Assembly (NCBI GenBank): GCA_003225075.1
Contig: QIAP01000036.1
Coordinates: 1 to 64,000 of the forward strand
Origin: Acidobacteriota bacterium
Lineage (GTDB): Bacteria; Acidobacteriota; Terriglobia; Terriglobales; Acidobacteriaceae
DNA: 64,000 nucleotides
Direction: 5' to 3'
Part shown: positions 1 through 64,000 of the stretch, in pieces
Layout of the letters: every line of letters starts with the position of its first letter
Position numbering within the stretch: position 1 is the first letter of the stretch
Translations under genes and position numbers: made by a program
The notes under the pieces: model-generated
Databases searched by the model: none
Told to the model about the DNA's origin: nothing
Seen by the model: the letters and a program-made list of their open reading frames with translations, nothing else

Positions 1-80
1 CTTGCTGAATCCTGAACAGAAGCAGCGTAGACTGTCATTGTCCCTTCTTAGATGCCTGCTGCAGTAATGAGAGGCATATC

Positions 81-467
81 GTGGTTCCTCCACCCCCAAG
101 TGGCTGCTCAAATCTTGCTAACAAGAAAGTTCTCCTGATCGACCGTACCCAACCCACGCGGGACGTGCGAGCTGCCCTTTTTCGCAGTCACGGCGTCAAG
201 GTACACATCGCGGAGGACCTGCGTGCGGCACAGCTTCTCTGGCATCCCAATTTGTACGACTTGGTAGTGCTCGACGTGCGCAAACATCTCGCTGGGGAGG
301 CTCGCGAATTTTGTGAACTGGTTAGGCGGGCGAGTCCAGAACAGCGGATCGCGTTCCTGGTCGGTCCACCAGTCTATCTGTCGCTTACGTGGCCGGATGA
401 CGTCATGGCTACAAGCGGGGAGCCACAGCAGTGGGAGCAGACGGTCAGGTTTGTTGCCGCCGCGTGA
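81..467 (+). CDS. Divergent response-regulator receiver-like protein
   Basis: A 128-residue protein starting with GTG. Residues 15-95 follow the receiver-domain pattern: a first strand ending in Asp21 (VLLID), a helix, then a strand carrying Asp65 (LVVLD) at the phospho-acceptor position. The conserved Lys of the fifth strand is not visible (IAFLVGPP stands where a T/S..K-type strand is expected), and the second acidic residue of the pocket is also not obvious. It has no output domain, so it could only act through a partner. The fold is inferred from pattern alone. An internal start near residue 15 would keep the whole domain. It is followed 43 bases later by a secreted protein on the same strand, with no functional link visible. 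Confidence 0.55.
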   Translation: MVPPPPSGCSNLANKKVLLIDRTQPTRDVRAALFRSHGVKVHIAEDLRAAQLLWHPNLYDLVVLDVRKHLAGEAREFCELVRRASPEQRIAFLVGPPVYLSLTWPDDVMATSGEPQQWEQTVRFVAAA

Positions 468-510
468 TTTTACGACCTTGGGCTCTGGCGGCACTTCAGG
501 CGTACATTCA

Positions 511-921
511 ATGACGACTCCGTGGATTCTGTTCCTCGCGGTGGTTCTCGTCTGTGTTGCACCGATGACTGCGGAAAAGGGTCAAGAGACAAGCCCTCCC
601 AAATACGACCCGCGCACCGAAACAAAGATGAAAGGAACCGTGGACGAAGTGAAGTTGCCTCCGAAAGGAAGCGAGAAAGAACCCGTCCACTTGCTCATGA
701 AAAACGGCACGGACACTCTCGATGTGTATCTCTGCCCGGAATCCTTTCTCGCGGACATGGGGGTGAGTTTCAGCAAGGGGGACGCAATCGCTCTCACCGG
801 CTCGACGGTTAAGCAGGACGGAGCAGACCTCATTCTTGCCCGTGAAGTGGTGAAGGGAAACGATACCCTGGTGCTCCGAGACGACAAAGGAAGCCCCGTC
901 TGGAATTGGAAGCGGCGGTAG
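511..921 (+). CDS. Small secreted protein, possible OB-fold
   Basis: The 136-residue product starts at the ATG at 511, because this start gives a clean signal peptide (hydrophobic WILFLAVVLVCVAP then small residues). The same frame is open much further upstream, but that part overlaps the preceding gene. The mature part opens with KMKGTVDEVKL and continues with short alternating beta-like stretches (KGDAIALTGSTVK, DLILAREVV, TLVLRDDKG). This resembles small exported OB-fold proteins that are frequent in acidobacterial genomes. The ending DDKGSPVWNWKRR is typical of that group. No enzymatic motif is visible and the function is unknown. It probably acts in the periplasm. Confidence 0.7.
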   Translation: MTTPWILFLAVVLVCVAPMTAEKGQETSPPKYDPRTETKMKGTVDEVKLPPKGSEKEPVHLLMKNGTDTLDVYLCPESFLADMGVSFSKGDAIALTGSTVKQDGADLILAREVVKGNDTLVLRDDKGSPVWNWKRR

Positions 922-944
922 TTGGGTTTGATTTTTACAGATCG

Positions 945-1316
945 CTATTCAATCGTTAGAACTGAATCGACACGCCACTGCTGGTCAAGCACAATGCGCG
1001 CCGGACCAGAAAGATTCACCCGCGTAGCAAACCCAGGAGAGAGACCCACTCTTGGACTCGGGACCTCGATAGCCACAATCAGTGAGCGATCATGGACTCC
1101 GTAGCATGACATGTTGAGCCATGGATAGCCTGCTCGCAATAGTTCTTCAAACCTAGCTTCATAGTCTAAGGGTTTGCGAAGCTCATCTCGCCGAACATGA
1201 TATGTTCCATCGCCGAGACTAATTTCTAAGATGCGCACATCCTGCGATGGCGGCTGAAGCCCAATGCTTTCGAGCCAATGAAGAAGCACGTCGAGATAGT
1301 TGGACAGGGCACTCAC
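945..1316 (-). CDS. Hypothetical protein
   Basis: A 123-residue soluble protein with no signal peptide and no family I recognise. It starts with GTG and has no clear Shine-Dalgarno sequence. Amino-acid usage is balanced (many Leu, Arg, Glu) and the opposite strand has only a short frame, which supports real coding. It contains the stretch LRKPLDYEARFEELLRAGYP, predicted helical, followed by beta-like segments. It points away from the genes on its left and ends 23 bases past the stop of the convergent secreted protein. Its neighbours give no clue to function. Confidence 0.5.
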   Translation of the reverse strand: MSALSNYLDVLLHWLESIGLQPPSQDVRILEISLGDGTYHVRRDELRKPLDYEARFEELLRAGYPWLNMSCYGVHDRSLIVAIEVPSPRVGLSPGFATRVNLSGPARIVLDQQWRVDSVLTIE

Positions 1317-1452
1317 AACAGGAGCACCGTTAGCTTGCCTTCTCTCCGAGTGCTTTCAGTGTAAGGTTCTTGTCAATCGGCTTCGCGGCAAAGCTACCTT
1401 CAGGCAGTAGCACGCACACCAGCGCCGTTTTTGTCCGATGCTGTCGTGACGC

Positions 1453-1881
1453 TCATCCGCAGATATTTTGATCCACCGGGATTGCCCACCGCTCAAGCAG
1501 CCATTCCGGAATGTAGCACCGGTTCCTGTTGTGCTCGCACCAGCTACGTAACTCGGTTGAACTGGCACAAATTTTGCATCGTGAGTCGCAATTGTCGAAC
1601 TTGCATTTCAAACTCAGTAGCGACAGCTGGAAGGGGCTGAATTGGCCACCCCCAGTTCGGATTTCCACGTCTGCGGGTGATAGCTGGGAGAACGAATGCT
1701 TTCGCCACGGCAACGAATGATACTCCATCAGTTTGACTCCGCGCGCGGCGGCCCATATGGCTGTTCCAAAACCCCTGCTAAAAAACTCTTCTGTTAAGTT
1801 GCTGTGCTGCAATAGCGGCTGAGGTAGATTAGAAGCGTTCCAAATCAAATGTTTTGGTGCATCGAACCAGCCTTCGGGCAC
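1453..1881 (-). CDS. Hypothetical cysteine-rich protein
   Basis: A 142-residue frame starting with GTG directly after an in-frame TGA. The C-terminal third holds six cysteines (KCKFDNCDSRCKIC, then WCEHNRNRC), which could bind a metal, but I recognise no domain. The N-terminal part is Trp- and aromatic-rich (MPEGWFDAPKHLIWN). There is no signal peptide. Local base composition is less GC-rich than the flanks and overlapping frames exist on both strands, so this may be a foreign gene or a chance frame. The 136 bases between it and the next minus-strand gene show nothing. Confidence 0.4.
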   Translation of the reverse strand: MPEGWFDAPKHLIWNASNLPQPLLQHSNLTEEFFSRGFGTAIWAAARGVKLMEYHSLPWRKHSFSQLSPADVEIRTGGGQFSPFQLSLLSLKCKFDNCDSRCKICASSTELRSWCEHNRNRCYIPEWLLERWAIPVDQNICG

Positions 1882-2006
1882 TCATTTCATTGAGACCCTA
1901 CCTGCAAGCATTGGCCTTGACTTGACGCTTTCCTAAGAAGCGCAGACTTCCCTGCGGTTAGACTCCGGGCCGCCTTTCCAACTTCTAGAACCTGAAAGGA
2001 GATCTC

Positions 2007-2492
2007 ATGCGCAGGCAGATCCCAATCCTGTTTGTTTCCAGGGTCGTACTCCTTTTCGCAAGCAGTGCGATCTTCGCCGCCGACACACCTCATCGGAATG
2101 CCAGTGGCAAATGGAAGCTCAATCTCCAGAAGTCCGATTTTGGCAACACCCCCGCCCCGAAGTCCGGTGACCTAACAGTTGCGGAAACCGGCGACAAGCT
2201 TACGTGGGCCTACTCGGGTACAACGGCCGACGGCAAATCTGAGCAACTCACCTTCGATGGCTTAATCAATGGCAAGGAGTTTCCAGTGCAGGGCGAGGCT
2301 CAACCCACCACGGTGGCATACACCCGTGATGACGGCACAACTCATGCTATCTGGAAATCGGGGAACCAGTCTTGGCAAAGCATTATCACGATGTCCCCGG
2401 ACGGCAAGACGCTGACGGTAAAGAACGTGGGCAATGCCGGTCCATCAGGCGAAAACGTGACTTGGACGGAGGTTTGGGAAAAGCAGCAATAG
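2007..2492 (+). CDS. Secreted protein of unknown function
   Basis: A 161-residue exported protein. The start is fixed by a strong Shine-Dalgarno (AAAGGAG, about 6 bases before ATG) and by a signal peptide (VVLLFASSAIFAADT, likely cut after AFA-type small residues near position 24). The mature part begins SGKWKLNLQKSDFG and alternates beta strands (KLTWAYSGTTADGK, PTTVAYTRDDGTTHAIWKSG, KTLTVKNVG), like the small beta-barrel proteins common in Acidobacteria. The form 'W.l...kS.fg' at the start of the mature domain recurs in that group. No catalytic residues stand out. It is probably periplasmic and monocistronic. Confidence 0.75.
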   Translation: MRRQIPILFVSRVVLLFASSAIFAADTPHRNASGKWKLNLQKSDFGNTPAPKSGDLTVAETGDKLTWAYSGTTADGKSEQLTFDGLINGKEFPVQGEAQPTTVAYTRDDGTTHAIWKSGNQSWQSIITMSPDGKTLTVKNVGNAGPSGENVTWTEVWEKQQ

Positions 2493-2625
2493 CCAATGGC
2501 GCACGGCGGATTGCTGTCATCGGAAAGTTTATTTCACCAGCTGGCGTATGCCTCCGCGTTCTGAATCATTTCAAAGGCTTGATTTTAGCAATGTAGAACG
2601 CCCCAGCGCAAAAAGGGGAGGATCG

Positions 2626-2907
2626 ATGTATCAGTAAAAGGTGCCGAGGCTGGGTTCGCTAACGCGCATCTCTGTCTGCTTGCTGAAATCTCATGACGCA
2701 GCAACACGGGAGGAACTCGGCGAAGGCGGGGCAGCACTACGTGTCCGGGAATCAGTCCCTACCATGGGAGCTTTAGCACTGGAATTCGTGCTTCCCAATA
2801 AAACGAACGTTATCACTACCTCTGCGGAAGTTGTGTGGCCGGATGTGAAAGGCGGCTTGGGCGTGCGATTCTTACGTACCTCGTACATGCAGCAAACTGC
2901 TAAATGA
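2626..2907 (+). pseudogene. PilZ-like domain gene with in-frame stop at codon 4
   Basis: The best ribosome site (GGGGAGG, 4 bases upstream) serves the ATG at 2626, but the frame reads Met-Tyr-Gln-stop and then stays open to 2907. A GTG at 2641 could restart translation and give 88 residues. The readable part matches the second half of a PilZ domain: a glycine-rich turn (LGEGGAALRVRE) where PilZ has its D-S-x-G-G motif, then ALEFVLP, an AEVVWP strand and GVRFL. The Arg-rich c-di-GMP-binding N-terminal motif is not seen, and the Asp of the second motif is replaced by Gly. It is either a decayed PilZ gene or a base error; if translated from 2641 it probably cannot bind c-di-GMP. Confidence 0.5.
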
Positions 2908-3524
2908 GTGGGTGGCAGCACAAACCGTTCCAAAGCATCGCAATGTCCTTGGGCGTAAGCTGCCTTCACTACCAAGGTCCGTAGTCAGCAATACAAATAT
3001 ATCGGACATCCTGAAGCGCAGTATCCAGCGCAACAAGGGCTAACCGAGGGACTGGGCCGACGAGTAAGAGTGCACACCCAAAATTCCTGCCCAAACTCTG
3101 CCCAATCACTCTCTACAGCACTATCTAGAACCGCACAGGTCCGCCCCTGCGCAATGTGGCAAGTGTTTGTCAATGCAGTAGCTTGTTGGTTTTTAAAAAT
3201 GAATGGGTTGGACTTAAAATCCCGGGCCCCGAAAGGGGCGTGACGGTTCGATTCAAATGAATGCATTTTTATCCCGGTTTAAGCGGTTGTTAAGAATGTT
3301 ATACGACCATAGGTTTAGGTCTGATGACGTCGTCAGGCATCGCCGAAGCAGGAATACTCGGGCTTGCCTGACCTGACCAATGAGCGCCATCGCTCGCGAA
3401 TTTGTCGGCAGTAACGAGCCGGGGAACTCAAGCTGTTGAGCGCGAATCGACATCTTCTTTGATGACGAAGGAAGTGTAGAGAGAACAGCGGGTCCGGCGA
3501 CCAACCAGGGAGACAACAAGACTT
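2908..3524. other. Gene-free stretch with tRNA relic
   Basis: No convincing coding frame is visible on either strand; the minus-strand frames have no start signals and odd composition. It contains the tRNA-Leu-like relic at 3205-3255 and a near-perfect 16-base palindrome at 3321-3336 (CTGATGACGTCGTCAG, 14 of 16 positions symmetric), which could be an operator for the DNA-binding protein that starts at 3525. Confidence 0.5.
3205..3255 (+). pseudogene. tRNA-Leu(UAA) 3'-part relic, possible attachment site remnant
   Basis: The stretch reads like the anticodon loop (CTTAAAA, anticodon TAA), the long variable arm (a GGGCCCC-GAAA-GGGGC type hairpin) and the T loop (GGTTCGATTC) of a leucine tRNA, in the right order and spacing. 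The 5' half, the 3' side of the T stem and the acceptor stem are missing, and one anticodon-stem pair is broken. It therefore cannot be a working tRNA. Such 3' pieces are typically left where integrative elements enter or leave at tRNA genes. No integrase is visible nearby. Confidence 0.55.
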
Positions 3525-4256
3525 ATGCGCGGCATTCCACTTCATCCCGTACCTTGTTCCAAGTGTGGCAGTGTAAAGGGGTATCCCAAAGATGGTTTGT
3601 GTAACCGTTGCCGGATCGCCAGCAGGCCCAACCCAAACAAACGATTCTTTTGGACCGCCGAGCACGACGCGGCTCTGAGGCGGGCATATCAGAATGTAAG
3701 CAGTAGATTCGAACTAACCTCAAATATTGATCGGGTTCAGCGGATGAGTGGCTTCACCCGCTCGGTTGTTCTTTCGCGCGCCTCCCAACTTGGGTTGAGT
3801 TTTTGCAGGAGACAGGCATGGTCTGCCGCTGAAATTAATATGGTGCGCGAGAACCTGGGCGGCGTCAGCAAAGCCAGCCTGGCTCGCAAGCTCGGTCGAA
3901 GCTATTACTCAATAAAAGCTCTTTGCTCTCGACTGAATCTGTCTTCTCGGATAACAGAAGGTTACTCTCACTCTGAGTTAGCAGAACTCCTGGGAGTAAA
4001 TCCAAAGACGGTCCGCAAATGGGTGGAAAACGGGTGGCTGTTCGTGCGGTCCGGACGCATCAGCGAGCAATCGACGGAGCGCTTCTTGAAAAGCTATCCT
4101 GAAGAATATGACTTGAGACGTGTGGACGCGGCATGGTTCAAAGGTATGGTATTTCCCTCATTTGGAAAAACTCTCCTTGACCGTAAGAGCAGGCCGGCGA
4201 GGCCGGAGGAACCCATGGACGTGGGTAGCGGCCCAATGGAACTTCATTTGCCATGA
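3525..4256 (+). CDS. Zinc-ribbon / Myb-like / helix-turn-helix DNA-binding protein
   Basis: A 243-residue protein built from three DNA-binding-type pieces. Residues 11-29 form a small zinc ribbon (CSKCG ... CNRC). Residues 41-130 hold two SANT/Myb-like segments (FFWTAEHDAALRRAYQN and QAWSAAEINMVRENL). Residues 145-190 form a MerR/excisionase-like helix-turn-helix (YSHSELAELLGVNPKTVRKW followed by the wing GWLFVRSGRIS). There is no enzymatic domain. It probably acts as a cytoplasmic sequence-specific regulator. I know of similar multi-HTH proteins in acidobacterial accessory regions but no function for them. It stands alone, next to a tRNA relic, which hints at a mobile-element origin. Confidence 0.65.
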   Translation: MRGIPLHPVPCSKCGSVKGYPKDGLCNRCRIASRPNPNKRFFWTAEHDAALRRAYQNVSSRFELTSNIDRVQRMSGFTRSVVLSRASQLGLSFCRRQAWSAAEINMVRENLGGVSKASLARKLGRSYYSIKALCSRLNLSSRITEGYSHSELAELLGVNPKTVRKWVENGWLFVRSGRISEQSTERFLKSYPEEYDLRRVDAAWFKGMVFPSFGKTLLDRKSRPARPEEPMDVGSGPMELHLP

Positions 4257-4379
4257 GAATCTCGCACATGCGGCGTTGGCGTAACCAGAGGCCGGCGCAC
4301 AAGGTCCGAGTCTATAAAGTTCCAGTGATTGCTTTGGCTGTGTGGCTGGGCGGAACTGCTATTTTTGGCGGAGAATAAT

Positions 4380-5738
4380 TCAAGTCGCAACCGTCAAGTC
4401 AGGAGTCTCTGCAGCGGAAGTAAAACCATTTGCTTGGTCGATCCTTTGGTCGGCTCGAACCAGCAGGAAGAATAATCCGGACGCGATGGAAACCGCGGCA
4501 GCGCAATCCAGAGCTCGGTTCCAACCGAAGCGCGTGGCTACGTAAGCAGAGACGATCGGGGATAACCATCCCCCGAGATTGCCGAAAGTATTCATCACGC
4601 CGGAGAGCGAGGCCGTATAGTCCTCGGTGAGATCGATGCAAGTCGCCCAAAACGTGGTCGCTGCGAACATGTTAAGCCCAGCCCCCAGCGCAAGCAGGGT
4701 AATCGCAGAAGCACTGCTGCTGATGCCCGCCCCCGCCCACAGCAGTACGGCAGAGCCAAACATTCCCACGCACACCGCCAGCCGGCGACCGATGCGTTTT
4801 CCAACTTTCCTCACCGCAGCATCTGAAAACCAACCACCCACAGGGGCCAGGATGGCGATCGCAAGATAAGGCGTCGAGCCCCAGAATCCACCTTGCGTAA
4901 TGCTGAGATGCCGAACCCGCACCAGGTAAATAAAGAACCAGGTGTGGTAGAAGTAAATTGGAAATCCCTGGCACAGGTAACCGAGTGAAAGTCCCCACAC
5001 GGAACGGTTGGCAAACATTGGCTTCCACGGCGGTTTCTTTCGTTCAACGCCTTTTAATTTGCCTGTGGGACGCTGCTGAATCAGTGCCAACTCTTCAGCG
5101 TTTACCTTAGGGTGTTCTTCGGGAGTGTCGGTCACGTACCACTTCCAAATCAACATCACAAACAGACCCAGAAGCCCGGAAAGATAAAAGGAAGAGCGCC
5201 AGCCCCACTGTTGCATGATCCAGGCGATGAAGGGAGGAGTGAGTGCCCCTCCAATGCCGATACCCATCACCATGAAGCTGCTGCCGATCCCGCGGTGATC
5301 GGAGCCGATCCAATTCGCGATGATCTTATTATTATTGGGGGAGTTCGCCGCCTCACCCACACCCACAAGAAAGCGCACGATCATGAGTGAGCCGGCGACT
5401 CCTACCCAACGGCTCAGTATCAGGTCTGGCGCGAGACCAGTTAACGCGGTGAAGAGCGACCACAGTAGGATTGCGCCGGTCAGGATGTTCTTGGGTCCAT
5501 AGCGATCGCCTGCCCAGCCCCCGGGGATCTGGAAAAGCGAATATCCCAGGAGAAATGCGCTTAACACCCATCCCATGGTATGCGTGCTTAGCGATAGTTC
5601 GTCCTGAATGTATTTACCCGCGATTGCGAGATTGAGCCGGTCCAGGTAGGTAAGGACCGTGACCATGGTGACACAGGCCATGATCGCCCACCGGCCCCGC
5701 GTTGGCCGGTTCACGGCAGAGGTCTGGGCGACTGTCAT
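4380..5738 (-). CDS. MFS transporter, anion:cation symporter (ACS) type
   Basis: A 452-residue, 12-helix inner-membrane carrier. The ATG at 5738 is chosen because the open frame further upstream runs into the neighbouring dehydrogenase gene. Helix 1 begins RWAIMACVTMVTVLTYLDRLN, followed by the ACS-type sequence SAFLLGYSLFQIPGGWAGDRYGPKN, which includes the loop 2-3 signature. Relatives carry hexonates, hexuronates, tartrate or phthalate with protons. It is the last gene of the unit amidohydrolase - PrpD - dehydrogenase - carrier, 55 bases after the dehydrogenase stop, so it most likely imports the acid that the dehydrogenase oxidises. The exact substrate cannot be read from the sequence. Confidence 0.85.
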   Translation of the reverse strand: MTVAQTSAVNRPTRGRWAIMACVTMVTVLTYLDRLNLAIAGKYIQDELSLSTHTMGWVLSAFLLGYSLFQIPGGWAGDRYGPKNILTGAILLWSLFTALTGLAPDLILSRWVGVAGSLMIVRFLVGVGEAANSPNNNKIIANWIGSDHRGIGSSFMVMGIGIGGALTPPFIAWIMQQWGWRSSFYLSGLLGLFVMLIWKWYVTDTPEEHPKVNAEELALIQQRPTGKLKGVERKKPPWKPMFANRSVWGLSLGYLCQGFPIYFYHTWFFIYLVRVRHLSITQGGFWGSTPYLAIAILAPVGGWFSDAAVRKVGKRIGRRLAVCVGMFGSAVLLWAGAGISSSASAITLLALGAGLNMFAATTFWATCIDLTEDYTASLSGVMNTFGNLGGWLSPIVSAYVATRFGWNRALDCAAAVSIASGLFFLLVRADQRIDQANGFTSAAETPDLTVAT

Positions 5739-5793
5739 TCGGTCTCCGATCAGGCCTGAAATTCTAGCCCGGAGCAGTCTAGAATGGCAGAAT

Positions 5794-6870
5794 TCATCTA
5801 CGTGCAGGGACTGCCAACACTTCTGTGGCGATGGCTTCGCCCAAATCGCGGGTTGAAGCTTTGCCCCCAATGTCCGGAGTCCGGGGATCGGATCTTGCCA
5901 GGACGATCGAAATGGCTTTTTCCACACTCCGACTGGCATCCACTTCTCCCAAGTGCTGCAACATCATTGCCCCTGACCAAATCTGTGCTACTGGGTTCGC
6001 GATTCCTTTGCCGGCGATGTCGGGAGCGGAACCGTGGACCGGTTCGAACATCGAAGGATATTCCCGTTCGGGGTTGAGATTGGCGGAGGGCGCGAGCCCC
6101 ATGGAACCTACCACCGCGGCGCCCAAATCTGACAATATGTCGCCAAAGAGATTGGAGCCGACGACGACATCGAACCAATCCGGGTGTCGAACGAAATGGG
6201 CGCTCAAAATGTCGATGTGGAAATGATCAGTCTTAACGTCGGGAAACTCCCCTGCAATCACCGCGAAGCGTTCATCCCAAAAAGGCATGGTAAAGACAAT
6301 TCCATTAGACTTGGTGGCCGAAGTGACATGTTTGTTGCGCTTTTGCGCTAGTTCGAAGGCGTAGCGCATAATGCGGTCGCAGCCCCGGCGAGTGAAGACC
6401 GTTTCCTGGACCGCCAGTTCGGCATCGCTGTTGCGGAAAAGGCGGCCACCTACTTCGGAATACTCACCCTCATTATTTTCGCGAACAATGCAGAAATCGA
6501 TTTCACCCGCTTTAAAGTTCTTGACCGGGGTTTCAATGCCTTCCAGCAACTTTATGGGACGCAAGTTGACGTATTGACTGAAGGCCCGGCGGATGGGAAT
6601 TAGCAGCCCCCACAGAGAAATATGATCGGGTACTCCCGGGTATCCGACAGCTCCCAGATAAATGGCGTCGAAGGCGCGAAGTTGTTCAAGGCCATCTTCG
6701 GGCATCATGCGCCCGGTCTTTAGGTAAGTTTCGCAGCTCCAGTCGAAATGTTTCCAGGTAAAACCTATATCGTATCGCCGGCCGGCGGACTCCAACACTC
6801 TGAGCCCCTCCGGAACGACCTCCCGGCCGATGCCGTCACCTTCAATGACCGCTATTTTGTAGCGCTTCAA
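5794..6870 (-). CDS. ttuC: Tartrate / D-malate dehydrogenase-type beta-decarboxylating enzyme
   Basis: The 358-residue product belongs to the isocitrate/isopropylmalate dehydrogenase superfamily (NAD- and divalent-metal-dependent oxidation of 2-hydroxy acids). Visible family marks are IAVIEGDGIGREVVPEGLRV at the N terminus, the substrate-binding stretch NLRPIKLLEGIE, FCIVRENNEGEYSEVGG, the catalytic-lysine region SATKSNGIV and the metal site GSNLFGDILSDLGA. The ENNEGEY form and the VNLRPIKLL spacing match tartrate dehydrogenase/D-malate dehydrogenase rather than LeuB, which has a different substrate loop. It lies 40 bases after the PrpD gene and before an ACS carrier, as expected for hydroxy-acid catabolism. 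Substrate choice (tartrate, D-malate or another) is inferred. Confidence 0.8.
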   Translation of the reverse strand: MKRYKIAVIEGDGIGREVVPEGLRVLESAGRRYDIGFTWKHFDWSCETYLKTGRMMPEDGLEQLRAFDAIYLGAVGYPGVPDHISLWGLLIPIRRAFSQYVNLRPIKLLEGIETPVKNFKAGEIDFCIVRENNEGEYSEVGGRLFRNSDAELAVQETVFTRRGCDRIMRYAFELAQKRNKHVTSATKSNGIVFTMPFWDERFAVIAGEFPDVKTDHFHIDILSAHFVRHPDWFDVVVGSNLFGDILSDLGAAVVGSMGLAPSANLNPEREYPSMFEPVHGSAPDIAGKGIANPVAQIWSGAMMLQHLGEVDASRSVEKAISIVLARSDPRTPDIGGKASTRDLGEAIATEVLAVPARR

Positions 6871-6910
6871 AGTTCCTCACAGTCTTACTGAAATTCGGTT
6901 GATGTACGGT

Positions 6911-8431
6911 TTAGGCGCTGCAGAGCGAAATTAGAGAGCGCGTGTCCGCGACCTGTTCGAGCTTGCGGACGGTTTCAACGATCTGGCCGACCTTTGTCTG
7001 GGGCCAGTTAGCAAAGGCCGCGCACTGCCGGAACTTGTCAGCTACTTCGTCATAGCTCATGGGGTTCGCAGGACTTCCTTTGCCAAAATCGGCACGGCCA
7101 GATACCGTCCGTCCGTTTTTCAAATGTATCTTGATAATGGTTGTCATCTTGTCGTACCCGGCCTTTTCGGCCTCCGGATCGGTATAGAACTTGATGCGCC
7201 CAATCATCTCTTGCACGTCGGGACGATTCACGACCGCATCGGTGAATTCAGCCAGGCCTGCTTTACCTTCGAGCAGCAGGATTGCCATACAGAACTCCAT
7301 GCTGAACTTGGCCTGGAGACCAGTTTTTGGCCGGTGATGGATCAAGGTGTTGAGCATGTTGTGATTGGTTCCAACTTCCACCTGCACAACGTCGCCGGCT
7401 GAAAGGTGTTCGGTGCGAATCAAGCGCAGAAGTTCGGTCATCCCAGGATGAGTGAGCGAACCGGAAGGAAACGGCTTTATAGAAACTCCGGGCGAGGAGA
7501 ACGTCCAGGGCTTTCCGAGCTTGTCGAGAATAAAGGTGGAATCGTAGCTGCCGCCATAAGCATGAAAGAAGCCGCGCGGCGCTTCGAGAATCTGGTCCGC
7601 TGCGGTCCAGCCCAGGGCGGCGAAGTCTGCCGCAACCACGCCACTCTCAGCAGCGTGACCAGCCTGAAACGGCTTCGTCATTGTGCCAAAATTCTCCCGC
7701 AGTCCGGCAGAGTGACTTGCGGCAATAGCAAAAGCGCGGACGATATGCTCGCCGTCGAAGTTTCGCAGTTTTGCGCATGCCGCTGTGCCGCCGAAAACGC
7801 CACACGTTCCGGTCGAGTGAAAGCCGTCCTCGTAGTGCCGCGGTGCAATAGCCTCGGCGATTTTGCATTCCACCTCCACTCCAACGTGGTATGCAAGCAT
7901 CAAGTCCTTCCCGCCGATTTCGCCCGTCCCGGTATCAGCAATGGCAAGGACAGCAGGTAGAACGCAGACGGTTGGATGTACCAGCAGGCCATAGACACGA
8001 TCCTTGGCAGCCGCAAGTTGGGTGTCATCAAAGTCGTCCACGTGAATGGCAACACCGTTGGCAAACGCTGCAAATCGCGATGGCAGCTTGCCCGAGCTGC
8101 CGATGACAGTTGCTCCGCGATTCATGAACCCAAAAGACTTGGCGTAGTTCTGGATCAGATTGGCTGTTTCTGCTCTCGAACCGCTGAGTGCGAGTCCCAA
8201 ACCATCCAAAATGGATTTCTTGCCCAACTCGACGACGTCGCCTGGAATGTCTGAGAATTTAGTATTCACCACGAAGTCAGCAACATATTTCGTAACCGCG
8301 CCGACTTTTGGAAACGGCGGAGCCGAACACGGCTGGTTGGTGGGACCTTCGTGCGACGCTGATGTTGTTGCAACCCCGCTGGCGAATGCCGCGGCGCCGA
8401 CCGATGCTGCGAGGAAATCACGCCTCTTCAT
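6911..8431 (-). CDS. Tat-exported MmgE/PrpD family protein (copy 1)
   Basis: A 506-residue member of the MmgE/PrpD fold (2-methylcitrate dehydratase, cis-aconitate decarboxylase and iminodisuccinate epimerase relatives). It starts with a twin-arginine signal, MKRRDFLAASVGAAAFASG, so it should be exported folded. The family core is clear: KKSILDGLGLALSGSRAET, AIHVDDFDDTQ (the usual HxxDxDD-like region), HPTVCVLPAVLA, and KPFQAGHAAESGVVAADFAALGW. Known family enzymes are cytoplasmic or mitochondrial, so periplasmic placement is unusual. It follows the amidohydrolase by 39 bases and precedes the dehydrogenase, in one transcription unit. A second copy lies at 16668-18203. Confidence 0.8.
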   Translation of the reverse strand: MKRRDFLAASVGAAAFASGVATTSASHEGPTNQPCSAPPFPKVGAVTKYVADFVVNTKFSDIPGDVVELGKKSILDGLGLALSGSRAETANLIQNYAKSFGFMNRGATVIGSSGKLPSRFAAFANGVAIHVDDFDDTQLAAAKDRVYGLLVHPTVCVLPAVLAIADTGTGEIGGKDLMLAYHVGVEVECKIAEAIAPRHYEDGFHSTGTCGVFGGTAACAKLRNFDGEHIVRAFAIAASHSAGLRENFGTMTKPFQAGHAAESGVVAADFAALGWTAADQILEAPRGFFHAYGGSYDSTFILDKLGKPWTFSSPGVSIKPFPSGSLTHPGMTELLRLIRTEHLSAGDVVQVEVGTNHNMLNTLIHHRPKTGLQAKFSMEFCMAILLLEGKAGLAEFTDAVVNRPDVQEMIGRIKFYTDPEAEKAGYDKMTTIIKIHLKNGRTVSGRADFGKGSPANPMSYDEVADKFRQCAAFANWPQTKVGQIVETVRKLEQVADTRSLISLCSA

Positions 8432-8470
8432 AGTGATGGCCTGATATGCACCCTCCGAGATTTCTGCGTT

Positions 8471-9790
8471 TCACTTGAGATCATTTCTTATGACCTGTCC
8501 GCCCTTCATTACGAATTTGACGCGCTCAAGTTCTGTAATGTCGGACAGAGGATCGCCGGAGACCGCCACCAGGTCCGCAAATTTCCCGACTTCCAGGGTG
8601 CCTACTCGATCTTGCCATCCCATAAGCTCTGACGCTACTGAGGTCGCCGCCCGAATGGCTTGCGCCGGGGTCATGCCAAACTTGACCATATATTCGAATT
8701 CTTTGGTCTGCGAGCCATGAGGAAACGGACCCGCTCCCGATCCAAATGCGATCTTCACTCCGCGCGCAACCGCCTTGCGAAAGCTCGGTTCTGAAGCCTC
8801 GGCAACACTGTGTCCTGCGAATTTTTTCTGATCGTGCTCCTTGTCCAATTGGTAGTGGTACAGCGTGGGCACGAGGTATATACCCTTGTCTAACATCTTT
8901 TTTATCGCCGAATCATCCAGAACGACCCCATGTTCGATGGAATCGACCCCAGCATCCAGGCAATGGTGCAAGCCTTCGCCGCCAAAAGCATGGCACGAGA
9001 CCTTCCGGCCCTTGCCGTGCGCTTCATCCACAATCGCCTGTACTTCTTCAAGGGTGAAAGTAGGAGGGATCACCATTTTGCCGTTGGCATCAAAAGTGAA
9101 ATCGTAGGCCGCATACAGTTTAATCAGATCGGCGCCGTGCGCGACCTGTTCGCGCACGGCTTGGCGCGCGGCCCAGGGCGAGTCGACAACCTCCAGCGCG
9201 GTGGGGACCGGGACCTCGCTTGAATAACCCCTCATGATGAATCCACCCGTGGTCTGAATGCCTCGAGTGGCAACCTGCATTCGAGGACCCTGGACCACGC
9301 CGTGGTCGATCGCATTTCGCAGGTCCACGTCGCTGTACATGGCTCCGAGGGTCTTCAGGTCGCGCAGGGTGGTGAAACCCACCATCATGTCTTTTTGTGC
9401 GTTTGCCAGCGCGGTCAGCGTTCGATATTGCCAGGAATCCCGTAGAATTTGCATTTCCAGATCAGGCCCGTTGCCGAATACATGGGTGTGGGTGTCGATG
9501 AGGCCAGGCAAAACTGTGGCGTGGCTAAGATCGATGACGCGCGCGCCGGCGGGTATCCTGATGCGATCTGCTGGTCCTACGTCCGTGATCCGGTCCGCTC
9601 GAATCAGAATGACTTGATCCGTCGAGAGCCGGTCCGACTTGCCGTCAAACAGCCGTCCGGCACGGACGGCGACCTGGTCATTTTCTTTGATTGTATTTTC
9701 TTTGATTGCAGTTTGGGCGGAAAGAGGCGCGAGCCACGCCAGTAGCAAGAATGCAATTATCGGAGTTCTCTTTGGCATCTGGGAGCGCAA
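8471..9790 (-). CDS. Secreted amidohydrolase, possibly missing a metal-binding Asp
   Basis: A 439-residue exported hydrolase of the imidazolonepropionase / Xaa-Pro dipeptidase-like branch. A signal peptide (IIAFLLLAWLAPLSAQ) leads into the beta-sandwich and TIM barrel. Metal motifs are PGLIDTHTHVFG, the lysine region GADLIKLYAAYD, VSCHAFGGEG and SIEHG. Where relatives read FGTDxGPFPHG, this protein reads FGSGAGPFPHG, so the usual catalytic/metal Asp is Gly352; activity may be altered or lost. The C terminus (VGTLEVGKFADLVAVSGDPL) is standard. An in-frame 15-base duplication lies just after the signal peptide. It is the first gene of the four-gene unit, behind the repeat array at 9829-9861. 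Confidence 0.8.
   Translation of the reverse strand: MRSQMPKRTPIIAFLLLAWLAPLSAQTAIKENTIKENDQVAVRAGRLFDGKSDRLSTDQVILIRADRITDVGPADRIRIPAGARVIDLSHATVLPGLIDTHTHVFGNGPDLEMQILRDSWQYRTLTALANAQKDMMVGFTTLRDLKTLGAMYSDVDLRNAIDHGVVQGPRMQVATRGIQTTGGFIMRGYSSEVPVPTALEVVDSPWAARQAVREQVAHGADLIKLYAAYDFTFDANGKMVIPPTFTLEEVQAIVDEAHGKGRKVSCHAFGGEGLHHCLDAGVDSIEHGVVLDDSAIKKMLDKGIYLVPTLYHYQLDKEHDQKKFAGHSVAEASEPSFRKAVARGVKIAFGSGAGPFPHGSQTKEFEYMVKFGMTPAQAIRAATSVASELMGWQDRVGTLEVGKFADLVAVSGDPLSDITELERVKFVMKGGQVIRNDLK
9680..9709. repeat. 15-bp tandem duplication in the amidohydrolase N terminus
   Basis: Two adjacent copies of ATTTTCTTTGATTG(T/C) encode the repeated peptide TIKEN-TIKEN just behind the signal peptide. The length keeps the frame. 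It looks like a recent slippage event. Confidence 0.85.
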
Positions 9791-9828
9791 TCGTCTGTTA
9801 GTGAGATTAAGCAGAGATGAATACCAAA

Positions 9829-9861
9829 TGAAACTTCATTCAAACTGAATGAGAACTTCGC
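9829..9861 (-). promoter_or_regulatory. 11-bp-periodic direct repeats, candidate OmpR-type regulator site
   Basis: Three 11-mers stand in phase: TGAAACTTCAT, TCAAACTGAAT and GAGAACTTCGC, with AACT starting at 9832, 9843 and 9854. A period of exactly 11 bp is the usual layout of binding sites for OmpR/PhoB-family dimers. The middle also forms a perfect palindrome, TCATTCA-AAC-TGAATGA (9836-9852), so a TetR-type site is an alternative. It lies 39 bases upstream of the amidohydrolase start, downstream of the kinase gene. Confidence 0.45.
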
Positions 9862-9954
9862 ACCGCGCGCGCTAAGATGACGCGGCGACGAAGAGGCAAG
9901 CCAGCATTTTGCTCAAGCAATCCGACACGGACGGAATTCGACTTGGATCCCGTG

Positions 9955-11424
9955 TTATGACCTTTCTTCCGAAACCGTTATCGGCACTTTTGTAGTGTTG
10001 GGGGACTCGCCGCCATGGGAAGGCGCCAGAGGCAGGCTGACAATGAAACGGCTGCCTAGACCTTCCGTACTCGTGATTCTTATTTCAGCGCCCAGCGCGG
10101 TGCAGATGGCCTTCACAATGGCAAGCCCCAAACCGGCACCGCCAGAATCCCGCGAGCGGGCTTTGTCTGCCCGGTAGAAGCGTTCAAAAACGTGCGGGAG
10201 AACTTCTGCCGAAATTCCAACGCCGCTGTCTGATACCTCCACCGTGGCGGAGTGCTGGTTCGCGCCCACATCAATATTTATCCCGCCACCCGGGGGCGTA
10301 TATTTGATGGCGTTGTCAATCAAGTTTACGATTACCTGTTTTAAACGCGCCTGGTCCGCCTCAATGTATACCCCACCCGCCGCATGGCACTGCATCGACA
10401 GTAATTTTTCCTCAGCCAGAAGTTTCATCTGATCGACAGTGGATACCGCCAGTTCGCCGAGATCAAATTTCATCTTTTCGATGTGAACCTCTCCTGCATC
10501 CAAACGCGAAATCACCAGGAGATTCTCAACGATCCTGGACAAGCGGTGGGTCTCTTCCAAAGCGCTTCCAATTTGGTCAACCAACTCCGGATCGAGACGG
10601 TAGTGCTGAATCATTCCCTCCAATTCCAGTTGGAGAATGGTCAGCGGAGTCCGCAATTCATGGGAAGCATCGGCAGAGAAGCGATTGATATGCTGGAACG
10701 CGTCGTCCAACCGGGCAATCATGTGATTGAGCGCAGTCGATAAGCGCTCGAGTTCGTCACCCGTCTTGATGATGGGCAAGCGTTCGCTCAGGTTCGTGGA
10801 GGTTATGCCCTGTGCCCGCTTGGTTATTTCATCGACGGGCCGCAGAGATCGCCTCATCAGCCAATAGCCACCAACTATCGCCAAAGAAACCGCCAACGGC
10901 ATATAAATCCCAAGCGTCACCAGTAATCCATGCAAAATATTTTCTATCGGGTCGTAAGCTGCTCCGCTCTCGACGAGAAACCGCTTTCCATCAGGGTTAG
11001 TGAAAACCATGCCGGTCACGAGTAACCGATGGCCACCCGCCATCCCAAAATGCTTCAAATACCCCTCTTTGCCATTAGTGGTAAACGATGGGACGCGAGA
11101 GGGATCGAAGCTGTTATCTTTCGGCGGCCCCGAGAGGTAGAGGATTTCACCGTCCGCTCCCGTGACACGAATGAAGTGTCCATTGACGTCGGGGGCATAG
11201 GCCTCATTAATTTCGGACGCAAGCCAGCCAGGCCGCTTGGACGGAATACTAGCCAGCAACTGTGTCCCGATCGACCGGGATTGTTCCGTCAATGTTTTCT
11301 GTAAACTGAAATCCAGGTAGCGCTCGAGACCGGCATAAACAAAGACTCCAAAAAGCAATAAGGCGCTCGCGAGAAGTCCCGCATACCATGCTGTCATTCG
11401 AAAACGAAGCGAACGGGGGTTCAC
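9955..11424 (-). CDS. Membrane sensor histidine kinase
   Basis: A 489-residue two-component kinase. One transmembrane helix (about 11-32), a periplasmic sensor region of roughly 130 residues, a second helix (about 166-190), a HAMP linker (RRSLRPVDEITKRAQGI), the dimerisation/phosphorylation domain with His255 (FSADASHELRTPL), and an ATPase domain with the N box (NLIDNAIKYTPPGGG), G1 (DSGVGIS), F box (FERFYRADKARS) and G2 (GAGLGLAIVKAI). It should autophosphorylate and pass the phosphate to the regulator encoded just upstream; the two genes overlap by 4 bases, which suggests translational coupling. The sensor part matches nothing I know, so the signal is unknown. Context suggests the catabolic substrate. 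Confidence 0.93.
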   Translation of the reverse strand: MNPRSLRFRMTAWYAGLLASALLLFGVFVYAGLERYLDFSLQKTLTEQSRSIGTQLLASIPSKRPGWLASEINEAYAPDVNGHFIRVTGADGEILYLSGPPKDNSFDPSRVPSFTTNGKEGYLKHFGMAGGHRLLVTGMVFTNPDGKRFLVESGAAYDPIENILHGLLVTLGIYMPLAVSLAIVGGYWLMRRSLRPVDEITKRAQGITSTNLSERLPIIKTGDELERLSTALNHMIARLDDAFQHINRFSADASHELRTPLTILQLELEGMIQHYRLDPELVDQIGSALEETHRLSRIVENLLVISRLDAGEVHIEKMKFDLGELAVSTVDQMKLLAEEKLLSMQCHAAGGVYIEADQARLKQVIVNLIDNAIKYTPPGGGINIDVGANQHSATVEVSDSGVGISAEVLPHVFERFYRADKARSRDSGGAGLGLAIVKAICTALGAEIRITSTEGLGSRFIVSLPLAPSHGGESPNTTKVPITVSEERS

Positions 11425-12101
11425 GATTGCGCTCCATCACTGATGGTGTACCCGACGCCGCGCACCGTTCGAATCAACTTACGTTGATGTGAGTCGTCCA
11501 CTTTGTTGCGAAGGTGCCGAACATAGACGTCGACTATGTTAGTAATTCCGTCGAAACTCTGGTCCCAGACATGCTCGATGATCATTGTTCGAGAGAGGAC
11601 TCTGCCGGCATTCGACATCAGATATTCAAGCAACGCATATTCTTTTGAAGTCAGATCAATTCGTTTGCCGCCGCGTTTTACCTGTTGAGAAAGACGGTCA
11701 AGCTCTAAATCGTCCACTCGAACTGTGCTGCTGCGGCTCACCGGCCCTCGTCGCAACAGCGCCTTCACGCGCACCAGGAGTTCAGCGAATGCGAAAGGCT
11801 TGGTCAGGTAATCATCGGCTCCCGCTTCAAAGTTGCCGACCTTGTCAGACACTGCGTCGCGGGCGGTGAGGATGAGAACTGGAACGGTAGAATTCTTATG
11901 TCGAATACGACGGAGGACTTCGGTTCCATCCATGACTGGCAACATCAAATCCAGAATCACCAGATCATAGTGATAGGTATTCGCCAGTTCGAGCCCGCTC
12001 TGGCCGTCTCGGGCCACGTCTACCGCGTAGCGCTCAGCCATTAGCCCACGGGCGACAAAACTGGAGACCTTAGCCTCATCTTCGACTAACAACATACGCA
12101 T
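11421..12101 (-). CDS. OmpR-family response regulator
   Basis: A 226-residue regulator. The start at 12101 gives MRMLLVEDEAK; an extension of 12 residues is open upstream but adds nothing to the fold. The receiver has the acidic pair in VEDE, phospho-acceptor Asp51 (VILDLMLP), Thr/Ala in LTARD and Lys101 (DYLTKPF). The C-terminal winged helix shows LTSKEYALLEYLMSNAGRVLSR and VDVYVRHLRNKVD, ending RTVRGVGYTI. It is paired with the kinase gene (4-base overlap). Arrays of 11-bp direct repeats upstream of its own unit and upstream of the amidohydrolase unit fit the binding mode of this family, so it probably controls both. Confidence 0.93.
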   Translation of the reverse strand: MRMLLVEDEAKVSSFVARGLMAERYAVDVARDGQSGLELANTYHYDLVILDLMLPVMDGTEVLRRIRHKNSTVPVLILTARDAVSDKVGNFEAGADDYLTKPFAFAELLVRVKALLRRGPVSRSSTVRVDDLELDRLSQQVKRGGKRIDLTSKEYALLEYLMSNAGRVLSRTMIIEHVWDQSFDGITNIVDVYVRHLRNKVDDSHQRKLIRTVRGVGYTISDGAQS

Positions 12102-12164
12102 AATAGGACCCTGACGGACCTGTAGCTTGCGCAACATGAATCACAACGACATCTCGAATCAATC

Positions 12165-13184
12165 CTAGGGCAGCACCTTATAAACTCGCAGCTCGGCGGT
12201 TCGGCTTGCGTGATGTGGCACTGCTAAATAATAGCGATTCAGTTCAGGAATTAAAATGGCGGTCTTCGCACGGAACGAAGTCGGAATGTGTCCGATGAGA
12301 TCATAGTGATCTGGGTCGTGCTGCTGGAAAACGTCGATAAACTCGTTTCCCGCGAAGTAGATGCGCTTGTGATCACCATCGTAAGCCATGTCATCGACCA
12401 TCGCCGGGGCGGGCAAACTACTCACAACTTTTCCCGAATCAGTGTCAAGAATAATCAGTTTTCCGGGATCGCGTGTGCCGGCAAAAAGCCGGTGACCAGC
12501 CTCGTCAAAAGCTATCGCAGTCGGCTTCTTTGCTTCGCCCAGGGGCCAGGTTGCTAACAGCTTTCGTGTTGTGCGGTCAAAAACTTCTACCGTGTTGTTA
12601 CCCCTTATAACCACGAACATCCGCGGACCCGCCTTCTCCAGTGCCATCCCCTCCACGTCATTCGAATCGATCTTGATATCGGCGACCGATTTAGCGGTGT
12701 TGGTGTCAATAACACTAATATAGGCATTCGGTAAATGCGCGTCTTTACCCCCGTTCACAACATACAAGTACTTCGTGGATGGATCATATAAGCTCGCATC
12801 CGCACCTTTCTTCAACTTGATGGTTCCCACCGGTTTGTAAGCATCGGTTTCATAAATCTTAACCTCTCCCAGATCGCCGTCTACTACGAAAAGCTTCTTC
12901 AAATCGGGCCGGTATAGCATCGAGTGTGGCGCCTTGAGATCACTGATTGTGCGAATGAGTTTGTTGGTTTTCAGATCAAAAACCAGTACTTTCGAGTTCT
13001 CTTCCGCGGTGGAGAACAGCCGGTTTCCCGGAAGGTCCACTGCAAAGTGGTCGAAGTCCCCGTCATGCAGCTCGGGCAATGGCGTAGATTGCGAAAGTGC
13101 AAGGGGCGCTTTTTTTTGCGCCCAAGCGCCGAGCATCAGTACAAGAACAAGTGCGGGCAAAAGCATTGTTTTCGTTTTATTCAA
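12165..13184 (-). CDS. Secreted YncE-like beta-propeller protein
   Basis: About 339 residues. I place the start at TTG 13184 (AGAGG five bases upstream; MNKTKTMLLPALVLVLMLG gives a good signal peptide); ATG 13166 is the alternative. The mature protein is a chain of YVTN-type blades: FDHFAVDLPGNRLFSTAEENSK, KVLVFDLKTNKLIRTI, KYLYVVNGGKDAHLPNAYIS, VIDTNTAKSVADIKI, KLIILDTDSGKVV. Such propellers bind ligands or proteins and have no own catalysis. Its place in front of the response-regulator and kinase genes, in the same direction and 63 bases away, suggests a periplasmic accessory or sensing role for that system; this is inference. Confidence 0.75.
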   Translation of the reverse strand: MNKTKTMLLPALVLVLMLGAWAQKKAPLALSQSTPLPELHDGDFDHFAVDLPGNRLFSTAEENSKVLVFDLKTNKLIRTISDLKAPHSMLYRPDLKKLFVVDGDLGEVKIYETDAYKPVGTIKLKKGADASLYDPSTKYLYVVNGGKDAHLPNAYISVIDTNTAKSVADIKIDSNDVEGMALEKAGPRMFVVIRGNNTVEVFDRTTRKLLATWPLGEAKKPTAIAFDEAGHRLFAGTRDPGKLIILDTDSGKVVSSLPAPAMVDDMAYDGDHKRIYFAGNEFIDVFQQHDPDHYDLIGHIPTSFRAKTAILIPELNRYYLAVPHHASRTAELRVYKVLP

Positions 13185-13319
13185 CTCTGCCTCTGATGTT
13201 GAAAATAAGACCGTCAAAAGATCAATACTTCTAGATTGGAGCTTATGCAGTCGAAATGCGATCGAACACCACGAAACTACACGCATCGGATCTACTAGAT
13301 GCCACTCTTATTAGGAGGG

Positions 13320-13352
13320 ATAAACATGAAATGGACATTAAATGAGCATTAA
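13320..13352 (-). promoter_or_regulatory. Three tandem 11-bp repeats, candidate response-regulator operator
   Basis: Three contiguous 11-mers read ATAAACATGAA, ATGGACATTAA and ATGAGCATTAA on the plus strand (minus strand TTAATGCTCAT, TTAATGTCCAT, TTCATGTTTAT). They share CAT(G/T)AA at the same phase and lie 136 bases upstream of the yncE-like start, in the only sizeable gap between the two minus-strand units. The tandem 11-bp layout fits an OmpR/PhoB-type regulator, such as the one encoded 1.2 kb downstream. An apparent 8-codon frame here, behind AGGAGGG, is explained by the repeats. Confidence 0.6.
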
Positions 13353-13437
13353 AAAATGTTCAGTGCTGTCGATCTATGACAGGTCCACCCTGCTGTCCAG
13401 CCAGGAACACGGGGACCTACACTACGGGCTCTACCGG

Positions 13438-14790
13438 TTACACCTGGGTAGATCTTGCGGTCCGAGATTCCCGGCTTTTTGTTACTCCAACTGCAAGCAT
13501 AAGAGCGCCTGAGACAAACAGGCTGATTACCAGATACCACAATCCTGGGGCGAATGAATGCGTACGATTTGCCAGGTAGCCAATCACGAAAGGTCCAGCA
13601 AACCCGCCCAGGTTCCCCACGGAATTGATCAGGCCAATCGATGCGGCCGCAGCCGACTCGCTCAGAAACAGCGTGGGTACTGCCCAAAAGCAGGGCTGAA
13701 AACCATAAAAACAAGCCCCGACCAGAACGAATAGTGCGATTGAAATTGCCGGTCTGGAGGAGTAAATCACCGCGAGCGAAAGGGCCGCACCGCACAGAAT
13801 GACTGGGAGAGCAGCATGCCACCGGCGCTCGCCGGTTCGATCCGAATGCCATCCGTTCAATTGCTGGGTTACGAACCCTGCAATATACGGCATGGCAGCC
13901 AGCAGGGTTACATTCATATCGCTTTGTCCGGAAAGTCGCTTCACGATGGTCGGCAGCCAAAATGCGATTCCGTAACTTCCGGTCATCGCGCAGAAATAGC
14001 ATAGCGTTAGCAAAAGTACGTCGCGATTGCGCAGGGCTCCCCAGACGCTGAAAGAATGAACGCGTTTCTTAGCCTCTTTCTCTCGCCGCAGTTGCTCGGT
14101 AATCCAGGATCGTTCATCCGCGGGCAGCCAACGAGCCTGTTCCGGCCAATCCGTGAGATAGAAAATCGTAATCACTCCTAACACGACTGCCGGAATCCCT
14201 TCGATGATGAACAGCCATCGCCAGCCTCTCATGCCCAGCCACGAAAGCCCGAGCAACAAGCCTGCAAGCGGCGAACCAATTACGTAAGAAAGCGGATTGG
14301 CAGCATAGAAAACGGCGACCGCTTTGGCCCGGTCCTGGTAACGGAACCAGTGGGTCAGGTAGACGATAACTCCCGGCAGGAACCCTGCTTCGGCGGCGCC
14401 CACCAGGAAACGCACCCAATAGAATTGTCGCGGCGTGTGAATGAAAGCCATCAACACGGTTACGATTCCCCAGGAAATCATGATGCGAGCGATCCAGCGC
14501 CGGGCACTCCATCGCTCTACGATCAATGCGCCAGGAATTTCCAGCAGGAAGTACCCAAGAAAGAAAATGCCGGCGCCGAAGCCAATCACACTGGGGCTGA
14601 AACCCAGGTCAGCCGGCATCTGCAGAGCCGCCGCTCCAATGTTCATTCGATCCAGAAAAGCAATCACGTAGAGCACAAACAGAAAAGGGAGAAGTCGCCG
14701 CGCAATGCGGCGCCTGGCGCGTACTCCGACCTCTTGCTCCGAGGCAGAAAACGCTACGGTCTGTGTTGGGTTATCAACCGACTCGGGCAT
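13438..14790 (-). CDS. MFS transporter, tartrate-transporter-like ACS family
   Basis: A 450-residue inner-membrane carrier with 12 predicted helices. The ATG at 14790 is chosen because it lies 11 bases after the preceding gene's stop and removes a polar extension that overlaps it. Family marks are LLPFLFVLYVIAFLDRMNIG in helix 1, GIFFLGYFLLEIPGALIVER, and RFLVGAAEAGFLPGVIVYLT in helix 4. These resemble TtuB/phthalate-type organic-anion carriers. It is the last gene of the receptor - PrpD - cytochrome/propeller - carrier unit. It differs from the first MFS carrier of the locus, so two related acids, or uptake plus export, are possible. Confidence 0.85.
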   Translation of the reverse strand: MPESVDNPTQTVAFSASEQEVGVRARRRIARRLLPFLFVLYVIAFLDRMNIGAAALQMPADLGFSPSVIGFGAGIFFLGYFLLEIPGALIVERWSARRWIARIMISWGIVTVLMAFIHTPRQFYWVRFLVGAAEAGFLPGVIVYLTHWFRYQDRAKAVAVFYAANPLSYVIGSPLAGLLLGLSWLGMRGWRWLFIIEGIPAVVLGVITIFYLTDWPEQARWLPADERSWITEQLRREKEAKKRVHSFSVWGALRNRDVLLLTLCYFCAMTGSYGIAFWLPTIVKRLSGQSDMNVTLLAAMPYIAGFVTQQLNGWHSDRTGERRWHAALPVILCGAALSLAVIYSSRPAISIALFVLVGACFYGFQPCFWAVPTLFLSESAAAASIGLINSVGNLGGFAGPFVIGYLANRTHSFAPGLWYLVISLFVSGALMLAVGVTKSRESRTARSTQV

Positions 14791-14801
14791 GCTTCTCAGC
14801 T

Positions 14802-16667
14802 TTAGTGCAGAACTAGGGTATTCAGGCGCTTCGGAACTTCTCCTACGGGAATCAGCGCCACGATTTTCAGCGTACTTATGTCGATCGCAGTCACCGACTT
14901 TGCCCCGGAGTTCGAAACATAGACCACCTTGCTGTCGGGAGTGAAAGTGATCCACTCCGGCACCGCGCCTGAAGGCGCGCGTCCCAGCGGATGAACTTCG
15001 GGTAGTTCGACCGATCCAATCAGCCTGAGTTCCGGCAAAGAATATGCAAAGACAGAGTTGGCGAAGGTGCTGTTAACCCACAAGGATTTTCCATCCGGCG
15101 AAACTCCGATTCCGTGCGAGGGAGTACCTTCTCGTCCCTCGGCAATTCCAAATCCGGGGGACTTATCCGGGAACTTGATCCTGGCCACTTCCGCGCGCCT
15201 GGCAAAGTCGACCACTGCGAACCCGTTGAACCGGGAAAGTTGAACGAAAATGCGGCGAGTCGAACCGTCGGGGTTGGTCTCGAAAGCCATGGGCCGCACT
15301 GACCGGTCGAACTTTACCTCCCATATTGCGCGCTCGCCCTGAAGATCAATCACGGTGGCGGCTTTGCTTTCCAAGGATCCGCTGACCGCGTACTTACCGT
15401 CGGGAGTGATGTACACATTGTGTACACCACCGTCCACGGGGATGCTCTTCACACGCGTAAGCGAAGTTGTGTCGATCACATCGACAACGCCCGGCTCCGA
15501 GCGGATACCGACCAGCACCCGGCCTCCGTCTTTCGTGATTGCTATGTTGTTCGGACGTCCGCTCAGCGTCACTTTCTTAAGAATTTCCCCCCTGACTCGA
15601 TCTACCACGTCGAGCACGTTGTCCGATTCGTTGCTGATGTAGACTCGGGCTCCATCGGGAGAAAACGCGACGCCATGCGGCAATTCGATCCCATGTATCA
15701 CTTGTACGACGTTGTTGGTTGCAGAATCGATGACATCAACCGTGTCGCCAGCGCTGTTGGTGACATAGATCAGCGCAGATTTGGACAATGCTGGAGGGTC
15801 GACTGCTCCAGCACGTACCCATTCAGCTATCACAAGCCAGTCGGGATCGTTCTGCGAGTCAAACTGCCTGCCGCCGGAATGAAACGGATCTCCACCGGCT
15901 TCCGGCCCCAGTGGATGCATCAGCAGTCTGCTTGCAATTGGATCCCCGGGAACCACTTCCTGGAGAGCGCTCTGGAAGTTTCGCTGTGACTGCTCTTCTG
16001 TCCAACTCGTGCTTCCGGGAGGGATGGGCTCGAGATAAAACGCTCTGCCCTGCTGACTGTGGCAGCTGTAGCATCGCGCGTGGCCCGGCCTCGCCTTCAG
16101 GAAAATCGGCTCAACCTTACTCTTGAAAAAATCGAAGTCCAGCGTGTTCTTCTTTGCCGCGGGAGAAGATTGCTGCTGGCTGGGAAATCCTTTGCTGACC
16201 CAATCGGCAATCAACCGCCATTCCGGGTCGTCTTGCGATTTCCAGAATTTACCCCCGGCGTGCGTCGGATCACCGCCTGCCTCTGGCGAAAGTGGATGAA
16301 GGAGTAGGCGGCTTTTCAGTGGATCCGCGGGCGTAACCAGTTTCGAGACGACGCTAAAGTTTCGGCGCGATTGTTGCTCGGTCCACGAGGAACTTCCGTC
16401 TGACAGCCGCTCCAGACGCAAGCGCGTGGGCAAGGCCGAATGACAATCGTAGCAGCGCACGCCGCCTTCCCGCGTCTTGAGGAAGATAGGTTCAATGCGA
16501 GTCCGGTAGGTCTCAAAATCAAGGGATGATTGCACCTGCGCTGGGCTATCCGCTTGATTGCCATGTGCTGCAGGTGCAGCTTTGGCCAGTTCTCTCGCCG
16601 CTAAAAGTAAGCCACTTAGAGCGGCGATCAGAGACATTACAACCTTCGCTTGTTTCAGGTGGCCCAT
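14802..16667 (-). CDS. Fusion of two CxxCH modules with a YVTN beta-propeller
   Basis: A 621-residue exported protein. After a signal peptide (VVMSLIAALSGLLLAA) come two copies of a module of about 120 residues, near 48-165 and 175-290. Each has IEPIFLK or VEPIFLK, a CxxCH site (CYDCHS, CYSCHS), the W-T-E-x-Q-S-x-R-N-F motif, HPL(S/G)PEAGGDP and a closing WRLIADWV or WLVIAEWV. From about 295 to the end follows a seven-blade-type YVTN propeller (IYVTNSAGDTVDVIDS and similar). CxxCH implies covalent c-type haem, as in planctomycete-type cytochrome modules; the propeller may dock an electron donor. Its start codon abuts the PrpD stop, so it is co-translated with copy 2. Confidence 0.8.
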   Translation of the reverse strand: MGHLKQAKVVMSLIAALSGLLLAARELAKAAPAAHGNQADSPAQVQSSLDFETYRTRIEPIFLKTREGGVRCYDCHSALPTRLRLERLSDGSSSWTEQQSRRNFSVVSKLVTPADPLKSRLLLHPLSPEAGGDPTHAGGKFWKSQDDPEWRLIADWVSKGFPSQQQSSPAAKKNTLDFDFFKSKVEPIFLKARPGHARCYSCHSQQGRAFYLEPIPPGSTSWTEEQSQRNFQSALQEVVPGDPIASRLLMHPLGPEAGGDPFHSGGRQFDSQNDPDWLVIAEWVRAGAVDPPALSKSALIYVTNSAGDTVDVIDSATNNVVQVIHGIELPHGVAFSPDGARVYISNESDNVLDVVDRVRGEILKKVTLSGRPNNIAITKDGGRVLVGIRSEPGVVDVIDTTSLTRVKSIPVDGGVHNVYITPDGKYAVSGSLESKAATVIDLQGERAIWEVKFDRSVRPMAFETNPDGSTRRIFVQLSRFNGFAVVDFARRAEVARIKFPDKSPGFGIAEGREGTPSHGIGVSPDGKSLWVNSTFANSVFAYSLPELRLIGSVELPEVHPLGRAPSGAVPEWITFTPDSKVVYVSNSGAKSVTAIDISTLKIVALIPVGEVPKRLNTLVLH

Positions 16668-18203
16668 TCAACCCTGTTGGTTCGACACGGAATTTGGAAT
16701 GGCAGACTGCTTCGCGTGATCAGGTCCGCGAAGTAGGGGTCGAAGCTCGCGTATGTCCTTCACATTATCGAGTCCGAGCACGCGTTCGATCAGCTTCGAG
16801 CATGTGGCAGCGCCGAGGACAGGTGTCATCAATTCACGCGCCTTCGCGACTACCTCGGCTGGTGTCATCGGGTTATCAGGAGTGCCGCGCACATGCTCGA
16901 CACGTTCATTGAGTTTCGTACCGTCAGTTAGCGTAACTTCAACGACCGCCACTCGTACCGGTATCAGCTTCTCCAGTTCCTCGTCGGGCACGAGCTGCAC
17001 TTTAGCGCGCTGACGAAGCACCGCTGGATCCTGCATCCGCGCCTTATCGTGCGCTGCGCGGAAGGAGACCGTCTTGTCGAGCAGCATCACCGCCACCAGG
17101 TGCTGTAGACAAATATCCGGCATATCGCGGTTGTTCACAGTGTAGGCTGCGCTGGTGGCGGTACGTACGACCACCTTCTCCACCTGGTCCGCCTGAAATG
17201 GCTGGCGCTTTTGCAGATTTTCGAGCGCGTCGAGGGGCGCCTGAATCGGACCTCCCGTTGTCCACTTCTTCAGGGTCGTGAGCATCACCCCGTAGACTAC
17301 GCCAAGCTGGTCGATCATCCCCGCCGGATCCGCTTTAGGGTTATACGACTCCACGAAATTGTTGGGGCCGGACAGAATATCGTTGACGCCACTCCAGCCT
17401 TGGTGAACGACCAGGGCAGCGTTGACCCCGTTGCGCGCTCCCATGGCGCCGAACAGGAAAGCCTTTTCGACGTGCTCGGTATCGCGGCGCCACGCGCCGA
17501 TGCCGGCGCCAGCCTGCTGCGCTGCATAATCAAGCAGCCAGCGCATCTGCTGGCCACTTAGGCCAGCGACGCAGCCGGCGGCGGCGCTCCCTCCCATGGT
17601 TCCGACCAGATTGTGTGTTTCTTTCATCCCCGGACCGACGGTCTTCATAGCCTGCAGGGCGATGTCGTAGCCCAGGGCCACGGCGCGCAAGAAATGCGTC
17701 CCGCTAATTCCGAACTGTTCCCCCAAAGCCAGCGCCGCAGGCACCACCGCGCAGCCCGGGTGCGCTCCCCCGGTAGTGAAATCGTCGTCGGTTTCATCGG
17801 AATGAGCCAGTTCGCCGTTTGCGAATGCCGCCTCAATAGGTCCGCAGAGAATCTGCGAGGCGACAACAGTGGCAATCTTCTGGCCACCATAGCTGCGAGC
17901 GAACTCGATCGCCAAACGTCCGGGGGGCAACTCGGATCCGGAAACCATGGCGGCGAAGGTGTCCAGAATGTGATGTTTCGTCTCCCGCACCACATTCTCC
18001 GGCAGCGCGCGATTGCGAGCCTCAGCCATATATGCGCTGAGCTTTTCCATGGCGGGACTGACTTCTTGACCCGCGGCCGTTGCCAGCCGGGAAAACGCTG
18101 CAGCGGCGGTGATCCAGACCGCGTGCTGCAACAAACTACGGCGGGTCAGGGTTCGCGGGAGGGTTTCACGCCCCATAGCTGCGCATCGATCTTCTTTATC
18201 CAC
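16668..18203 (-). CDS. Tat-exported MmgE/PrpD family protein (copy 2)
   Basis: A 511-residue relative of copy 1, but clearly diverged. The start is a GTG at 18203; ATG 18176 is an alternative that keeps the twin-arginine signal (TRRSLLQHAVWITAAAAF). The core reads ETKHHILDTFAAMVSGSELPPG, LAHSDETDDDFTTGGAHPGCAVVPAALAL, GSAAAGCVAGLS, and KKWTTGGPIQAPLDAL. The charged HSDETDDD region is the family's active-site side. The N-terminal RR motif predicts export to the periplasm. It sits 22 bases after the receptor stop and directly abuts the haem/propeller gene, suggesting that a periplasmic reaction is coupled to electron transfer; this is inference. Confidence 0.78.
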   Translation of the reverse strand: MDKEDRCAAMGRETLPRTLTRRSLLQHAVWITAAAAFSRLATAAGQEVSPAMEKLSAYMAEARNRALPENVVRETKHHILDTFAAMVSGSELPPGRLAIEFARSYGGQKIATVVASQILCGPIEAAFANGELAHSDETDDDFTTGGAHPGCAVVPAALALGEQFGISGTHFLRAVALGYDIALQAMKTVGPGMKETHNLVGTMGGSAAAGCVAGLSGQQMRWLLDYAAQQAGAGIGAWRRDTEHVEKAFLFGAMGARNGVNAALVVHQGWSGVNDILSGPNNFVESYNPKADPAGMIDQLGVVYGVMLTTLKKWTTGGPIQAPLDALENLQKRQPFQADQVEKVVVRTATSAAYTVNNRDMPDICLQHLVAVMLLDKTVSFRAAHDKARMQDPAVLRQRAKVQLVPDEELEKLIPVRVAVVEVTLTDGTKLNERVEHVRGTPDNPMTPAEVVAKARELMTPVLGAATCSKLIERVLGLDNVKDIRELRPLLRGPDHAKQSAIPNSVSNQQG

Positions 18204-18225
18204 TCTTCACCCGGTGCGATCCTGA

Positions 18226-21200
18226 CTAGAAGATCACTTTGACCGCGAACTGAATCTCCCGCGCTGTAGTCGTCGTCCTGGAGAGCAAACCCGCCACGCC
18301 CGTAGGTGATCCTGTCCCATCGAAGATGTCAGTATTGTCGGGCGTCACGGGCGGGGCGAAGTTGGCGTGATTGAGGATGTTGAAGATTTCAGCACGGAAC
18401 TGCACGTTGAACCTCTCCGAGATGCTCCTGATGTAGTTGTTCTTAAAGATCGAGAAATCCAGGTTCGTGAGCCCGGGACCGATCAGGATATTGCGACCAG
18501 CGTTGCCTCGAAGATTGAAGCATTGTGGAAAAACCGCTGGGACTGGGGGTAGCGTTGGGTCACTTGGCTGGATGCTGGGGGGGAACGGATTGCAGTTCGC
18601 GTTCCAAAAGGCCAAATCCGGCGCGCTGGGCACCGCGAAGCACTGGGTCTTAATGTAATTGGTAACATTCCCGGGATTGGTAAGCGTTTTACATCCCGGG
18701 CCGCCCAGTCGGTCCGGGAAAGCCCAATCGTCGCTGCTGTTTGTGTTGGCAGGATCGGATCCCGTCCCCCAAGTCGGGGAGAACGGTATGCCGTCACTGG
18801 CCGTAAAGATAACTCCCAGTTCCCATCCGCCCAACGCCCATCGAGCTGGCCCGGAAAGCGATTTGGGCGATGGAACCTCCCAGGTGCCATTCAGAACAAA
18901 TGTCCGGCCAACGTTGAAATCAGACAGGCCACGGCTCAACTTCAAATCGAACCAGTCCAGGCTGGAGATCGAGTTACCGAAAGAATCGCCCGCCCCGGTC
19001 GCCGAACTCGTATCCATGCTCTTAGCCCAGGTGAAAGTGCCTTGTAGCTGAAAGCCGTGGCTCATGCGCTTGGCGACCTGTGTTTCCAGCGCATTGTAGT
19101 AAGAGTGTCCGTTGTAAAACATGGCCCGAACTGAGCCGAAGTTTGTGTTGAGCGGATCTAATGGGGCGCCCAGGTTTCCGTTTGGTGGAGGACCCGCCGG
19201 ATCGCGGTCAAACGGCCACACGTATCCGGCGGAAGTCTTCGTGGGGAGAACCATATTGGCTTCATCTACGCGGAAGGGCTGATGTATGCCGCGTGATCCC
19301 ACATAAGCAACCATTGCAGCCAGACTCGGGGTGAGCTGCTGCTGTACATTGAGGTTCCACTGCACGACGTAATCGCGCTTAGGGTGCTGAACATAGGTGG
19401 AGCGCAGTGTGTTAGCGGATATGTCCTCTGGAGGCACAGTAAAAAATGTAAGCGGTGTTGGCAGGTTCGGACCCGCATTGATGGCGGTATATGAGAAGAA
19501 GGGCGCCGCTTGAGTGGTCAGAAGTATGAACTGATAGGGCAGCGGAAGCACATCGAACATTCCAACGCCGCCGCGAACTGCGGTTCTCCCGTTGGTTAAC
19601 GGGTCCCATGCAAAACCAACCCGCGGTTCAAAATTCTTCAGCGTGGGGTTGTTATAGAAGGGGGTGCCAAGGTGGGGGTTGGCGTCCGGGAGGTTCGCCA
19701 GATTTGCCAGCTTGCCGCTAGTCTCGGACAGCACGGTCGACATCTCGTAACGCAGCCCCAGATTCAAGGTCAGATTGGGCCGCCACCGCCAGTCGTCTTG
19801 CAAATACGCACCGAAAAGCGTCTGGCGAAGATTGCGCGGTGAAAGCGTGCTGGCAATGCCACCTTGGAATTTGGTGGGATTATTGGTGAGAAAATCCTGC
19901 AACGTCCCGAAGTGCCAGATTCCATTTGGATCGGTGTCGGCAAGTACATTGAGCAGCATACGTTCAGCGGTTACGCCGAACTTTAAGGAATGAGTGCCTT
20001 TGGTGAAGAAGGCATCGTCATAGGCTTGTATTGAATTCCAATGGTAAAAGTAAGTCGGGCTTCCCCCAACTCCGCCAGTGAAGGGCGTAACGCCTTCCAT
20101 GAAAACCTGGGCCGCGGCACGCCCGGCAAACGCGGTGCCCCCGGCGCCTAGATCTGTCCTGGCTGCGTCGGGATTGATCGCTTTCAGGCTCTCATTATTG
20201 TTCACCCCTTCGTGGTTGCCTCCAATGCGGATTGAATTCGCGAAGCGTGGGCTGAACATGTGAGTCTCTTCCACCGAAACCAGCTGCCTCGAGGTCAGCG
20301 TAGTGAACAGAACATTGTTCAGTCCGTCCGGGGCCGAGTAGGGGGTTTTGTCGAACATGTACGTGCCGAACAAGCTGTCGTGATCGGAGAACTTGTGGTC
20401 TACGCGGGTGGTGAGGAAGTTCTCGTTAACCACCTGCTGGCCGGCGAAAGTGAATGGTCCAATGTCTCCATTCCCGATAAGCGGCCCATTGGGCAGATGG
20501 TAGAAGGTAAAGTAGGCCGCCGCGCTGGGATCTACAGTGACTTGGGTCGGGGTGCACGGATTATTGGGGTCCCCGTTCGGAATCGAGCACAACTGTCCTG
20601 CCCGTGCCGCCGCGGAGGGCACAGTCGTAAATGACGAAATTCCCTTTGACTGCCGGATACCTTCGTAGTCGGCGAAGAAGAAGGTGTGATTCTTGATAAT
20701 GGGTCCGCCCACCGCTCCTCCAAACTGGTTACGCTTGAAGGGCGGTATTTTGTCTCCATCGAAATAGTTCCTGGCATCCAACGCGCTGTTCCGAAGAAAC
20801 TCGTAAACACTTCCATGAAACTGATTGGTTCCCGAACGTGTAATGGCATTGACGACGCCACCGGACGTTTTTCCGTATTCCGCCGAGTAGTTGCTGGTCA
20901 GGACAGAAAATTCTTGGATGGCGTCTACACCCAGGTTCCCTCCCAGGACGCTGCCTGGAGCTCCGTTTGCGTAATCGTTCAGGCTAACGCCATCCAGCCG
21001 ATAATTGTTCTGCTGCGGCCGGGCGCCCGAGATCGTCAGTTGTTGTCCGAAACCGCGATTTCCTCGATCCGTGCCGGCGGCGAAGGTTGGCTGGGTCTGG
21101 ATTGCGTTGACCCCAGGCTGTAGTTCTGCCAGGTCCGTCCAACTGCGGCCATTCAGAGGCAACTCGCGGACGGTGGTGGCGTTGACGACGGCGCTGATGT

Positions 21201-21615
21201 CGGAGCTGGCAAGCTGTACATCGGGAACCTCGCCGGTCACCTGCAGAGTCTCGATGGCGGTGCCGACTTGCATCGTCAGATCCAAAACCGCCGCTGCTCC
21301 GACGGTCAATACGATGCCGCTCCGCACCTCCGTCTTGAATCCTGGCGCAGAAAACTTTAGCTCGTAGCTCCCCGGCAGCAGATTCGGCGCAGTGTACAAC
21401 CCCTCTTCATTGGTGGCGGCGGATCGGCTAACCCCCGTGTCCACGTTCGTGATCGATATTTGTGCGCCAGGAATAACTCTGCCGCTGCTGTCGACGACCG
21501 TCCCTGAAATCGTTCCGCCCGCCACTTGGGCGCCCGCTGGAAGGTGTGCGGTGGCTCCGTAGATAAGTACCAAAGCAAAAAGACTCCAACCAAACCCTTT
21601 CAAACGTGAGTTCAT
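18226..21615 (-). CDS. TonB-dependent receptor with carboxypeptidase-regulatory domain (Oar-like)
   Basis: A 1129-residue outer-membrane transporter. The start is fixed by AAAGGGGG upstream of ATG and a signal peptide ending at PAGAQ. Residues 30-110 are the carboxypeptidase-regulatory-like fold (GGTISGTVVDSSGRVIPGAQIS, SAPGFKTEVRSG). Residues about 125-235 are the plug (VRELPLNGRSWTDLAELQPG, LDGVSLNDYANGAPG, VLTSNYSAEYGKTSGGVVNA). The rest is the barrel, closing with a C-terminal aromatic (IQFAVKVIF). It uses proton-motive energy through TonB to import a bulky substrate. First gene of the receptor - PrpD - haem/propeller - MFS unit, so its ligand is probably the substrate of the locus. Confidence 0.92.
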   Translation of the reverse strand: MNSRLKGFGWSLFALVLIYGATAHLPAGAQVAGGTISGTVVDSSGRVIPGAQISITNVDTGVSRSAATNEEGLYTAPNLLPGSYELKFSAPGFKTEVRSGIVLTVGAAAVLDLTMQVGTAIETLQVTGEVPDVQLASSDISAVVNATTVRELPLNGRSWTDLAELQPGVNAIQTQPTFAAGTDRGNRGFGQQLTISGARPQQNNYRLDGVSLNDYANGAPGSVLGGNLGVDAIQEFSVLTSNYSAEYGKTSGGVVNAITRSGTNQFHGSVYEFLRNSALDARNYFDGDKIPPFKRNQFGGAVGGPIIKNHTFFFADYEGIRQSKGISSFTTVPSAAARAGQLCSIPNGDPNNPCTPTQVTVDPSAAAYFTFYHLPNGPLIGNGDIGPFTFAGQQVVNENFLTTRVDHKFSDHDSLFGTYMFDKTPYSAPDGLNNVLFTTLTSRQLVSVEETHMFSPRFANSIRIGGNHEGVNNNESLKAINPDAARTDLGAGGTAFAGRAAAQVFMEGVTPFTGGVGGSPTYFYHWNSIQAYDDAFFTKGTHSLKFGVTAERMLLNVLADTDPNGIWHFGTLQDFLTNNPTKFQGGIASTLSPRNLRQTLFGAYLQDDWRWRPNLTLNLGLRYEMSTVLSETSGKLANLANLPDANPHLGTPFYNNPTLKNFEPRVGFAWDPLTNGRTAVRGGVGMFDVLPLPYQFILLTTQAAPFFSYTAINAGPNLPTPLTFFTVPPEDISANTLRSTYVQHPKRDYVVQWNLNVQQQLTPSLAAMVAYVGSRGIHQPFRVDEANMVLPTKTSAGYVWPFDRDPAGPPPNGNLGAPLDPLNTNFGSVRAMFYNGHSYYNALETQVAKRMSHGFQLQGTFTWAKSMDTSSATGAGDSFGNSISSLDWFDLKLSRGLSDFNVGRTFVLNGTWEVPSPKSLSGPARWALGGWELGVIFTASDGIPFSPTWGTGSDPANTNSSDDWAFPDRLGGPGCKTLTNPGNVTNYIKTQCFAVPSAPDLAFWNANCNPFPPSIQPSDPTLPPVPAVFPQCFNLRGNAGRNILIGPGLTNLDFSIFKNNYIRSISERFNVQFRAEIFNILNHANFAPPVTPDNTDIFDGTGSPTGVAGLLSRTTTTAREIQFAVKVIF

Positions 21616-22085
21616 GGAGCAACCCCCTTTTTGGGCACGCAGCTTGGCTTGATATCGAGAAAAGGATTAGAAAACATCACTCTGTATGTTTCGACCCATC
21701 TGCTTGGAGCAGACTGGCAGCTTGACGAGAGAGTAACTGCAAAAGCCTGGGTTCCAAAGAAACCTCGGTTCTGCTCATAACCCTAAACCTTTGTAGCCGG
21801 TTTCCCTAGTTCCCATCAAAGCAACCCAGGTGGCCGTGCCCAAAGACAGGATCTTGGTCAGGAAGAGAGCACTAGAGACAATGTTCCCCAAATATTAATT
21901 GTGCATAAACGCAGAATGAAAATCTTTTCATTGACCGTGGCGTGTCACCCGCTCCTCTCTGAACCCACCCCAGAACGCACTGGACGCGTGCTTTCGAGGA
22001 ATTTCGATGGTATAGTTCCACTCTGTCGCGGGTTCCCGAAGTCTTTAGTTCGTTAACACAAAAGATTTCGGAACGGAGGGGAAAA
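21616..22085. other. Divergent intergenic region between receptor and repeat protein
   Basis: 470 bases carrying both promoters. Between 21749 and 21829 there is a cluster of AAACC / GGTT(T/C) half-sites, including AAACC-N9-GGTTT, which may be regulator sites; no clean palindrome stands out. Near 22007-22020 TATAGT could be a -10 box for the plus-strand gene. The minus-strand frame at 21872-22228 overlaps the real gene and is not supported. Confidence 0.4.
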
Positions 22086-23315
22086 ATGGGAAGCAGACGA
22101 TTCTCGCATTTCACGACTGGGCTTCTGGTTATTTTTGTGGCGCTTGCGCTTGTGGTCACGGCCTCGGCTAGTACGACCAAGGTGATCTTCACCTTCGCGG
22201 GAGGTGCGGATGGCGAGTACGCCGACACCGATTTGGTCGTCGACAGCGCCGGCGCTATTTACGGTACGACAGTGCGAGGCGGTCTTCACGGTGGTGGCAC
22301 AGTTTTCCAATTGGCGCCTTCAGCTACCGGCTGGCACCACACCGTTCTTTACAACTTCACGGGTGGCGCCGATGGCGGAGAGCCTTACAAAGGCGTCACC
22401 CTTGACAGTCAGGGCAATCTTTATGGCACCACAGTCACCGGCGGCGGTGGAGTTTGCGAGGGTGGTTGCGGCCTCGCTTTCAAGCTGATGCGATCGGGCT
22501 CAAACTGGTTCCACAGCGTGATTCATACCTTCAGCGGGCGCAACGATGGCTCTGGCCCCGGCAGTGGACTGACGATTGACAGGCTCGGCAATCTGTACGG
22601 CATGACTCCCACCGGCGGGGCTTTTGGGGTCGGCGTCATTTATCGATTGAGACCCCATCCAGACGGAACCTGGGGTCTGCGGGTCCTTCACCCATTCACT
22701 GGTGGAGCGGATGGCGGAGGCGGCTCGGCCGGGCGACTGCTTCTTCATGGCGGGTATCTGTTCGGGGTAGCCACAACCGGAGGAGCGCACGGAAAAGGCG
22801 TGGCCTTTAGGCTCTCACACACTCCGGATGGAAAATGGCACTATCTCACACTTTATCCATTCAAGGGTCAACCCGATGCGGGATTTCCCTATGGCGGTTT
22901 AACTTTCGACAAATCCGGCAATCTCTATGGCACCACCTACTACGACGGGGCAAACAATCTGGGCTGCGTTTACGAGCTTTCCCCCAACAGCAACGGAACC
23001 TGGATGGAGAAAGTGCTTTACAGTTTCAAAGGCGGGCAGGACGGAAGCCGCTCGATTGCCAATGTCGTCTTTGACGCAGCCGGTAATTTGTACGGCACGA
23101 CCAGCGAGGGCGGAGCGGGATTTGGCACCATCTTCAAGCTAGCTCCAGGCGCCAACGGAACTTGGACAGAAACTGTGGCGTATCGTTTCCAAGGCTCTCC
23201 GGATGGTGCTTTCGCCTACAACCCAATGGTCGTTGATTCAGCCGGGAACATCTACGGCGCCACCGTGCACGGCGGCCCCAGCGACGACGGCACCATTTAC
23301 AAATTCACCCCGTAA
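22086..23315 (+). CDS. Choice-of-anchor tandem-repeat (GloVer-type) secreted protein
   Basis: A 409-residue exported protein. CGGAGGGG precedes the ATG; a signal peptide (GLLVIFVALALVVTASAS) is followed by about nine repeats of 35-45 residues. Each contains a form of F.GG.DG..P...L..D..GNLYGTT..GG....G.(V/I)F.L, the pattern of the tandem family annotated as choice-of-anchor GloVer repeat. These are predicted to form a beta-propeller. No sorting or anchor sequence is visible at the C terminus, which ends right after a last repeat (GTIYKFTP). The function of the family is unknown. The gene is monocistronic and is followed by a strong terminator at 23342-23375. Confidence 0.85.
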   Translation: MGSRRFSHFTTGLLVIFVALALVVTASASTTKVIFTFAGGADGEYADTDLVVDSAGAIYGTTVRGGLHGGGTVFQLAPSATGWHHTVLYNFTGGADGGEPYKGVTLDSQGNLYGTTVTGGGGVCEGGCGLAFKLMRSGSNWFHSVIHTFSGRNDGSGPGSGLTIDRLGNLYGMTPTGGAFGVGVIYRLRPHPDGTWGLRVLHPFTGGADGGGGSAGRLLLHGGYLFGVATTGGAHGKGVAFRLSHTPDGKWHYLTLYPFKGQPDAGFPYGGLTFDKSGNLYGTTYYDGANNLGCVYELSPNSNGTWMEKVLYSFKGGQDGSRSIANVVFDAAGNLYGTTSEGGAGFGTIFKLAPGANGTWTETVAYRFQGSPDGAFAYNPMVVDSAGNIYGATVHGGPSDDGTIYKFTP

Positions 23316-23341
23316 CCTATTTTATTGCTGCAAAGAGAAAG

Positions 23342-23375
23342 AAAAACGCCCGGGATGCCAGCCCCGGGCGTTTTT
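23342..23375. terminator. Strong bidirectional rho-independent terminator
   Basis: A 13-bp perfect stem (AAAAACGCCCGGG / CCCGGGCGTTTTT) with an 8-base loop, giving a T run on either strand. It separates the convergent repeat-protein gene and DinB-like gene. Confidence 0.9.
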
Positions 23376-23508
23376 CTGATCGCCCGCAGACATCTCAAAC
23401 ATCGCTCTAGTTGCTTTCGAGTGCGTAGCGTAGGGAAAGCTCTTTAATTTTCTGGCCACCAAATAAAAGTTAGAAGTCAGGATCACCAGGTTGGGTTCTG
23501 GACCACAT

Positions 23509-24081
23509 CTACGCCAGCCGCGACTCACACATTTTCTTTATCTGCTTCACGTGATGCTGGCCATGCACCCAATGGAATTTTCGCCATTGCTTTGCAGTCA
23601 GTGGCCCGAGCACGGGATGATCCAGCAGCTTCGTATGCTTGCCATGACGAGCTTCCGAACGTGCGATCAGTTCGTCCATCGCCGCAATTCGCGATCCGAT
23701 TTCAGCAATCAATTTCTCCGCCGGCGTACCCCGCGGTCGCGTACGTTCCGGCGCCTCCCTGCCTCCTGGCATATGCCCCAAGCCGACCACCAATGCAGTC
23801 GCCACCCGCTGCTTCAGCGTTGGTGAACTCGCCATCGGTCTGCCTGAGTTCAGCGCGCGCTCAAAGCCCCTGATGGTATCAGTATAGGTCAGATACAGAT
23901 GCTCCAGCACTTCCGCCGCGCACCACTTCTCTGGCGAGGCGCCTGCCGGATGTCGCGCCCAATCCTCCACCGTCATTCCATGAATGGCGGTGGTAATCGC
24001 ATCGTGCAACCTCTGAAGGTAGAAATCCACGGTGAACCCTTTCACTTCGTTTAGAATGATGCGCGGAAGTTCCGGCCTCAA
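23509..24081 (-). CDS. DinB-like / DUF1569-type four-helix protein
   Basis: A 190-residue soluble protein with the four-helix DinB/YfiT layout. The first helix holds FYLQRLHDAITTAIHGM, followed by WCAAEVLEHLYLTY (a His in the position of the first metal ligand). The last helix carries KFHWVHGQHHVKQIKKM, the usual two-His metal site. Relatives are metal-dependent thiol transferases or uncharacterised. A GTG at 24033, behind AAAGGG, is a possible later start (giving MDFYLQRL). It is divergent from the lipoprotein gene 15 bases away, so both promoters overlap. The substrate is unknown. Confidence 0.7.
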   Translation of the reverse strand: MRPELPRIILNEVKGFTVDFYLQRLHDAITTAIHGMTVEDWARHPAGASPEKWCAAEVLEHLYLTYTDTIRGFERALNSGRPMASSPTLKQRVATALVVGLGHMPGGREAPERTRPRGTPAEKLIAEIGSRIAAMDELIARSEARHGKHTKLLDHPVLGPLTAKQWRKFHWVHGQHHVKQIKKMCESRLA

Positions 24082-24096
24082 AATTACTACAGGACA

Positions 24097-24723
24097 ATGC
24101 CAATGAAAAACCTGCTACTGGCAGTGCTGGCCATGGTCATGCTGGTTGGATGCTCGTCAGAACCGACAAAACCCGCTGAAACCGAGGCCTCTAAGCCTAA
24201 GGGCCCGGAACAGGTCACCGGGAGAACGGCATTTCAGAAGCTGTATGTAGCCGCCCACGGCTGGGCGCGTGATGCGCAACCTTACCGCCTGGAGTCACAG
24301 CTTACCGCCGACTCACGCGGTAAGGACGGCAAGTCCGCGGTGTGGCGCGCTTCTTTTGCGTCGGCAGCGCAGCACGGCGTGAAGCCTTATATCTGGTCCG
24401 GCAGCAATGCGCCCGATGCTCCCTCGCGCGGAATTTCCCCGGGTTCGGAAGACACTTACAATCCCAACAACTCTTCGACTCAGGTTTTTGACATCGCGTT
24501 TCTGAAGATTGACTCTGATAAGGCCCTGGAAGTGGCCCAGAAACATGGCGGCGAGAAGGTTCTCGAGAAGAACCCGGACACCCCGCTCCTGTATGTGCTC
24601 GATTGGAGTCGCGCTACCAACGAGCTGGTCTGGCACGTGATGTATGGCACCAGCCGGGATGACGCCAAGCTCCGGGTCGCGGTCAACGCATCTAGCGGCG
24701 AATATATTCGGGTGGAAAAGTAG
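24097..24723 (+). CDS. Lipoprotein of unknown function
   Basis: A 208-residue lipoprotein. ATG at 24097, or 24103, which leaves MKNLLLAVLAMVMLVGCSS; the lipobox LVGC marks Cys19 for lipidation. The mature protein has a short Pro/Lys/Glu spacer and then a mixed alpha/beta domain with RTAFQKLYVAAHGWARDAQPYRLES and a C-terminal strand pair (ELVWHVMYGT, LRVAVNASSGEYIRVEK) that resembles PepSY-like folds. No catalytic motif is visible. It is monocistronic and followed by the inverted repeat at 24734-24813. Confidence 0.75.
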   Translation: MPMKNLLLAVLAMVMLVGCSSEPTKPAETEASKPKGPEQVTGRTAFQKLYVAAHGWARDAQPYRLESQLTADSRGKDGKSAVWRASFASAAQHGVKPYIWSGSNAPDAPSRGISPGSEDTYNPNNSSTQVFDIAFLKIDSDKALEVAQKHGGEKVLEKNPDTPLLYVLDWSRATNELVWHVMYGTSRDDAKLRVAVNASSGEYIRVEK

Positions 24724-24733
24724 AGGGCATTGG

Positions 24734-24813
24734 TAATTGGTAATTTGTAATTCGTAATGTGTACACCTGGGTCGTCGTGCAGAAGTCAATTACTAATTAC
24801 AAATTACCAATTA
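24734..24813. repeat. AT-rich inverted repeat (REP/MITE-like)
   Basis: Perfect 19-base arms TAATTGGTAATTTGTAATT (24734-24752) and its complement (24795-24813). One mismatch further the stem extends to 25 bp, with a loop of about 30 bases. It is far more AT-rich than the surrounding genes and lies between two convergent genes, a usual place for dispersed palindromic elements. It may also help end transcription. Confidence 0.75.
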
Positions 24814-24825
24814 CTAAATCATCGA

Positions 24826-25425
24826 TTACTTGCGATTCGCGGTACCGTCAGTGTTCAGCCGCTCAATTCCCTTCTGTGCTTCCGCAGCCAGCGGGCCGTG
24901 CGGCAGGATTTTCAAATACCCCTGGTAGTTGCTGCGGGCTTCATCCACCAGACCTAGTTTTTCCTGGCACTGCGCCATTCCAAAGGTAGCCAGAGCATCG
25001 TTGTCCTTGTAGTAGAGTGCCTCTGAATATCGATCGAGCGCAGCGCGGTAATTCTTGCGCTTGAAGTAGAAATCTCCTACTTCGACGTCCTTCATCGCCC
25101 GGTGCGGGTCCCAGGGATGAAACTCCTGCACATCGGGTGAGCCGTTGGCATCGCCCTCGGCTGCAGTGCCACTTGAATCGCCCTCGGCATCGGCCACAGC
25201 GGCTGCGCTTTCGGGATGGTTCCTGGCGTCGTCTTTCGGCGGACGCAGATCAATTCTGGTATCGCGGCTGGAACTCTCCTCCGCCTCCTGGTTTCGCTCC
25301 GAGCGCGGCGGAGCCTGGTTTGCCCCCGGCCCCTCGTCGGACTTCGATTCTTGCTGCGTCCATGCGCCACCGCACAGGAAGAGCAACAACGGCATGAGAT
25401 AAATAGTTCGCCGCATCTCAGACAT
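24826..25425 (-). CDS. Secreted TPR protein
   Basis: About 199 residues, taking ATG 25425 (25416 also possible); the frame open upstream is not needed. A signal peptide (IYLMPLLLFLCGGAWTQQ) is followed by a long Glu/Ser/Pro-rich disordered stretch (about 25-110) and then tetratricopeptide-like helices: VEVGDFYFKRKNYRAALDRY, SEALYYKDNDALATFGMAQC, and LGLVDEARSNYQGYLKILP. TPR domains bind partner proteins. It lies downstream of the OmpA gene on the same strand, but a terminator stands between them, so it is probably transcribed alone. Its role may be envelope scaffolding; that is a guess. Confidence 0.75.
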   Translation of the reverse strand: MSEMRRTIYLMPLLLFLCGGAWTQQESKSDEGPGANQAPPRSERNQEAEESSSRDTRIDLRPPKDDARNHPESAAAVADAEGDSSGTAAEGDANGSPDVQEFHPWDPHRAMKDVEVGDFYFKRKNYRAALDRYSEALYYKDNDALATFGMAQCQEKLGLVDEARSNYQGYLKILPHGPLAAEAQKGIERLNTDGTANRK

Positions 25426-25501
25426 TGTAACGGTTTTGAACGCCGCGCTGTAGCCGCGGGCGTCTCCCCGTGCCCGCCCGATTGCCGAAATAAGCGCAAA
25501 C

Positions 25502-25536
25502 AAAAAACAGGCCGTCCACCGAAGTGGGACGGCCTG
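25502..25536 (-). terminator. Rho-independent terminator of the OmpA gene
   Basis: Stem CAGGCCGTCC / GGACGGCCTG closed by a CGAA loop (25508-25536). On the minus strand it is followed by a run of six T (25502-25507), the right orientation for the OmpA-family gene that ends 32 bases before it. Confidence 0.88.
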
Positions 25537-25568
25537 GTTGGCGAAGTCCTCCGGGGAGGAGGGAAACT

Positions 25569-26342
25569 TTACTTGGACGGCGGAGCGGACGTCGGCGCCG
25601 TCGGGTTGGTGCTTGGATTCGCGCTCGGATTTGCTGCCGGCGCCTGGGCTGGAGTCTCTCCAGCGCTGGTGTTGGTCATCAAGCGCACATCCACGCGACG
25701 GTTCTTGGCGCGACCCTGCGCAGTCTTGTTGGACTCTACCGGCTTATCTTTGCCCAATCCGATCAGATAAATCTTGTGTGCCGGTACCTGGTGCTCCGAC
25801 GCAAGGTATTGAATAACGCTGTCGGCGCGGCGCTGGCTCAGGTCGTAGTTGTAATCCGCAGGCCCGACCGAATCTGCACCACCTTCCACCGCGATGATGT
25901 AACCCTTGGCGTTCTGGATGTCAGTAGCCATCTGGTCCAGGGCTTCTTTCGCCTTGGGGGTCAGATTGTCTTTGTTGAAACCGAAATGAACCGATGTCTC
26001 GGCGACCACATGATAATTGTCCAGGTTAGCGACGGTGGCGCTCAGCTTATCCACGCGCTGCACGGCACCATTCGCCAGAGTCTGGGCGTCATCGGCTGAC
26101 TTGCCGGCGGCCAGAGCTTTCTGGTCAACCTCGGCGGTCTTGGTCTGGATCTGTTGCAACCCGGCCTGGATGCGGGCATCGACATCCTTGATGTCTTTGC
26201 TGTTCTTAGCGGTCAGGTCATCCAGTTCGTTGGCCTTGTTGATGAGCGGTGTGGTTTCTTGACGGACATAGTTCTTGGTGGAACAACCCAGCGAGAACGC
26301 CATCCCTGCGGCCAGCAAAAGTGTTAACGAAGCGCGATTCAT
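25569..26342 (-). CDS. OmpA-family lipoprotein
   Basis: A 257-residue outer-membrane-associated lipoprotein. The signal ends in a lipobox (FSLGC, Cys20). Residues about 25-110 form a coiled-coil-like helix of Lpp type (KANELDDLTAKNSKDIKDVD ...). Residues 115-225 are the OmpA C-terminal peptidoglycan-binding domain: VHFGFNKDNLTPKAKEALDQ, IIAVEGGADSVGPADYNYDL, SQRRADSVIQYL, and GRAKNRRVDVRL with its conserved Asp/Arg. The tail is a Pro/Ala/Ser/Thr linker (PSANPSTNPTAPTSAPPSK). It probably ties the outer membrane to the cell wall. A T-rich terminator follows. Confidence 0.9.
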   Translation of the reverse strand: MNRASLTLLLAAGMAFSLGCSTKNYVRQETTPLINKANELDDLTAKNSKDIKDVDARIQAGLQQIQTKTAEVDQKALAAGKSADDAQTLANGAVQRVDKLSATVANLDNYHVVAETSVHFGFNKDNLTPKAKEALDQMATDIQNAKGYIIAVEGGADSVGPADYNYDLSQRRADSVIQYLASEHQVPAHKIYLIGLGKDKPVESNKTAQGRAKNRRVDVRLMTNTSAGETPAQAPAANPSANPSTNPTAPTSAPPSK

Positions 26343-26579
26343 GTAGGAAAGCTCCTTCTTCTCGAACTATTTCTTAAGTTTGAGTACCGTAGGTCAGGTC
26401 CTAATTCGTGTAACGCACTGTACTTGAGCAATGGGGATGCCAATCGCTTAAGTAACGACGAAACTGTAAGTGCTTGCCGAACAGTCACTTGCAAGGATGT
26501 GCACACATTTTGCTCACAAATGGGCGCGCAAACCGCACATGACGGGTGGAAATTTTATACGGTGGGCTAGGGATCGTGC

Positions 26580-27536
26580 TCAGGACGCGAGTAGACAGGA
26601 TGTCTGCCGCAACTCCCAGAATGCCTCGAGATCATTGACTACATCGCCTGCGACACATACCGGCGAGAGCAGGAAATCTTTGGAGGAACTGCGATCCGCA
26701 TCAAAGCGCGACACAGGAATGTAACCACAGTTAGTGATCCAGTAGGCCGTGTATCCCAGGGCCTTAACCATCTCTCGAGTTTTCTCATTGCCATGTTCTC
26801 GCGGCAGGATCTCGCAAACAATAAAAGGTCGGTCGCGAAGGATCGTTTGCTGCATTCCCTTAAGAACGTCCGCCTCGAGGTCTTCAACATCAATTTTTAC
26901 CAGGTCAACCTTCATCGAGTGTGACTGCTCGAAGTCATCAAAGCGTGCTGTTTCTACTTCAATCTGCGGAGATCGTTTTCTGGTTTGCCAACTCTCAGAG
27001 ACCAGCGTACCGGTCGTTTCAAAGTCTTTTCCTTCCGACCGAGGCAGGTAGAACGTGGCGGTTCCGGTGTGATCGGCCAATGCAATCTGATATGCGGCGA
27101 CGCGCCGCTCGAGGCCATTCAACACCAGGTTCCTCAACAGCCCGGCATAAATCTGCGGGACAGGTTCAAACGCTACGACTCGCAGGCTGGAATTCCACTG
27201 CGCACTCAAGACCGAATAGAAACCATAGTTCGCCCCGACATCCACAAATGTGTCCGCCCGTTCGAAAAAGAACCGCAACGTCTTGGAAGTTTCTGGTTCA
27301 TAACCTTCGAAACCCCGCCAAAACAGAAGCGAGGCCATGCCAACACCCGAATCACGGGCGAGGCGCAAAGTACGACCGTTGGGCAGAGGAACCGTCACTC
27401 CGTTCTTCCTTACCTTCCGTTCGAGCTGAGTACTGACCTGTCGGCAGACCAAACCGATGGGTTTCGCAAGGGCAGCCAGGATCGCACTGCCATAATAGTT
27501 TTCGCGCCAGCGTTTGAGGCCACTGGAACCTAGCAT
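26580..27536 (-). CDS. FkbM-family SAM-dependent methyltransferase
   Basis: A 318-residue methyltransferase. Motif I is FVDVGANYGFYSVLSAQ (residues 97-113), followed by the acidic post-motif VVAFEPVPQIYAGLLRNL, then VDLVKIDVEDLEADVLKGM, which is the FkbM signature (an aspartate-rich strand followed by a helix). The N-terminal 60 residues are extra and basic. FkbM enzymes O-methylate sugars or small molecules, often in polysaccharide or glycolipid pathways. No glycosyltransferase stands beside it, so the acceptor is unknown. The 237 bases before the OmpA start show no gene. Confidence 0.85.
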   Translation of the reverse strand: MLGSSGLKRWRENYYGSAILAALAKPIGLVCRQVSTQLERKVRKNGVTVPLPNGRTLRLARDSGVGMASLLFWRGFEGYEPETSKTLRFFFERADTFVDVGANYGFYSVLSAQWNSSLRVVAFEPVPQIYAGLLRNLVLNGLERRVAAYQIALADHTGTATFYLPRSEGKDFETTGTLVSESWQTRKRSPQIEVETARFDDFEQSHSMKVDLVKIDVEDLEADVLKGMQQTILRDRPFIVCEILPREHGNEKTREMVKALGYTAYWITNCGYIPVSRFDADRSSSKDFLLSPVCVAGDVVNDLEAFWELRQTSCLLAS

Positions 27537-27668
27537 GGTAAGAATTCAGGGCGACTTCCGAAGTGAATCGCTTGAACGTCCTTTCTATCTGCCTTTATTT
27601 TGTGACCGAGCTTAGGAGTTCTCTTCGCTGGTTTCAACTAAAATAAATTTGAGCGCTATTTATCACCC

Positions 27669-29552
27669 ATGGACCTGGCCGCCAAAATCCGTAGCCTGCC
27701 GACTTCTGCCGGGGTGTATCTCTACAAGAACGCAGAGGGCCAGGTTATTTATGTCGGCAAGGCCAAGAACCTCCGCAGCCGGGTTAGCTCCTATTTTCAC
27801 GAAGGCCGCGTCGAGGACGCGAAGACTGGAACCCTGGTGCGCGAGGCGGTGGATGTTGACTACATCGTCGTCGCCAACAACAAAGAAGCGCTTGCGCTCG
27901 AAAACAATCTCATCAAGCAGAGAAAGCCGCGTTTCAACATCCTGCTGCGCGACGATAAGACTTATCCTTACATAAAGCTCACTTTGGGGGAGCGATTCCC
28001 GCGAGTCTATGTCACGCGCCGCCTTAGAAAAGATGGCAGCGCCTACTACGGCCCCTACTTCCCTGCCAACTTGGCGTACCGGATTGTTGACCTGATCCAC
28101 CGGCATTTTCTGATTCCCTCGTGCAAAGTGGATCTGACGCGCTTTCATCCGCGTCCCTGTTTACAGTTCTACATCCGGCGCTGTCTCGGTCCCTGCGTCG
28201 AGGGTCTGACCACCCCTGAGGCCTATCAGGAAGCGGTACGAGACGTGAAGCTGTTCCTCGGAGGCCGTCAGACCGATCTGGTGCGGTCACTCAGCGTGCG
28301 CATGGACGAAGCTGCAGCAGCGCAGGAATACGAGCGGGCGGCAAAGTGTCGCGACCTGATCTCGACGGTGGAGCAGTTGCAGGAGAAGCAGCGCATCGCA
28401 GCCGTCGAGGGCGACGACGCCGACGTCTTTGGCTACCACTACGAAAACGGCATGGTGGCCGTGAATTTATTCCACATGCGCAGCGGCCGGGTCATGGACC
28501 GGCGGGAATTCTTCTGGGAAGATTTGCCGGAAACTTCGCTCAGTCAGCCGTCCTCGGCTGCCGCAGCCGAGCCAAGCTCGGCAGATAGTTCGCAGAGCGA
28601 GTTCCATCCCCTCGAATTTTTGTCCGCGCTGCTCAAGCAGCTCTACATTGGACAGCCCTACGTGCCGCGCAATATTTATGTTCCGGTGGAATTCGAAGAC
28701 CGCGAGATGCTGGAAGAACTCCTTTCAGAGCAGATTGCCAGCGATGGTGGGCGACTCACACGCGTGCACATCCTAGTCCCCCAGCGTGGGGAAAAGCGGT
28801 CGCTGCTCGACCTCGCGGGCAACAATGCCAAGCAATCCTACGATCAGCGCTTCCGGGTGATGAAGCCGAACACGCGCGCCATTCAGGACGCTTTGCAGGA
28901 AGCCCTCGGCCTTCCGGACTTGCCCAAGCGCATCGAGTGCTTCGACATCTCGCACATTCAGGGCGCCGAGACCGTCGCTTCGATGGTGGTGTGGGAGGAC
29001 GGCCAGATGAAGAAGTCCGACTACCGCAAGTTCATCATCAGGACCGTGGATGGAGTGGACGACTTCGCCGCTATGCGCGAGGTAGTCACGCGACGATATA
29101 AACGACTGCAGGAAGAGAAGAAGCCGATGCCCAGCCTGGTGTTGATCGATGGCGGCCTCGGTCAACTCCATGCCGCCGCCGAAGCACTCGATTCACTGGA
29201 GATCATCAATCAACCGCTGGCCGCGATTGCAAAAAGAGAAGAAATCATCTACGTCTCCGGACAAGAGGACGAACCCGTAGTCCTCGATCATCACTCACCT
29301 GTACTGCACCTGGTGCAGTTGATCCGCAACGAGGCACATCGTTTCGCTGTGACTTTCCATCGCAAGCGCCGCCAGATGCGCGACCGCTCGACTGAGCTGC
29401 GAGAGATTCCTGGAGTTGGCGAGCACACCACGCGCCGCCTGCTCGAACACTTTGGCAGCGTGCAGGCTGTAAAGCAGGCGGACGTCGCCGCGCTGTCCTC
29501 GGTCGTGACCCGTTCGCAAGCGGAAGCGATTCTGGACCACTTCCGTAAGTGA
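27669..29552 (+). CDS. uvrC: UvrABC excinuclease subunit C
   Basis: A 627-residue nucleotide-excision-repair nuclease that makes both incisions around bulky lesions. GIY-YIG domain at about 12-95 (AGVYLYKNAEGQVIYVGKAK, NLRSRVSSYF; catalytic Glu in ALALENNLIKQRKPRFN). UVR motif near 210-240 (VRMDEAAAAQEYERAAKCRD). RNase H-like domain about 390-545 (IECFDISHIQGAETVASMVV, VDDFAAMREVVTRRYKR, LVLIDGGLGQL). Helix-hairpin-helix tandem at the C terminus (REIPGVGEHTTRRLLEHFGS). Length is normal. It has a Ser/Ala-rich insertion of about 25 residues near 295. It is monocistronic, with a plus-strand terminator 390 bases downstream. Confidence 0.97.
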   Translation: MDLAAKIRSLPTSAGVYLYKNAEGQVIYVGKAKNLRSRVSSYFHEGRVEDAKTGTLVREAVDVDYIVVANNKEALALENNLIKQRKPRFNILLRDDKTYPYIKLTLGERFPRVYVTRRLRKDGSAYYGPYFPANLAYRIVDLIHRHFLIPSCKVDLTRFHPRPCLQFYIRRCLGPCVEGLTTPEAYQEAVRDVKLFLGGRQTDLVRSLSVRMDEAAAAQEYERAAKCRDLISTVEQLQEKQRIAAVEGDDADVFGYHYENGMVAVNLFHMRSGRVMDRREFFWEDLPETSLSQPSSAAAAEPSSADSSQSEFHPLEFLSALLKQLYIGQPYVPRNIYVPVEFEDREMLEELLSEQIASDGGRLTRVHILVPQRGEKRSLLDLAGNNAKQSYDQRFRVMKPNTRAIQDALQEALGLPDLPKRIECFDISHIQGAETVASMVVWEDGQMKKSDYRKFIIRTVDGVDDFAAMREVVTRRYKRLQEEKKPMPSLVLIDGGLGQLHAAAEALDSLEIINQPLAAIAKREEIIYVSGQEDEPVVLDHHSPVLHLVQLIRNEAHRFAVTFHRKRRQMRDRSTELREIPGVGEHTTRRLLEHFGSVQAVKQADVAALSSVVTRSQAEAILDHFRK

Positions 29553-29989
29553 CGGTATTTCGGCACGTGACTTCGTGGGCCGATCCTCCGGAGCCAGTTT
29601 CAGCAGGATCCTGCTCGTTCACCCCATCTCTTTTGGTCTCTTGATCTTAAAGCATTACCTTGAATTCGATGTTTGAGCTAAGTTATTGATTAACTGTAAG
29701 TTAAATTTATAGCCCTCCTGGATGAAGTCAAGTGGGCGGTTCGCTTGATTCATGGAATCGCATTTCCAGCGGCATTCTAGCCCCCTACAACCATGATCGT
29801 GTAATCGGACAGCCATCGGGTCATCCAGACACGAAATGTGCCAGAACGGCCTCCTAGCTTCAACAGTGTAATTAATAGCTAGAAGATATTTAAGCAAGGA
29901 GAGGAGATCGGGGTGTTTCGAGCGTGCAGCGAGCAAGTGATAAGGGCCGGCAACCCGATGGTTTCCGGCCCTTTTTATGCGAACGAGGA
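29553..29989. other. Gene-free stretch downstream of uvrC
   Basis: 437 bases with no supported frame. An AT-rich part lies around 29660-29715 and a good GGAGAGGAG motif near 29900, but the GTG frame behind it runs through a terminator and antisense to the next gene. The terminator-like hairpin is at 29942-29973. Confidence 0.5.
29942..29973 (+). terminator. Hairpin terminator, better oriented for plus strand
   Basis: Stem AAGGGCCGG / CCGGCCCTT with an inner AACC-CGAT-GGTT stem. On the plus strand it runs into a T run (to 29976); on the minus strand the T run is poor. It could end a uvrC read-through transcript or a small plus-strand RNA from 29553-29940. Confidence 0.7.
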
Positions 29990-31890
29990 TTACGGCGTGA
30001 GTTTGCTGATACGCGTGTACCAGTTACCGAGGGAGGTGCGTGTGCCGTTACAGGTAAAGCCTGTGGCGACATAGGTTGAGAGATTACAAGTTTGCCCGAT
30101 GTACTCGGAGGCAATCCAGATAGAACTTCCGTCAACCGCAGTAGCGCCGTAATCTCCCCAGCGGGTACGCGGTGGATTGCTGACTTCGGCCTTGTAAGCG
30201 GTGAAGCCGTCATCCGGGCCAAGTCCTGCGCTCACCACGTGAATGTCGCCAACGCCCACCTTGGCATCAAGGCTTGCATAACCCGCACTGGGAAAGTTAT
30301 CCGCGCCCAGCACGGTAAATGCGATCACTCCCCTGCCACTACCAGTGACTCCCACAGCGGGATAGGTGAGATTGTTGTTAGCGAGCCCTGTGATCCCCTG
30401 GAAGGCCACAGTCGCGGAAACGTTGCCGCTGGTGACCTGGGGCTTAAGAACGAAGTACGCAATGCCCGCCTGGTTGGGACCGCCGAAGTTGACGGCCGTG
30501 TCGAGCGCACCCAGAGCTTGCCGTTCGCGAAGACTACTTGTTGCATGCGCGAGTCGTTGCTGTCGATGGTCTGTACTTCGACTTCGTTGAACGGGCCACC
30601 GCTCACGAAAAAGAAGCGCCAGCATCCAGCACCGAACGGCGTGCTGATAGTGGAATCATCGAGGCATTGCCCAAATGGGAAGTCGCCCACCTTCTGTCCG
30701 GACTTCGGTGGAACTGCATAATTCTGGACATTGACTACACCCGTGGTAAGAGTTAAAGCAGGACTGGCCGAATTCAGTGACTGCGTGTTCGACAGTGCCC
30801 AGAGACGCAGGCGGTTGTCGCTGCCACTGAAAACCGCAACGGAACTCAGCAGATATTCGGTGCCGCTGAGATCAACAGCAGACTGGCCGGTCGGGTTGGT
30901 TGCGGGCCAAACCGTAAACCCGGGGTGGCCATCCAGAAGTAGCGAGGAATCAGCGCTGTCGAACTGGACTACGTTCACCGATGGTTGTCCCGCTGCCAGA
31001 GCTTGTTTGGAAATCGCATAGATCTGGGATCCGTGGAAGCCTCGAGCAAAAAAATTGAATTCGTTTGTGGTGATGTAAATGCCGTTGGCGTCGGCGCCTA
31101 TGTGAGGATAGTCGCCCAGGCATGGTCCTCCGGCGCAGTTGTGATTGGGTGTACCTTGGCTGCCATCATCCTGCGCCGGGATCTTATAGATATTCCACCC
31201 ACCCAGCGGACTGGAGGTTTGACTCACAGCCAGGTCGAGATGGTTGGGGCCCGCAAGGCGCGAGCTCGTACCGACACGGTCAAGAGTAAGAACAAGTTGA
31301 AACCAGCGCTGCGTGTCGGGATCAAAGAAGCACGAGGGATCGGTTACCTCCGGTCCAAACGTGCTGGGGCGGACGATCGCCGCCGGGTATCCATAGAACG
31401 AGTTGAGGTCGGTTACCCCCACCAATGCATTCCCTGTAGTGTCAAAAACACGTAGGACATCGTTGATCGACTCCATGACAAATCCGTTTCCCGCGCACAC
31501 CCCCTGGTCGGGCGGCTCAACGGAGAACTGGTTACCATTGTTGGCCAGGCGCTGCTGGCGAAAGTTCAGGCCATTGAAACTCACATTCAGTTGCGGGTTG
31601 GACTTGGCCTTCTTCCCGCTCAGAGCTGACACCGCGGGTCCGGGACCGACGGCAATACTGCGATTGACCATTCCGCCGCCCGAATCGGCGCTCCCCAGGT
31701 CGGCCTCCGTCATGCTGGTGTCAACTTCGGGGTCTTGTACTGCATCCGTGCCTTGCGGTGCCGGCTGCATCGATGTTGCACCGGAAAGGGTGATTTGCTG
31801 AGTTGTTGTGGTTTGAGCATTGCCAAACAAGATCAACGCAAAGAACATCGCACAGCCTGCTGCACAAACCGCGGTTTTGTGCACTATCAT
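29990..31890 (-). pseudogene. Secreted Acidobacteria-type protein, frameshifted
   Basis: One gene split over two frames. The start at 31890 has an excellent Shine-Dalgarno (AGGAGGAA) and a signal peptide (AAGCAMFFALILFGNAQ). Reading is continuous to VVFANGKLW at about 30513, and then only the other frame makes sense (GALDTAVNFGGPNQAGIAYF onward, to 29990). Adding one G to the GGG run at 30510-30512 restores about 633 residues. The protein has repeated secreted-protein features (PPDQGVCAGNGFVMESIND, DPSCFFDPDTQRWFQLVLTL, GGPCLGDYPHIGADANGIYI) seen in large exported proteins of unknown function. It may be true decay or a homopolymer error. Confidence 0.75.
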
Positions 31891-32208
31891 GAAATTCCTC
31901 CTGGTTGGGGTTGAGGGCTTGGAAAACGCTTGGTTTTCTATTGGGCGCTGGAGTCTCCGCAAAGTTCGGGTTGCAGTTATCGCAGACACACCAGAGCCTA
32001 ACGATCCAGGTAAGGTTTGTTAAATCCACGCGCAGGTTCTAACTTGCAGACGTTGTGGCCTACCGAAAGTGACTAAGAGGGCCGAAGTCAAAAGTTTCCT
32101 GCAAGCCTTCTGCGAATGTCAAGTGCATGCGCCCGGCAAACAGCAGTTCCGCGAGAGCCGCTGCAGTTGTCGCGGAGCAAAGGAGCGCATCTGTTCGGTA
32201 AGCATTAA

Positions 32209-34143
32209 ATGTCGCGCTCCCGGAGGAGTGGAGGAACCGTAATACAATTACAAGATAGTCCCAACCTCATGATGAAACCTCGCCAGTGGGTCATTGTCAC
32301 CGGACTACTGTTGCTGGTCTTGTTAGCAATAGCGGGTCTAGTGATCACTAACGATGCGGTTCGTATGGCTGCGCCCGGAGGTGTGTCACAGACCATGCCT
32401 TCCGAGCAGACGACGTTGGTGGATGAGCGTCCTTTACAGACTGCTCGCAAGCTTGCCGCGCTGGCGGCCACTCCCGAGGAACAGCGACTGTCGCAGGAGG
32501 CATTGCGGCTCGCCGATCATGAAGTTGATCTTGAATTTGCCAGTGCATTACGCAATGCCACAGATCATCCTCCGCAAACCACTCCCCAAATCCGCGAACT
32601 CAGCGATCGCGTCAGCAAAGCGGAAGCGGCGGTAAAGGCCGATCAGGATCGCGTTGCTCTGCTCACCAAACGAGTGGCCGCCGCCGGCGAACATGAACAG
32701 GAAAACCTGCAACAGCAAGTCGATTTGGCCAGAGCCCAAGCCGAACTCGATCAGGATGAGCTCGATGATGCCAAAGAAGACCTTATTCGCGCCGGCGGAG
32801 ACCTGCGGGGTAAGGTTCAGCGGCTCTTAGATGAACATGAGGCTACCCAGCACGCGGCCGATGCTGTTCATAGCGAAGCCGCCCGTTCCAATCCGCCGGA
32901 CGTGAATTATCTCGCCGATAGTCTGGCTATCCAGGTGCGCGCCTGGAACGCATTAAGGGAAAAGGCAAAACAACTGCGCGAGGCGCGCCAGGAGGCGCTC
33001 GAGGCTGCCACAAGCCTCAGCCGGAGACACGACGCACTGGAGAAGCAGGTCGAGGCCGAGCAACCGCAGAAGCAGGATGTCACTAATCAGGCCCGCACTG
33101 GACTCAAATCCAACGACAACCCGACCACTCCCGTTTCCAAAACAAGCACGGCAGCGACGCTAGCCTCCCTGCACCATTTTTCGGATGATCAGAAAAATCT
33201 CTCCGACTTGGACAAACGCGTCCAGGACCAACAGGAATTAGGCGAAACTTACGCCAGTTGGATCAACCTGGTGAAGATCAGGCAACAAGCCTCTGCCCAC
33301 GGCATGATCCAATCCGCACTGTGGATCCTGCTTATTCTGCTGATCATCTACCTGGCCAGCCGTGTGCTTGACCGCTTTTTCACCGATCTCACTCCCGAAC
33401 GCAAACGCTTAGTCACATTGCGAGCGGTCATACGTTTTGTAGTGCAGGTCGTGGGCGTGCTGCTGATCTTGCTGGTCATATTCGGGCCCCCGAACCAGAT
33501 GCCCACCATCCTCGGCCTGGCTGGGGCGGGCCTGACCGTAGCACTGAAAGATTTCATCGTCGGCTTCTTCGGCTGGTTCGTGCTGATGGGACGCAATGGC
33601 ATTCGGGTGGGCGACTGGGTGGAAATCAACGGCGTGGCCGGCGAAGTTGTCGAAATCGGTTTGCTGCGAACCGTGCTGCTCGAAACCGGAAACTGGGCTG
33701 ATACCGGACATCCTACCGGCCGCAGAGTCGCATTCGTGAACAGCTTCGCGGTGGAAGGGCACTATTTCAATTTCTCCACCTCCGGACAGTGGCTGTGGGA
33801 CGAGTTACAGGTGCTGATTCCTCCGCAGGAAAATTTGTATCCTCTGGTGGATGCCATTCAAAAGCTGGTGGCCAAGGAAACCGAAGCCAATGGCCGGAAG
33901 GCTCAGGAGGAATTGCAGCGTGCTGCCAGCCATCAGCGGGTGCGCGCGTTCTCGGCAGAGCCTGCCATTAACCTGCGTCCGACGAGTGCCGGCGTGGAAG
34001 TTCACGTCCGCTACATAACCCGCGCCCACGAGCGCTATGCCATGCGTACCCGCTTGTACCAGGCGGTGGTTGAGCTTTTGCATCGCAAGCGCATTCCGCA
34101 GGAGGGAGAAACTGTCCCCGCGGCAAAGGCGGAGAAAGCCTAG
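32209..34143 (+). CDS. MscS-family mechanosensitive channel with long periplasmic coiled coil
   Basis: A 644-residue inner-membrane protein. The start is uncertain (32209, or ATG 32269/32272 just before the first helix; no clear ribosome site). The first helix, near 27-47, is followed by about 310 residues rich in Ala/Glu/Gln/Lys with strong coiled-coil character (DRVSKAEAAVKADQDRVALL). Helices follow near 366-385 and 405-426. The pore helix 430-460 (ILGLAGAGLTVALKDFIVGF) and the MscS beta domain (NGIRVGDWVEINGVAGEVVE) match the family. It should release solutes under membrane tension. The long soluble region may sense or bind the cell wall. Its stop shares a CTAG with the convergent gene. 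Confidence 0.85.
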   Translation: MSRSRRSGGTVIQLQDSPNLMMKPRQWVIVTGLLLLVLLAIAGLVITNDAVRMAAPGGVSQTMPSEQTTLVDERPLQTARKLAALAATPEEQRLSQEALRLADHEVDLEFASALRNATDHPPQTTPQIRELSDRVSKAEAAVKADQDRVALLTKRVAAAGEHEQENLQQQVDLARAQAELDQDELDDAKEDLIRAGGDLRGKVQRLLDEHEATQHAADAVHSEAARSNPPDVNYLADSLAIQVRAWNALREKAKQLREARQEALEAATSLSRRHDALEKQVEAEQPQKQDVTNQARTGLKSNDNPTTPVSKTSTAATLASLHHFSDDQKNLSDLDKRVQDQQELGETYASWINLVKIRQQASAHGMIQSALWILLILLIIYLASRVLDRFFTDLTPERKRLVTLRAVIRFVVQVVGVLLILLVIFGPPNQMPTILGLAGAGLTVALKDFIVGFFGWFVLMGRNGIRVGDWVEINGVAGEVVEIGLLRTVLLETGNWADTGHPTGRRVAFVNSFAVEGHYFNFSTSGQWLWDELQVLIPPQENLYPLVDAIQKLVAKETEANGRKAQEELQRAASHQRVRAFSAEPAINLRPTSAGVEVHVRYITRAHERYAMRTRLYQAVVELLHRKRIPQEGETVPAAKAEKA

Positions 34144-34946
34144 AACTTACCAGCTTGATCGACGACTCCAGAGATCGCCGAGCGCGTTTCCAATTCCTTC
34201 ACCAGATAAGTTTTGATTTTTACCGGCAGGCGGGAGCTGTGCAGTATTTCGTGTAACTGCGAAGGCGGCAGCGCACGCGCGAACTGGACAGCGCGTGCCA
34301 ATGGAATCTTTTCATTGCGCAACAACGCAATTCGTACTTCGTGGCGTAGCGACCACTTAGAATGACGACAAACCGCCTCGACGAACACTGCGGGTGTGCT
34401 TTGGCGCATGAGCGTCTTAATGACAGAAGCCTCGGTGAGCCGGGCATTCTCCAGCGCGGCGTGGACGACGCGGGCTTCCGCATCCAGCAGGAGCGCTCCG
34501 GCAATTCGACCTGAAGCGCGTCGGGCCAATGACAATTTTTGTCCCAGGGAGACCGTTTCCAATCTCGTGACGAGTGCATCGTCAGCCGCGACTTTGATGT
34601 CGGCTGGAACGACTGGCGTAAGCGCCAGCTTCATGAGATCAAATGCGTAAAGATGGCGGACCATGTGGGTAGGGACACGTGGCGCGGAGTTTTTGGGATG
34701 GCCGATGAGGGCAATCTTTACTTTGCGGGACTTCATCACGCCGCTGTTCTTGCTGAGTCGCTCGAGAGCCTCGGACGTAAGATCGGGACGCTTCAATAGC
34801 GCCAGCGCAAGGTCCTCGGTGAGAGCGGGGTCTCCGGCCACCGAGAGTATGTCCGCGACGGTGCTACGGACAGCATCTTCAATGGAGACGGCGTGATCGG
34901 CGGGTTGCGCCTGCACCTTCGTGGCATTGGATTCGCGCAGAGTCAT
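34140..34946 (-). CDS. HEAT-like / DUF2336-like helical repeat protein
   Basis: A 268-residue soluble, all-helical protein without signal or catalytic motif. Recurrent helices of the type LTEDLALALLKRPDLTSEAL and RRASGRIAGALLLDAEARVV recall DUF2336/HEAT-like repeats, in which each unit scores a gain or loss of a pair of helices. The segment MKSRKVKIALIGHPKNSAPRVPTHMVRHLYAFDL looks like a conserved centre. It is similar in style to the protein at 53865-55148. Such proteins are usually scaffolds. It is followed upstream by the sugar-kinase gene on the same strand, 32 bases away. Confidence 0.65.
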   Translation of the reverse strand: MTLRESNATKVQAQPADHAVSIEDAVRSTVADILSVAGDPALTEDLALALLKRPDLTSEALERLSKNSGVMKSRKVKIALIGHPKNSAPRVPTHMVRHLYAFDLMKLALTPVVPADIKVAADDALVTRLETVSLGQKLSLARRASGRIAGALLLDAEARVVHAALENARLTEASVIKTLMRQSTPAVFVEAVCRHSKWSLRHEVRIALLRNEKIPLARAVQFARALPPSQLHEILHSSRLPVKIKTYLVKELETRSAISGVVDQAGKF

Positions 34947-34978
34947 GTGCGTAATTACCCGCGATTGATAGAAGTCCG

Positions 34979-35914
34979 CTAGCGGGCTGTTCCTTTTGCT
35001 GCCGCTTTGCGAGCCAACTCGAGCGCACCTCGCACCGGCTCGATCACGCTAGAGTTCACGGTTGTGGCGGGACATGCGGAACGGAGACTATTGTAGAAAA
35101 CCTCACGTACCAATACCGATTGTCGAAACACACCGCCGGACATGGCCACTGGTACGGTGGCGGCATCGGGGAAAAGACGGCGGACCACGATCTTGGCGAG
35201 TCCGGCCAACTCCGCCCCAGCCTGGGTAAGAATGCTGCGGGCAGAGACGTCGCCGGCTTCGGCGGCGGCAAGCACGCAGGGGAAGAGACTGGAAAAGTCA
35301 TGTGCCGTGGCTTCCAGCGAGGGAGAAGCATTAGCAGCGCGCACCAGTTCATCGATGGTGGAAGTGCGCCACGCCTTCAGGATCCCGGCGAGGAGTTTCG
35401 TTTCCTCACCCTGATCGTGCGCGCGCAGAATGGCGGAAATCGCCGACCGCCCCACCCAGTGCCCTGAGCCCTCATCGGAGATGGCGAAACCCCAGCCTCC
35501 GGCACGAGCAGTGTGTCCACGTTCATCGCGCCCGTAGGCAATTGATCCCGTGCCCGCAATCACGATTATGCCCGGACCGCTGCCGAATGCGGCTTCCAGC
35601 GCAATCACCATGTCGCCGATGACCGTGATCTCGCCGGAGACCACTTCTGCGAGCAGGCGGCGGACGGTCTCGGCAATCTCCGGCCGTCCCGCCCCGGCTA
35701 CGCCGATGCAGGTCTGCTTCACTCCCCTTGGGTCCACTCCGGCGGTGGTGCAGGCCTGGTGAACGGCTTCGTGGAGCGCGGTCCGCGCCTGGGCCTTGCC
35801 CAGCCGTATGATGTTGCTACCGCCCGCGCTACCGGTGGCAAGGAATGAATTTTCGTTGCCTACTGCACAGGTAGTTTGCGTTCCGCCACCGTCGAGACCG
35901 AGATAGATGCTCAC
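34979..35914 (-). CDS. BadF/BadG-type kinase, N-acetylglucosamine kinase-like
   Basis: A 311-residue cytoplasmic sugar kinase of the ASKHA fold. Phosphate 1: YLGLDGGGTQTTCAVGN. Central: GVAGAGRPEI and VIGDMVIALEAAFG with the likely catalytic Asp in VIGD. Phosphate 2: GIIVIAGTGSIAYGRDERG. Adenosine-type region: AGGWGFAISDEGSGHWVGR. These fit N-acetylglucosamine/N-acetylmuramic kinases (NagK/MurK) better than the BadFG reductase activators, which carry an iron-sulfur Cys pair not seen here. It probably recycles cell-wall amino sugars. It is divergent from the cupin gene and forms a unit with the helical protein that follows it. Confidence 0.85.
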   Translation of the reverse strand: MSIYLGLDGGGTQTTCAVGNENSFLATGSAGGSNIIRLGKAQARTALHEAVHQACTTAGVDPRGVKQTCIGVAGAGRPEIAETVRRLLAEVVSGEITVIGDMVIALEAAFGSGPGIIVIAGTGSIAYGRDERGHTARAGGWGFAISDEGSGHWVGRSAISAILRAHDQGEETKLLAGILKAWRTSTIDELVRAANASPSLEATAHDFSSLFPCVLAAAEAGDVSARSILTQAGAELAGLAKIVVRRLFPDAATVPVAMSGGVFRQSVLVREVFYNSLRSACPATTVNSSVIEPVRGALELARKAAAKGTAR

Positions 35915-36031
35915 GTCGGTATTTCTATCACAGGAGGATTGGGCGGTGGTTAGACTGTCACTCGCCAGTCCCCAATCTTCCTTTCATAATGTAAAACTCA
36001 TCCTGAAACGCTCTACTCTTAGATCAAGACG

Positions 36032-36429
36032 ATGAAATCGAAAGTGCGGATCATCAAACTGAACGATTCGGGGGACACACGCGGTTACAGCTTCACTGTG
36101 CCCGCGGAAGCTCTGGAGTTCCTCAGCCGCATTCGAGACATGCACCTGGCTTCTATCGCACCTGCCCCGTGCGCGGCAACCACTTTCATTTGCGGCGGCG
36201 CGAAGCCATCGTCATCGTGCACAACGCGGAATGGTCGCTGCACTGGGATGAAGGGGAACACACTCCGGCGCAGCATCTGCAATTCACTGGCGCGGGAGCA
36301 AGATTGATATTGGTTGATCCGGAGGCATCACACGCGGTTCGCAATGATGGCACCCAACCAATTTCGCTGGTCGCGCTTTCATCTGAGGTATACGATCCTG
36401 CGGAAAGTGTAGTGCGAAAGGTGACGTGA
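36032..36429 (+). pseudogene. Cupin-domain protein, frameshifted
   Basis: The first part (MKSKVRIIKLNDSGDTRGYS ... RDMHLASIAP) and the second part (VRGNHFHLRRREAIVIVHNA ... VALSSEVYDP) lie in different frames and together form one small cupin: the metal motif GNHFH, WSLHWDEGE, and HAVRNDGTQP. One extra base near 36163-36168 (CCTGCCCCGTG instead of CCTGGCCCCGTG) would join them, giving about 132 residues. It may be a real mutation or an assembly error. It lies just before the sodium symporter gene, so an intact version could be co-transcribed with it. Confidence 0.7.
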
Positions 36430-36469
36430 AAGGCTCACCGGCGAGCCGCCGGCGCCACACGAATCCTGC

Positions 36470-37909
36470 ATGGGCCTGAATAGGCTGGACTTCACCATCA
36501 TCGCGCTTTACCTGGCGGGCATCACCCTGTTCGGGCTACGCTTCCGCAAGCGGCAGCGCTCGCTGCGCGATTATTTCCTGGCTGACCGCAACATTCCGTG
36601 GTGGGCGATTGCGCTCTCCATCGTGGCTGCCGAAACCAGCACGCTGACTATCATCAGCATTCCCGGCCTTGCCTATGACACTAACCTGAGCTTCATGCAG
36701 GTCGTGATGGGCTACGTATTGGGTCGCGTGATCATCAGCTTCCTGCTGTTGCCACATTATTTTCACGGCGACCTCTACACCGCCTATGAGCTGATTGAGC
36801 GGCGTTTTGGACGCAGCTTGCGTTCCCTGACCGCGGGACTCTTCTTGCTTACGCGCGCCGCCGCGGAGGGCGTGCGCGTGTACGCAGTCTCCATTGTGGT
36901 GACCATCGCCCTGGGCACTGGGGAGATCGCTTCGATCGCAATCATCACCGCACTCACTCTGATTTACACCTTTGAGGGCGGCTTGGCGGCGGTGATCTGG
37001 ACGGACGTTGTCCAGACCGTGATCTATATCGGCGGAACTTTGGTGGGACTGTTTACCATCCTGCACTTGGTTCCTGGCGGGTGGCCGGCGATTCATTCGC
37101 TGGCGGCGGGGGCAGGCAAGCTGCGTGTCTTCGACTTCACGCCGGACTTCTGGCGGCCTTACACTTTCTGGGCAGGAATAATCGGCGGGACCTTCCTCAC
37201 CACGGCAAGCCACGGTACCGATCAACTGATTGTGCAGCGATTGCTCGCCGCCCGTGGCCAGCGGCAGTCGGTGACGGCGCTGCTCTCCAGCGGCATAGCT
37301 ATCTTTTTTCAGTTCGGTCTCTTCCTGATCGTGGGAATCATGTTATGGGCCTTCTACCAGGTTCCGTCGTCGCATTTCGGAAAAGCGGACCGCATTTATC
37401 CCACATTCATTGTCAGCCAGCTGCCACACGGCATTTCCGGATTGCTGATTGCCGCGATTCTGGCGGCGGCAATGTCGAACCTGAGCGCCGCCCTGAATTC
37501 GCTGTCGTCGAGCTCCATGATCGATTTTTATTTGCGCGGCAATCCCCAGATTGACGAACGCCGGCGGCTGTATCTTTCCCGATTGTCCACACTAATCTGG
37601 GCCCTTGTGCTATTCGGATTGGCAATACTCTCGCTGCACAAAGTGGGACGCGTGGTGGAAGTCGGCCTGCAGATCGCATCGGTGGCCTATGGCGCCCTCT
37701 TGGGAGTATTTCTGCTGGGCGTCTTAACCAAACGTGCAAATCAGAACGGTGCCATGTTTGGAATGCTCTGCGGTTTCGTCACTGAGCTCTACATCTGGCT
37801 CGCCGCCCCGGTGCCGTGGACGTGGTATGTGGCCATCGGAACAGTAATCACTTTCATCGTCGGTTATAGCGCAAGCTTGCTATTCGCCGATCGTAGTCCG
37901 ACAACCTGA
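36470..37909 (+). CDS. Sodium:solute symporter (SSS family)
   Basis: A 479-residue inner-membrane carrier with about 13 helices. The SSS start pattern is clear: FTIIALYLAGITLFGLRFRK, then DYFLADRNIPWWAIALSIVA, ETSTLTIISIPGLAYDTNLS (helix 1 region), and later QLIVQRLLAARGQRQSVTAL, the family loop between helices 6 and 7. A Na+-site serine cluster appears in NLSAALNSLSSSSMIDFY. Substrate could be a sugar, amino acid or organic acid; the family does not tell. It begins 40 bases after the cupin gene and is followed by the permease, so it may form a transport unit with it. Confidence 0.88.
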   Translation: MGLNRLDFTIIALYLAGITLFGLRFRKRQRSLRDYFLADRNIPWWAIALSIVAAETSTLTIISIPGLAYDTNLSFMQVVMGYVLGRVIISFLLLPHYFHGDLYTAYELIERRFGRSLRSLTAGLFLLTRAAAEGVRVYAVSIVVTIALGTGEIASIAIITALTLIYTFEGGLAAVIWTDVVQTVIYIGGTLVGLFTILHLVPGGWPAIHSLAAGAGKLRVFDFTPDFWRPYTFWAGIIGGTFLTTASHGTDQLIVQRLLAARGQRQSVTALLSSGIAIFFQFGLFLIVGIMLWAFYQVPSSHFGKADRIYPTFIVSQLPHGISGLLIAAILAAAMSNLSAALNSLSSSSMIDFYLRGNPQIDERRRLYLSRLSTLIWALVLFGLAILSLHKVGRVVEVGLQIASVAYGALLGVFLLGVLTKRANQNGAMFGMLCGFVTELYIWLAAPVPWTWYVAIGTVITFIVGYSASLLFADRSPTT

Positions 37910-37929
37910 CTATATACTTGCCACGCCGC

Positions 37930-39321
37930 ATGGCGCAGCAGCAGGCAAAAATTCGAGCTTCCTCGCCTGAACTGGCGCGCGATCTAGGCGCCAGTCATGC
38001 CACCGCGGTGGTAGTTGGGACCATCATCGGCAGTGGCATCTTTCTTGTTCCCGCGGAAATGATGCAGGCGGCCGGCACCGCTAAACTGGTTTATCTCGCG
38101 TGGCTGGTGGGCGGGTTGTTGTCTTTTTTTGGGGCGCTGACTTACGCGGAATTGGGTGCGATGAAGCCCCAGGCCGGAGGGGAGTACGTCTATGTGCGCG
38201 ACGCTTACGGCCCACTCGGCGGTTTTCTTTACGCCTGGACGTGGTTCGTTATCGCGAAGCCCGGTTCCATCGCAACCATAACCACCGGCTTGGTAAGAAT
38301 TCTGGGAACATTTTCGATATTTTCGTTTTTCGCTCATGACATTGTGGCGCGGCCCTTTCATCTCACCTGGGGACAACTAGTCGCCATTGCTGCAACAGTC
38401 TTAATTTCTTTACTGAACTACATCGGAATTAAGAAGGCCGGCGAATTCCAATTAGTTTTCACCATTCTCAAGGTCGCGATGATTTTAACCATCGTGGTCA
38501 TTGGTTTCAGTTTCAGCGGGGGGAGTTGGGCGCACTTCGCTGCCCAATACGCTGGAGCAAGAAGCGGCATGGCCGGATTCTTCGCCGCGCTGGTCGCGGC
38601 GTTATGGGCTTACGACGGCTGGAATGATCTCAACATGGTGGCGGGCGAAATACGCCGTCCGGAGCGCAACATCCCTATAGGGCTGATCGCCGGGGTAGCA
38701 ACGGTGGGCGCGCTCTACATCCTGGTAAATGCGGCAGTGCAGTACGTCCTTCCTGTAAATGCAATTGCTGGTTCTGAGCGTCCTGCGTCAGAGGCAATCG
38801 CTCTCGTATTGGGTCATGCGGGCGCCGGCATTGTTTCAGCCGGCATGGCCTTATCTATGCTGGTGGCTTTGAATGGCACCATCATGAGCGGAGCGCGAAT
38901 TCCCTACGCCGTCGCCCGCGACGGATATTTTTTCTCCGCATTGGCAGAGGTCCACCCACGCTTTCGCACGCCCTCAGTCGCGATTATGGTGCAGGCGGTA
39001 CTTGCCATCCTCCTTCTGCTGCTGGGAGGCAATTTCCGCCAACTATTCTCGTTGACGATCTTCGCCGAATGGCTTTTCTATATGATTTCCGGCAGCACAA
39101 TTTTCGTGTTCCGCCGTCGTGAACCGGATGCGCCACGTCCTTACAAGGTCTGGGGATATCCTGTGGTTCCCGCCTTGTTTGTATTGGCTTCTACTGTGCT
39201 TCTGTACTACACCTTTAACGACAATATCCGGAATTCGGCCTTGGGATGCCTGGTAATACTGGCAGGAGTTCCAGTTTTTTACTATTTTTCGCGTAAGCGG
39301 CGGGCATTTGCCCCCAAGTAA
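37930..39321 (+). CDS. APC-family amino acid permease
   Basis: A 463-residue carrier with 12 predicted helices. The ATG at 37930 is preferred over the TTG at 37918. Helix 1 has the unwound consensus VVGTIIGSGIFLVPAEM. Further marks are AYAELGAMKPQAGGEYVYVR-type sequence in helix 3 (ALTYAELGAMKPQAGGEYVY) and LWAYDGWNDLNMVAGEI in helix 6. It resembles the serine/threonine exchanger and light-subunit branch of the family. It probably brings in amino acids by proton symport or exchange. It follows the SSS symporter by 20 bases. Confidence 0.86.
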   Translation: MAQQQAKIRASSPELARDLGASHATAVVVGTIIGSGIFLVPAEMMQAAGTAKLVYLAWLVGGLLSFFGALTYAELGAMKPQAGGEYVYVRDAYGPLGGFLYAWTWFVIAKPGSIATITTGLVRILGTFSIFSFFAHDIVARPFHLTWGQLVAIAATVLISLLNYIGIKKAGEFQLVFTILKVAMILTIVVIGFSFSGGSWAHFAAQYAGARSGMAGFFAALVAALWAYDGWNDLNMVAGEIRRPERNIPIGLIAGVATVGALYILVNAAVQYVLPVNAIAGSERPASEAIALVLGHAGAGIVSAGMALSMLVALNGTIMSGARIPYAVARDGYFFSALAEVHPRFRTPSVAIMVQAVLAILLLLLGGNFRQLFSLTIFAEWLFYMISGSTIFVFRRREPDAPRPYKVWGYPVVPALFVLASTVLLYYTFNDNIRNSALGCLVILAGVPVFYYFSRKRRAFAPK

Positions 39322-39480
39322 TCCTAACCTTCTCCCCTTTTAGATTATTTTCCCGATTCTGCACAATACTGTTACCAACGTACATGTGCAGGCGACACGT
39401 TTACCCCTCGCCTGATCTCCCCTAAGTTAGAGATTCCACCCGCGCTTCTCCCCAGCCCGGGTTCCCCTGGAGTCTATGGC

Positions 39481-40524
39481 ATGACCTCGTTCAATCAGGA
39501 CTATCAGTTTGGGCTTCTGCCGGAGCACAAGATTGACTGGCGTACGCTGGTCACCAGCTACGGCCTGGAATTGCTTTTCATCTTGCTTCTGATCAACCTG
39601 GGTCTGGTGCTGCCTGACAAGCTTAATCTGAAGCAGTATCACGTTACTGAATTGATTCCGTTACCTTCTTTGCAGCCCAAAGCTTATAAACCAAAGCGCC
39701 CGGAGATTCATGCTAAGCTGCTGTCACCAGCGCCAATTACAACTCCGCGGCTCACGTTGCCTCGCGAAATTCGGGCACCGCGTCCGCAACAGCAGGATGT
39801 TGAGCCGCCGAAAGTGACGGTAAATACGTTTGCTCCGGCGTTGCTGAAGGTGACACCCGGCGGCGCCCGGCCGGTGCTGATACATACCGGAGAGTTTGCG
39901 GGGAGTTCGGCGGTGCCTACGGTAAATGCTCTGGTGCAAAAGGTGCAGACCGGCGGATTCGGCGATCCTAATGGAGTCAAGGGTGAGGGCAAGGCGAACG
40001 CAAAACTGGTAGTGGCGAACACGGGGGCTTTCGAGATGCCGCAGGGAGCGGGGTATGGCAACGGCTCAGGCGGCGCGAAAGGCATCCGGGGGACAGTTGC
40101 GAGTGCGGACTTCGGAAATGGAATTGCGACTGGTGGCAATGGAGACGGCCGCAGCAACGGACGTGGCTCAGGAGTTCAAACCGCGGGATTCGGACAGCAG
40201 GAACTCGCACAAGGTGCAGTAAAGACCCCGCGGCAGTTAGACTCCGGTCTGCCCACGAACCCAGTCGAGGTCAGTTTTAAACCAAATCCGGTATACACCG
40301 AGGAAGCTCGCCAGCTCAGGCTGGAAGGGGAAGTGTTGCTGGAGGTCATGTTTGCCGCCAACGGCCAGTTGCACGTGAACCGGGTAGTACGCGGGCTGGG
40401 CCACGGGCTCGACGAAGCCGCGGTTGCCGCGGCCAACAAGATGCGATTCAAACCAGCTTTACGCAATGGTCAGGCGGTGGATTCCACTGCCATCGTGCAC
40501 GTAGTTTTTCAATTGGCGTACTAG
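39481..40524 (+). CDS. TonB-like energy-transducing protein
   Basis: A 347-residue protein. One membrane helix near 30-48 (GLELLFILLLINLGLVLP), a Pro/Lys-rich periplasmic spacer (PLPSLQPKAYKPKRPEIHAK), a long Gly/Ser/Asn-rich low-complexity region (about 130-235), and a C-terminal TonB domain (ARQLRLEGEVLLEVMFAANG, MRFKPALRNGQAVDSTAIVH). It should couple proton-motive force to outer-membrane receptors such as the one at 18226-21615. No ExbB/ExbD is present here. The M48 protease gene follows at once. The end is marked by a 13-base tandem duplication that includes the stop. Confidence 0.85.
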   Translation: MTSFNQDYQFGLLPEHKIDWRTLVTSYGLELLFILLLINLGLVLPDKLNLKQYHVTELIPLPSLQPKAYKPKRPEIHAKLLSPAPITTPRLTLPREIRAPRPQQQDVEPPKVTVNTFAPALLKVTPGGARPVLIHTGEFAGSSAVPTVNALVQKVQTGGFGDPNGVKGEGKANAKLVVANTGAFEMPQGAGYGNGSGGAKGIRGTVASADFGNGIATGGNGDGRSNGRGSGVQTAGFGQQELAQGAVKTPRQLDSGLPTNPVEVSFKPNPVYTEEARQLRLEGEVLLEVMFAANGQLHVNRVVRGLGHGLDEAAVAAANKMRFKPALRNGQAVDSTAIVHVVFQLAY

Positions 40525-40539
40525 ACTTGGCGTACTAGA
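40513..40539. repeat. 13-bp tandem duplication around the tonB stop codon
   Basis: TTGGCGTACTAGA occurs at 40513-40525 and again at 40527-40539, one base apart. The first copy encodes the last residues and the stop of the TonB-like protein; the second is untranslated. It looks like a slippage event. Confidence 0.9.
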
Positions 40540-40560
40540 GAAGACAGGGAGATGAGAGTC

Positions 40561-42363
40561 ATGCGCAAATGGAATTGGATGGTCACCGCTTTTCTGCTGC
40601 TTTCACTGAGTGCAATGGCACAGCAGCCCGCGGAGACACACGTAACGGATGCAGCGGCATCACAGACGTCACAACCGTCGCAGCCTGCAGCGGGCCAGCC
40701 AGCGGCCACATCGCCGGCGCCCCAGACGCAGCCTGCCTCATCGCAAGCCGCGCCGGCTTCGCAGTCAGCATCTCCCACGACCATGGATCAAGTGGTGGAC
40801 CGCTTTATCGAGCGTGAGCACGGGCTGATGAAGATGCTGGAGAATCGCAATCCGGTGGTGGAGACCTATTTGCAGAATCTCACGCTTGATCCGCAGCTCG
40901 GTCCCGTCCCCAAGGACGATCACTATTTTCTGGGCCGCATGGATCTGGGCGAGTCGGTGGATCGCAAGGACTACCTCAGAGATCAGAGCATGGAAAAACA
41001 CCTGCTTGGCGGCTTCACCAAACTTTTCAAAATGCAGTACCAGCCCATGGGCTTTTCCTGGATGATCTTCGCCGACCGCAGTGACTTCGACCGTCAGCAC
41101 TACGATTTCAAATACATCCATCGCGAATTCCTCGGTGATGTGCGCTGCCTGGTGTTTGACGTCACTCCCAAGAAGGATGCCGGCAAAGGCCGCTTTCTCG
41201 GCCGCCTCTGGATTGAAGATCAGGATTTCAGCATCGTCCGCTTGAACGGCACCTATGCGCCACGACCGAAGAACTCCTACTTTTTCCACATGGATAGCTG
41301 GCGCTTAAACCTGATTCCGGGGTATTGGGTACCGGCTTACATCTACAGCGAAGAAGGCGACTTCAGTGCTGGCGCGAAGAATAAAATCGCCTTCAAGGCT
41401 CAGACCCGCATTTGGGGTTACGACCTGAAGAAGGACGGCAAGGGAGACGAGCTTACCCAGGTGCTGGTGGATTCGAGTGTCAAGGACACAAGCGCTGCCG
41501 CCCAGGATGCTTCGCCACTTCAGGCCGAACGTGAGTGGCAACAGCAGGCGGAAGATAACGTAGTGGAACGCCTGCAACGCGCCGGCTTGCTGGCGCCGGA
41601 GGGTGACGTAGACAAGATTCTCCAGACCGTGGTCAATAACCTGCAAATTACCAATAACATTGAATTGCCGCGGCCCGTACGCACCCGCGTGCTGCTCACC
41701 TCTCCGCTAGAGACGTTCAGCGTGGGCAACACCATCGTGGTCAGCCGTGGACTGATTGACGTGCTGCCGGATGAGGCCAGCCTGGCGATGGTGTTGGCGC
41801 ACGAACTGGCGCACATCGTCCTGGGACACAACCTGGGCAGCAAGTACGCGTTCAACGATCGCATGCTCTTCTCGGATGACACCACCTACTCGAATCTCGG
41901 CTTCAAACATATTCCGGAAGAGGAAACCGCCGCGGACAAGAAAGCAATTGAGATTTTGAAAACGTCTCCTTACGGCCAGAAACTCGACAGCGCCGGATTG
42001 TTCCTGAAGGCGCTGCAAACCCGTGTAGGGTCGCTGTCCGCTCTGCTAACCGCACATTTGGGAAACAATATTTCCGAAGGCACCACGGTTACGCGGATGT
42101 CACAGTTGATGACTTCCGCGCCCGCTTTCGACATGAACAAGTTGGATCAGATTGCCGCGCTACCTTTGGGCGGCCGGGTGAAAATGAATGCCTGGGATGA
42201 TCGCGTGGAATTGATCAAGAGTCAGCCCGTGGCCATCACGTCGGCGCGCGACAAGATGCCTTTCGAAGTCACGCCGTTCTTCCCTCGTCTTAGCCGTTTA
42301 GGTACCGGGACTAGTGGCACTAACACTACGCCAACCACGGCCAATGCCGGGGCAGCCAATTAA
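40561..42363 (+). CDS. M48-family metalloprotease
   Basis: A 600-residue exported protease. The ATG at 40561 is preferred, since GGGAG lies nine bases upstream, whereas the ATG at 40552 touches it. Signal peptide VTAFLLLSLSAMAQ, then a Ser/Gln/Ala/Pro-rich low-complexity part (about 20-80), an N-terminal domain of unknown fold, and the catalytic domain with HELAHIVLGHN (zinc ligands and catalytic Glu near residue 414) and the third ligand in PEEETAADKKA. M48 enzymes of the BepA/Loi type handle outer-membrane quality control. It follows the TonB gene by 36 bases, so it is probably co-transcribed. Confidence 0.87.
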   Translation: MRKWNWMVTAFLLLSLSAMAQQPAETHVTDAAASQTSQPSQPAAGQPAATSPAPQTQPASSQAAPASQSASPTTMDQVVDRFIEREHGLMKMLENRNPVVETYLQNLTLDPQLGPVPKDDHYFLGRMDLGESVDRKDYLRDQSMEKHLLGGFTKLFKMQYQPMGFSWMIFADRSDFDRQHYDFKYIHREFLGDVRCLVFDVTPKKDAGKGRFLGRLWIEDQDFSIVRLNGTYAPRPKNSYFFHMDSWRLNLIPGYWVPAYIYSEEGDFSAGAKNKIAFKAQTRIWGYDLKKDGKGDELTQVLVDSSVKDTSAAAQDASPLQAEREWQQQAEDNVVERLQRAGLLAPEGDVDKILQTVVNNLQITNNIELPRPVRTRVLLTSPLETFSVGNTIVVSRGLIDVLPDEASLAMVLAHELAHIVLGHNLGSKYAFNDRMLFSDDTTYSNLGFKHIPEEETAADKKAIEILKTSPYGQKLDSAGLFLKALQTRVGSLSALLTAHLGNNISEGTTVTRMSQLMTSAPAFDMNKLDQIAALPLGGRVKMNAWDDRVELIKSQPVAITSARDKMPFEVTPFFPRLSRLGTGTSGTNTTPTTANAGAAN

Positions 42364-42398
42364 TAATAGGCTGGTAAGACACGAATTGCAGTAAGCGC

Positions 42399-42434
42399 AG
42401 CCGGGACCGGAAATCATTTCCGGGATTCCCGGCT
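42399..42434. terminator. Composite hairpin between convergent genes
   Basis: Outer stem AGCCGGGA / TCCCGGCT (8 bp, perfect), 3-base bulge, inner stem CCGGAAA / TTTCCGG with TCA loop. Further on, GGGGACCC is followed by six T at 42453-42458. It probably ends transcription of the M48 gene, and perhaps of the tricorn gene in the other direction. Confidence 0.8.
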
Positions 42435-42475
42435 CGCGTATTTTGGGGACCCTTTTTTCAGTTGACCAACAATTC

Positions 42476-45400
42476 TCACTTGCTCGACGCGGGCGTGCCT
42501 CCGCTTCGGTTATCGATTCCCAATCCATCACTCACGTGATAATTGGGATAGACCGGCCGCTTGTACTCCGGCAACGGATGCTCCTTCAGCAGTTGCATGA
42601 CGACCTCGACGGCTTTTTCCAGTTGGGGATCGTGCCCCTGGCGAACTGCCGCAGGATCGAGATCCACTTCGAAGTCCGGCGGGATGCCATGGTTCTCCAC
42701 TTCCCATTCGCCACCCAGCCCGTAAATCGCATCGCGTGGCGAGGTCACGAACCCGCCGTCAATCAATTCCGGATAGCCTCCGATGCCGACCAGTCCGCCC
42801 CACGTCCTCTTTCCGATGAGCGGCCCGATCCCTGCCTTGCGGAAATACCATGGTAACGCGTCACCGCCGGAACCCGCCATTTCGTTCACGATCATCACCT
42901 TGGGACCGTAAATCGCCGCCGTAGGACTCGACCAATCATTGCCCTCGCGAGTCACGATCCGGCTCATCAACGGACGCCGCATAGAGTCAATAATGTAATC
43001 GGCAAGCTGTCCGCCTTCGTTGAAGCGTTCGTCAATGATGGCAGCGTCTTTCCCGACTTGGGCGAAGTAGTAGCGATTGAAGTTGCTGTAGCCCGCACCC
43101 GCGGTATTAGGAACGTGGACATAAGCCACACGTCCTCCAGTCATCTGATACACCTTGCGGCGGTTCCCCTCGATCCATGCAAGATGGCGTAGGGTGTCCT
43201 CGCTTTCCACCGGCACAACTGTGACTTCTCTCGCCCCTTTGTCGTCAGGGTTCGGACCAACTTTGAGCTGCACCTGTTTGCCCGCCGTCTGCTCGAAGAA
43301 GCTGTAGATGTCATCGGACGCACGCAGTTCTCGCCCATTGACTGCGAGAATGTATTCGCCCGCCTTTACATTCACGCCGGGCTGCGTCAGCGGAGCTTGC
43401 AGTCCGGGATTCCAGTTCTCACCGTCATAGACCCGGGCCACACGATAGCGTCCATTTTCGATGCTGTAATCAGCACCCAGCAGTCCGCCTTTGATCTTTT
43501 TCGATTCGGGATGGTAGCCCCCGCCCACGAACATGTGCCCCACCGTGATCTCACCCAGTGCTTCCTGAAAGAGATAGGTCAATTCGTCGCGCGAGGCGAT
43601 GCCTTCCAGATACGGTTCGTATTTCTTCGCCACTTTTGCCAGGTCGAGACCGTGGTAATGCGGGTCATAGAAGAAGTCGCGCTCGATGCGCCAGGTCTCG
43701 CGATAAATCTGTTTCCAAGTATCGCGTGGTTGAACGTAAATCTCCATGGTCTCGAGTTTCAGAGGACCTTCGCCGGGCTTGGGCTTGTCACTCTTTTCAC
43801 TCGCAGGAGGCTCCTCCGTACCCGTCACCGCCCACTGCTCCTCTTTTCGGTAGAGGAGTTTTTCGCCGTTGGCAGAGATTGTGAAATCATTTACGTCTTC
43901 GAGGAATTTATCCACCTTGCGCTTGCTCAAGTCGAACCTCTGCAGCGTCTGCTTAAGGTTCTCCTGGTCATCTTCCGTAATTACCGCGGGGCCTTCGGAC
44001 AGGAACAGAATCCCTGACTTTCCAGCTATCAGATTCACGTAGTCCTTGGCGGGAATCGGCAGAGCCAGAATGCGCTGCCCGATCCCTTCAATGTCTACCC
44101 GCACCACAACCGGTTTGTCGCTATCTTTGTTTTTGCCTTTATCGTCTTTATCTTTGTCCTTATCCTTGTCTTTGCTGTCTTTGTCCTTTTCCTTGTCTTT
44201 GTCGCCATCGGCGGTCGTATCGGCATCCGACTTGGCGTCTTTATCCTTGCTCTTGTTCTTGTCCTTTGATTTCTCTTTCTCGGCAGCCTTGATTTCTTCT
44301 TTGACTTTCTCCTCATCGCTCTCCGGCGCCAGCGGGGAAGGAAGATCCTTCGCCAGAACCACGATGTAAGCGCTTCGTGTAACTAAATGGTTATCGCTCG
44401 ACATGTCCCAGCCCGCACTCTCCGCCAACCCAAGATCAGTGCTCGCCGTGAAGTAAAGATACTTGCCATTCTTGTCAAACACCGGATAGAGCGCGTCGCT
44501 CATACCATCGGTGACTTGATAGGTCTTGCCCTGTTCCACGGAATAGACATAGATGGCGTGCAAGTGACTGGGAAGCTGCTTGGCATACGCGACCCACTTG
44601 CTGTCAGGCGCCCAGTTTTGGTTGAATTGTGGCCCTTCGTAGTAATCGGTATCCACGAGCTTCGACGCGCCAGTGGCCACGTCCACGTACCACAAGTTCA
44701 GCCGCTTATCGCTGTACGCGATCTTCTTGCTGTCGGGCGACCACACCGGCGCATAGTAGAACGATGGCGACTGACCCAACTTAATATGCCGCACTTGGCC
44801 GAGGCCGTTCTGCTGGCGCAGTTGAAGCTCGTATTCGCCCGGCTCATCTGAAAAATACGCGATCCACTTGCCGTCGGGCGACCACGCCGGATCGCGATCG
44901 GCTACCGCGGGCGAGTGGGTTACATTGCGGATGTCGCCTTTGTCGGTCGGCACGGTGAAGATTTCTCCCCAGGCTTCCATCAGTGCCCGGGTGCCGGTAG
45001 GCGAAAGGTTGAAAGCGTGAATACGCTTCGGCTCTACCTTCACAAAACCTGGTCGCACCTGGGCAAAATCTCCCGCCACCCGGATGTTGACCGTCTTGCT
45101 CTGGTGGGTGTTGAGGTCGTAGAGATGAAGCGAACCGAACTGTTCGATGATGATGGCGTCCGGCCCCGCCGACGCGGACTTGAAATCAAAGCCCTCGCTC
45201 TTGAGCGCTTCTGACACCTTCCTGGTCGCGGTGTCGTAGGCGAACAGGCTGACCAGGCCATTGCGATCAGACAGGAAGTAGATAGTGTTTCCCACCCAGA
45301 GCGGATTGAAATCGGTGGAATTTTCGCGCGGGATCTTCACCACGCTGGAATCTTTCAGATCAGCAATCCAAATCGGAGTGGTCTGTCCGCCGCGATACCG

Positions 45401-45949
45401 CTTCCACGCCGCCTGCCACTGCGGATGTGGAACGTAGGCCAGGTGCGTGCCATCCGGCGAGTACGCTGCTTCTTCTCCAATGGGCAGAGGAAGTTCGCTG
45501 GGAAATCCGCCCGCCGCCGGCACCGTAAATAATTTGTCTGCAAAATGGTAGTAACTGGCGCGTGTGGAGCGGAACACGATGTTCTTGCCATTCGGCGTCC
45601 AGGCGACAACTTCGTCGGTTCCAGGGTGGTACGTCAATCGCTTCGGCTCACCTCCGGCCGCCGTGACGACATACACATCTTTATTGCCATCGTAATCGCC
45701 GGTGAATGCGACCATCGTGCCGTCAGGCGAAAATAGCGGATCGGTTTCATTACCGGTTCCCGCTGTCAGACGACGGGCATCGCCGCCGTCGCGGGCTACA
45801 ATCCACAAATCGCCCGCATAGTTGAAGACGATCTGAGTCTTACTGACGGTTGGCTTGCGCAGCAGAAGTGGAGGATTGCTCTCCGCTACGCAAAATGCCG
45901 TGAGCAGAGACAGCATGAACAGACAAAGAAAGATGATGACCTTTCGCAT
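42476..45949 (-). CDS. Tricorn-like S41 protease with beta-propellers and PDZ domain
   Basis: A 1157-residue exported protease. Signal peptide IIFLCLFMLSLLTAFC; then TolB/WD40-like propeller blades (TVSKTQIVFNYAGDLWIVA, DARRLTAGTGNETDPLFSPD and similar) over about 500 residues. A Lys/Asp/Glu-only tract (about residues 555-610) links to the next domain. A PDZ domain lies near 870-930 (GVNVKAGEYILAVNGRELRA). The S41 core is YVHVPNTAGAGYSNFNRYYF, DERFNEGGQLADYI, and MAGSGGDALPWYFRKAGIG with catalytic Ser1027. It degrades peptides to small pieces. It is monocistronic. It is the largest gene in the window. Confidence 0.9.
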   Translation of the reverse strand: MRKVIIFLCLFMLSLLTAFCVAESNPPLLLRKPTVSKTQIVFNYAGDLWIVARDGGDARRLTAGTGNETDPLFSPDGTMVAFTGDYDGNKDVYVVTAAGGEPKRLTYHPGTDEVVAWTPNGKNIVFRSTRASYYHFADKLFTVPAAGGFPSELPLPIGEEAAYSPDGTHLAYVPHPQWQAAWKRYRGGQTTPIWIADLKDSSVVKIPRENSTDFNPLWVGNTIYFLSDRNGLVSLFAYDTATRKVSEALKSEGFDFKSASAGPDAIIIEQFGSLHLYDLNTHQSKTVNIRVAGDFAQVRPGFVKVEPKRIHAFNLSPTGTRALMEAWGEIFTVPTDKGDIRNVTHSPAVADRDPAWSPDGKWIAYFSDEPGEYELQLRQQNGLGQVRHIKLGQSPSFYYAPVWSPDSKKIAYSDKRLNLWYVDVATGASKLVDTDYYEGPQFNQNWAPDSKWVAYAKQLPSHLHAIYVYSVEQGKTYQVTDGMSDALYPVFDKNGKYLYFTASTDLGLAESAGWDMSSDNHLVTRSAYIVVLAKDLPSPLAPESDEEKVKEEIKAAEKEKSKDKNKSKDKDAKSDADTTADGDKDKEKDKDSKDKDKDKDKDDKGKNKDSDKPVVVRVDIEGIGQRILALPIPAKDYVNLIAGKSGILFLSEGPAVITEDDQENLKQTLQRFDLSKRKVDKFLEDVNDFTISANGEKLLYRKEEQWAVTGTEEPPASEKSDKPKPGEGPLKLETMEIYVQPRDTWKQIYRETWRIERDFFYDPHYHGLDLAKVAKKYEPYLEGIASRDELTYLFQEALGEITVGHMFVGGGYHPESKKIKGGLLGADYSIENGRYRVARVYDGENWNPGLQAPLTQPGVNVKAGEYILAVNGRELRASDDIYSFFEQTAGKQVQLKVGPNPDDKGAREVTVVPVESEDTLRHLAWIEGNRRKVYQMTGGRVAYVHVPNTAGAGYSNFNRYYFAQVGKDAAIIDERFNEGGQLADYIIDSMRRPLMSRIVTREGNDWSSPTAAIYGPKVMIVNEMAGSGGDALPWYFRKAGIGPLIGKRTWGGLVGIGGYPELIDGGFVTSPRDAIYGLGGEWEVENHGIPPDFEVDLDPAAVRQGHDPQLEKAVEVVMQLLKEHPLPEYKRPVYPNYHVSDGLGIDNRSGGTPASSK

Positions 45950-46094
45950 AAGTGGAACTCCTGTTAGAGGTGAGCGGGAATCTTAGTGTGCCAGACACAT
46001 TCGGGTCAATAACGATAATCAGTCAAATGACACAAGACGCTCGCAAAGCGCGGAGACAATTGCTGCTCATACAAATGTTCATCGTTGGGCGATC

Positions 46095-47342
46095 TTATTT
46101 TTCCGATCGTCCTTTTCCAGGCAGCCCTGCTGGATTCTCATGAGTGCGCTCGCGGAAGCCGCCTTTCATCCCTGCCGCCAGGCTGATGCTGGATTCCCCA
46201 AATTTATCGCGCAGGCGATCTGCCGTGGTCAGTGCCTTGTTCCAGCGCTCATGAAGTGTAGAGTCCAGAAGCTCGATCTGCCCAGAGTGCCCCTTAAAGC
46301 CTGATACATGCACTCCCAACAGGCGCACCTTGGCGGCCTTATGCCAGTTATTACGAAATAGCGTGCGCACCTGCTCGAAGATTTCGATATCGAGTTGCGT
46401 AGGCTCGGCCAGCGAATGGGCGCGCGTGATAGTAGTGAAGTCCTGGTAGCGCAGTTTCAATTGGATGGTGCGGGCATGCAACCCGTTCTCCCGCAAACGG
46501 CGTCCGACCATTTCTGAAAGCCGCATCAGGGTGGATTCCAGTTGCTCACTGTCGGCGGTGTCGTCGTTGTAAGTGTGTTCGTGGCTGATGGATTTCGGGT
46601 CGGTGTCGGCGCCGACCTCCGAATCGAACCAGCCACCCGCGTCTTCACCTCGCGCCTTCCCCGCCAGAGCCATTCCCCACTTACCGAAACGGTCCTCCAG
46701 CACGTTCTCTTGCAGGGCAGCCAGGTCCCCGACTCTGTAAACGCCAAGCTGATGCAAATCTTGCTCCATGACCTTGCCCACACCAGGGATGTCGCGGACG
46801 TCGAGCGGCGCCAGAAATTTGGCCTCCTGGCCCGGCATAATCCACAGAACCCCATTTGGTTTGGCCCGCGCGGAGGAAACTTTGGCGATTAATCGCGAAG
46901 TGCCGATGCCAATCGAGCAGTTAAGTTGCGTCGCGAGTTTCATTTTGTCGTGCAGCCGTTGTGCGGCGCGCAAGGGAGGCCCGTGCAGACGTTCGGTGCC
47001 TGTCATATCCAGATAGGCTTCATCAATCGACGCCATCTCCACCTGCGGGGAAAAACTGTTCAGCACCTCGTAGACTTTCTCGGAGCATTGGCGATAACGT
47101 TCCGGATGACCGTCCACAAAAATCGCGTGCGGACAATGCTTGGCTGCGGTACGCAGCGGCATGGCAGAATGCACGCCAAATTTGCGCGCCTCGTAAGATG
47201 CCGCTGAAACTACTCCACGCTCATCGCGTTGCCCGCCGACGACTACCGCTTTGCCCTTCAGGGAAGGATCGAACAGTTCTTCCACCGACACGAAGAAGGC
47301 ATCCATGTCGACGTGGAAGATGGTTTTGATGAACTCTGACAT
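46095..47342 (-). CDS. dinB: DNA polymerase IV (Y-family)
   Basis: A 415-residue translesion polymerase. Metal-binding palm motifs: FHVDMDAFFVSVEELFDPSL (Asp in VDMDAF) and MASIDEAYLDMTG (SIDE). The Y-family thumb is at IGIGTSRLIAKVSSARAKPN and the helix-hairpin-helix in LDVRDIPGVGKVMEQDLHQL. The C-terminal little-finger domain includes GLHARTIQLKLRYQDFTTIT. Normal length is about 350; the extra 60 residues sit mainly in the C terminus (GSGR-like basic tail). It is involved in stress mutagenesis. No LexA box was recognised near its start. It is monocistronic. Confidence 0.95.
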   Translation of the reverse strand: MSEFIKTIFHVDMDAFFVSVEELFDPSLKGKAVVVGGQRDERGVVSAASYEARKFGVHSAMPLRTAAKHCPHAIFVDGHPERYRQCSEKVYEVLNSFSPQVEMASIDEAYLDMTGTERLHGPPLRAAQRLHDKMKLATQLNCSIGIGTSRLIAKVSSARAKPNGVLWIMPGQEAKFLAPLDVRDIPGVGKVMEQDLHQLGVYRVGDLAALQENVLEDRFGKWGMALAGKARGEDAGGWFDSEVGADTDPKSISHEHTYNDDTADSEQLESTLMRLSEMVGRRLRENGLHARTIQLKLRYQDFTTITRAHSLAEPTQLDIEIFEQVRTLFRNNWHKAAKVRLLGVHVSGFKGHSGQIELLDSTLHERWNKALTTADRLRDKFGESSISLAAGMKGGFRERTHENPAGLPGKGRSEK

Positions 47343-47695
47343 ACTCAGAGAAGGAACGACTCCAGCGAAATTTTATCAGTGCGGCAGCCGGCGATACAGG
47401 ATGTTCATTAGCCCGAGACGGAGAAGGGAGGTTTGCGACGGACTCGCGCGCTCACCACGCCTCGTAGCAGTGGGCTATTGCGATTGTGGCGCCGATGAAG
47501 CTGGAAGGCGGCTCGGGTGGGCCGGTGAGAATCATGGCGCTGTTGAAATAGCAGACAGTTTGTGGCTGGATTCCGCTAGTCTTGATTGATGAAACAATAC
47601 TGCAGCACTTCCCTGAAAATTATCGGGAGGTTTTTCGCAGCTTTTCCTCCACGCTTTCATCTGATCGTTATATTTGATTTCGGCGGAGACAAAAT
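47343..47695. other. Intergenic region, no gene seen
   Basis: 353 bases between the divergent dinB and YfiT-like genes. The frames inside are short or overlap dinB. Promoters for both must lie here, but I could pick out no convincing -35/-10 pair or operator. Confidence 0.45.
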
Positions 47696-48220
47696 ATGAG
47701 TGACTTGCGCTATCCCATCGGGAAGTTCACTTTCAACGGTTCCCCTACTGAACAAGCCAGGAACAAGTTCATAGATGACATCGAGCAGGCGCCTTCGCGA
47801 TTGCGCGCCGCGGTGCAAGGGCTGTCGCAGGAGCAGCTTGATACTCCCTATCGTCCCGGAGGATGGACGGTGCGGCAGGTTGTGCATCACGTACCTGACA
47901 GTCATCTCAACGCGTATGTGCGCTTTAAGCTCGCTTTAACCGAAGATGAGCCGACCATCAAACCGTATCACGAGGATCGCTGGGCAGAATTGCAGGAATC
48001 GCGAACCGCCCCCATTGAAATTTCGCTGGCGTTGCTGGAATCTCTTCACCAACGATGGGTGCTGGTGCTGCGTGCCATTAAGCCGGAAGACTGGAAGCGC
48101 GCGTTCCGGCATCCTGAGTTAGGTGTCGTCAGTTTGGAGAAAAACGTCGCGCTCTACTCCTGGCACGGACGGCACCACGTGGCGCACATTACCTCGCTTC
48201 GCGAAAGAATGGGTTCGTAG
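47696..48220 (+). CDS. YfiT/BstA-like metal-dependent thiol transferase
   Basis: A 174-residue four-helix DinB-superfamily protein of the YfiT branch. The family opening RYPIGKFTFNGSPTEQARNK is seen, followed by the first ligand region GWTVRQVVHHVPDSHLNAYV and the last-helix ligands NVALYSWHGRHHVAHITSLR (two His spaced by three). In Bacillus, YfiT-type proteins move bacillithiol onto substrates; acidobacterial thiol use is unclear, so substrate is inferred only. An AT-rich stretch precedes the ATG, with a weak GGCGGAG ribosome site. It is monocistronic. Confidence 0.85.
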   Translation: MSDLRYPIGKFTFNGSPTEQARNKFIDDIEQAPSRLRAAVQGLSQEQLDTPYRPGGWTVRQVVHHVPDSHLNAYVRFKLALTEDEPTIKPYHEDRWAELQESRTAPIEISLALLESLHQRWVLVLRAIKPEDWKRAFRHPELGVVSLEKNVALYSWHGRHHVAHITSLRERMGS

Positions 48221-48228
48221 GGACCAGC

Positions 48229-48849
48229 TCATCCCGCGAGGTGCAGCTTCCAGAACAGGTAGCTGATGGATTCGCGCAAAACGCCTAAGGTCCGTTGCCA
48301 GCGCGTGTGCGGCAGTGAACCGGGACGCGGCGCCACATAAACCTGGATCCCCTCATGCTCGAGCAGCGCCTTAACGCGGAAAACATGGTACCCGTCGCTT
48401 ACAGCAACACAACTGTGCATTCCATTGGCGCGCATGATTACCATCACTCGTTTTGCCGATTGTGCCGTGTCTGAGCCCTGGGTTTCCGCGATCAGATTAT
48501 GTTCGGGCACTCCGCGATGCATCAGATAATCATGTCCAACCCCACCTTCGCTATAGTCGGGGTCAGAACCCGAACCGCCGGTGGTGATGATGACGGGCGC
48601 TACTCCGCGTCGGAAAAGATCGTAGGCGTGATCCAGGCGGGCGCGAAACACGGGGGAGGGACGACCAGCGTACTCGGCGGCCCCAAAAACCACGATCACG
48701 TCAGCCGATTTGAGACCTTCCCCAGATGACTCGCGAACAATGCGAATGGCAGTTGCGGCTATGAAGGTGATAAGCAGCAAAGCAACCAGCCCCGCCACCC
48801 GCAAAATCCAGTGGCGCCTTGCATCGCCGTTCGCTGTTGACTGATTCAT
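48229..48849 (-). CDS. YdcF/ElyC-family envelope protein
   Basis: A 206-residue membrane-anchored protein. One helix near 15-33 (ILRVAGLVALLLITFIAATA), then the DUF218 Rossmann-like domain: ADVIVVFGAAEYAGRPSPVF, RLDHAYDLFRRGVAPVIITT, GGVGHDYLMHRGVPEHNLIA (with an His in the place of the family's conserved Glu-containing loop), and CVAVSDGYHVFRVKALLEHE. YdcF/ElyC proteins affect lipid-linked murein intermediates. It overlaps the tsaC-like gene by 4 bases, hence translational coupling. The role in the cell is not known for this branch. Confidence 0.85.
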   Translation of the reverse strand: MNQSTANGDARRHWILRVAGLVALLLITFIAATAIRIVRESSGEGLKSADVIVVFGAAEYAGRPSPVFRARLDHAYDLFRRGVAPVIITTGGSGSDPDYSEGGVGHDYLMHRGVPEHNLIAETQGSDTAQSAKRVMVIMRANGMHSCVAVSDGYHVFRVKALLEHEGIQVYVAPRPGSLPHTRWQRTLGVLRESISYLFWKLHLAG

Positions 48850-49493
48850 CCCTGCGCGAAAAACTCAGAGATCTCCTGGCTGGGGATGGCGCCTTCCCGC
48901 ATGACGCGCCATCGGGCGTCGTCATCGGTCAGGTCCACGATGGTAGAAGCCACTTCGCGGGGCGAGGTGCCGCCATCGACAATGATCGCGATGCGATCTT
49001 TTAGCTGATCACGAACTTGCTGGGCAGTCGTGCACTCCGAGGCTCCGCTTAGGTTGGCAGAAGTAGCCGTGATAGGAATGCCTGCGGCCTTCACCACCGC
49101 GAGTGGGATCTTGGCGTTTGGCACTCGCAGGGCAACGTTCCCGGTATTAGCAGTGACCTTCAAGGGAAGGCGTGACGCCGCGCGAACGATAATGGTAAGC
49201 GGGCCCGGCCAGAAGCGGCGCGCCAGATTATAGAATTCCTCGGGCAGCGGACGAGCCAGTTGTTCGGCTTGATCAACACTTTCGATAAGCAACGATAAAG
49301 GCTTGTGGCGGGACCGCGATTTAATCTCGTAAACCCGCTCGACCGCGCGCAGGTTAAAGGGATCAGCCGCCAGCCCATAGAAAGTGTCCGTCGGCATACC
49401 CAGCACCTGGCCGGCCCGGATCTGTTCGGCGCTGTACTTTACCAATGAAGTTTCCGGGTTATCACAATTGATTTTGACGATTTCCGAGCGCAC
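48846..49493 (-). CDS. tsaC: Threonylcarbamoyl-AMP synthase (YrdC/Sua5 family)
   Basis: A 215-residue enzyme that makes threonylcarbamoyl-AMP from threonine, bicarbonate and ATP for tRNA t6A37 modification. Motifs are AGQVLGMPTDTFYGLAADPF, YEIKSRSRHKPLSLLIESVD, FWPGPLTIIVRAASRLP, VALRVPNAKI and ITATSANLSGASECTTAQQV. It has the short, single-domain form without the Sua5 C-terminal domain. It is translated together with the YdcF-like gene (4-base overlap). The partners TsaB, TsaD and TsaE are not in this window. Confidence 0.94.
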   Translation of the reverse strand: MRSEIVKINCDNPETSLVKYSAEQIRAGQVLGMPTDTFYGLAADPFNLRAVERVYEIKSRSRHKPLSLLIESVDQAEQLARPLPEEFYNLARRFWPGPLTIIVRAASRLPLKVTANTGNVALRVPNAKIPLAVVKAAGIPITATSANLSGASECTTAQQVRDQLKDRIAIIVDGGTSPREVASTIVDLTDDDARWRVMREGAIPSQEISEFFAQG

Positions 49494-49602
49494 CGCGCTT
49501 CCTTCCCGGTTGATTGCAGAATGTCTCTGGAACGGCGAACCCTAACATAACACGCCGAAGGCTGCAAGCTGAGGCAAACCAGCGTAGTATGCTGGTTCGC
49601 AG

Positions 49603-50472
49603 GTGACGGAAACCACCAAAAAAAAGATTTCCCAGGTCGGGGGCGCGCTGCAGGCGCGCTTGCGGCGAGTGGAGGGCCGCCACAATTCGCTGGTGAAAGA
49701 ACTTCGGCGCGCCTTTCATATCGGCGACCTGACTGAAGACGGGTATTGTGCCATCGAGGGGCTTCGGATCGTCGAAGAGGCCATCCGCAGCGGGCTTCGT
49801 TTCCGGGCGGTGTTTTTTAGCGAATCAGCCATGGCGAGGGCCGAACGATTGTTGCCACAGATCGCCGCCCACGTAGAAACGCTGGTGTTGCCGCACAAAT
49901 CGTTCTCGGAAGTTGTTCCCAGCGAAACGCCGCAGGGTGTAGCCGCGCTGGTAAAGTGCAAGGAATTCACACGGCAAGCTGTACTGGAAAGAGTCCAGGC
50001 CGGCCCCTTGCTGGCCGTCGCCGGAATACAAGACCCGGGCAATATGGGAACAATCCTACGCTCGGCGGAAGCGTTCGGAGCCGGCGGCGTGCTTTTGGGA
50101 GAGGGAACAGTGAGCCCGTTCAACTCCAAGGTAGTGCGGGCATCCGCAGGATCGGTGTTCAGGCTGCCGCTGGTACGAGTAAAACTGGCGGAGGTGATGC
50201 CTCAACTGCGCCAACTTGGAATTCGAATGGTTGCGACCTCGTCGCACAAAGGCACGCCGTTGGATGAGACTGAGTTCAGTGGTCCTATGGCGGTATTCGT
50301 GGGAAACGAGGGTGCGGGCCTGCCGCGCGATTTAATGGCAGAGATGGACGAAGTCGTTGGCATCCCGCATGCGCCGCAGGTGGAGTCGCTGAACGCAGGT
50401 GTGGCGGCGAGCATCGTACTGTATGAGGTGGCGAGGAAATCAAGGATTGCCACGGAGGCACGGAGTCACTGA
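49603..50472 (+). CDS. TrmH/SpoU-family RNA 2'-O-methyltransferase
   Basis: A 289-residue SPOUT methylase starting with GTG. An N-terminal substrate-binding domain (about 25-105; IRSGLRFRAVFFSESAMARA) precedes the knotted catalytic domain: motif 1 IQDPGNMGTILRSAEAFGAG with its Asn and Arg, motif 2 MAVFVGNEGAGLPRDLMAEM, motif 3 VESLNAGVAASIVLYEVARK. It methylates a ribose in tRNA or 23S rRNA; the target cannot be told from the sequence. It lies divergent from tsaC and 74 bases before rarA on the same strand. Confidence 0.92.
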   Translation: MTETTKKKISQVGGALQARLRRVEGRHNSLVKELRRAFHIGDLTEDGYCAIEGLRIVEEAIRSGLRFRAVFFSESAMARAERLLPQIAAHVETLVLPHKSFSEVVPSETPQGVAALVKCKEFTRQAVLERVQAGPLLAVAGIQDPGNMGTILRSAEAFGAGGVLLGEGTVSPFNSKVVRASAGSVFRLPLVRVKLAEVMPQLRQLGIRMVATSSHKGTPLDETEFSGPMAVFVGNEGAGLPRDLMAEMDEVVGIPHAPQVESLNAGVAASIVLYEVARKSRIATEARSH

Positions 50473-50546
50473 GTCTGAATGGCAAATCCTTGATCCCGAA
50501 CGATGAAGCGACTGGTTAATGTATTCGCAATGGAAGCGTTGTTTAG

Positions 50547-51935
50547 ATGAGCCTGTTCCAACCCATCCCGAGCGGCGAAAAAGCGGCCGACCGCACCCGT
50601 CCGCTCGCCGACCGCATGCGTCCACGCACGCTCGACGAATTCGTAGGTCAGGAACATCTCATCTCGCCGGGCAAGCCGCTGCGCACCCAGATTGAGCGGG
50701 ACGACACCGGCTCCCTGATCTTCTGGGGACCACCTGGCACGGGCAAGACTACTCTGGCCCAGATCCTCGCCCACATGACGAAGGCGGAGTTTATCGAGTT
50801 TTCCGCGGTGCTCACCGGCATAAAAGAAATCAAGCAGGTGATGGCCGACGCCGAACGTGCGCGTCAATACGGCACGCGCACTATCGTCTTCATTGATGAA
50901 ATTCATCGCTTCAACAAAGCGCAACAGGACGCATTCCTGCCGCACGTGGAAAAAGGAAACATCCGGCTGATTGGCGCGACGACAGAGAATCCATCATTCG
51001 AGATCATCGCCGCCCTGCTCTCGCGCTGCCGCGTGTATGTGCTGAGACCGCTTACCGAAGAACAAATCGTGGTGCTGCTTAAGCGGGCCTTGGCGGATGA
51101 AGAGCGCGGCCTTGGCACACAAAAGTTACGCTCCTCCGATGAGGCGTTACAAAGAATCGCCAGCTACTCGAGCGGCGATGCCCGCAGTGCATATAACGTT
51201 TTGGAGGTAGCGGCCTCGCTGGCCGCCCAACGCACTAACCAGGAACAAGGCGCGGAGATCACCAGCGAAATCGTACAGGACGCGGTACAGAAGCGAGTCC
51301 TGCTCTACGACAAGGCGGGCGAAGAACACTACAACCTGATCTCGGCCCTGCATAAATCTGTGCGGAACAGCGATCCCGACGCAGCGCTTTACTGGCTGGG
51401 TCGAATGCTTGAAGCGGGAGAAGACCCGCTGTACATCGCGCGTCGCGTGGTGCGCATGGCCGTCGAGGACATCGGCCTGGCTGATCCGCAGGCGCTTGCG
51501 CTGTGCATGGCGGCGCGTGATGCCGTGGATTTCATCGGCATGCCCGAAGGCAATCTTGCGCTGGCTCAAGCGGTGGTGTATCTCTCGCTGGCAGCAAAAT
51601 CAAATGCGCTGTACACGGCATACAGCACGGTACAGCAGGACGTGGAACGCACTGCAGCGGAGCCTGTCCCTTTGCATTTGCGCAATGCGCCTACCGGATT
51701 AATGAAAGGTCTCGGCTACGGAGAGGGCTATCGCTACGCGCATGATCTCGAAGGAAAAATTGCCGACATGCAGTGTCTTCCCGACAACCTGCGCGATCGC
51801 GTGTATTACGAACCAACCAACGAAGGCCTCGAAAAACGCATTCGCGAGCGCTTGCACCAGATCAAACAACGTCGTTCTCAAGCCGCTAAACACGAGCCCG
51901 AACGCGATTCAGCGTCATCAAAAAAAGAGTCATAA
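50547..51935 (+). CDS. rarA: Replication-associated recombination protein A (RarA/MgsA)
   Basis: A 462-residue AAA+ ATPase that acts at stalled forks with SSB. The N-terminal motif RMRPRTLDEFVGQEHLISPG is followed by Walker A (FWGPPGTGKTTLAQIL), Walker B (TIVFIDEIHRFNKAQQDAFL), sensor 1 (LIGATTENPSFEI) and the Arg finger (LLSRCRVYVL). The C-terminal tetramer domain shows HYNLISALHKSVRNSDPDAA, RRVVRMAVEDIGLADPQAL and HLRNAPTGLMKGLGYGEGYR. Length is normal; a short Lys/Ser-rich tail is added. It lies between the methylase and the phosphatase and may share their transcript. Confidence 0.95.
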   Translation: MSLFQPIPSGEKAADRTRPLADRMRPRTLDEFVGQEHLISPGKPLRTQIERDDTGSLIFWGPPGTGKTTLAQILAHMTKAEFIEFSAVLTGIKEIKQVMADAERARQYGTRTIVFIDEIHRFNKAQQDAFLPHVEKGNIRLIGATTENPSFEIIAALLSRCRVYVLRPLTEEQIVVLLKRALADEERGLGTQKLRSSDEALQRIASYSSGDARSAYNVLEVAASLAAQRTNQEQGAEITSEIVQDAVQKRVLLYDKAGEEHYNLISALHKSVRNSDPDAALYWLGRMLEAGEDPLYIARRVVRMAVEDIGLADPQALALCMAARDAVDFIGMPEGNLALAQAVVYLSLAAKSNALYTAYSTVQQDVERTAAEPVPLHLRNAPTGLMKGLGYGEGYRYAHDLEGKIADMQCLPDNLRDRVYYEPTNEGLEKRIRERLHQIKQRRSQAAKHEPERDSASSKKES

Positions 51936-52012
51936 GCGTACAGCGATCATCCAATTCTCAAGTGCCGGTGCTGCTTTTTCTTGCATTCGGCAAACTGCGG
52001 AGGGCTCGGTCC

Positions 52013-53332
52013 ATGGCAGCTAGCCCCGGAACAACCCCGGTTGATGGTGTACTACTCGCATCCGGCACGGATGTGAGTAGTACACCTTACGTCTCTACGC
52101 CGCTATTGCCGGACGATCAGGTGCAAGACCTGCTGAAGCTGCAGAAGGCTGCGCAGAAGATCAACTCCATCCTCGATCTAGATCAACTGATCGACAAAAT
52201 TGTGAATGACGTCGCCCGCTCATTCGGCTGCGTTGAGGCCAACATCTACTTGCACGACGAGAAGCAGGCTGAGTTGGTGCTGGCCGGCGTCCACGGCTGC
52301 ACTCTCCACGGCAAGGGACATCGGCTAAAAATTGGAAAAGAAGGCATGGTCGGTTATGTCGCCGCGACTGGCCAGATGCGCTACGCGCCGGATGTTCGCC
52401 TGGATCCTTATTACATAGGCTGTGAAGAAGGCACGCTTTCAGAAGTGGCCATCCCCCTACATGTCGGACAAAGACTAGTAGGCGTGTTCACTGCATCGCA
52501 TCATGAGTTGGACGCTTTTCCGCAGGAACAGTTGAGACTATTGCAGGCGTTGTGCAGCCACATCGCCGTCGCCGTGCGGAATGCGTCTCTTTTTCAGCGT
52601 GAGCGCCAGCAGCGGAAACGAATGGACCACGAGGAGCAGGAAGCTCGTCTGATCCAGCAGGCGCTTCTCCCCAAGAGCTCACCCTATATTCCCGGATTCG
52701 CAATTTCCGGACTATCCATTCCGGCAGGCGCAGTCGGAGGAGATTGGTACGATTTTATTCCCATGAAAGATGGCCGATGGGGCCTGGTGCTGGCAGACGT
52801 CTCCGGCAAAGGTATGGCGGCGGCTCTGCTGATGTCCGCCACTCGCGGTATGTTGCGATCGCTAGCTGAAGCCTCCTGCACGCCGGCTGAAGTTCTGACC
52901 AAGCTCAACGGTTTGCTGGTAGACGATTTTCCCTCGGGCAAATTCGTAACCATGGTATATGCGGTGCTCGATCCGGCGACGCGCACGCTGACGTTCGCAA
53001 ATGCCGGCCACTTGTCTCCCTTGCTGGTCACCAATGGCTCCGAGATTAGATTTCTGGAAACCGTATCAGGGCTGCCACTAGGCGTCACCTGTGGCTCATT
53101 TTCCGAGGCGACCGTGCATTTACCCGAAGGTTCGCGGCTACTGTTTTACAGTGACGGAATCACCGAGGCTGCCAATCAGGAAGAAGAAGAATATGGTGAA
53201 GCTCGTCTCAAGGATCACGTGCTGAAGGCTAACCTATCCAACGAGGGACTTCTCGAAGATGTCCGGGAGTTTGTCAACGGTGTGGGTTTGCAGGATGATG
53301 CCACGGCGATCCTAATTAGCTCCGGTGTATAG
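52013..53332 (+). CDS. GAF-SpoIIE type protein phosphatase
   Basis: A 439-residue PP2C-like serine phosphatase. The ATG at 52013 has GGAGG nine bases upstream; the frame is open further upstream without a ribosome site. Residues about 45-185 are a GAF domain (INSILDLDQLIDKIVNDVAR, GMVGYVAATGQMRYAPDV). A short helical linker (RKRMDHEEQEARLIQQALLP) leads to the SpoIIE domain: VGGDWYDFIPMKDGRWGLVL, ADVSGKGMAAALLMS, FANAGHLSPLL, LLFYSDGITEAAN and GLQDDATAILI with the metal-binding Asp residues. It probably dephosphorylates an anti-sigma-antagonist in response to a signal. The hairpin at 52046-52086 lies in codons 12-25. Confidence 0.9.
   Translation: MAASPGTTPVDGVLLASGTDVSSTPYVSTPLLPDDQVQDLLKLQKAAQKINSILDLDQLIDKIVNDVARSFGCVEANIYLHDEKQAELVLAGVHGCTLHGKGHRLKIGKEGMVGYVAATGQMRYAPDVRLDPYYIGCEEGTLSEVAIPLHVGQRLVGVFTASHHELDAFPQEQLRLLQALCSHIAVAVRNASLFQRERQQRKRMDHEEQEARLIQQALLPKSSPYIPGFAISGLSIPAGAVGGDWYDFIPMKDGRWGLVLADVSGKGMAAALLMSATRGMLRSLAEASCTPAEVLTKLNGLLVDDFPSGKFVTMVYAVLDPATRTLTFANAGHLSPLLVTNGSEIRFLETVSGLPLGVTCGSFSEATVHLPEGSRLLFYSDGITEAANQEEEEYGEARLKDHVLKANLSNEGLLEDVREFVNGVGLQDDATAILISSGV
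52046..52086 (+). promoter_or_regulatory. Long hairpin in the first codons of the phosphatase
   Basis: Arms GGTGTACTACTC and GAGTAGTACACC (12 bp, perfect), one G.T pair, then CATCCG / CGGATG closed by a GCA loop: 19 pairs over 41 bases, starting 33 bases after the start codon. In mRNA it would be very stable and close to the ribosome site, so it may reduce translation or act as a pause site. It could also be a palindromic insertion. Confidence 0.75.
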
Positions 53333-53372
53333 AAAGCGCCCGCAAAGACAAAATCTCTACGAGACTCCACGG

Positions 53373-53786
53373 CTAAGCGAATCGGGCACGGTGCTCTTTC
53401 AGAATGCAGTGGCCCATCACTACAAATATTCCTGCCTGGCGGGCCTTCTCGGCAGCCCGTTCGTTGATGACATCTTCCTGCATCCAGACGGCTGGGACTT
53501 TCATTTGTATAGCCTGATCAACAATCTCTTCAACCCGGTCGGGGCGGCGGAAGATGTTTACAATATCAATCTTTTCCCGCACATCGAGAAGTGATTTGTA
53601 AGACTTCTCCCCCAGCGATTCTGAAATCTCTGGATTCACAGGAATGATTCGATATCCGTGACTCTGCATGTATGCAGAAACCCCGTGGCTTGGACGCAAC
53701 GGGCTATTGGAAAGTCCGACTACGGCAATGGTTTTGGCACGTTTAAGAAGATCCGTGATGGGGTCAGAGACGGGCAAAGAGGCCAT
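53373..53786 (-). CDS. CoA-binding (YccU-like) Rossmann protein
   Basis: A 137-residue protein of the small CoA-binding family. TIAVVGLSNSPLRPSHGVSA is the nucleotide-binding glycine loop, followed by YMQSHGYRIIPVNPEISESL, IDIVNIFRRPDRVEEIVDQA and KVPAVWMQEDVINERAAEKA, then VVMGHCILKEHRA at the end. The conserved Cys of the family, in GHCILKEH, is present. It probably binds CoA in the cytoplasm. The biological role is unknown in most species. It stands convergent to the phosphatase, about 40 bases away. Confidence 0.9.
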   Translation of the reverse strand: MASLPVSDPITDLLKRAKTIAVVGLSNSPLRPSHGVSAYMQSHGYRIIPVNPEISESLGEKSYKSLLDVREKIDIVNIFRRPDRVEEIVDQAIQMKVPAVWMQEDVINERAAEKARQAGIFVVMGHCILKEHRARFA

Positions 53787-53864
53787 TGATTCCGTTCAAC
53801 ATTCTACCGGGCGCGACTGTGAGAAGCTAGTTTGCGCTTTCAGTATCGTCGGGTCTAACTCCGG

Positions 53865-55148
53865 TTAATCTTTCTTCTTGTTCGCATCCACTTTCTGTTT
53901 AAACATTTTTAGCGCCAGTTTGCGGATCGTATCGGAAACTTCCTTGTTGCCGGATAAGTTTTTCAAGTCGTGCACCAGTAAATTTTTCATCAATCCAAGG
54001 GATGCGTCCAGCGGAGTGCGGGGATTGAAAACGAGATTCCGCGTCACGCTGTAATTCTTGGCAAAACGGCGCTTCATGGTGATCCCACGCAGCACTACCT
54101 CCAACACATTCTTCTGGTTGGCGAAATTCTCGACTTCACTATCCGTAACTTTTGGCGAGTCGAGGACCGCTAACGCCACAACTTTGGTGCCGTCCCGAAT
54201 CAGAATAGAGCGTTCCTCTTTGCTCCCCTTCATGGCGAGCTGAATGCGCGCTTTCACGTCCAGTTTGGCAATCTTCTGCAACGTGTTGTCGCGGCGCCCA
54301 TCGGGATTCAGTAGAGGTTTCTTAACGGCGGATGCAGGTTTCTTGGCGACGGCAGCAGCCGGTGCCGCGACGGCAGTCGGAGTCGAAGTGGCCGACGGAC
54401 CTGGCGCCTCGGTAGTTGCTGGCTCAGGTGAGGCAAGGCTTTCCGGATTGTTTCCAGCACTGTCGTCGTGAAGGTCGCCAATCGGCTGAAACGGTTTATC
54501 GGCTTCGGCAGATATCTCGGCCGCATGTTCCCTAAAGTACGCGACGACTTCTTCGTCCATCGCATCCTCGGGCCCTGGCAGTTCCTGACCAGATGCCACT
54601 TCGACAGCCTGCCCGGGTGTCGACTGCGCTTGTGGCGCTTTCGGCTCCGCTGGTTTCGAGGCTGCGCCTCGCGGAAATGAAGGATCTGGCGGCTTAATGA
54701 CTTCAGCGGCCTCGGCTGATTTCAGATTTGGATTTGAGGCAAGTGCATTCCGGATCGGAGCCGATTGGTTCGCCCGGCGACTTATCAGGATAATTTCAAC
54801 AATGTCGCGGGACCCGGAACTCGCCAATTCGATAATCGAATCGGCAGGCACGCTGGGATTTTCAAGAAGCGCCGGCAGCAGGCACGGCCGCAAGTTCTCC
54901 GGCGCGATCATGTATGCCAGCACCTCGCGAGGAGTAGTGGTATCCAAAGCCACCGCCAGTGCCGCCGACTCGTCCCAACCCGCCAGTGTGAGGCGAGCCT
55001 GTTGGCCAAAGATTTTATTGTTGTTCGCCAGGTAAACCAAGATTTCTATCATCTCCGCGGGTGGCACGGTTAATGCACCGCGAGCGGCTGCATGCATGCG
55101 CGTAGAGGGCAGAGCAGATGCACGGATGAGCTCGATGATGCGCGGCAT
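53865..55148 (-). CDS. HEAT-like repeat protein with Pro/Ala linker
   Basis: A 427-residue soluble protein without signal peptide. Residues 1-160 are helical repeats (MIEILVYLANNNKIFGQQAR, LRPCLLPALLENPSVPADSI, IVEIILISRRANQSAPIRNA). Residues about 165-290 are disordered, rich in Pro/Ala/Glu/Thr and then Ala/Lys. Residues 290-420 are a second helical domain (LDVKARIQLAMKGSKEERSI, LEVVLRGITMKRRFAKNYSV) with a strongly basic tail (KQKVDANKKKD). No catalytic motif is visible. It is like the protein at 34140-34946 in its helical repeat style and probably a scaffold. The 191 bases before prfB hold no gene. Confidence 0.65.
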   Translation of the reverse strand: MPRIIELIRASALPSTRMHAAARGALTVPPAEMIEILVYLANNNKIFGQQARLTLAGWDESAALAVALDTTTPREVLAYMIAPENLRPCLLPALLENPSVPADSIIELASSGSRDIVEIILISRRANQSAPIRNALASNPNLKSAEAAEVIKPPDPSFPRGAASKPAEPKAPQAQSTPGQAVEVASGQELPGPEDAMDEEVVAYFREHAAEISAEADKPFQPIGDLHDDSAGNNPESLASPEPATTEAPGPSATSTPTAVAAPAAAVAKKPASAVKKPLLNPDGRRDNTLQKIAKLDVKARIQLAMKGSKEERSILIRDGTKVVALAVLDSPKVTDSEVENFANQKNVLEVVLRGITMKRRFAKNYSVTRNLVFNPRTPLDASLGLMKNLLVHDLKNLSGNKEVSDTIRKLALKMFKQKVDANKKKD

Positions 55149-55340
55149 GACTTCGAATTCCTCGCCTTTGAAAGTGGCTAAAACCGAGCCGCAAAATCAC
55201 GCCTCGCGGCCAACTAGCCAATTCGGAAACAATTACTCGTGCTGCTATTTTATTCTGATTGAATTCCCCAACTAAGTACCGTTAGTAACACAGGTTGCCA
55301 TCCCATTTGCCGCTCAGCATTTCCCAAATTGGTTCCTGTC

Positions 55341-56445
55341 CTATGATTGTTTTTCATCGCGTCTCAAGTGCAGATAACCACGTATGAACGGTTGCAAATC
55401 GCCATCGAGCACGCGGTCCACATCCCCGATTTCGACCTTCGTGCGGTGATCCTTCACCACGCGATAGGGTTGCAACACATAAGAGCGAATCTGTGAGCCG
55501 AAGTCAATGTCGAGTTTGGAATCTTCAATCTTCTTCGTTGCGGCGCGCTTCTTCTCCATTTCGAACTCATAGATTTTGGAGCGCAGCATGCTCATGGCGC
55601 GTTCGCGATTCTTATGTTGCGATCGTTCGTTCTGGCAGGCTACCACGATTCCAGTCGGAATATGGGTAAGCCGCACAGCGGAATCAGTGGTGTTCACGTG
55701 CTGACCGCCCTTGCCGCTCGAACGATAGGTGTCTACCCGAAGGTCTTCCGGCTTAATGATGACTTCGATGCTGTCGTCAATTTCCGGCGATACAAACACG
55801 CTCGCGAACGAGGTATGACGGCGCTTGGCTTGATCGAAGGGCGAGATACGCACCAGGCGATGCACGCCGATTTCGCTGGTGAGCAGACCGAAAGCGTAGT
55901 CGCCGGTCACGGTAAAGGTCGCTGACTTGATTCCTGCTTCATCGCCCGGCTGATAATCATTGAGCACGGTTTGAAACCCCTGGCGCTCTGCCCACCGCAA
56001 ATACATCCGGAGCAGCATCTCCGCCCAGTCCTGCGATTCAGTTCCACCAGCGCCCGGATGGATCGTGACGATAGCGTTGCGTGCGTCATTTTCTCCCGAC
56101 AGAAGAGTCTCGGTTTCAAGGCGATCCACTAAGTCGCGCAGAGAATCAATTTCACGGCGCAGGTCCGCATCAACCTTTTCGCCCTCGCGTGCCAGCTCAA
56201 AATAGGCAGCGATATCCTCGCCGTGCCGGCCTAGTTCAGCCTCAGTGGCCAACACGTGCTCCAGGCGCTTGCGCTCGCGCATGATTTGTTGAGATTTTTC
56301 TGGATTCGCCCAGAGATTCGGGTCGGCAACCTTCTTTTCTATCTCGGCTAGCTGCTGGCGGAGTTTGCCTGCGTCAAAGATACTCCTGCAGGTCGCGAAC
56401 CTTTCCCTTGAGTAAAGCGTATTCCTGTTCCAGCTCTTCGACCAT
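55341..56445 (-). CDS. prfB: Peptide chain release factor 2 with programmed +1 frameshift
   Basis: Release factor for UAA and UGA codons. Translation starts at 56445 (MVEELEQEYALLKGKVRDLQ, then EYL) and meets UGA as codon 24 at 56374-56376. It must shift by +1 to continue as DAGKLRQQLAEIEKKVADPN and on to 55341, about 367 residues in all. Marks of RF2: the SPF codon-reading tripeptide (VRISPFDQ), the GGQ catalytic loop (SSGKGGQHVNTTDSAVRLTH) and the basic NKNRERAMSMLRSKIYEFE-type helix. A frame search alone reports only the part from 56282. It starts two bases after the lnt stop. Confidence 0.95.
56373..56387 (-). promoter_or_regulatory. prfB programmed frameshift signal
   Basis: On the minus strand the slippery heptamer CTTTGAC (56373-56379, containing the UGA) is preceded by an internal Shine-Dalgarno AGGAG (56383-56387) at the short spacing used by E. 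coli prfB. When RF2 is scarce, ribosomes pause at UGA and shift +1, so the factor controls its own level. Confidence 0.93.
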
Positions 56446-56447
56446 GT

Positions 56448-58157
56448 TTATCGCTCTGTCTTGCGGTGGGATGTGAAGCGCGTCAGCAGCGCTCCTATTG
56501 AAATTATCGCACACAGGTAGGCAAACCAGTCTCCGTGGCGGGTGTAAAAGGTGGTTACTGACGTAAGCTCGTACGCTGCCTGCAAAGCACTACGAACCTT
56601 GCGTTCCGCGCGTGCGACGATGCGGCCGTAGGGATCGATGGATGCCGTCACTCCAGTATTGGTGGCACTGAGAAGCCAGCGGTCGTTCTCGATGGCCCGC
56701 ATACGGGTCTGGTTCAAATGCTGCGCATAAGCGCCACTGTCGCCGTACCAGCCGTCGTTAGAAATATTCACCAGCACCTGTGCCCCGTTCGCCACAAACT
56801 GCCGCACTTCGTCAGGAAAAATCGATTCGTAGCAGATGATGAGGCCAATCCTGGCACCGCCGGCATCCAGCGGCATGCGAGACGAGCCCCGCTGGAAGTC
56901 GCCAACCTCCTTGGTCAACATATCCATAAACGGCATAGCGCGCCGAAAAGGTACGTATTCACCAAAGGGCACGAGATGTACTTTGTCATAGCGTCCCACC
57001 CACTCTCCACTAGGACTGATCAGAGCGGCTGAGTTGTAAACCTCAGTTTCGCGCTGCGGCGAACTGGACGCGTTGCGTACACCAAGACTTCCAGTGATAA
57101 CCCAGGCGTTTGTCTGACGCGCCACGTTGCTTACAACGTCGCGGAAGCCAGGATCGCCAGTGTAAAAGGGCGCGGGTGATTCCGGCCAAACAATGAGATC
57201 GAAATGCCGCGACTTTGGCGACGCCGAGTCGCTCGAAGCTGATGCTCTTGAATCCGGCGGATTCAGTGATATCCAGGTCAGATCCCGCAAGGTGCCCTCG
57301 AAATAGTCCTTGGTCCAGTCAGCGCCTTGTAGGATTGGAATGTTTTCCTGTACCAGAAGAGCCGCGTGTGTGGAGGGAAGACGCGGAGGGCTGATCCATC
57401 GCCCCGCTTGCAGCACGAGAGCAGCCGCCAGTCCGGCGCCCAAAAGTATTTTGCATTTGTCACGCCGCAGCAGAAAAGCCGCCGCAAGAGCTGTGTTTAC
57501 CAACATGATTTCGAAAGAGAGCCCGTAAACCCCCGTCACTGTCGCCACGCGAGCTAAAGGAATGTTATCAACCTGTGCGATGCCCAATAGGTCCCACGGC
57601 AATCCGGTAATACGCGTCCGCGCCAGTTCGACCGCAACCCAGAGAAATGGCGCAACCAGCAGGGCGCGGCGGCTGAAGGCGCGTCCCCCGGCAGCAAGAC
57701 TGAGTACCAGGCCAAATACTCCGTGGTAGAGCCCCAGATAAAGACAGAATAGGAACAGGATGAGCAAAGCAACGGGTCGGCTCAGACCGCCGTACTGATG
57801 CATTGTGGCGTAGATCCAATAGCAAGTGCCGGCGTACCACACGATGCCGCAGACGTAGGCCAGCACGAAAGCCTGCCCGGGCGTTGCGGGCAGCAGCTTG
57901 ATATTTTCATCCAACTGCAAAGCTGACGGCTTGCGGGTCCGAAGGAGCGCGATAAGTAGCGGGGCCAGCGCGACCCAGGAGAGCACGTACACTCCGGGCA
58001 GAGGAAAAATGACAATCTGCAACACCGCGGAGAGCAAAACCAGAAGCCAGGCGCTGATGTGAATATGCCGCACAGGCAAGAATAGCAAAATGCACCGATG
58101 GATTCGGAAATCACATTGGGGGTGGTCAGTAGCTGGTGATTCGGGATCAGCGGTCAC
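56448..58157 (-). CDS. lnt: Apolipoprotein N-acyltransferase
   Basis: A 569-residue inner-membrane enzyme that adds the third acyl chain to lipoproteins. The N-terminal half has seven to eight helices (ISAWLLVLLSAVLQIVIFPL, SWVALAPLLIALLR). The C-terminal nitrilase domain has the Glu-Lys-Cys triad: Glu in LIVWPESPAPFYT, Lys in GRYDKVHLVPFGEYVPFRRA, Cys in LIICYESIFPDEVR. The first 30 residues are polar, and a later start near HIHISAWLL is possible (the present start is GTG). It ends two bases before prfB. Extra loop residues (SRASASSDSASPKSRHFD) are rich in Ser. Confidence 0.94.
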   Translation of the reverse strand: MTADPESPATDHPQCDFRIHRCILLFLPVRHIHISAWLLVLLSAVLQIVIFPLPGVYVLSWVALAPLLIALLRTRKPSALQLDENIKLLPATPGQAFVLAYVCGIVWYAGTCYWIYATMHQYGGLSRPVALLILFLFCLYLGLYHGVFGLVLSLAAGGRAFSRRALLVAPFLWVAVELARTRITGLPWDLLGIAQVDNIPLARVATVTGVYGLSFEIMLVNTALAAAFLLRRDKCKILLGAGLAAALVLQAGRWISPPRLPSTHAALLVQENIPILQGADWTKDYFEGTLRDLTWISLNPPDSRASASSDSASPKSRHFDLIVWPESPAPFYTGDPGFRDVVSNVARQTNAWVITGSLGVRNASSSPQRETEVYNSAALISPSGEWVGRYDKVHLVPFGEYVPFRRAMPFMDMLTKEVGDFQRGSSRMPLDAGGARIGLIICYESIFPDEVRQFVANGAQVLVNISNDGWYGDSGAYAQHLNQTRMRAIENDRWLLSATNTGVTASIDPYGRIVARAERKVRSALQAAYELTSVTTFYTRHGDWFAYLCAIISIGALLTRFTSHRKTER

Positions 58158-58169
58158 GGACCGCCGCTC

Positions 58170-58796
58170 TTAACGATTGACTGCGATTTCGGACGTCAGA
58201 CGCTGTCGTACAAAATTCACGATCTTCGAAGTTACGTACTCTGGCGGACGAATTCGGAAAACCGGCTTGGCCGCGTCTTGCTTAAGGGGGATACCGCTCC
58301 ATGCGGAACCATTTGCTTCTGAGTGTTCGTGCAAGATGACGGCACTGGCCTGACCAAGAAATTCCTGCGCTGAAGTCTTAAAGTCGGCGGTCCCAGGGTC
58401 GAGTACGGTAAGGTAAAGATCTGGGTGAAGAAATTTCAGGACGCTATTAGATTCCAGAATCACATTGCCCGCTGTCGAGATTCTGCGCTCAAGCGCGGGC
58501 ATGGCATCAGCAAGGTGTCCTTGTTCTGTGCGTACCCAAAACACCTGCTCCGCCCCCGCCAGCAAAAATCTTGAAGTATCCGACTCTCCGGAACGATCCT
58601 TCTCCTCTGAAATCGCCCAACTGTGATCTCCGCCTGCGCAGTCACATGCCTTACCATTCGCCGAGCAGATTCCGTGACCGTACTGGGTAATCTTCATAGC
58701 AGTCCATTGAAATTCCCGCAAAGCAGCGATCAGGCCAGCGACCACGCTGGTCTTGCCCACGCTTCGAGAATGTCCGCCGACTACGATGATTGCCAT
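58170..58796 (-). CDS. P-loop NTPase, MobB-like, cysteine motif
   Basis: A 208-residue soluble protein. Walker A is GGHSRSVGKTSVVAGLIAAL at residues 7-26, and the rest follows the SIMIBI fold of MobB/dethiobiotin synthase-like proteins (WTAMKITQYGHGIC). A Cys-containing loop, CSANGKACDCAGGDHSW, could bind a metal or nucleotide. The Walker B strand is weak (VILESNSVLKF). It sits between lnt and lpxD, 12 bases before lnt, which suggests a role in the envelope or in cofactor use, but no molybdenum cofactor gene is near. I do not know its function. Confidence 0.7.
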   Translation of the reverse strand: MAIIVVGGHSRSVGKTSVVAGLIAALREFQWTAMKITQYGHGICSANGKACDCAGGDHSWAISEEKDRSGESDTSRFLLAGAEQVFWVRTEQGHLADAMPALERRISTAGNVILESNSVLKFLHPDLYLTVLDPGTADFKTSAQEFLGQASAVILHEHSEANGSAWSGIPLKQDAAKPVFRIRPPEYVTSKIVNFVRQRLTSEIAVNR

Positions 58797-58857
58797 GGCT
58801 AGTTTGAGAGCAGTTGTAACTTCCTTGTCCCGACTCGGTCTGTCCCTCCCGACCGCC

Positions 58858-59853
58858 TTAATCCTTTTTGGCCAACCGCGCCAGCGCTGCCAGTTCTTTC
58901 AAATACTGCTTCAAAGGGCGTGCCGGTGTACCCCAGAAGACGACTCCTTTACCACGAACTACCTTCTTGCTTAAGATGCCGCTCCCGGACCCGAGGATGG
59001 CGCCCGATTCAATACGCGCATGGTCGCCGATTCCCACTTGTCCGCCAATCACCACGTTATCCTCCACTACCACACTGCCCGAAAGCCCGGTCTGCGCTGC
59101 GATCACCACATCCTCGCCTATTTGCACATTGTGGCCTATATGTACTAGGTTATCAATCTTAGTGCCGCGGCCGATGCGCGTCACGTCGAGTGCCCCCCGA
59201 TCCACCGTACAATTCGCGCCGATCTCGACGTCATCCTCAATTTCCAGCCGACCTATCTGCGGGAACTTCTCGTAGCGGCCAGTCTTGCGATCTCGCACAT
59301 ATCCGAAGCCATCACTGCCCAGAACAGTTCCGGCGTGGATGACTACACGACTACCCATACTTGTTTGCGGATAGACCGTGACGTTTGGAAAAACCTGGCA
59401 ATCCCGTCCTGTGCGAACCTGCTCGCCGATCACACTCATGGCGCCGATGCGCGAGCCCGCTCCGATCTCCGCACCGTTCCTGATCACCACCCGCTCCTCG
59501 ATGATTACGTTCTCGCCGATCTTCGCCGACGCATGAACGATCGCGGTAGCATGCACTCCGCCGGCTACGGGATCTGTCGTCGCAAGCAGTTGGGCCACTC
59601 GGGCAAACGCAAGGCGGGGCTGATCGCAAATGAGCAGCGGCTTGGAATCTGCAACGTTGGAGGCGAACTCACCAGCCATAATCGCGGCAGCCCCAGAACG
59701 CAGTGCATTGGGCAGGTTTTTCTCGTCTTCCACAAACACCACATCCCCACTCCCAGCGGACTCAATACTGGCAACTCCAGTTACCTCGACTGCACCATCG
59801 CCTGACAGCTGCGCCTGAACCAGGTCGGCAATCTCTTTGACTGAGCGTTTCAT
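58858..59853 (-). CDS. lpxD: UDP-3-O-acyl-glucosamine N-acyltransferase
   Basis: The third enzyme of lipid A synthesis; it transfers a hydroxyacyl chain from ACP to UDP-3-O-acylglucosamine. The start at ATG 59853 (MKRSVKEIADLVQAQLSGDG) is chosen because upstream codons add only six residues. The N-terminal uridine-binding domain (residues 1-100; SIESAGSGDVVFVEDEKNLP) is followed by a left-handed beta-helix of hexapeptide repeats (about 105-300; IVHASAKIGENVIIEERVVI). The catalytic His is in LVHIGHNVQIGED. The C-terminal helix ends LKELAALARLAKKD. It opens the envelope run lpxD - NTPase - lnt - prfB on the minus strand. Confidence 0.95.
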   Translation of the reverse strand: MKRSVKEIADLVQAQLSGDGAVEVTGVASIESAGSGDVVFVEDEKNLPNALRSGAAAIMAGEFASNVADSKPLLICDQPRLAFARVAQLLATTDPVAGGVHATAIVHASAKIGENVIIEERVVIRNGAEIGAGSRIGAMSVIGEQVRTGRDCQVFPNVTVYPQTSMGSRVVIHAGTVLGSDGFGYVRDRKTGRYEKFPQIGRLEIEDDVEIGANCTVDRGALDVTRIGRGTKIDNLVHIGHNVQIGEDVVIAAQTGLSGSVVVEDNVVIGGQVGIGDHARIESGAILGSGSGILSKKVVRGKGVVFWGTPARPLKQYLKELAALARLAKKD

Positions 59854-59906
59854 AGCATTTGTGTATAGCACAGGTTCCGCAACAGTCGGGGGACTACAAT
59901 GTCTTA

Positions 59907-60050
59907 ATGGAACGCAAGATGTTTTGGATCATCTTCGCCGTCCTGGGTCTGGTGGCAGATTTGATTTTGCCGCTGTGGTGGGCGCTGGCAGCAAGCGTCC
60001 CCATTTTAGTTTTATCGTGGTGGATCGCTTACCGCAGCGAATGGTTCTGA
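59907..60050 (+). CDS. Small membrane protein, 47 residues
   Basis: ATG at 59907 gives MERKMFWIIFAVLGLVADLI and a second hydrophobic stretch (WALAASVPILVLSWWIAYRS), i.e. two transmembrane helices with a charged N terminus. Longer frames start upstream but lack a ribosome site. It lies divergent from lpxD. Small membrane proteins of this kind often have no known function. No regulatory element is visible except an AT-rich stretch further upstream. Confidence 0.55.
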   Translation: MERKMFWIIFAVLGLVADLILPLWWALAASVPILVLSWWIAYRSEWF

Positions 60051-60193
60051 CCGAACTTAGGAACTGTAAGAAGGCTCGCCCATGCCGCCCGCAAAGCCGC
60101 GCTATCCGAGACGAGGCATCGCTACAGACGATTGACAATTATCTCCGAGTTTTACTATCGTTTCTGTCCCGATTGTCTTCCATAGGAGGAGAG

Positions 60194-60481
60194 ATGAGAG
60201 GTCACTTTAAAAACTTGATGCTGTCATTGGCCGTGGCGATGTTCTTGCTGGTCCCCCGTATTTCGTTTGCCGAAGAACAACCCCATATGGAGGCAGCTCT
60301 CCATCATTTACAGGCAGCTGCGGAAGAACTGCGGCAAGCCGAGCATGACAAGGGCGGACATCGCGCAAAAGCTCTCGATTTGACCCAACAGGCTATCAAC
60401 CACGTAAAGGCCGGTATGCATTTCGACGAAACCCACGAACGCAAGGGCGAGGGAATGAAGAAAAACGACAAACAGAAATAA
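60194..60481 (+). CDS. Small secreted helical protein
   Basis: A 95-residue exported protein. The start is fixed by AGGAGGAGAG just before the ATG at 60194 and by the signal peptide MLSLAVAMFLLVPRISFAEE. The mature part is almost wholly helical and Lys/His/Glu-rich (AALHHLQAAAEELRQAEHDK, KALDLTQQAINHVKAGMHFD). The frame is open for 119 codons upstream, but that part overlaps the small membrane gene and has no start signal. No domain is recognised. It may be a periplasmic stress protein or metal binder given its His content. Confidence 0.75.
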   Translation: MRGHFKNLMLSLAVAMFLLVPRISFAEEQPHMEAALHHLQAAAEELRQAEHDKGGHRAKALDLTQQAINHVKAGMHFDETHERKGEGMKKNDKQK

Positions 60482-60497
60482 CCCTTGCGAAGACCGA

Positions 60498-60524
60498 GAG
60501 AAGCCGCCTTGCGGGCGGCTTCTC
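60498..60524. terminator. Hairpin between convergent genes
   Basis: Stem GAGAAGCCGCC / GGCGGCTTCTC (11 bp, perfect) with the loop TTGCG, 17 bases after the secreted-protein stop. No long T run follows on the plus strand, so it may be rho-assisted. It separates that gene from the acyltransferase on the minus strand. Confidence 0.75.
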
Positions 60525-60609
60525 AGTTCTGGATATCAGTTCGAGACCCGAGATCCCGCGCCGCCTTTGCAGAGTACTGTCCGGAATAGTTGTCTGATTT
60601 AGCTCGATT

Positions 60610-61509
60610 TCAGTAGAGCGGCGGCTCACCCTCGGGCCGTGTCTTCCAGCGACGATGCACCCACAACCATTGCTCGGGGTAGCGACGCACATAATCCTCA
60701 ATCACCTTCGTAAACCGGACGGTATTCGCGACCACGTCTTCCTCAACATTCCCGGTTCGGATGAGATTCACCGCCGGATCGAAGCGCAGTCGGTATTTTC
60801 CGAGTGCGGGGTCCCAGATAGTAAAGCCCGGGACCACCGCAGCATCGGTCCGCAGCGCAATTCTGGCCAAGCCGCTCGCGGTACACGCTGAGATACCAAA
60901 AAAGGGCACAAAAACACCTTGCGGCGGTGTCATATTCGTATCCATCAATATCCCCACCGTCTCCCCTGCCTTAGTTGCCGATAGCAACCCGCGCACAAAT
61001 TCATCCTTATCCACCGTAGTATTGCCGTGCATGGTGCGGTAATGGCGAATAAAACGGTCGAGCCGCTGGTTGTCCAAAGGTCGCATGACGATATGCAGAG
61101 GATGGCTGTGCAGAGAATGAGTGAATGCCGAGAGTTCCCACCCTCCCAGGTGAGCCGTCAAGAATAGAACTCCCTTGCCGCGATTGTAGGCGCGCTCGTA
61201 ATTTTCAAAACCTTCGTATACGACGACCTGACTGACATTCTCGCGGGTATAGCGGGGAAAAAGACAGACCTCGGCGAGTTGGCGTCCCAGGGAAGTAAAT
61301 TCTCCGCGCAGAATACGGCGGCGTTCACGCTGGCTCTTCTCGGGAACCGCCATCGCCAGATTTCGCATGCCAACCCGGCGCAGGCGCACGTGTAGCAGAT
61401 ACACTGTCTGGGCGATCGCGATGCCTATAGCACGCGCCAAAGGACGCGGCAAGACGCCGATTGCCTTCACCGCCAGCCACGCTAGCGCGTACTCCGCTTT
61501 TTGACGCAT
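60610..61509 (-). CDS. LpxL/HtrB-type lipid A acyltransferase
   Basis: A 299-residue inner-membrane acyltransferase that adds a secondary acyl chain to lipid A or a related lipid. Short N-terminal membrane helix (about 8-37), then the HX4-D/E-type active site in LFLTAHLGGWELSAFTHSLH, LHIVMRPLDNQRLDRFI, ETVGILMDTNMTPPQGVFVP and AVVPGFTIWDP. YPEQWLWVHRRWKTRPEGEP is the classic C-terminal signature. It is close to, but not in, the lpxD run. Whether it uses KDO-lipid A cannot be read here. Confidence 0.92.
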   Translation of the reverse strand: MRQKAEYALAWLAVKAIGVLPRPLARAIGIAIAQTVYLLHVRLRRVGMRNLAMAVPEKSQRERRRILRGEFTSLGRQLAEVCLFPRYTRENVSQVVVYEGFENYERAYNRGKGVLFLTAHLGGWELSAFTHSLHSHPLHIVMRPLDNQRLDRFIRHYRTMHGNTTVDKDEFVRGLLSATKAGETVGILMDTNMTPPQGVFVPFFGISACTASGLARIALRTDAAVVPGFTIWDPALGKYRLRFDPAVNLIRTGNVEEDVVANTVRFTKVIEDYVRRYPEQWLWVHRRWKTRPEGEPPLY

Positions 61510-61623
61510 GCCAGGGAAGGGTGACGGTACATCGCAAGAAAATCGTTGTCAAACCGGAAGAGAAGTCCGACAAGCAATCCCATGAAAGTAACGGGCACGA
61601 CCTTAGTCATGTCCTGTTGCGGA

Positions 61624-62319
61624 CTATTTCTCGCTTGCCGATTTTGCCCATTTTGCCAAGGTAGTCAGAAATGGGTTCGCCCCCGCCGGCGGATCGATGA
61701 GGCCGGTAAGTGAAGTCTTGAAAGGAACCATCCGGCCATAGAACTCGCGTGTGCTGTCCTTGTCCTGCTTAATCACGGCGCCATTAAGAGTTATCCCGGC
61801 GAAAACTCCGCGCGCGCGCGAATAAGTCAGTACCTGGGCACGCATCTTCCAGTCAGTGCCGCCTTCGGCATGGCGCCCCACCGGACCGGCAGCCACAGAT
61901 GCATCGGCGCCAAGCTGGAATTTGCTGGACAATAAATTCCGCATGCCTTCCTCGTTCATCACCAGCATCACCAAATCAACCGCCTGCCCTCCGATTTGCA
62001 AGCCAAAGCTGCCGCCGGCAACCGTGAAGAATGCCGGCGCACTCCAGCCCTTGGGAGTTCGGCAACTGGCGATCCCCCGTCCGTAGCGCCCCCCGACGAT
62101 GAATCCGCCCTTCAGCATCGACGGCACCACCGCCACACATTCTGCAGACCCAAGAATTTCTTCGGGAATTCCCTGGTCGGGCGCGGCTTCGATTTCATCG
62201 AGGACGTTGGCCGCCGCCTGGATCCGGTCCGCGGCCTTGGTTTCCTCTTTAGTTTTGTCTTCAGCCAGCGATATCGCACAAAACGATGCCATCACGACAA
62301 GAAGCAGAAGCTTTTTCAT
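61624..62319 (-). CDS. SYLF-domain (Ysc84-like) lipid-binding protein
   Basis: About 231 residues. The start at ATG 62319, close behind GAGGAA, gives the signal peptide MKKLLLLVVMASFCAISLAE. The mature domain shows RIQAAANVLDEIEAAPDQGI, ILGSAECVAVVPSMLKGGFI, GGRYGRGIASCRTPKGWSAP, FTVAGGSFGLQIGGQAVDLV, and MNEEGMRNLLSSKFQLGADA. These are the recurrent motifs of SYLF proteins, which bind phosphoinositides in eukaryotes and are of unknown use in bacteria. It is exported, and in bacteria is probably envelope-associated. It is monocistronic. Confidence 0.88.
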   Translation of the reverse strand: MKKLLLLVVMASFCAISLAEDKTKEETKAADRIQAAANVLDEIEAAPDQGIPEEILGSAECVAVVPSMLKGGFIVGGRYGRGIASCRTPKGWSAPAFFTVAGGSFGLQIGGQAVDLVMLVMNEEGMRNLLSSKFQLGADASVAAGPVGRHAEGGTDWKMRAQVLTYSRARGVFAGITLNGAVIKQDKDSTREFYGRMVPFKTSLTGLIDPPAGANPFLTTLAKWAKSASEK

Positions 62320-62622
62320 TTCCTCAGCCTTCCTGGAAGTTAGTCCGAACGCCAAAATTGATTCGGCTGATTCTAATGTATTTCTATCGGTTGGACGCGG
62401 CGAGCTTGTGCAAAGTTGTGTGAATCAACAGGAAGGCCTGAGGAAGAGAAGCTTGGAAGTTACCTGATAAAAAATTCGGGGCTGAAAGCGGTGACCCTAA
62501 TCTCCGCCCCCAACCCCGTCTCCCAGGTTCTGTGGTAGGTAAGCGCAGTATGGTGCAGGCGAAGAATTCAGGCAAGATTACCCAGGTCACTGTCCTAAGG
62601 TAACTACCCGGCGAGGGCTCGA

Positions 62623-63279
62623 TTACTTGGCTGAAACCAGCGAATGCGTAATTGCGTGTACGGAAAGCGCGATGCGGTTTTGCACTCCAACTTTGCGCAT
62701 CAGCTTGGCCACGTGCGCTTTGACGGTGCGCTCTTCGATTCCCAGCGCGGCCCCAATTTCCTTGTTGGAACGTCCCACCACCAGCATTTCCAGTACTTCT
62801 TTTTCGCGATCGGTAAAGGTCACGCGGCCAGCCGGAAAAATACGGCCCGGCGAACTGCTGACCCGCTCTATGAACATTGAAAGCACTTTACGCGGAGCCC
62901 ATACCGACCCCTGATTCACAATGCGGATGGCCTGCACGAATTCCGCCGGCGATGCGGCTTCGTCCACATAGCCCTTTGCCCCTGAAGCGATGGCCTTCAG
63001 AATGGTCTCCTCATCCATGCCTGAACCGGTAACAATAATGCGTAAGTCGGGACGCGTCGCTTTCAGGCTGGCCATGGCATCGAACAAGTTCTGACCAGAG
63101 CGGTTGCCAAGCAGCACCAGTTCGATATTCTGTAACTGGCCAATCTCCGGCAGTGCCGCAGACACTAGTTCAAAATCCGGCTCGCTATCGAACAAGGCCC
63201 GGAATCCCACAAACCGCAGGGGATCGCTCTCCACCACGGCAATACGGATGATCGGCTTTTTGGCGACTGCAGCTTTCAT
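62623..63279 (-). CDS. LuxR-type regulator with a degenerate receiver domain
   Basis: A 218-residue regulator. The ATG at 63279 has AAGGA 6 bases upstream, and the longer frame would overlap the divergent gene. Residues 10-125 have the receiver pattern (IRIAVVESDPLRFVGFRALF), but the phospho-acceptor Asp is Gly58 (ELVLLGNRSG) and the conserved Lys is Glu107 (GYVDEAAS). Residues 153-215 are the LuxR/GerE helix-turn-helix (FTDREKEVLEMLVVGRSNKE, IGAALGIEERTVKAHVAKLM). It should bind DNA without phosphorylation, perhaps through a ligand or by expression level. No kinase is near. Confidence 0.9.
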   Translation of the reverse strand: MKAAVAKKPIIRIAVVESDPLRFVGFRALFDSEPDFELVSAALPEIGQLQNIELVLLGNRSGQNLFDAMASLKATRPDLRIIVTGSGMDEETILKAIASGAKGYVDEAASPAEFVQAIRIVNQGSVWAPRKVLSMFIERVSSSPGRIFPAGRVTFTDREKEVLEMLVVGRSNKEIGAALGIEERTVKAHVAKLMRKVGVQNRIALSVHAITHSLVSAK

Positions 63280-63406
63280 AGCTTTCCTTGTTAGGATGTT
63301 TCTGGGTAAAGCATAGCCGCATTTGTGCATGATGGAAAGAGAAGGTAATGCATAGGGAATTACCGGGGTAACCTCCTTAGCATCCAATAAAGGAAGACTA
63401 AAACTC

Positions 63407-63883
63407 ATGAGAAAACCACTAAAGCAGGTGAGTTCGCTATCCGCACTCATCTTCGCAGTCTCATTGCTGGCGTCCGCCCAGACCGCGCCGGCAGCACCTC
63501 CAACCCCGCCATCGCAGGCTGTGCCGGGGACTTACCAGCCAAAATTCCCCGGCGACCCGGCACGTTCGGAGTCTGAGGCTCACGCCCTCGGCTACATGCG
63601 CGTGGTGTTGCGGGCTGAAAGCCTGTACAAAAAGAGGCACAACAAGTATGCAGAGTCACTGGCCGCTTTGGCCGGCACTGGCTCGTTCACCAAGCGGATG
63701 GCCCGAAGCACCGAGCGCGGGGATTACACCGTCAGTTTTCGAACCAACAAAGATGGCTACGTTCTGGTGATGACTCCGAAACAACTCGACAGCGAACACC
63801 GGTCCTTCTATGCGGAAGAAGACAACATCATCCACGCCGATGATCAGAAGGCCGCGGATGCGAGTTCCCCGCGTGTGAAATAA
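63407..63883 (+). CDS. Secreted protein, pseudopilin-like fold
   Basis: A 158-residue exported protein. The signal peptide is LSALIFAVSLLASAQ, followed by a Pro/Thr/Ala-rich spacer. The mature domain has AHALGYMRVVLRAESLYKKR, HNKYAESLAALAGTG, RGDYTVSFRTNKDGYVLVMT and FYAEEDNIIHADDQKAADAS. This alternation of a long helix with strands is typical of pseudopilin-like acidobacterial proteins, but no N-terminal type IV pilin signal (F at +1, E at +5) is visible. The role is unknown. It is divergent from the LuxR-type regulator 127 bases away, which could control it. Confidence 0.75.
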   Translation: MRKPLKQVSSLSALIFAVSLLASAQTAPAAPPTPPSQAVPGTYQPKFPGDPARSESEAHALGYMRVVLRAESLYKKRHNKYAESLAALAGTGSFTKRMARSTERGDYTVSFRTNKDGYVLVMTPKQLDSEHRSFYAEEDNIIHADDQKAADASSPRVK

Positions 63884-63905
63884 AGGTTCCGGTTCGTCGT
63901 ATCGC

Positions 63906-64000
63906 TTACGCCGGAGTTCCGGGTTTGATCTCCGCCGCTTTGCCTTCGCGATAGACGATGGTGAGCGGCTTGCCACCATTGGGATAGTTCACAGTTTTCA
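63906..64000 (-). CDS. Partial C-terminal gene end at window edge
   Basis: The minus strand reads KTVNYPNGGKPLTIVYREGK then AAEIKPGTPA-stop (TAA at 63906-63908), about 30 residues. It runs off the window, and a start codon could lie at the very edge (xTG before Lys). Balanced composition and the stop suggest the end of a real gene, but the product cannot be named. Confidence 0.4.
   Translation of the reverse strand, partial: KTVNYPNGGKPLTIVYREGKAAEIKPGTPA

Follow-up and report, generated by a model that had tools for sequence, protein, structure and literature searches.

The three 11-bp tandem repeats at 13320-13352 of the window (the whole 64,000-nucleotide stretch of DNA that was analysed) very likely belong to the operator on which the neighbouring response regulator acts, and this regulator is predicted to be a class II activator of its own unit and of neighbouring ones. 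The best reading of the sequence is an autoregulated local regulon of propeller, TonB-receptor, transporter and amidohydrolase operons, in which the regulator very probably binds a four-part landing pad to control itself and neighbouring uptake and surface-protein genes. The genes concerned are:

18226..21615, minus strand: TonB-dependent receptor gene at the head of a putative unit
12165..13167, minus strand: YncE-like secreted beta-propeller (propeller repeats), first gene of its unit
11421..12101, minus strand: response regulator of the OmpR/PhoB family, CusR/CopR-like (Response_reg and Trans_reg_C; recognition helix TNIVDVYVRHLR)
9955..11424, minus strand: partner sensor histidine kinase (HAMP, HisKA, HATPase_c)
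8471..9778, minus strand: gene for a secreted, Xaa-Pro dipeptidase-like amidohydrolase that heads a putative four-gene operon

The regulator possesses a receiver domain (PF00072) and a winged-helix Trans_reg_C domain (PF00486), both above the Pfam cut-off, which is the domain make-up of the OmpR/PhoB family. Against TIGR01387, the CusR/CopR/SilR heavy-metal subfamily, it scores 269.5 bits, narrowly below the cut-off of 279.2, and the partner kinase is likewise narrowly below that of TIGR01386 (284 against 292.55). Because these subfamily cut-offs are missed and the targets are not metal genes, the regulator should not be filed as CusR or CopR; no description of this two-component system was found in the literature. 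The product of 12165..13167 scores under the curated YncE cut-offs (PF21783, 21 against 27.1; NF052280, 60 against 400), so it is a looser propeller relative and "yncE" is only a loose name for it. From gene order, the putative amidohydrolase operon extends to 4380 through PrpD/MmgE-like, isopropylmalate/tartrate-dehydrogenase-like and MFS genes, and the putative TonB-receptor unit extends to 13438 through genes for a PrpD/MmgE-like protein, a cytochrome/propeller protein and an MFS transporter. The PrpD/MmgE-like, isopropylmalate/tartrate-dehydrogenase-like and sugar-acid/aromatic-acid-type MFS genes (4380-9778, 13438-18203) hint at carboxylic-acid catabolism. A 15-bp tandem duplication, ATTTTCTTTGATTGT (9680-9709, 93% identical), is also present within the amidohydrolase gene, close to the 5' end.

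Read on the plus strand, ATAAACATGAA, ATGGACATTAA and ATGAGCATTAA follow one another without gaps at 13320-13352, between the end of the MFS transporter gene (13438) and the start of the YncE-like propeller gene (13167). On the minus strand, which is the orientation of the genes downstream, the array reads TTTAAT-N5-TTTAAT-N5-TTTCAT (13353..13326) with an 11-bp period. An exact match to CATKAA-N5-CATKAA-N5-CATKAA is found a single time in the window and nowhere else in the 4.79-Mb genome, with no match for the reversed-pattern control and no copy in 100 dinucleotide shuffles of the window; the three in-phase repeats described in a first-pass annotation are confirmed to the letter, and the genome-wide search for CATKAA repeats at 11-bp spacing that it suggested returns a unique triple. 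The looser pattern of three YTTMAT units with at most one mismatch is found at two places in the genome, this array and that at 9829, against an expectation of 0.00 for the window. A general repeat finder passed over the array at 13320-13352 because of its degeneracy. Taken on its own, an array so short and degenerate might be put down to chance AT-rich repeats, or to a structural promoter element without a dedicated regulator. The zero expectation in shuffles, the clustering of matches in the genome, the conservation of the array as an island amid unalignable flanks and its recurrence across phyla leave that reading next to no probability, and we regard it as refuted by the genome-wide and cross-genome tests.

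The repeats form one section of a composite operator, consisting of an inverted half-site cTGAAn, N4, three in-phase direct half-sites and a -10-like hexamer. In an initial alignment of ten sites, picked mainly on their direct repeats from this genome and three relatives, an inverted TGAA lies nine bases before the first repeat in eight sites, and in most sites the last repeat is followed at exactly 10 bp (at 9 bp in one) by a -10-like hexamer, neither feature having been used in the picking. A 55-column profile built from these ten training sites, with the inverted half-site and -10 columns included, gave 19-43 bits for nine of the ten in leave-one-out scoring (null maximum 7.8 bits over 670,854 reversed positions); the site of the yncE-like gene in genome G012 failed at 1.9 bits. 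The profile found further sites, including 21878-21932 and the weak 3256-3310; 22 sites align without gaps as TCTGAAnnnnnTTTCATnnnnnnTTCATnnnnnnTTAATn(10)TAnnnT, and the final model, trained on 22 operator sites, finds four operators in the window:

13310..13364, minus strand: operator/promoter of the yncE-regulator-kinase unit, found by pattern and profile and as a conserved island in orthologous MFS-yncE intergenic regions
13363-13358, minus strand: its half-site E1, inverted, CTGAAC
13353-13348, minus strand: its half-site E2, TTTAAT
13342-13337, minus strand: its half-site E3, TTTAAT
13331-13326, minus strand: its half-site E4, TTTCAT
13315-13310, minus strand: its -10-like element, CCTAAT
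9790..9844, minus strand: operator upstream of the amidohydrolase gene (the 9829 array), found by profile and conservation
21878..21932, minus strand: operator upstream of the TonB-dependent receptor gene; 19.4 bits by the profile, 28.2 bits (E 8.5e-8) in the model
3256..3310, plus strand: weaker operator-like array without a clear target gene; 16.6 bits by the profile, 19.9 bits (E 3.6e-5) in the model

The operator at 13310..13364 scores 19.2 bits in leave-one-out (null maximum 7.8) and 22.8 bits (E 4e-6) with the 22-site model; its array is among the weaker ones and its -10 (CCTAAT) is poor. That at 9790..9844 (E1 TTGAAT, E2 TTTCAT, E3 ATTCAT, E4 CTTAAT, -10-like GACGAT) reaches 40.7 bits in leave-one-out and has a conserved counterpart in G001, a genome of the same genus, where it precedes the orthologous gene (L032 8016-8043), while the receptor operator recurs at the equivalent position in G001 and in a locus on a second contig of this genome, C41. 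The next open reading frame after the plus-strand array (3525-4256) encodes a 243-aa protein with helix-turn-helix matches; a tRNA-like stretch near position 3200 was not confirmed. The first-pass annotation was right about the three repeats but overlooked the inverted fourth half-site upstream of them, and its second array at 9829 is real, but the window has four operators rather than two. With this half-site and a fixed spacing to the -10-like element, the operator is more elaborate than was then seen.

Both of these features reappear in 126 additional sites from other genomes that were chosen by direct repeats alone: TGAA stands at the single expected position in 102 of them and in 0 to 8 at any other offset, and the -10 score peaks at offset 10 only (mean -0.26, against -4.5 to -9.3 elsewhere). 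The first two half-sites (E1-E2) make up a 6-4-6 inverted box, cTGAAn-N4-TTTMAT, so that the inverted-repeat core of CusR/CopR/AgrR-type operators is present; the target genes are also preceded by in-phase direct half-sites with a spacing of about 11 bp. An inverted box ATGAA-N6-TTCAT upstream of some orthologues was considered as a separate motif and rejected, being E1 plus E2 of the operator.

The array and its geometry follow directly from the computation, as do its link to the regulator and the identity of the genes it heads. The nine best model matches in the 4.79-Mb genome all fall on C82, the contig of the window, and on C41, which bears a frame-broken copy of the regulator gene. That copy (L037 9363-10034) is split over three frames with no kinase found beside it, and the arrays upstream of its neighbour genes look intact. 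The window regulator may act on both clusters; a faulty MAG assembly is a possible alternative account of the split gene. When 120 relatives were searched with the array model, the regulator playing no part in the search, strong matches led to genomes with a regulator orthologue (70-87% identity), and eleven genomes outside the training set have array and orthologue (70-87%) on one contig. Of 399 genomes drawn evenly from the class, the regulator is found in 18 and arrays in 16, with 13 genomes containing the two together (Fisher p about 5e-18), and one of the three array-only genomes has a frame-broken regulator. An array is present in G349 and G365, in which a close regulator orthologue was not found. 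In G365, a small secreted Ala/Lys-rich protein is encoded by nearly identical genes in tandem (L134 on contig C15, about 5251-6629, minus strand), with repeated array-like matches between them.

At the loci of regulator orthologues, an array scoring above the null maximum and at most 400 bp from the regulator start was found in 75 of 79 cases, usually beginning 62-85 bp before the start codon. By phylum, as labelled in the titles of records that are mostly metagenome bins, this amounts to 37/39 in Acidobacteriota, 22/23 in Verrucomicrobiota and 13/13 in Proteobacteria. Counted over distinct loci from all sources, an array accompanies 88 of 95 orthologues and 3 of 26 paralogous regulators; the window is itself one of the seven orthologous loci lacking a strong array within 400 bp of the regulator, its array lying one gene further upstream. 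Nearly all array-bearing orthologues share the recognition helix TNIVDVY(V/I)RHLR, and those of the paralogues end in NYLR, SFLR or similar. Two paralogous regulators from another family of the order (near L025 and L028) have moderate array-like sites within 400 bp, of 22-23 bits by the profile.

Since the position of a motif alone cannot separate autoregulation from control by another protein, and OmpR-family half-sites are alike, some other OmpR-family regulator of the same genome might bind the arrays, with the adjoining regulator gene merely one target. This is quite improbable, as the presence of arrays tracks this regulator's orthologue across genomes and phyla, and its recognition helix rather than paralogous regulators. 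The closeness of array and regulator gene could be due in part to shared descent, an explanation disfavoured because the flanks of the conserved array island are unalignable. Absence of the repeats from orthologous loci, the finding that the first-pass annotation named as counting against it, was not observed: the array is kept in the MFS-yncE intergenic regions of G083 and G075, where no other island upstream of the orthologous yncE-like gene (68-74% identical) is clearly conserved. MAGs labelled Verrucomicrobiota and Gammaproteobacteria carry regulator orthologues that are 71-77% identical (L175-L224), which suggests that either the module was transferred from phylum to phylum or the bins are mislabelled.

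Within the fetched loci, 195 distinct strong sites precede the regulator gene (70), genes for yncE-like propellers (33), TonB receptors (19) and amidohydrolases (11), or else PrpD/MmgE-like, phosphodiesterase, PBP-like, TolC-like, MFS and other genes, or no clear gene; the TolC-like targets are outer-membrane proteins. The regulator itself, propellers, TonB receptors and amidohydrolases make up most of the targets, in place of the metal-resistance genes of CusR, CopR and AgrR. Three of the window's arrays each stand at the head of a same-strand gene run, and the three runs, which together span 21.6 kb down to 4.4 kb, are by their gene order putative operons. Both the observation and the interpretation of the first-pass annotation are supported by these comparisons. 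Its link between the 11-bp repeats and an OmpR/PhoB-family regulator two genes downstream agrees with the co-occurrence, the orthologous loci and the near-absence of arrays at paralogues; the autoregulation that it predicted fits the placement of an array shortly before the regulator gene in three phyla, and its regulon of at least two units grows to three window units and probably the C41 cluster.

We propose that E1 and E2 would be bound as a head-to-head 6-4-6 pair and that E3 and E4 would follow as in-phase direct repeats 11 bp apart, the regulator occupying four half-sites on one helix face by analogy with AgrR and ArcA. Because 10 bp separate the end of E4 from the downstream -10 element, the bound regulator would cover the -35 region and most likely touch polymerase from the -35 position, giving class II (pho-box-like) activation. 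It would drive the TonB receptor-PrpD-propeller-MFS unit, the yncE-regulator-kinase unit (autoregulation) and the amidohydrolase-PrpD-dehydrogenase-MFS unit, and probably the second cluster on C41, whose own regulator copy is broken. We infer binding, its dependence on phosphorylation, activation rather than repression, the operon extents and the signal. The regulator might instead repress, wholly or mainly, through negative autoregulation by a complex overlapping the promoter, given that the array lies over the -35 region and a protein bound there can block polymerase, that the -10 is very close to the start codon at the regulator gene itself, and that ArcA, which uses similar repeats, often represses. 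We hold repression to be unlikely, since the row of three or four half-sites stops 10 bp short of the -10 and leaves no good -35 hexamer, half-sites replacing the -35 are the usual layout of PhoB-type and AgrR-type activation, and a single spacing is maintained across all target types. In most orthologous loci (L147-L225) no more than about 10-25 bp separate the predicted -10 from the regulator start codon, which would give a nearly leaderless regulator mRNA.

The sequence makes regulator, DNA code and target genes readable in many genomes of three phyla; to our knowledge the regulons of soil Acidobacteriota are almost without experimental study. The function of the regulon could readily be tested in a cultured relative such as Edaphobacter lichenicola, whose regulator orthologue is 76% identical, the operator motif can be used to annotate uptake clusters in uncultured genomes, and the composite operator bears on how CopR-like dimers are arranged over mixed inverted and direct half-sites. 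A wider proposal, held with middling confidence, is that the module is common to several phyla, probably moved between them with its operator, and represents a new operator class of the CopR-like group, one that always combines an inverted half-site with three direct ones and would control outer-membrane nutrient capture instead of metal defence.

The pho box of PhoB and the PmrA box are 11-bp-period direct repeats that end about 10 bp before the -10 and replace the -35, as the arrays here do. The TTTAAT-N5-TTTAAT of the array presumably resembles the PmrA box, whereas we take both boxes to differ from it in half-site sequence, in having no extra inverted half-site and in serving another regulon. 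The closest known design, an inverted repeat with in-phase direct repeats, is the box of AgrR from Cupriavidus metallidurans. This regulator of the CusR/CopR-like group is autoregulated and acts in a type II arrangement; its site is a 6-4-6 inverted box with in-phase direct repeats that are important for activation (PMC7380067). The present operator shares with it and with the related CopR/PcoR inverted-repeat boxes the regulator group and the 16-bp 6-4-6 inverted box, and with the AgrR box also the extra in-phase direct half-sites, the type II activator position and the autoregulation, here predicted. The half-site differs: the consensus is TTTMAT/cTGAAn rather than the ATKACA/TGTMAT of CusR/CopR/AgrR, in AgrR ATTACA/TGTAAT (ATKACANNNNTGTMAT). 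The two extra direct repeats are the rule here but an occasional extra in the AgrR box, and the targets are propellers, TonB receptors, transporters and hydrolases, whereas AgrR, CopR and PcoR serve metal resistance. The ArcA sites of E. coli are likewise built of several direct repeats (two to five, often three to five) at 11 bp centre to centre (PMC3798270), but they are scattered genome-wide and based on direct repeats, whereas the arrays described here are local to the regulator gene and carry one inverted half-site. The kind of system is already known; the regulon itself is new.
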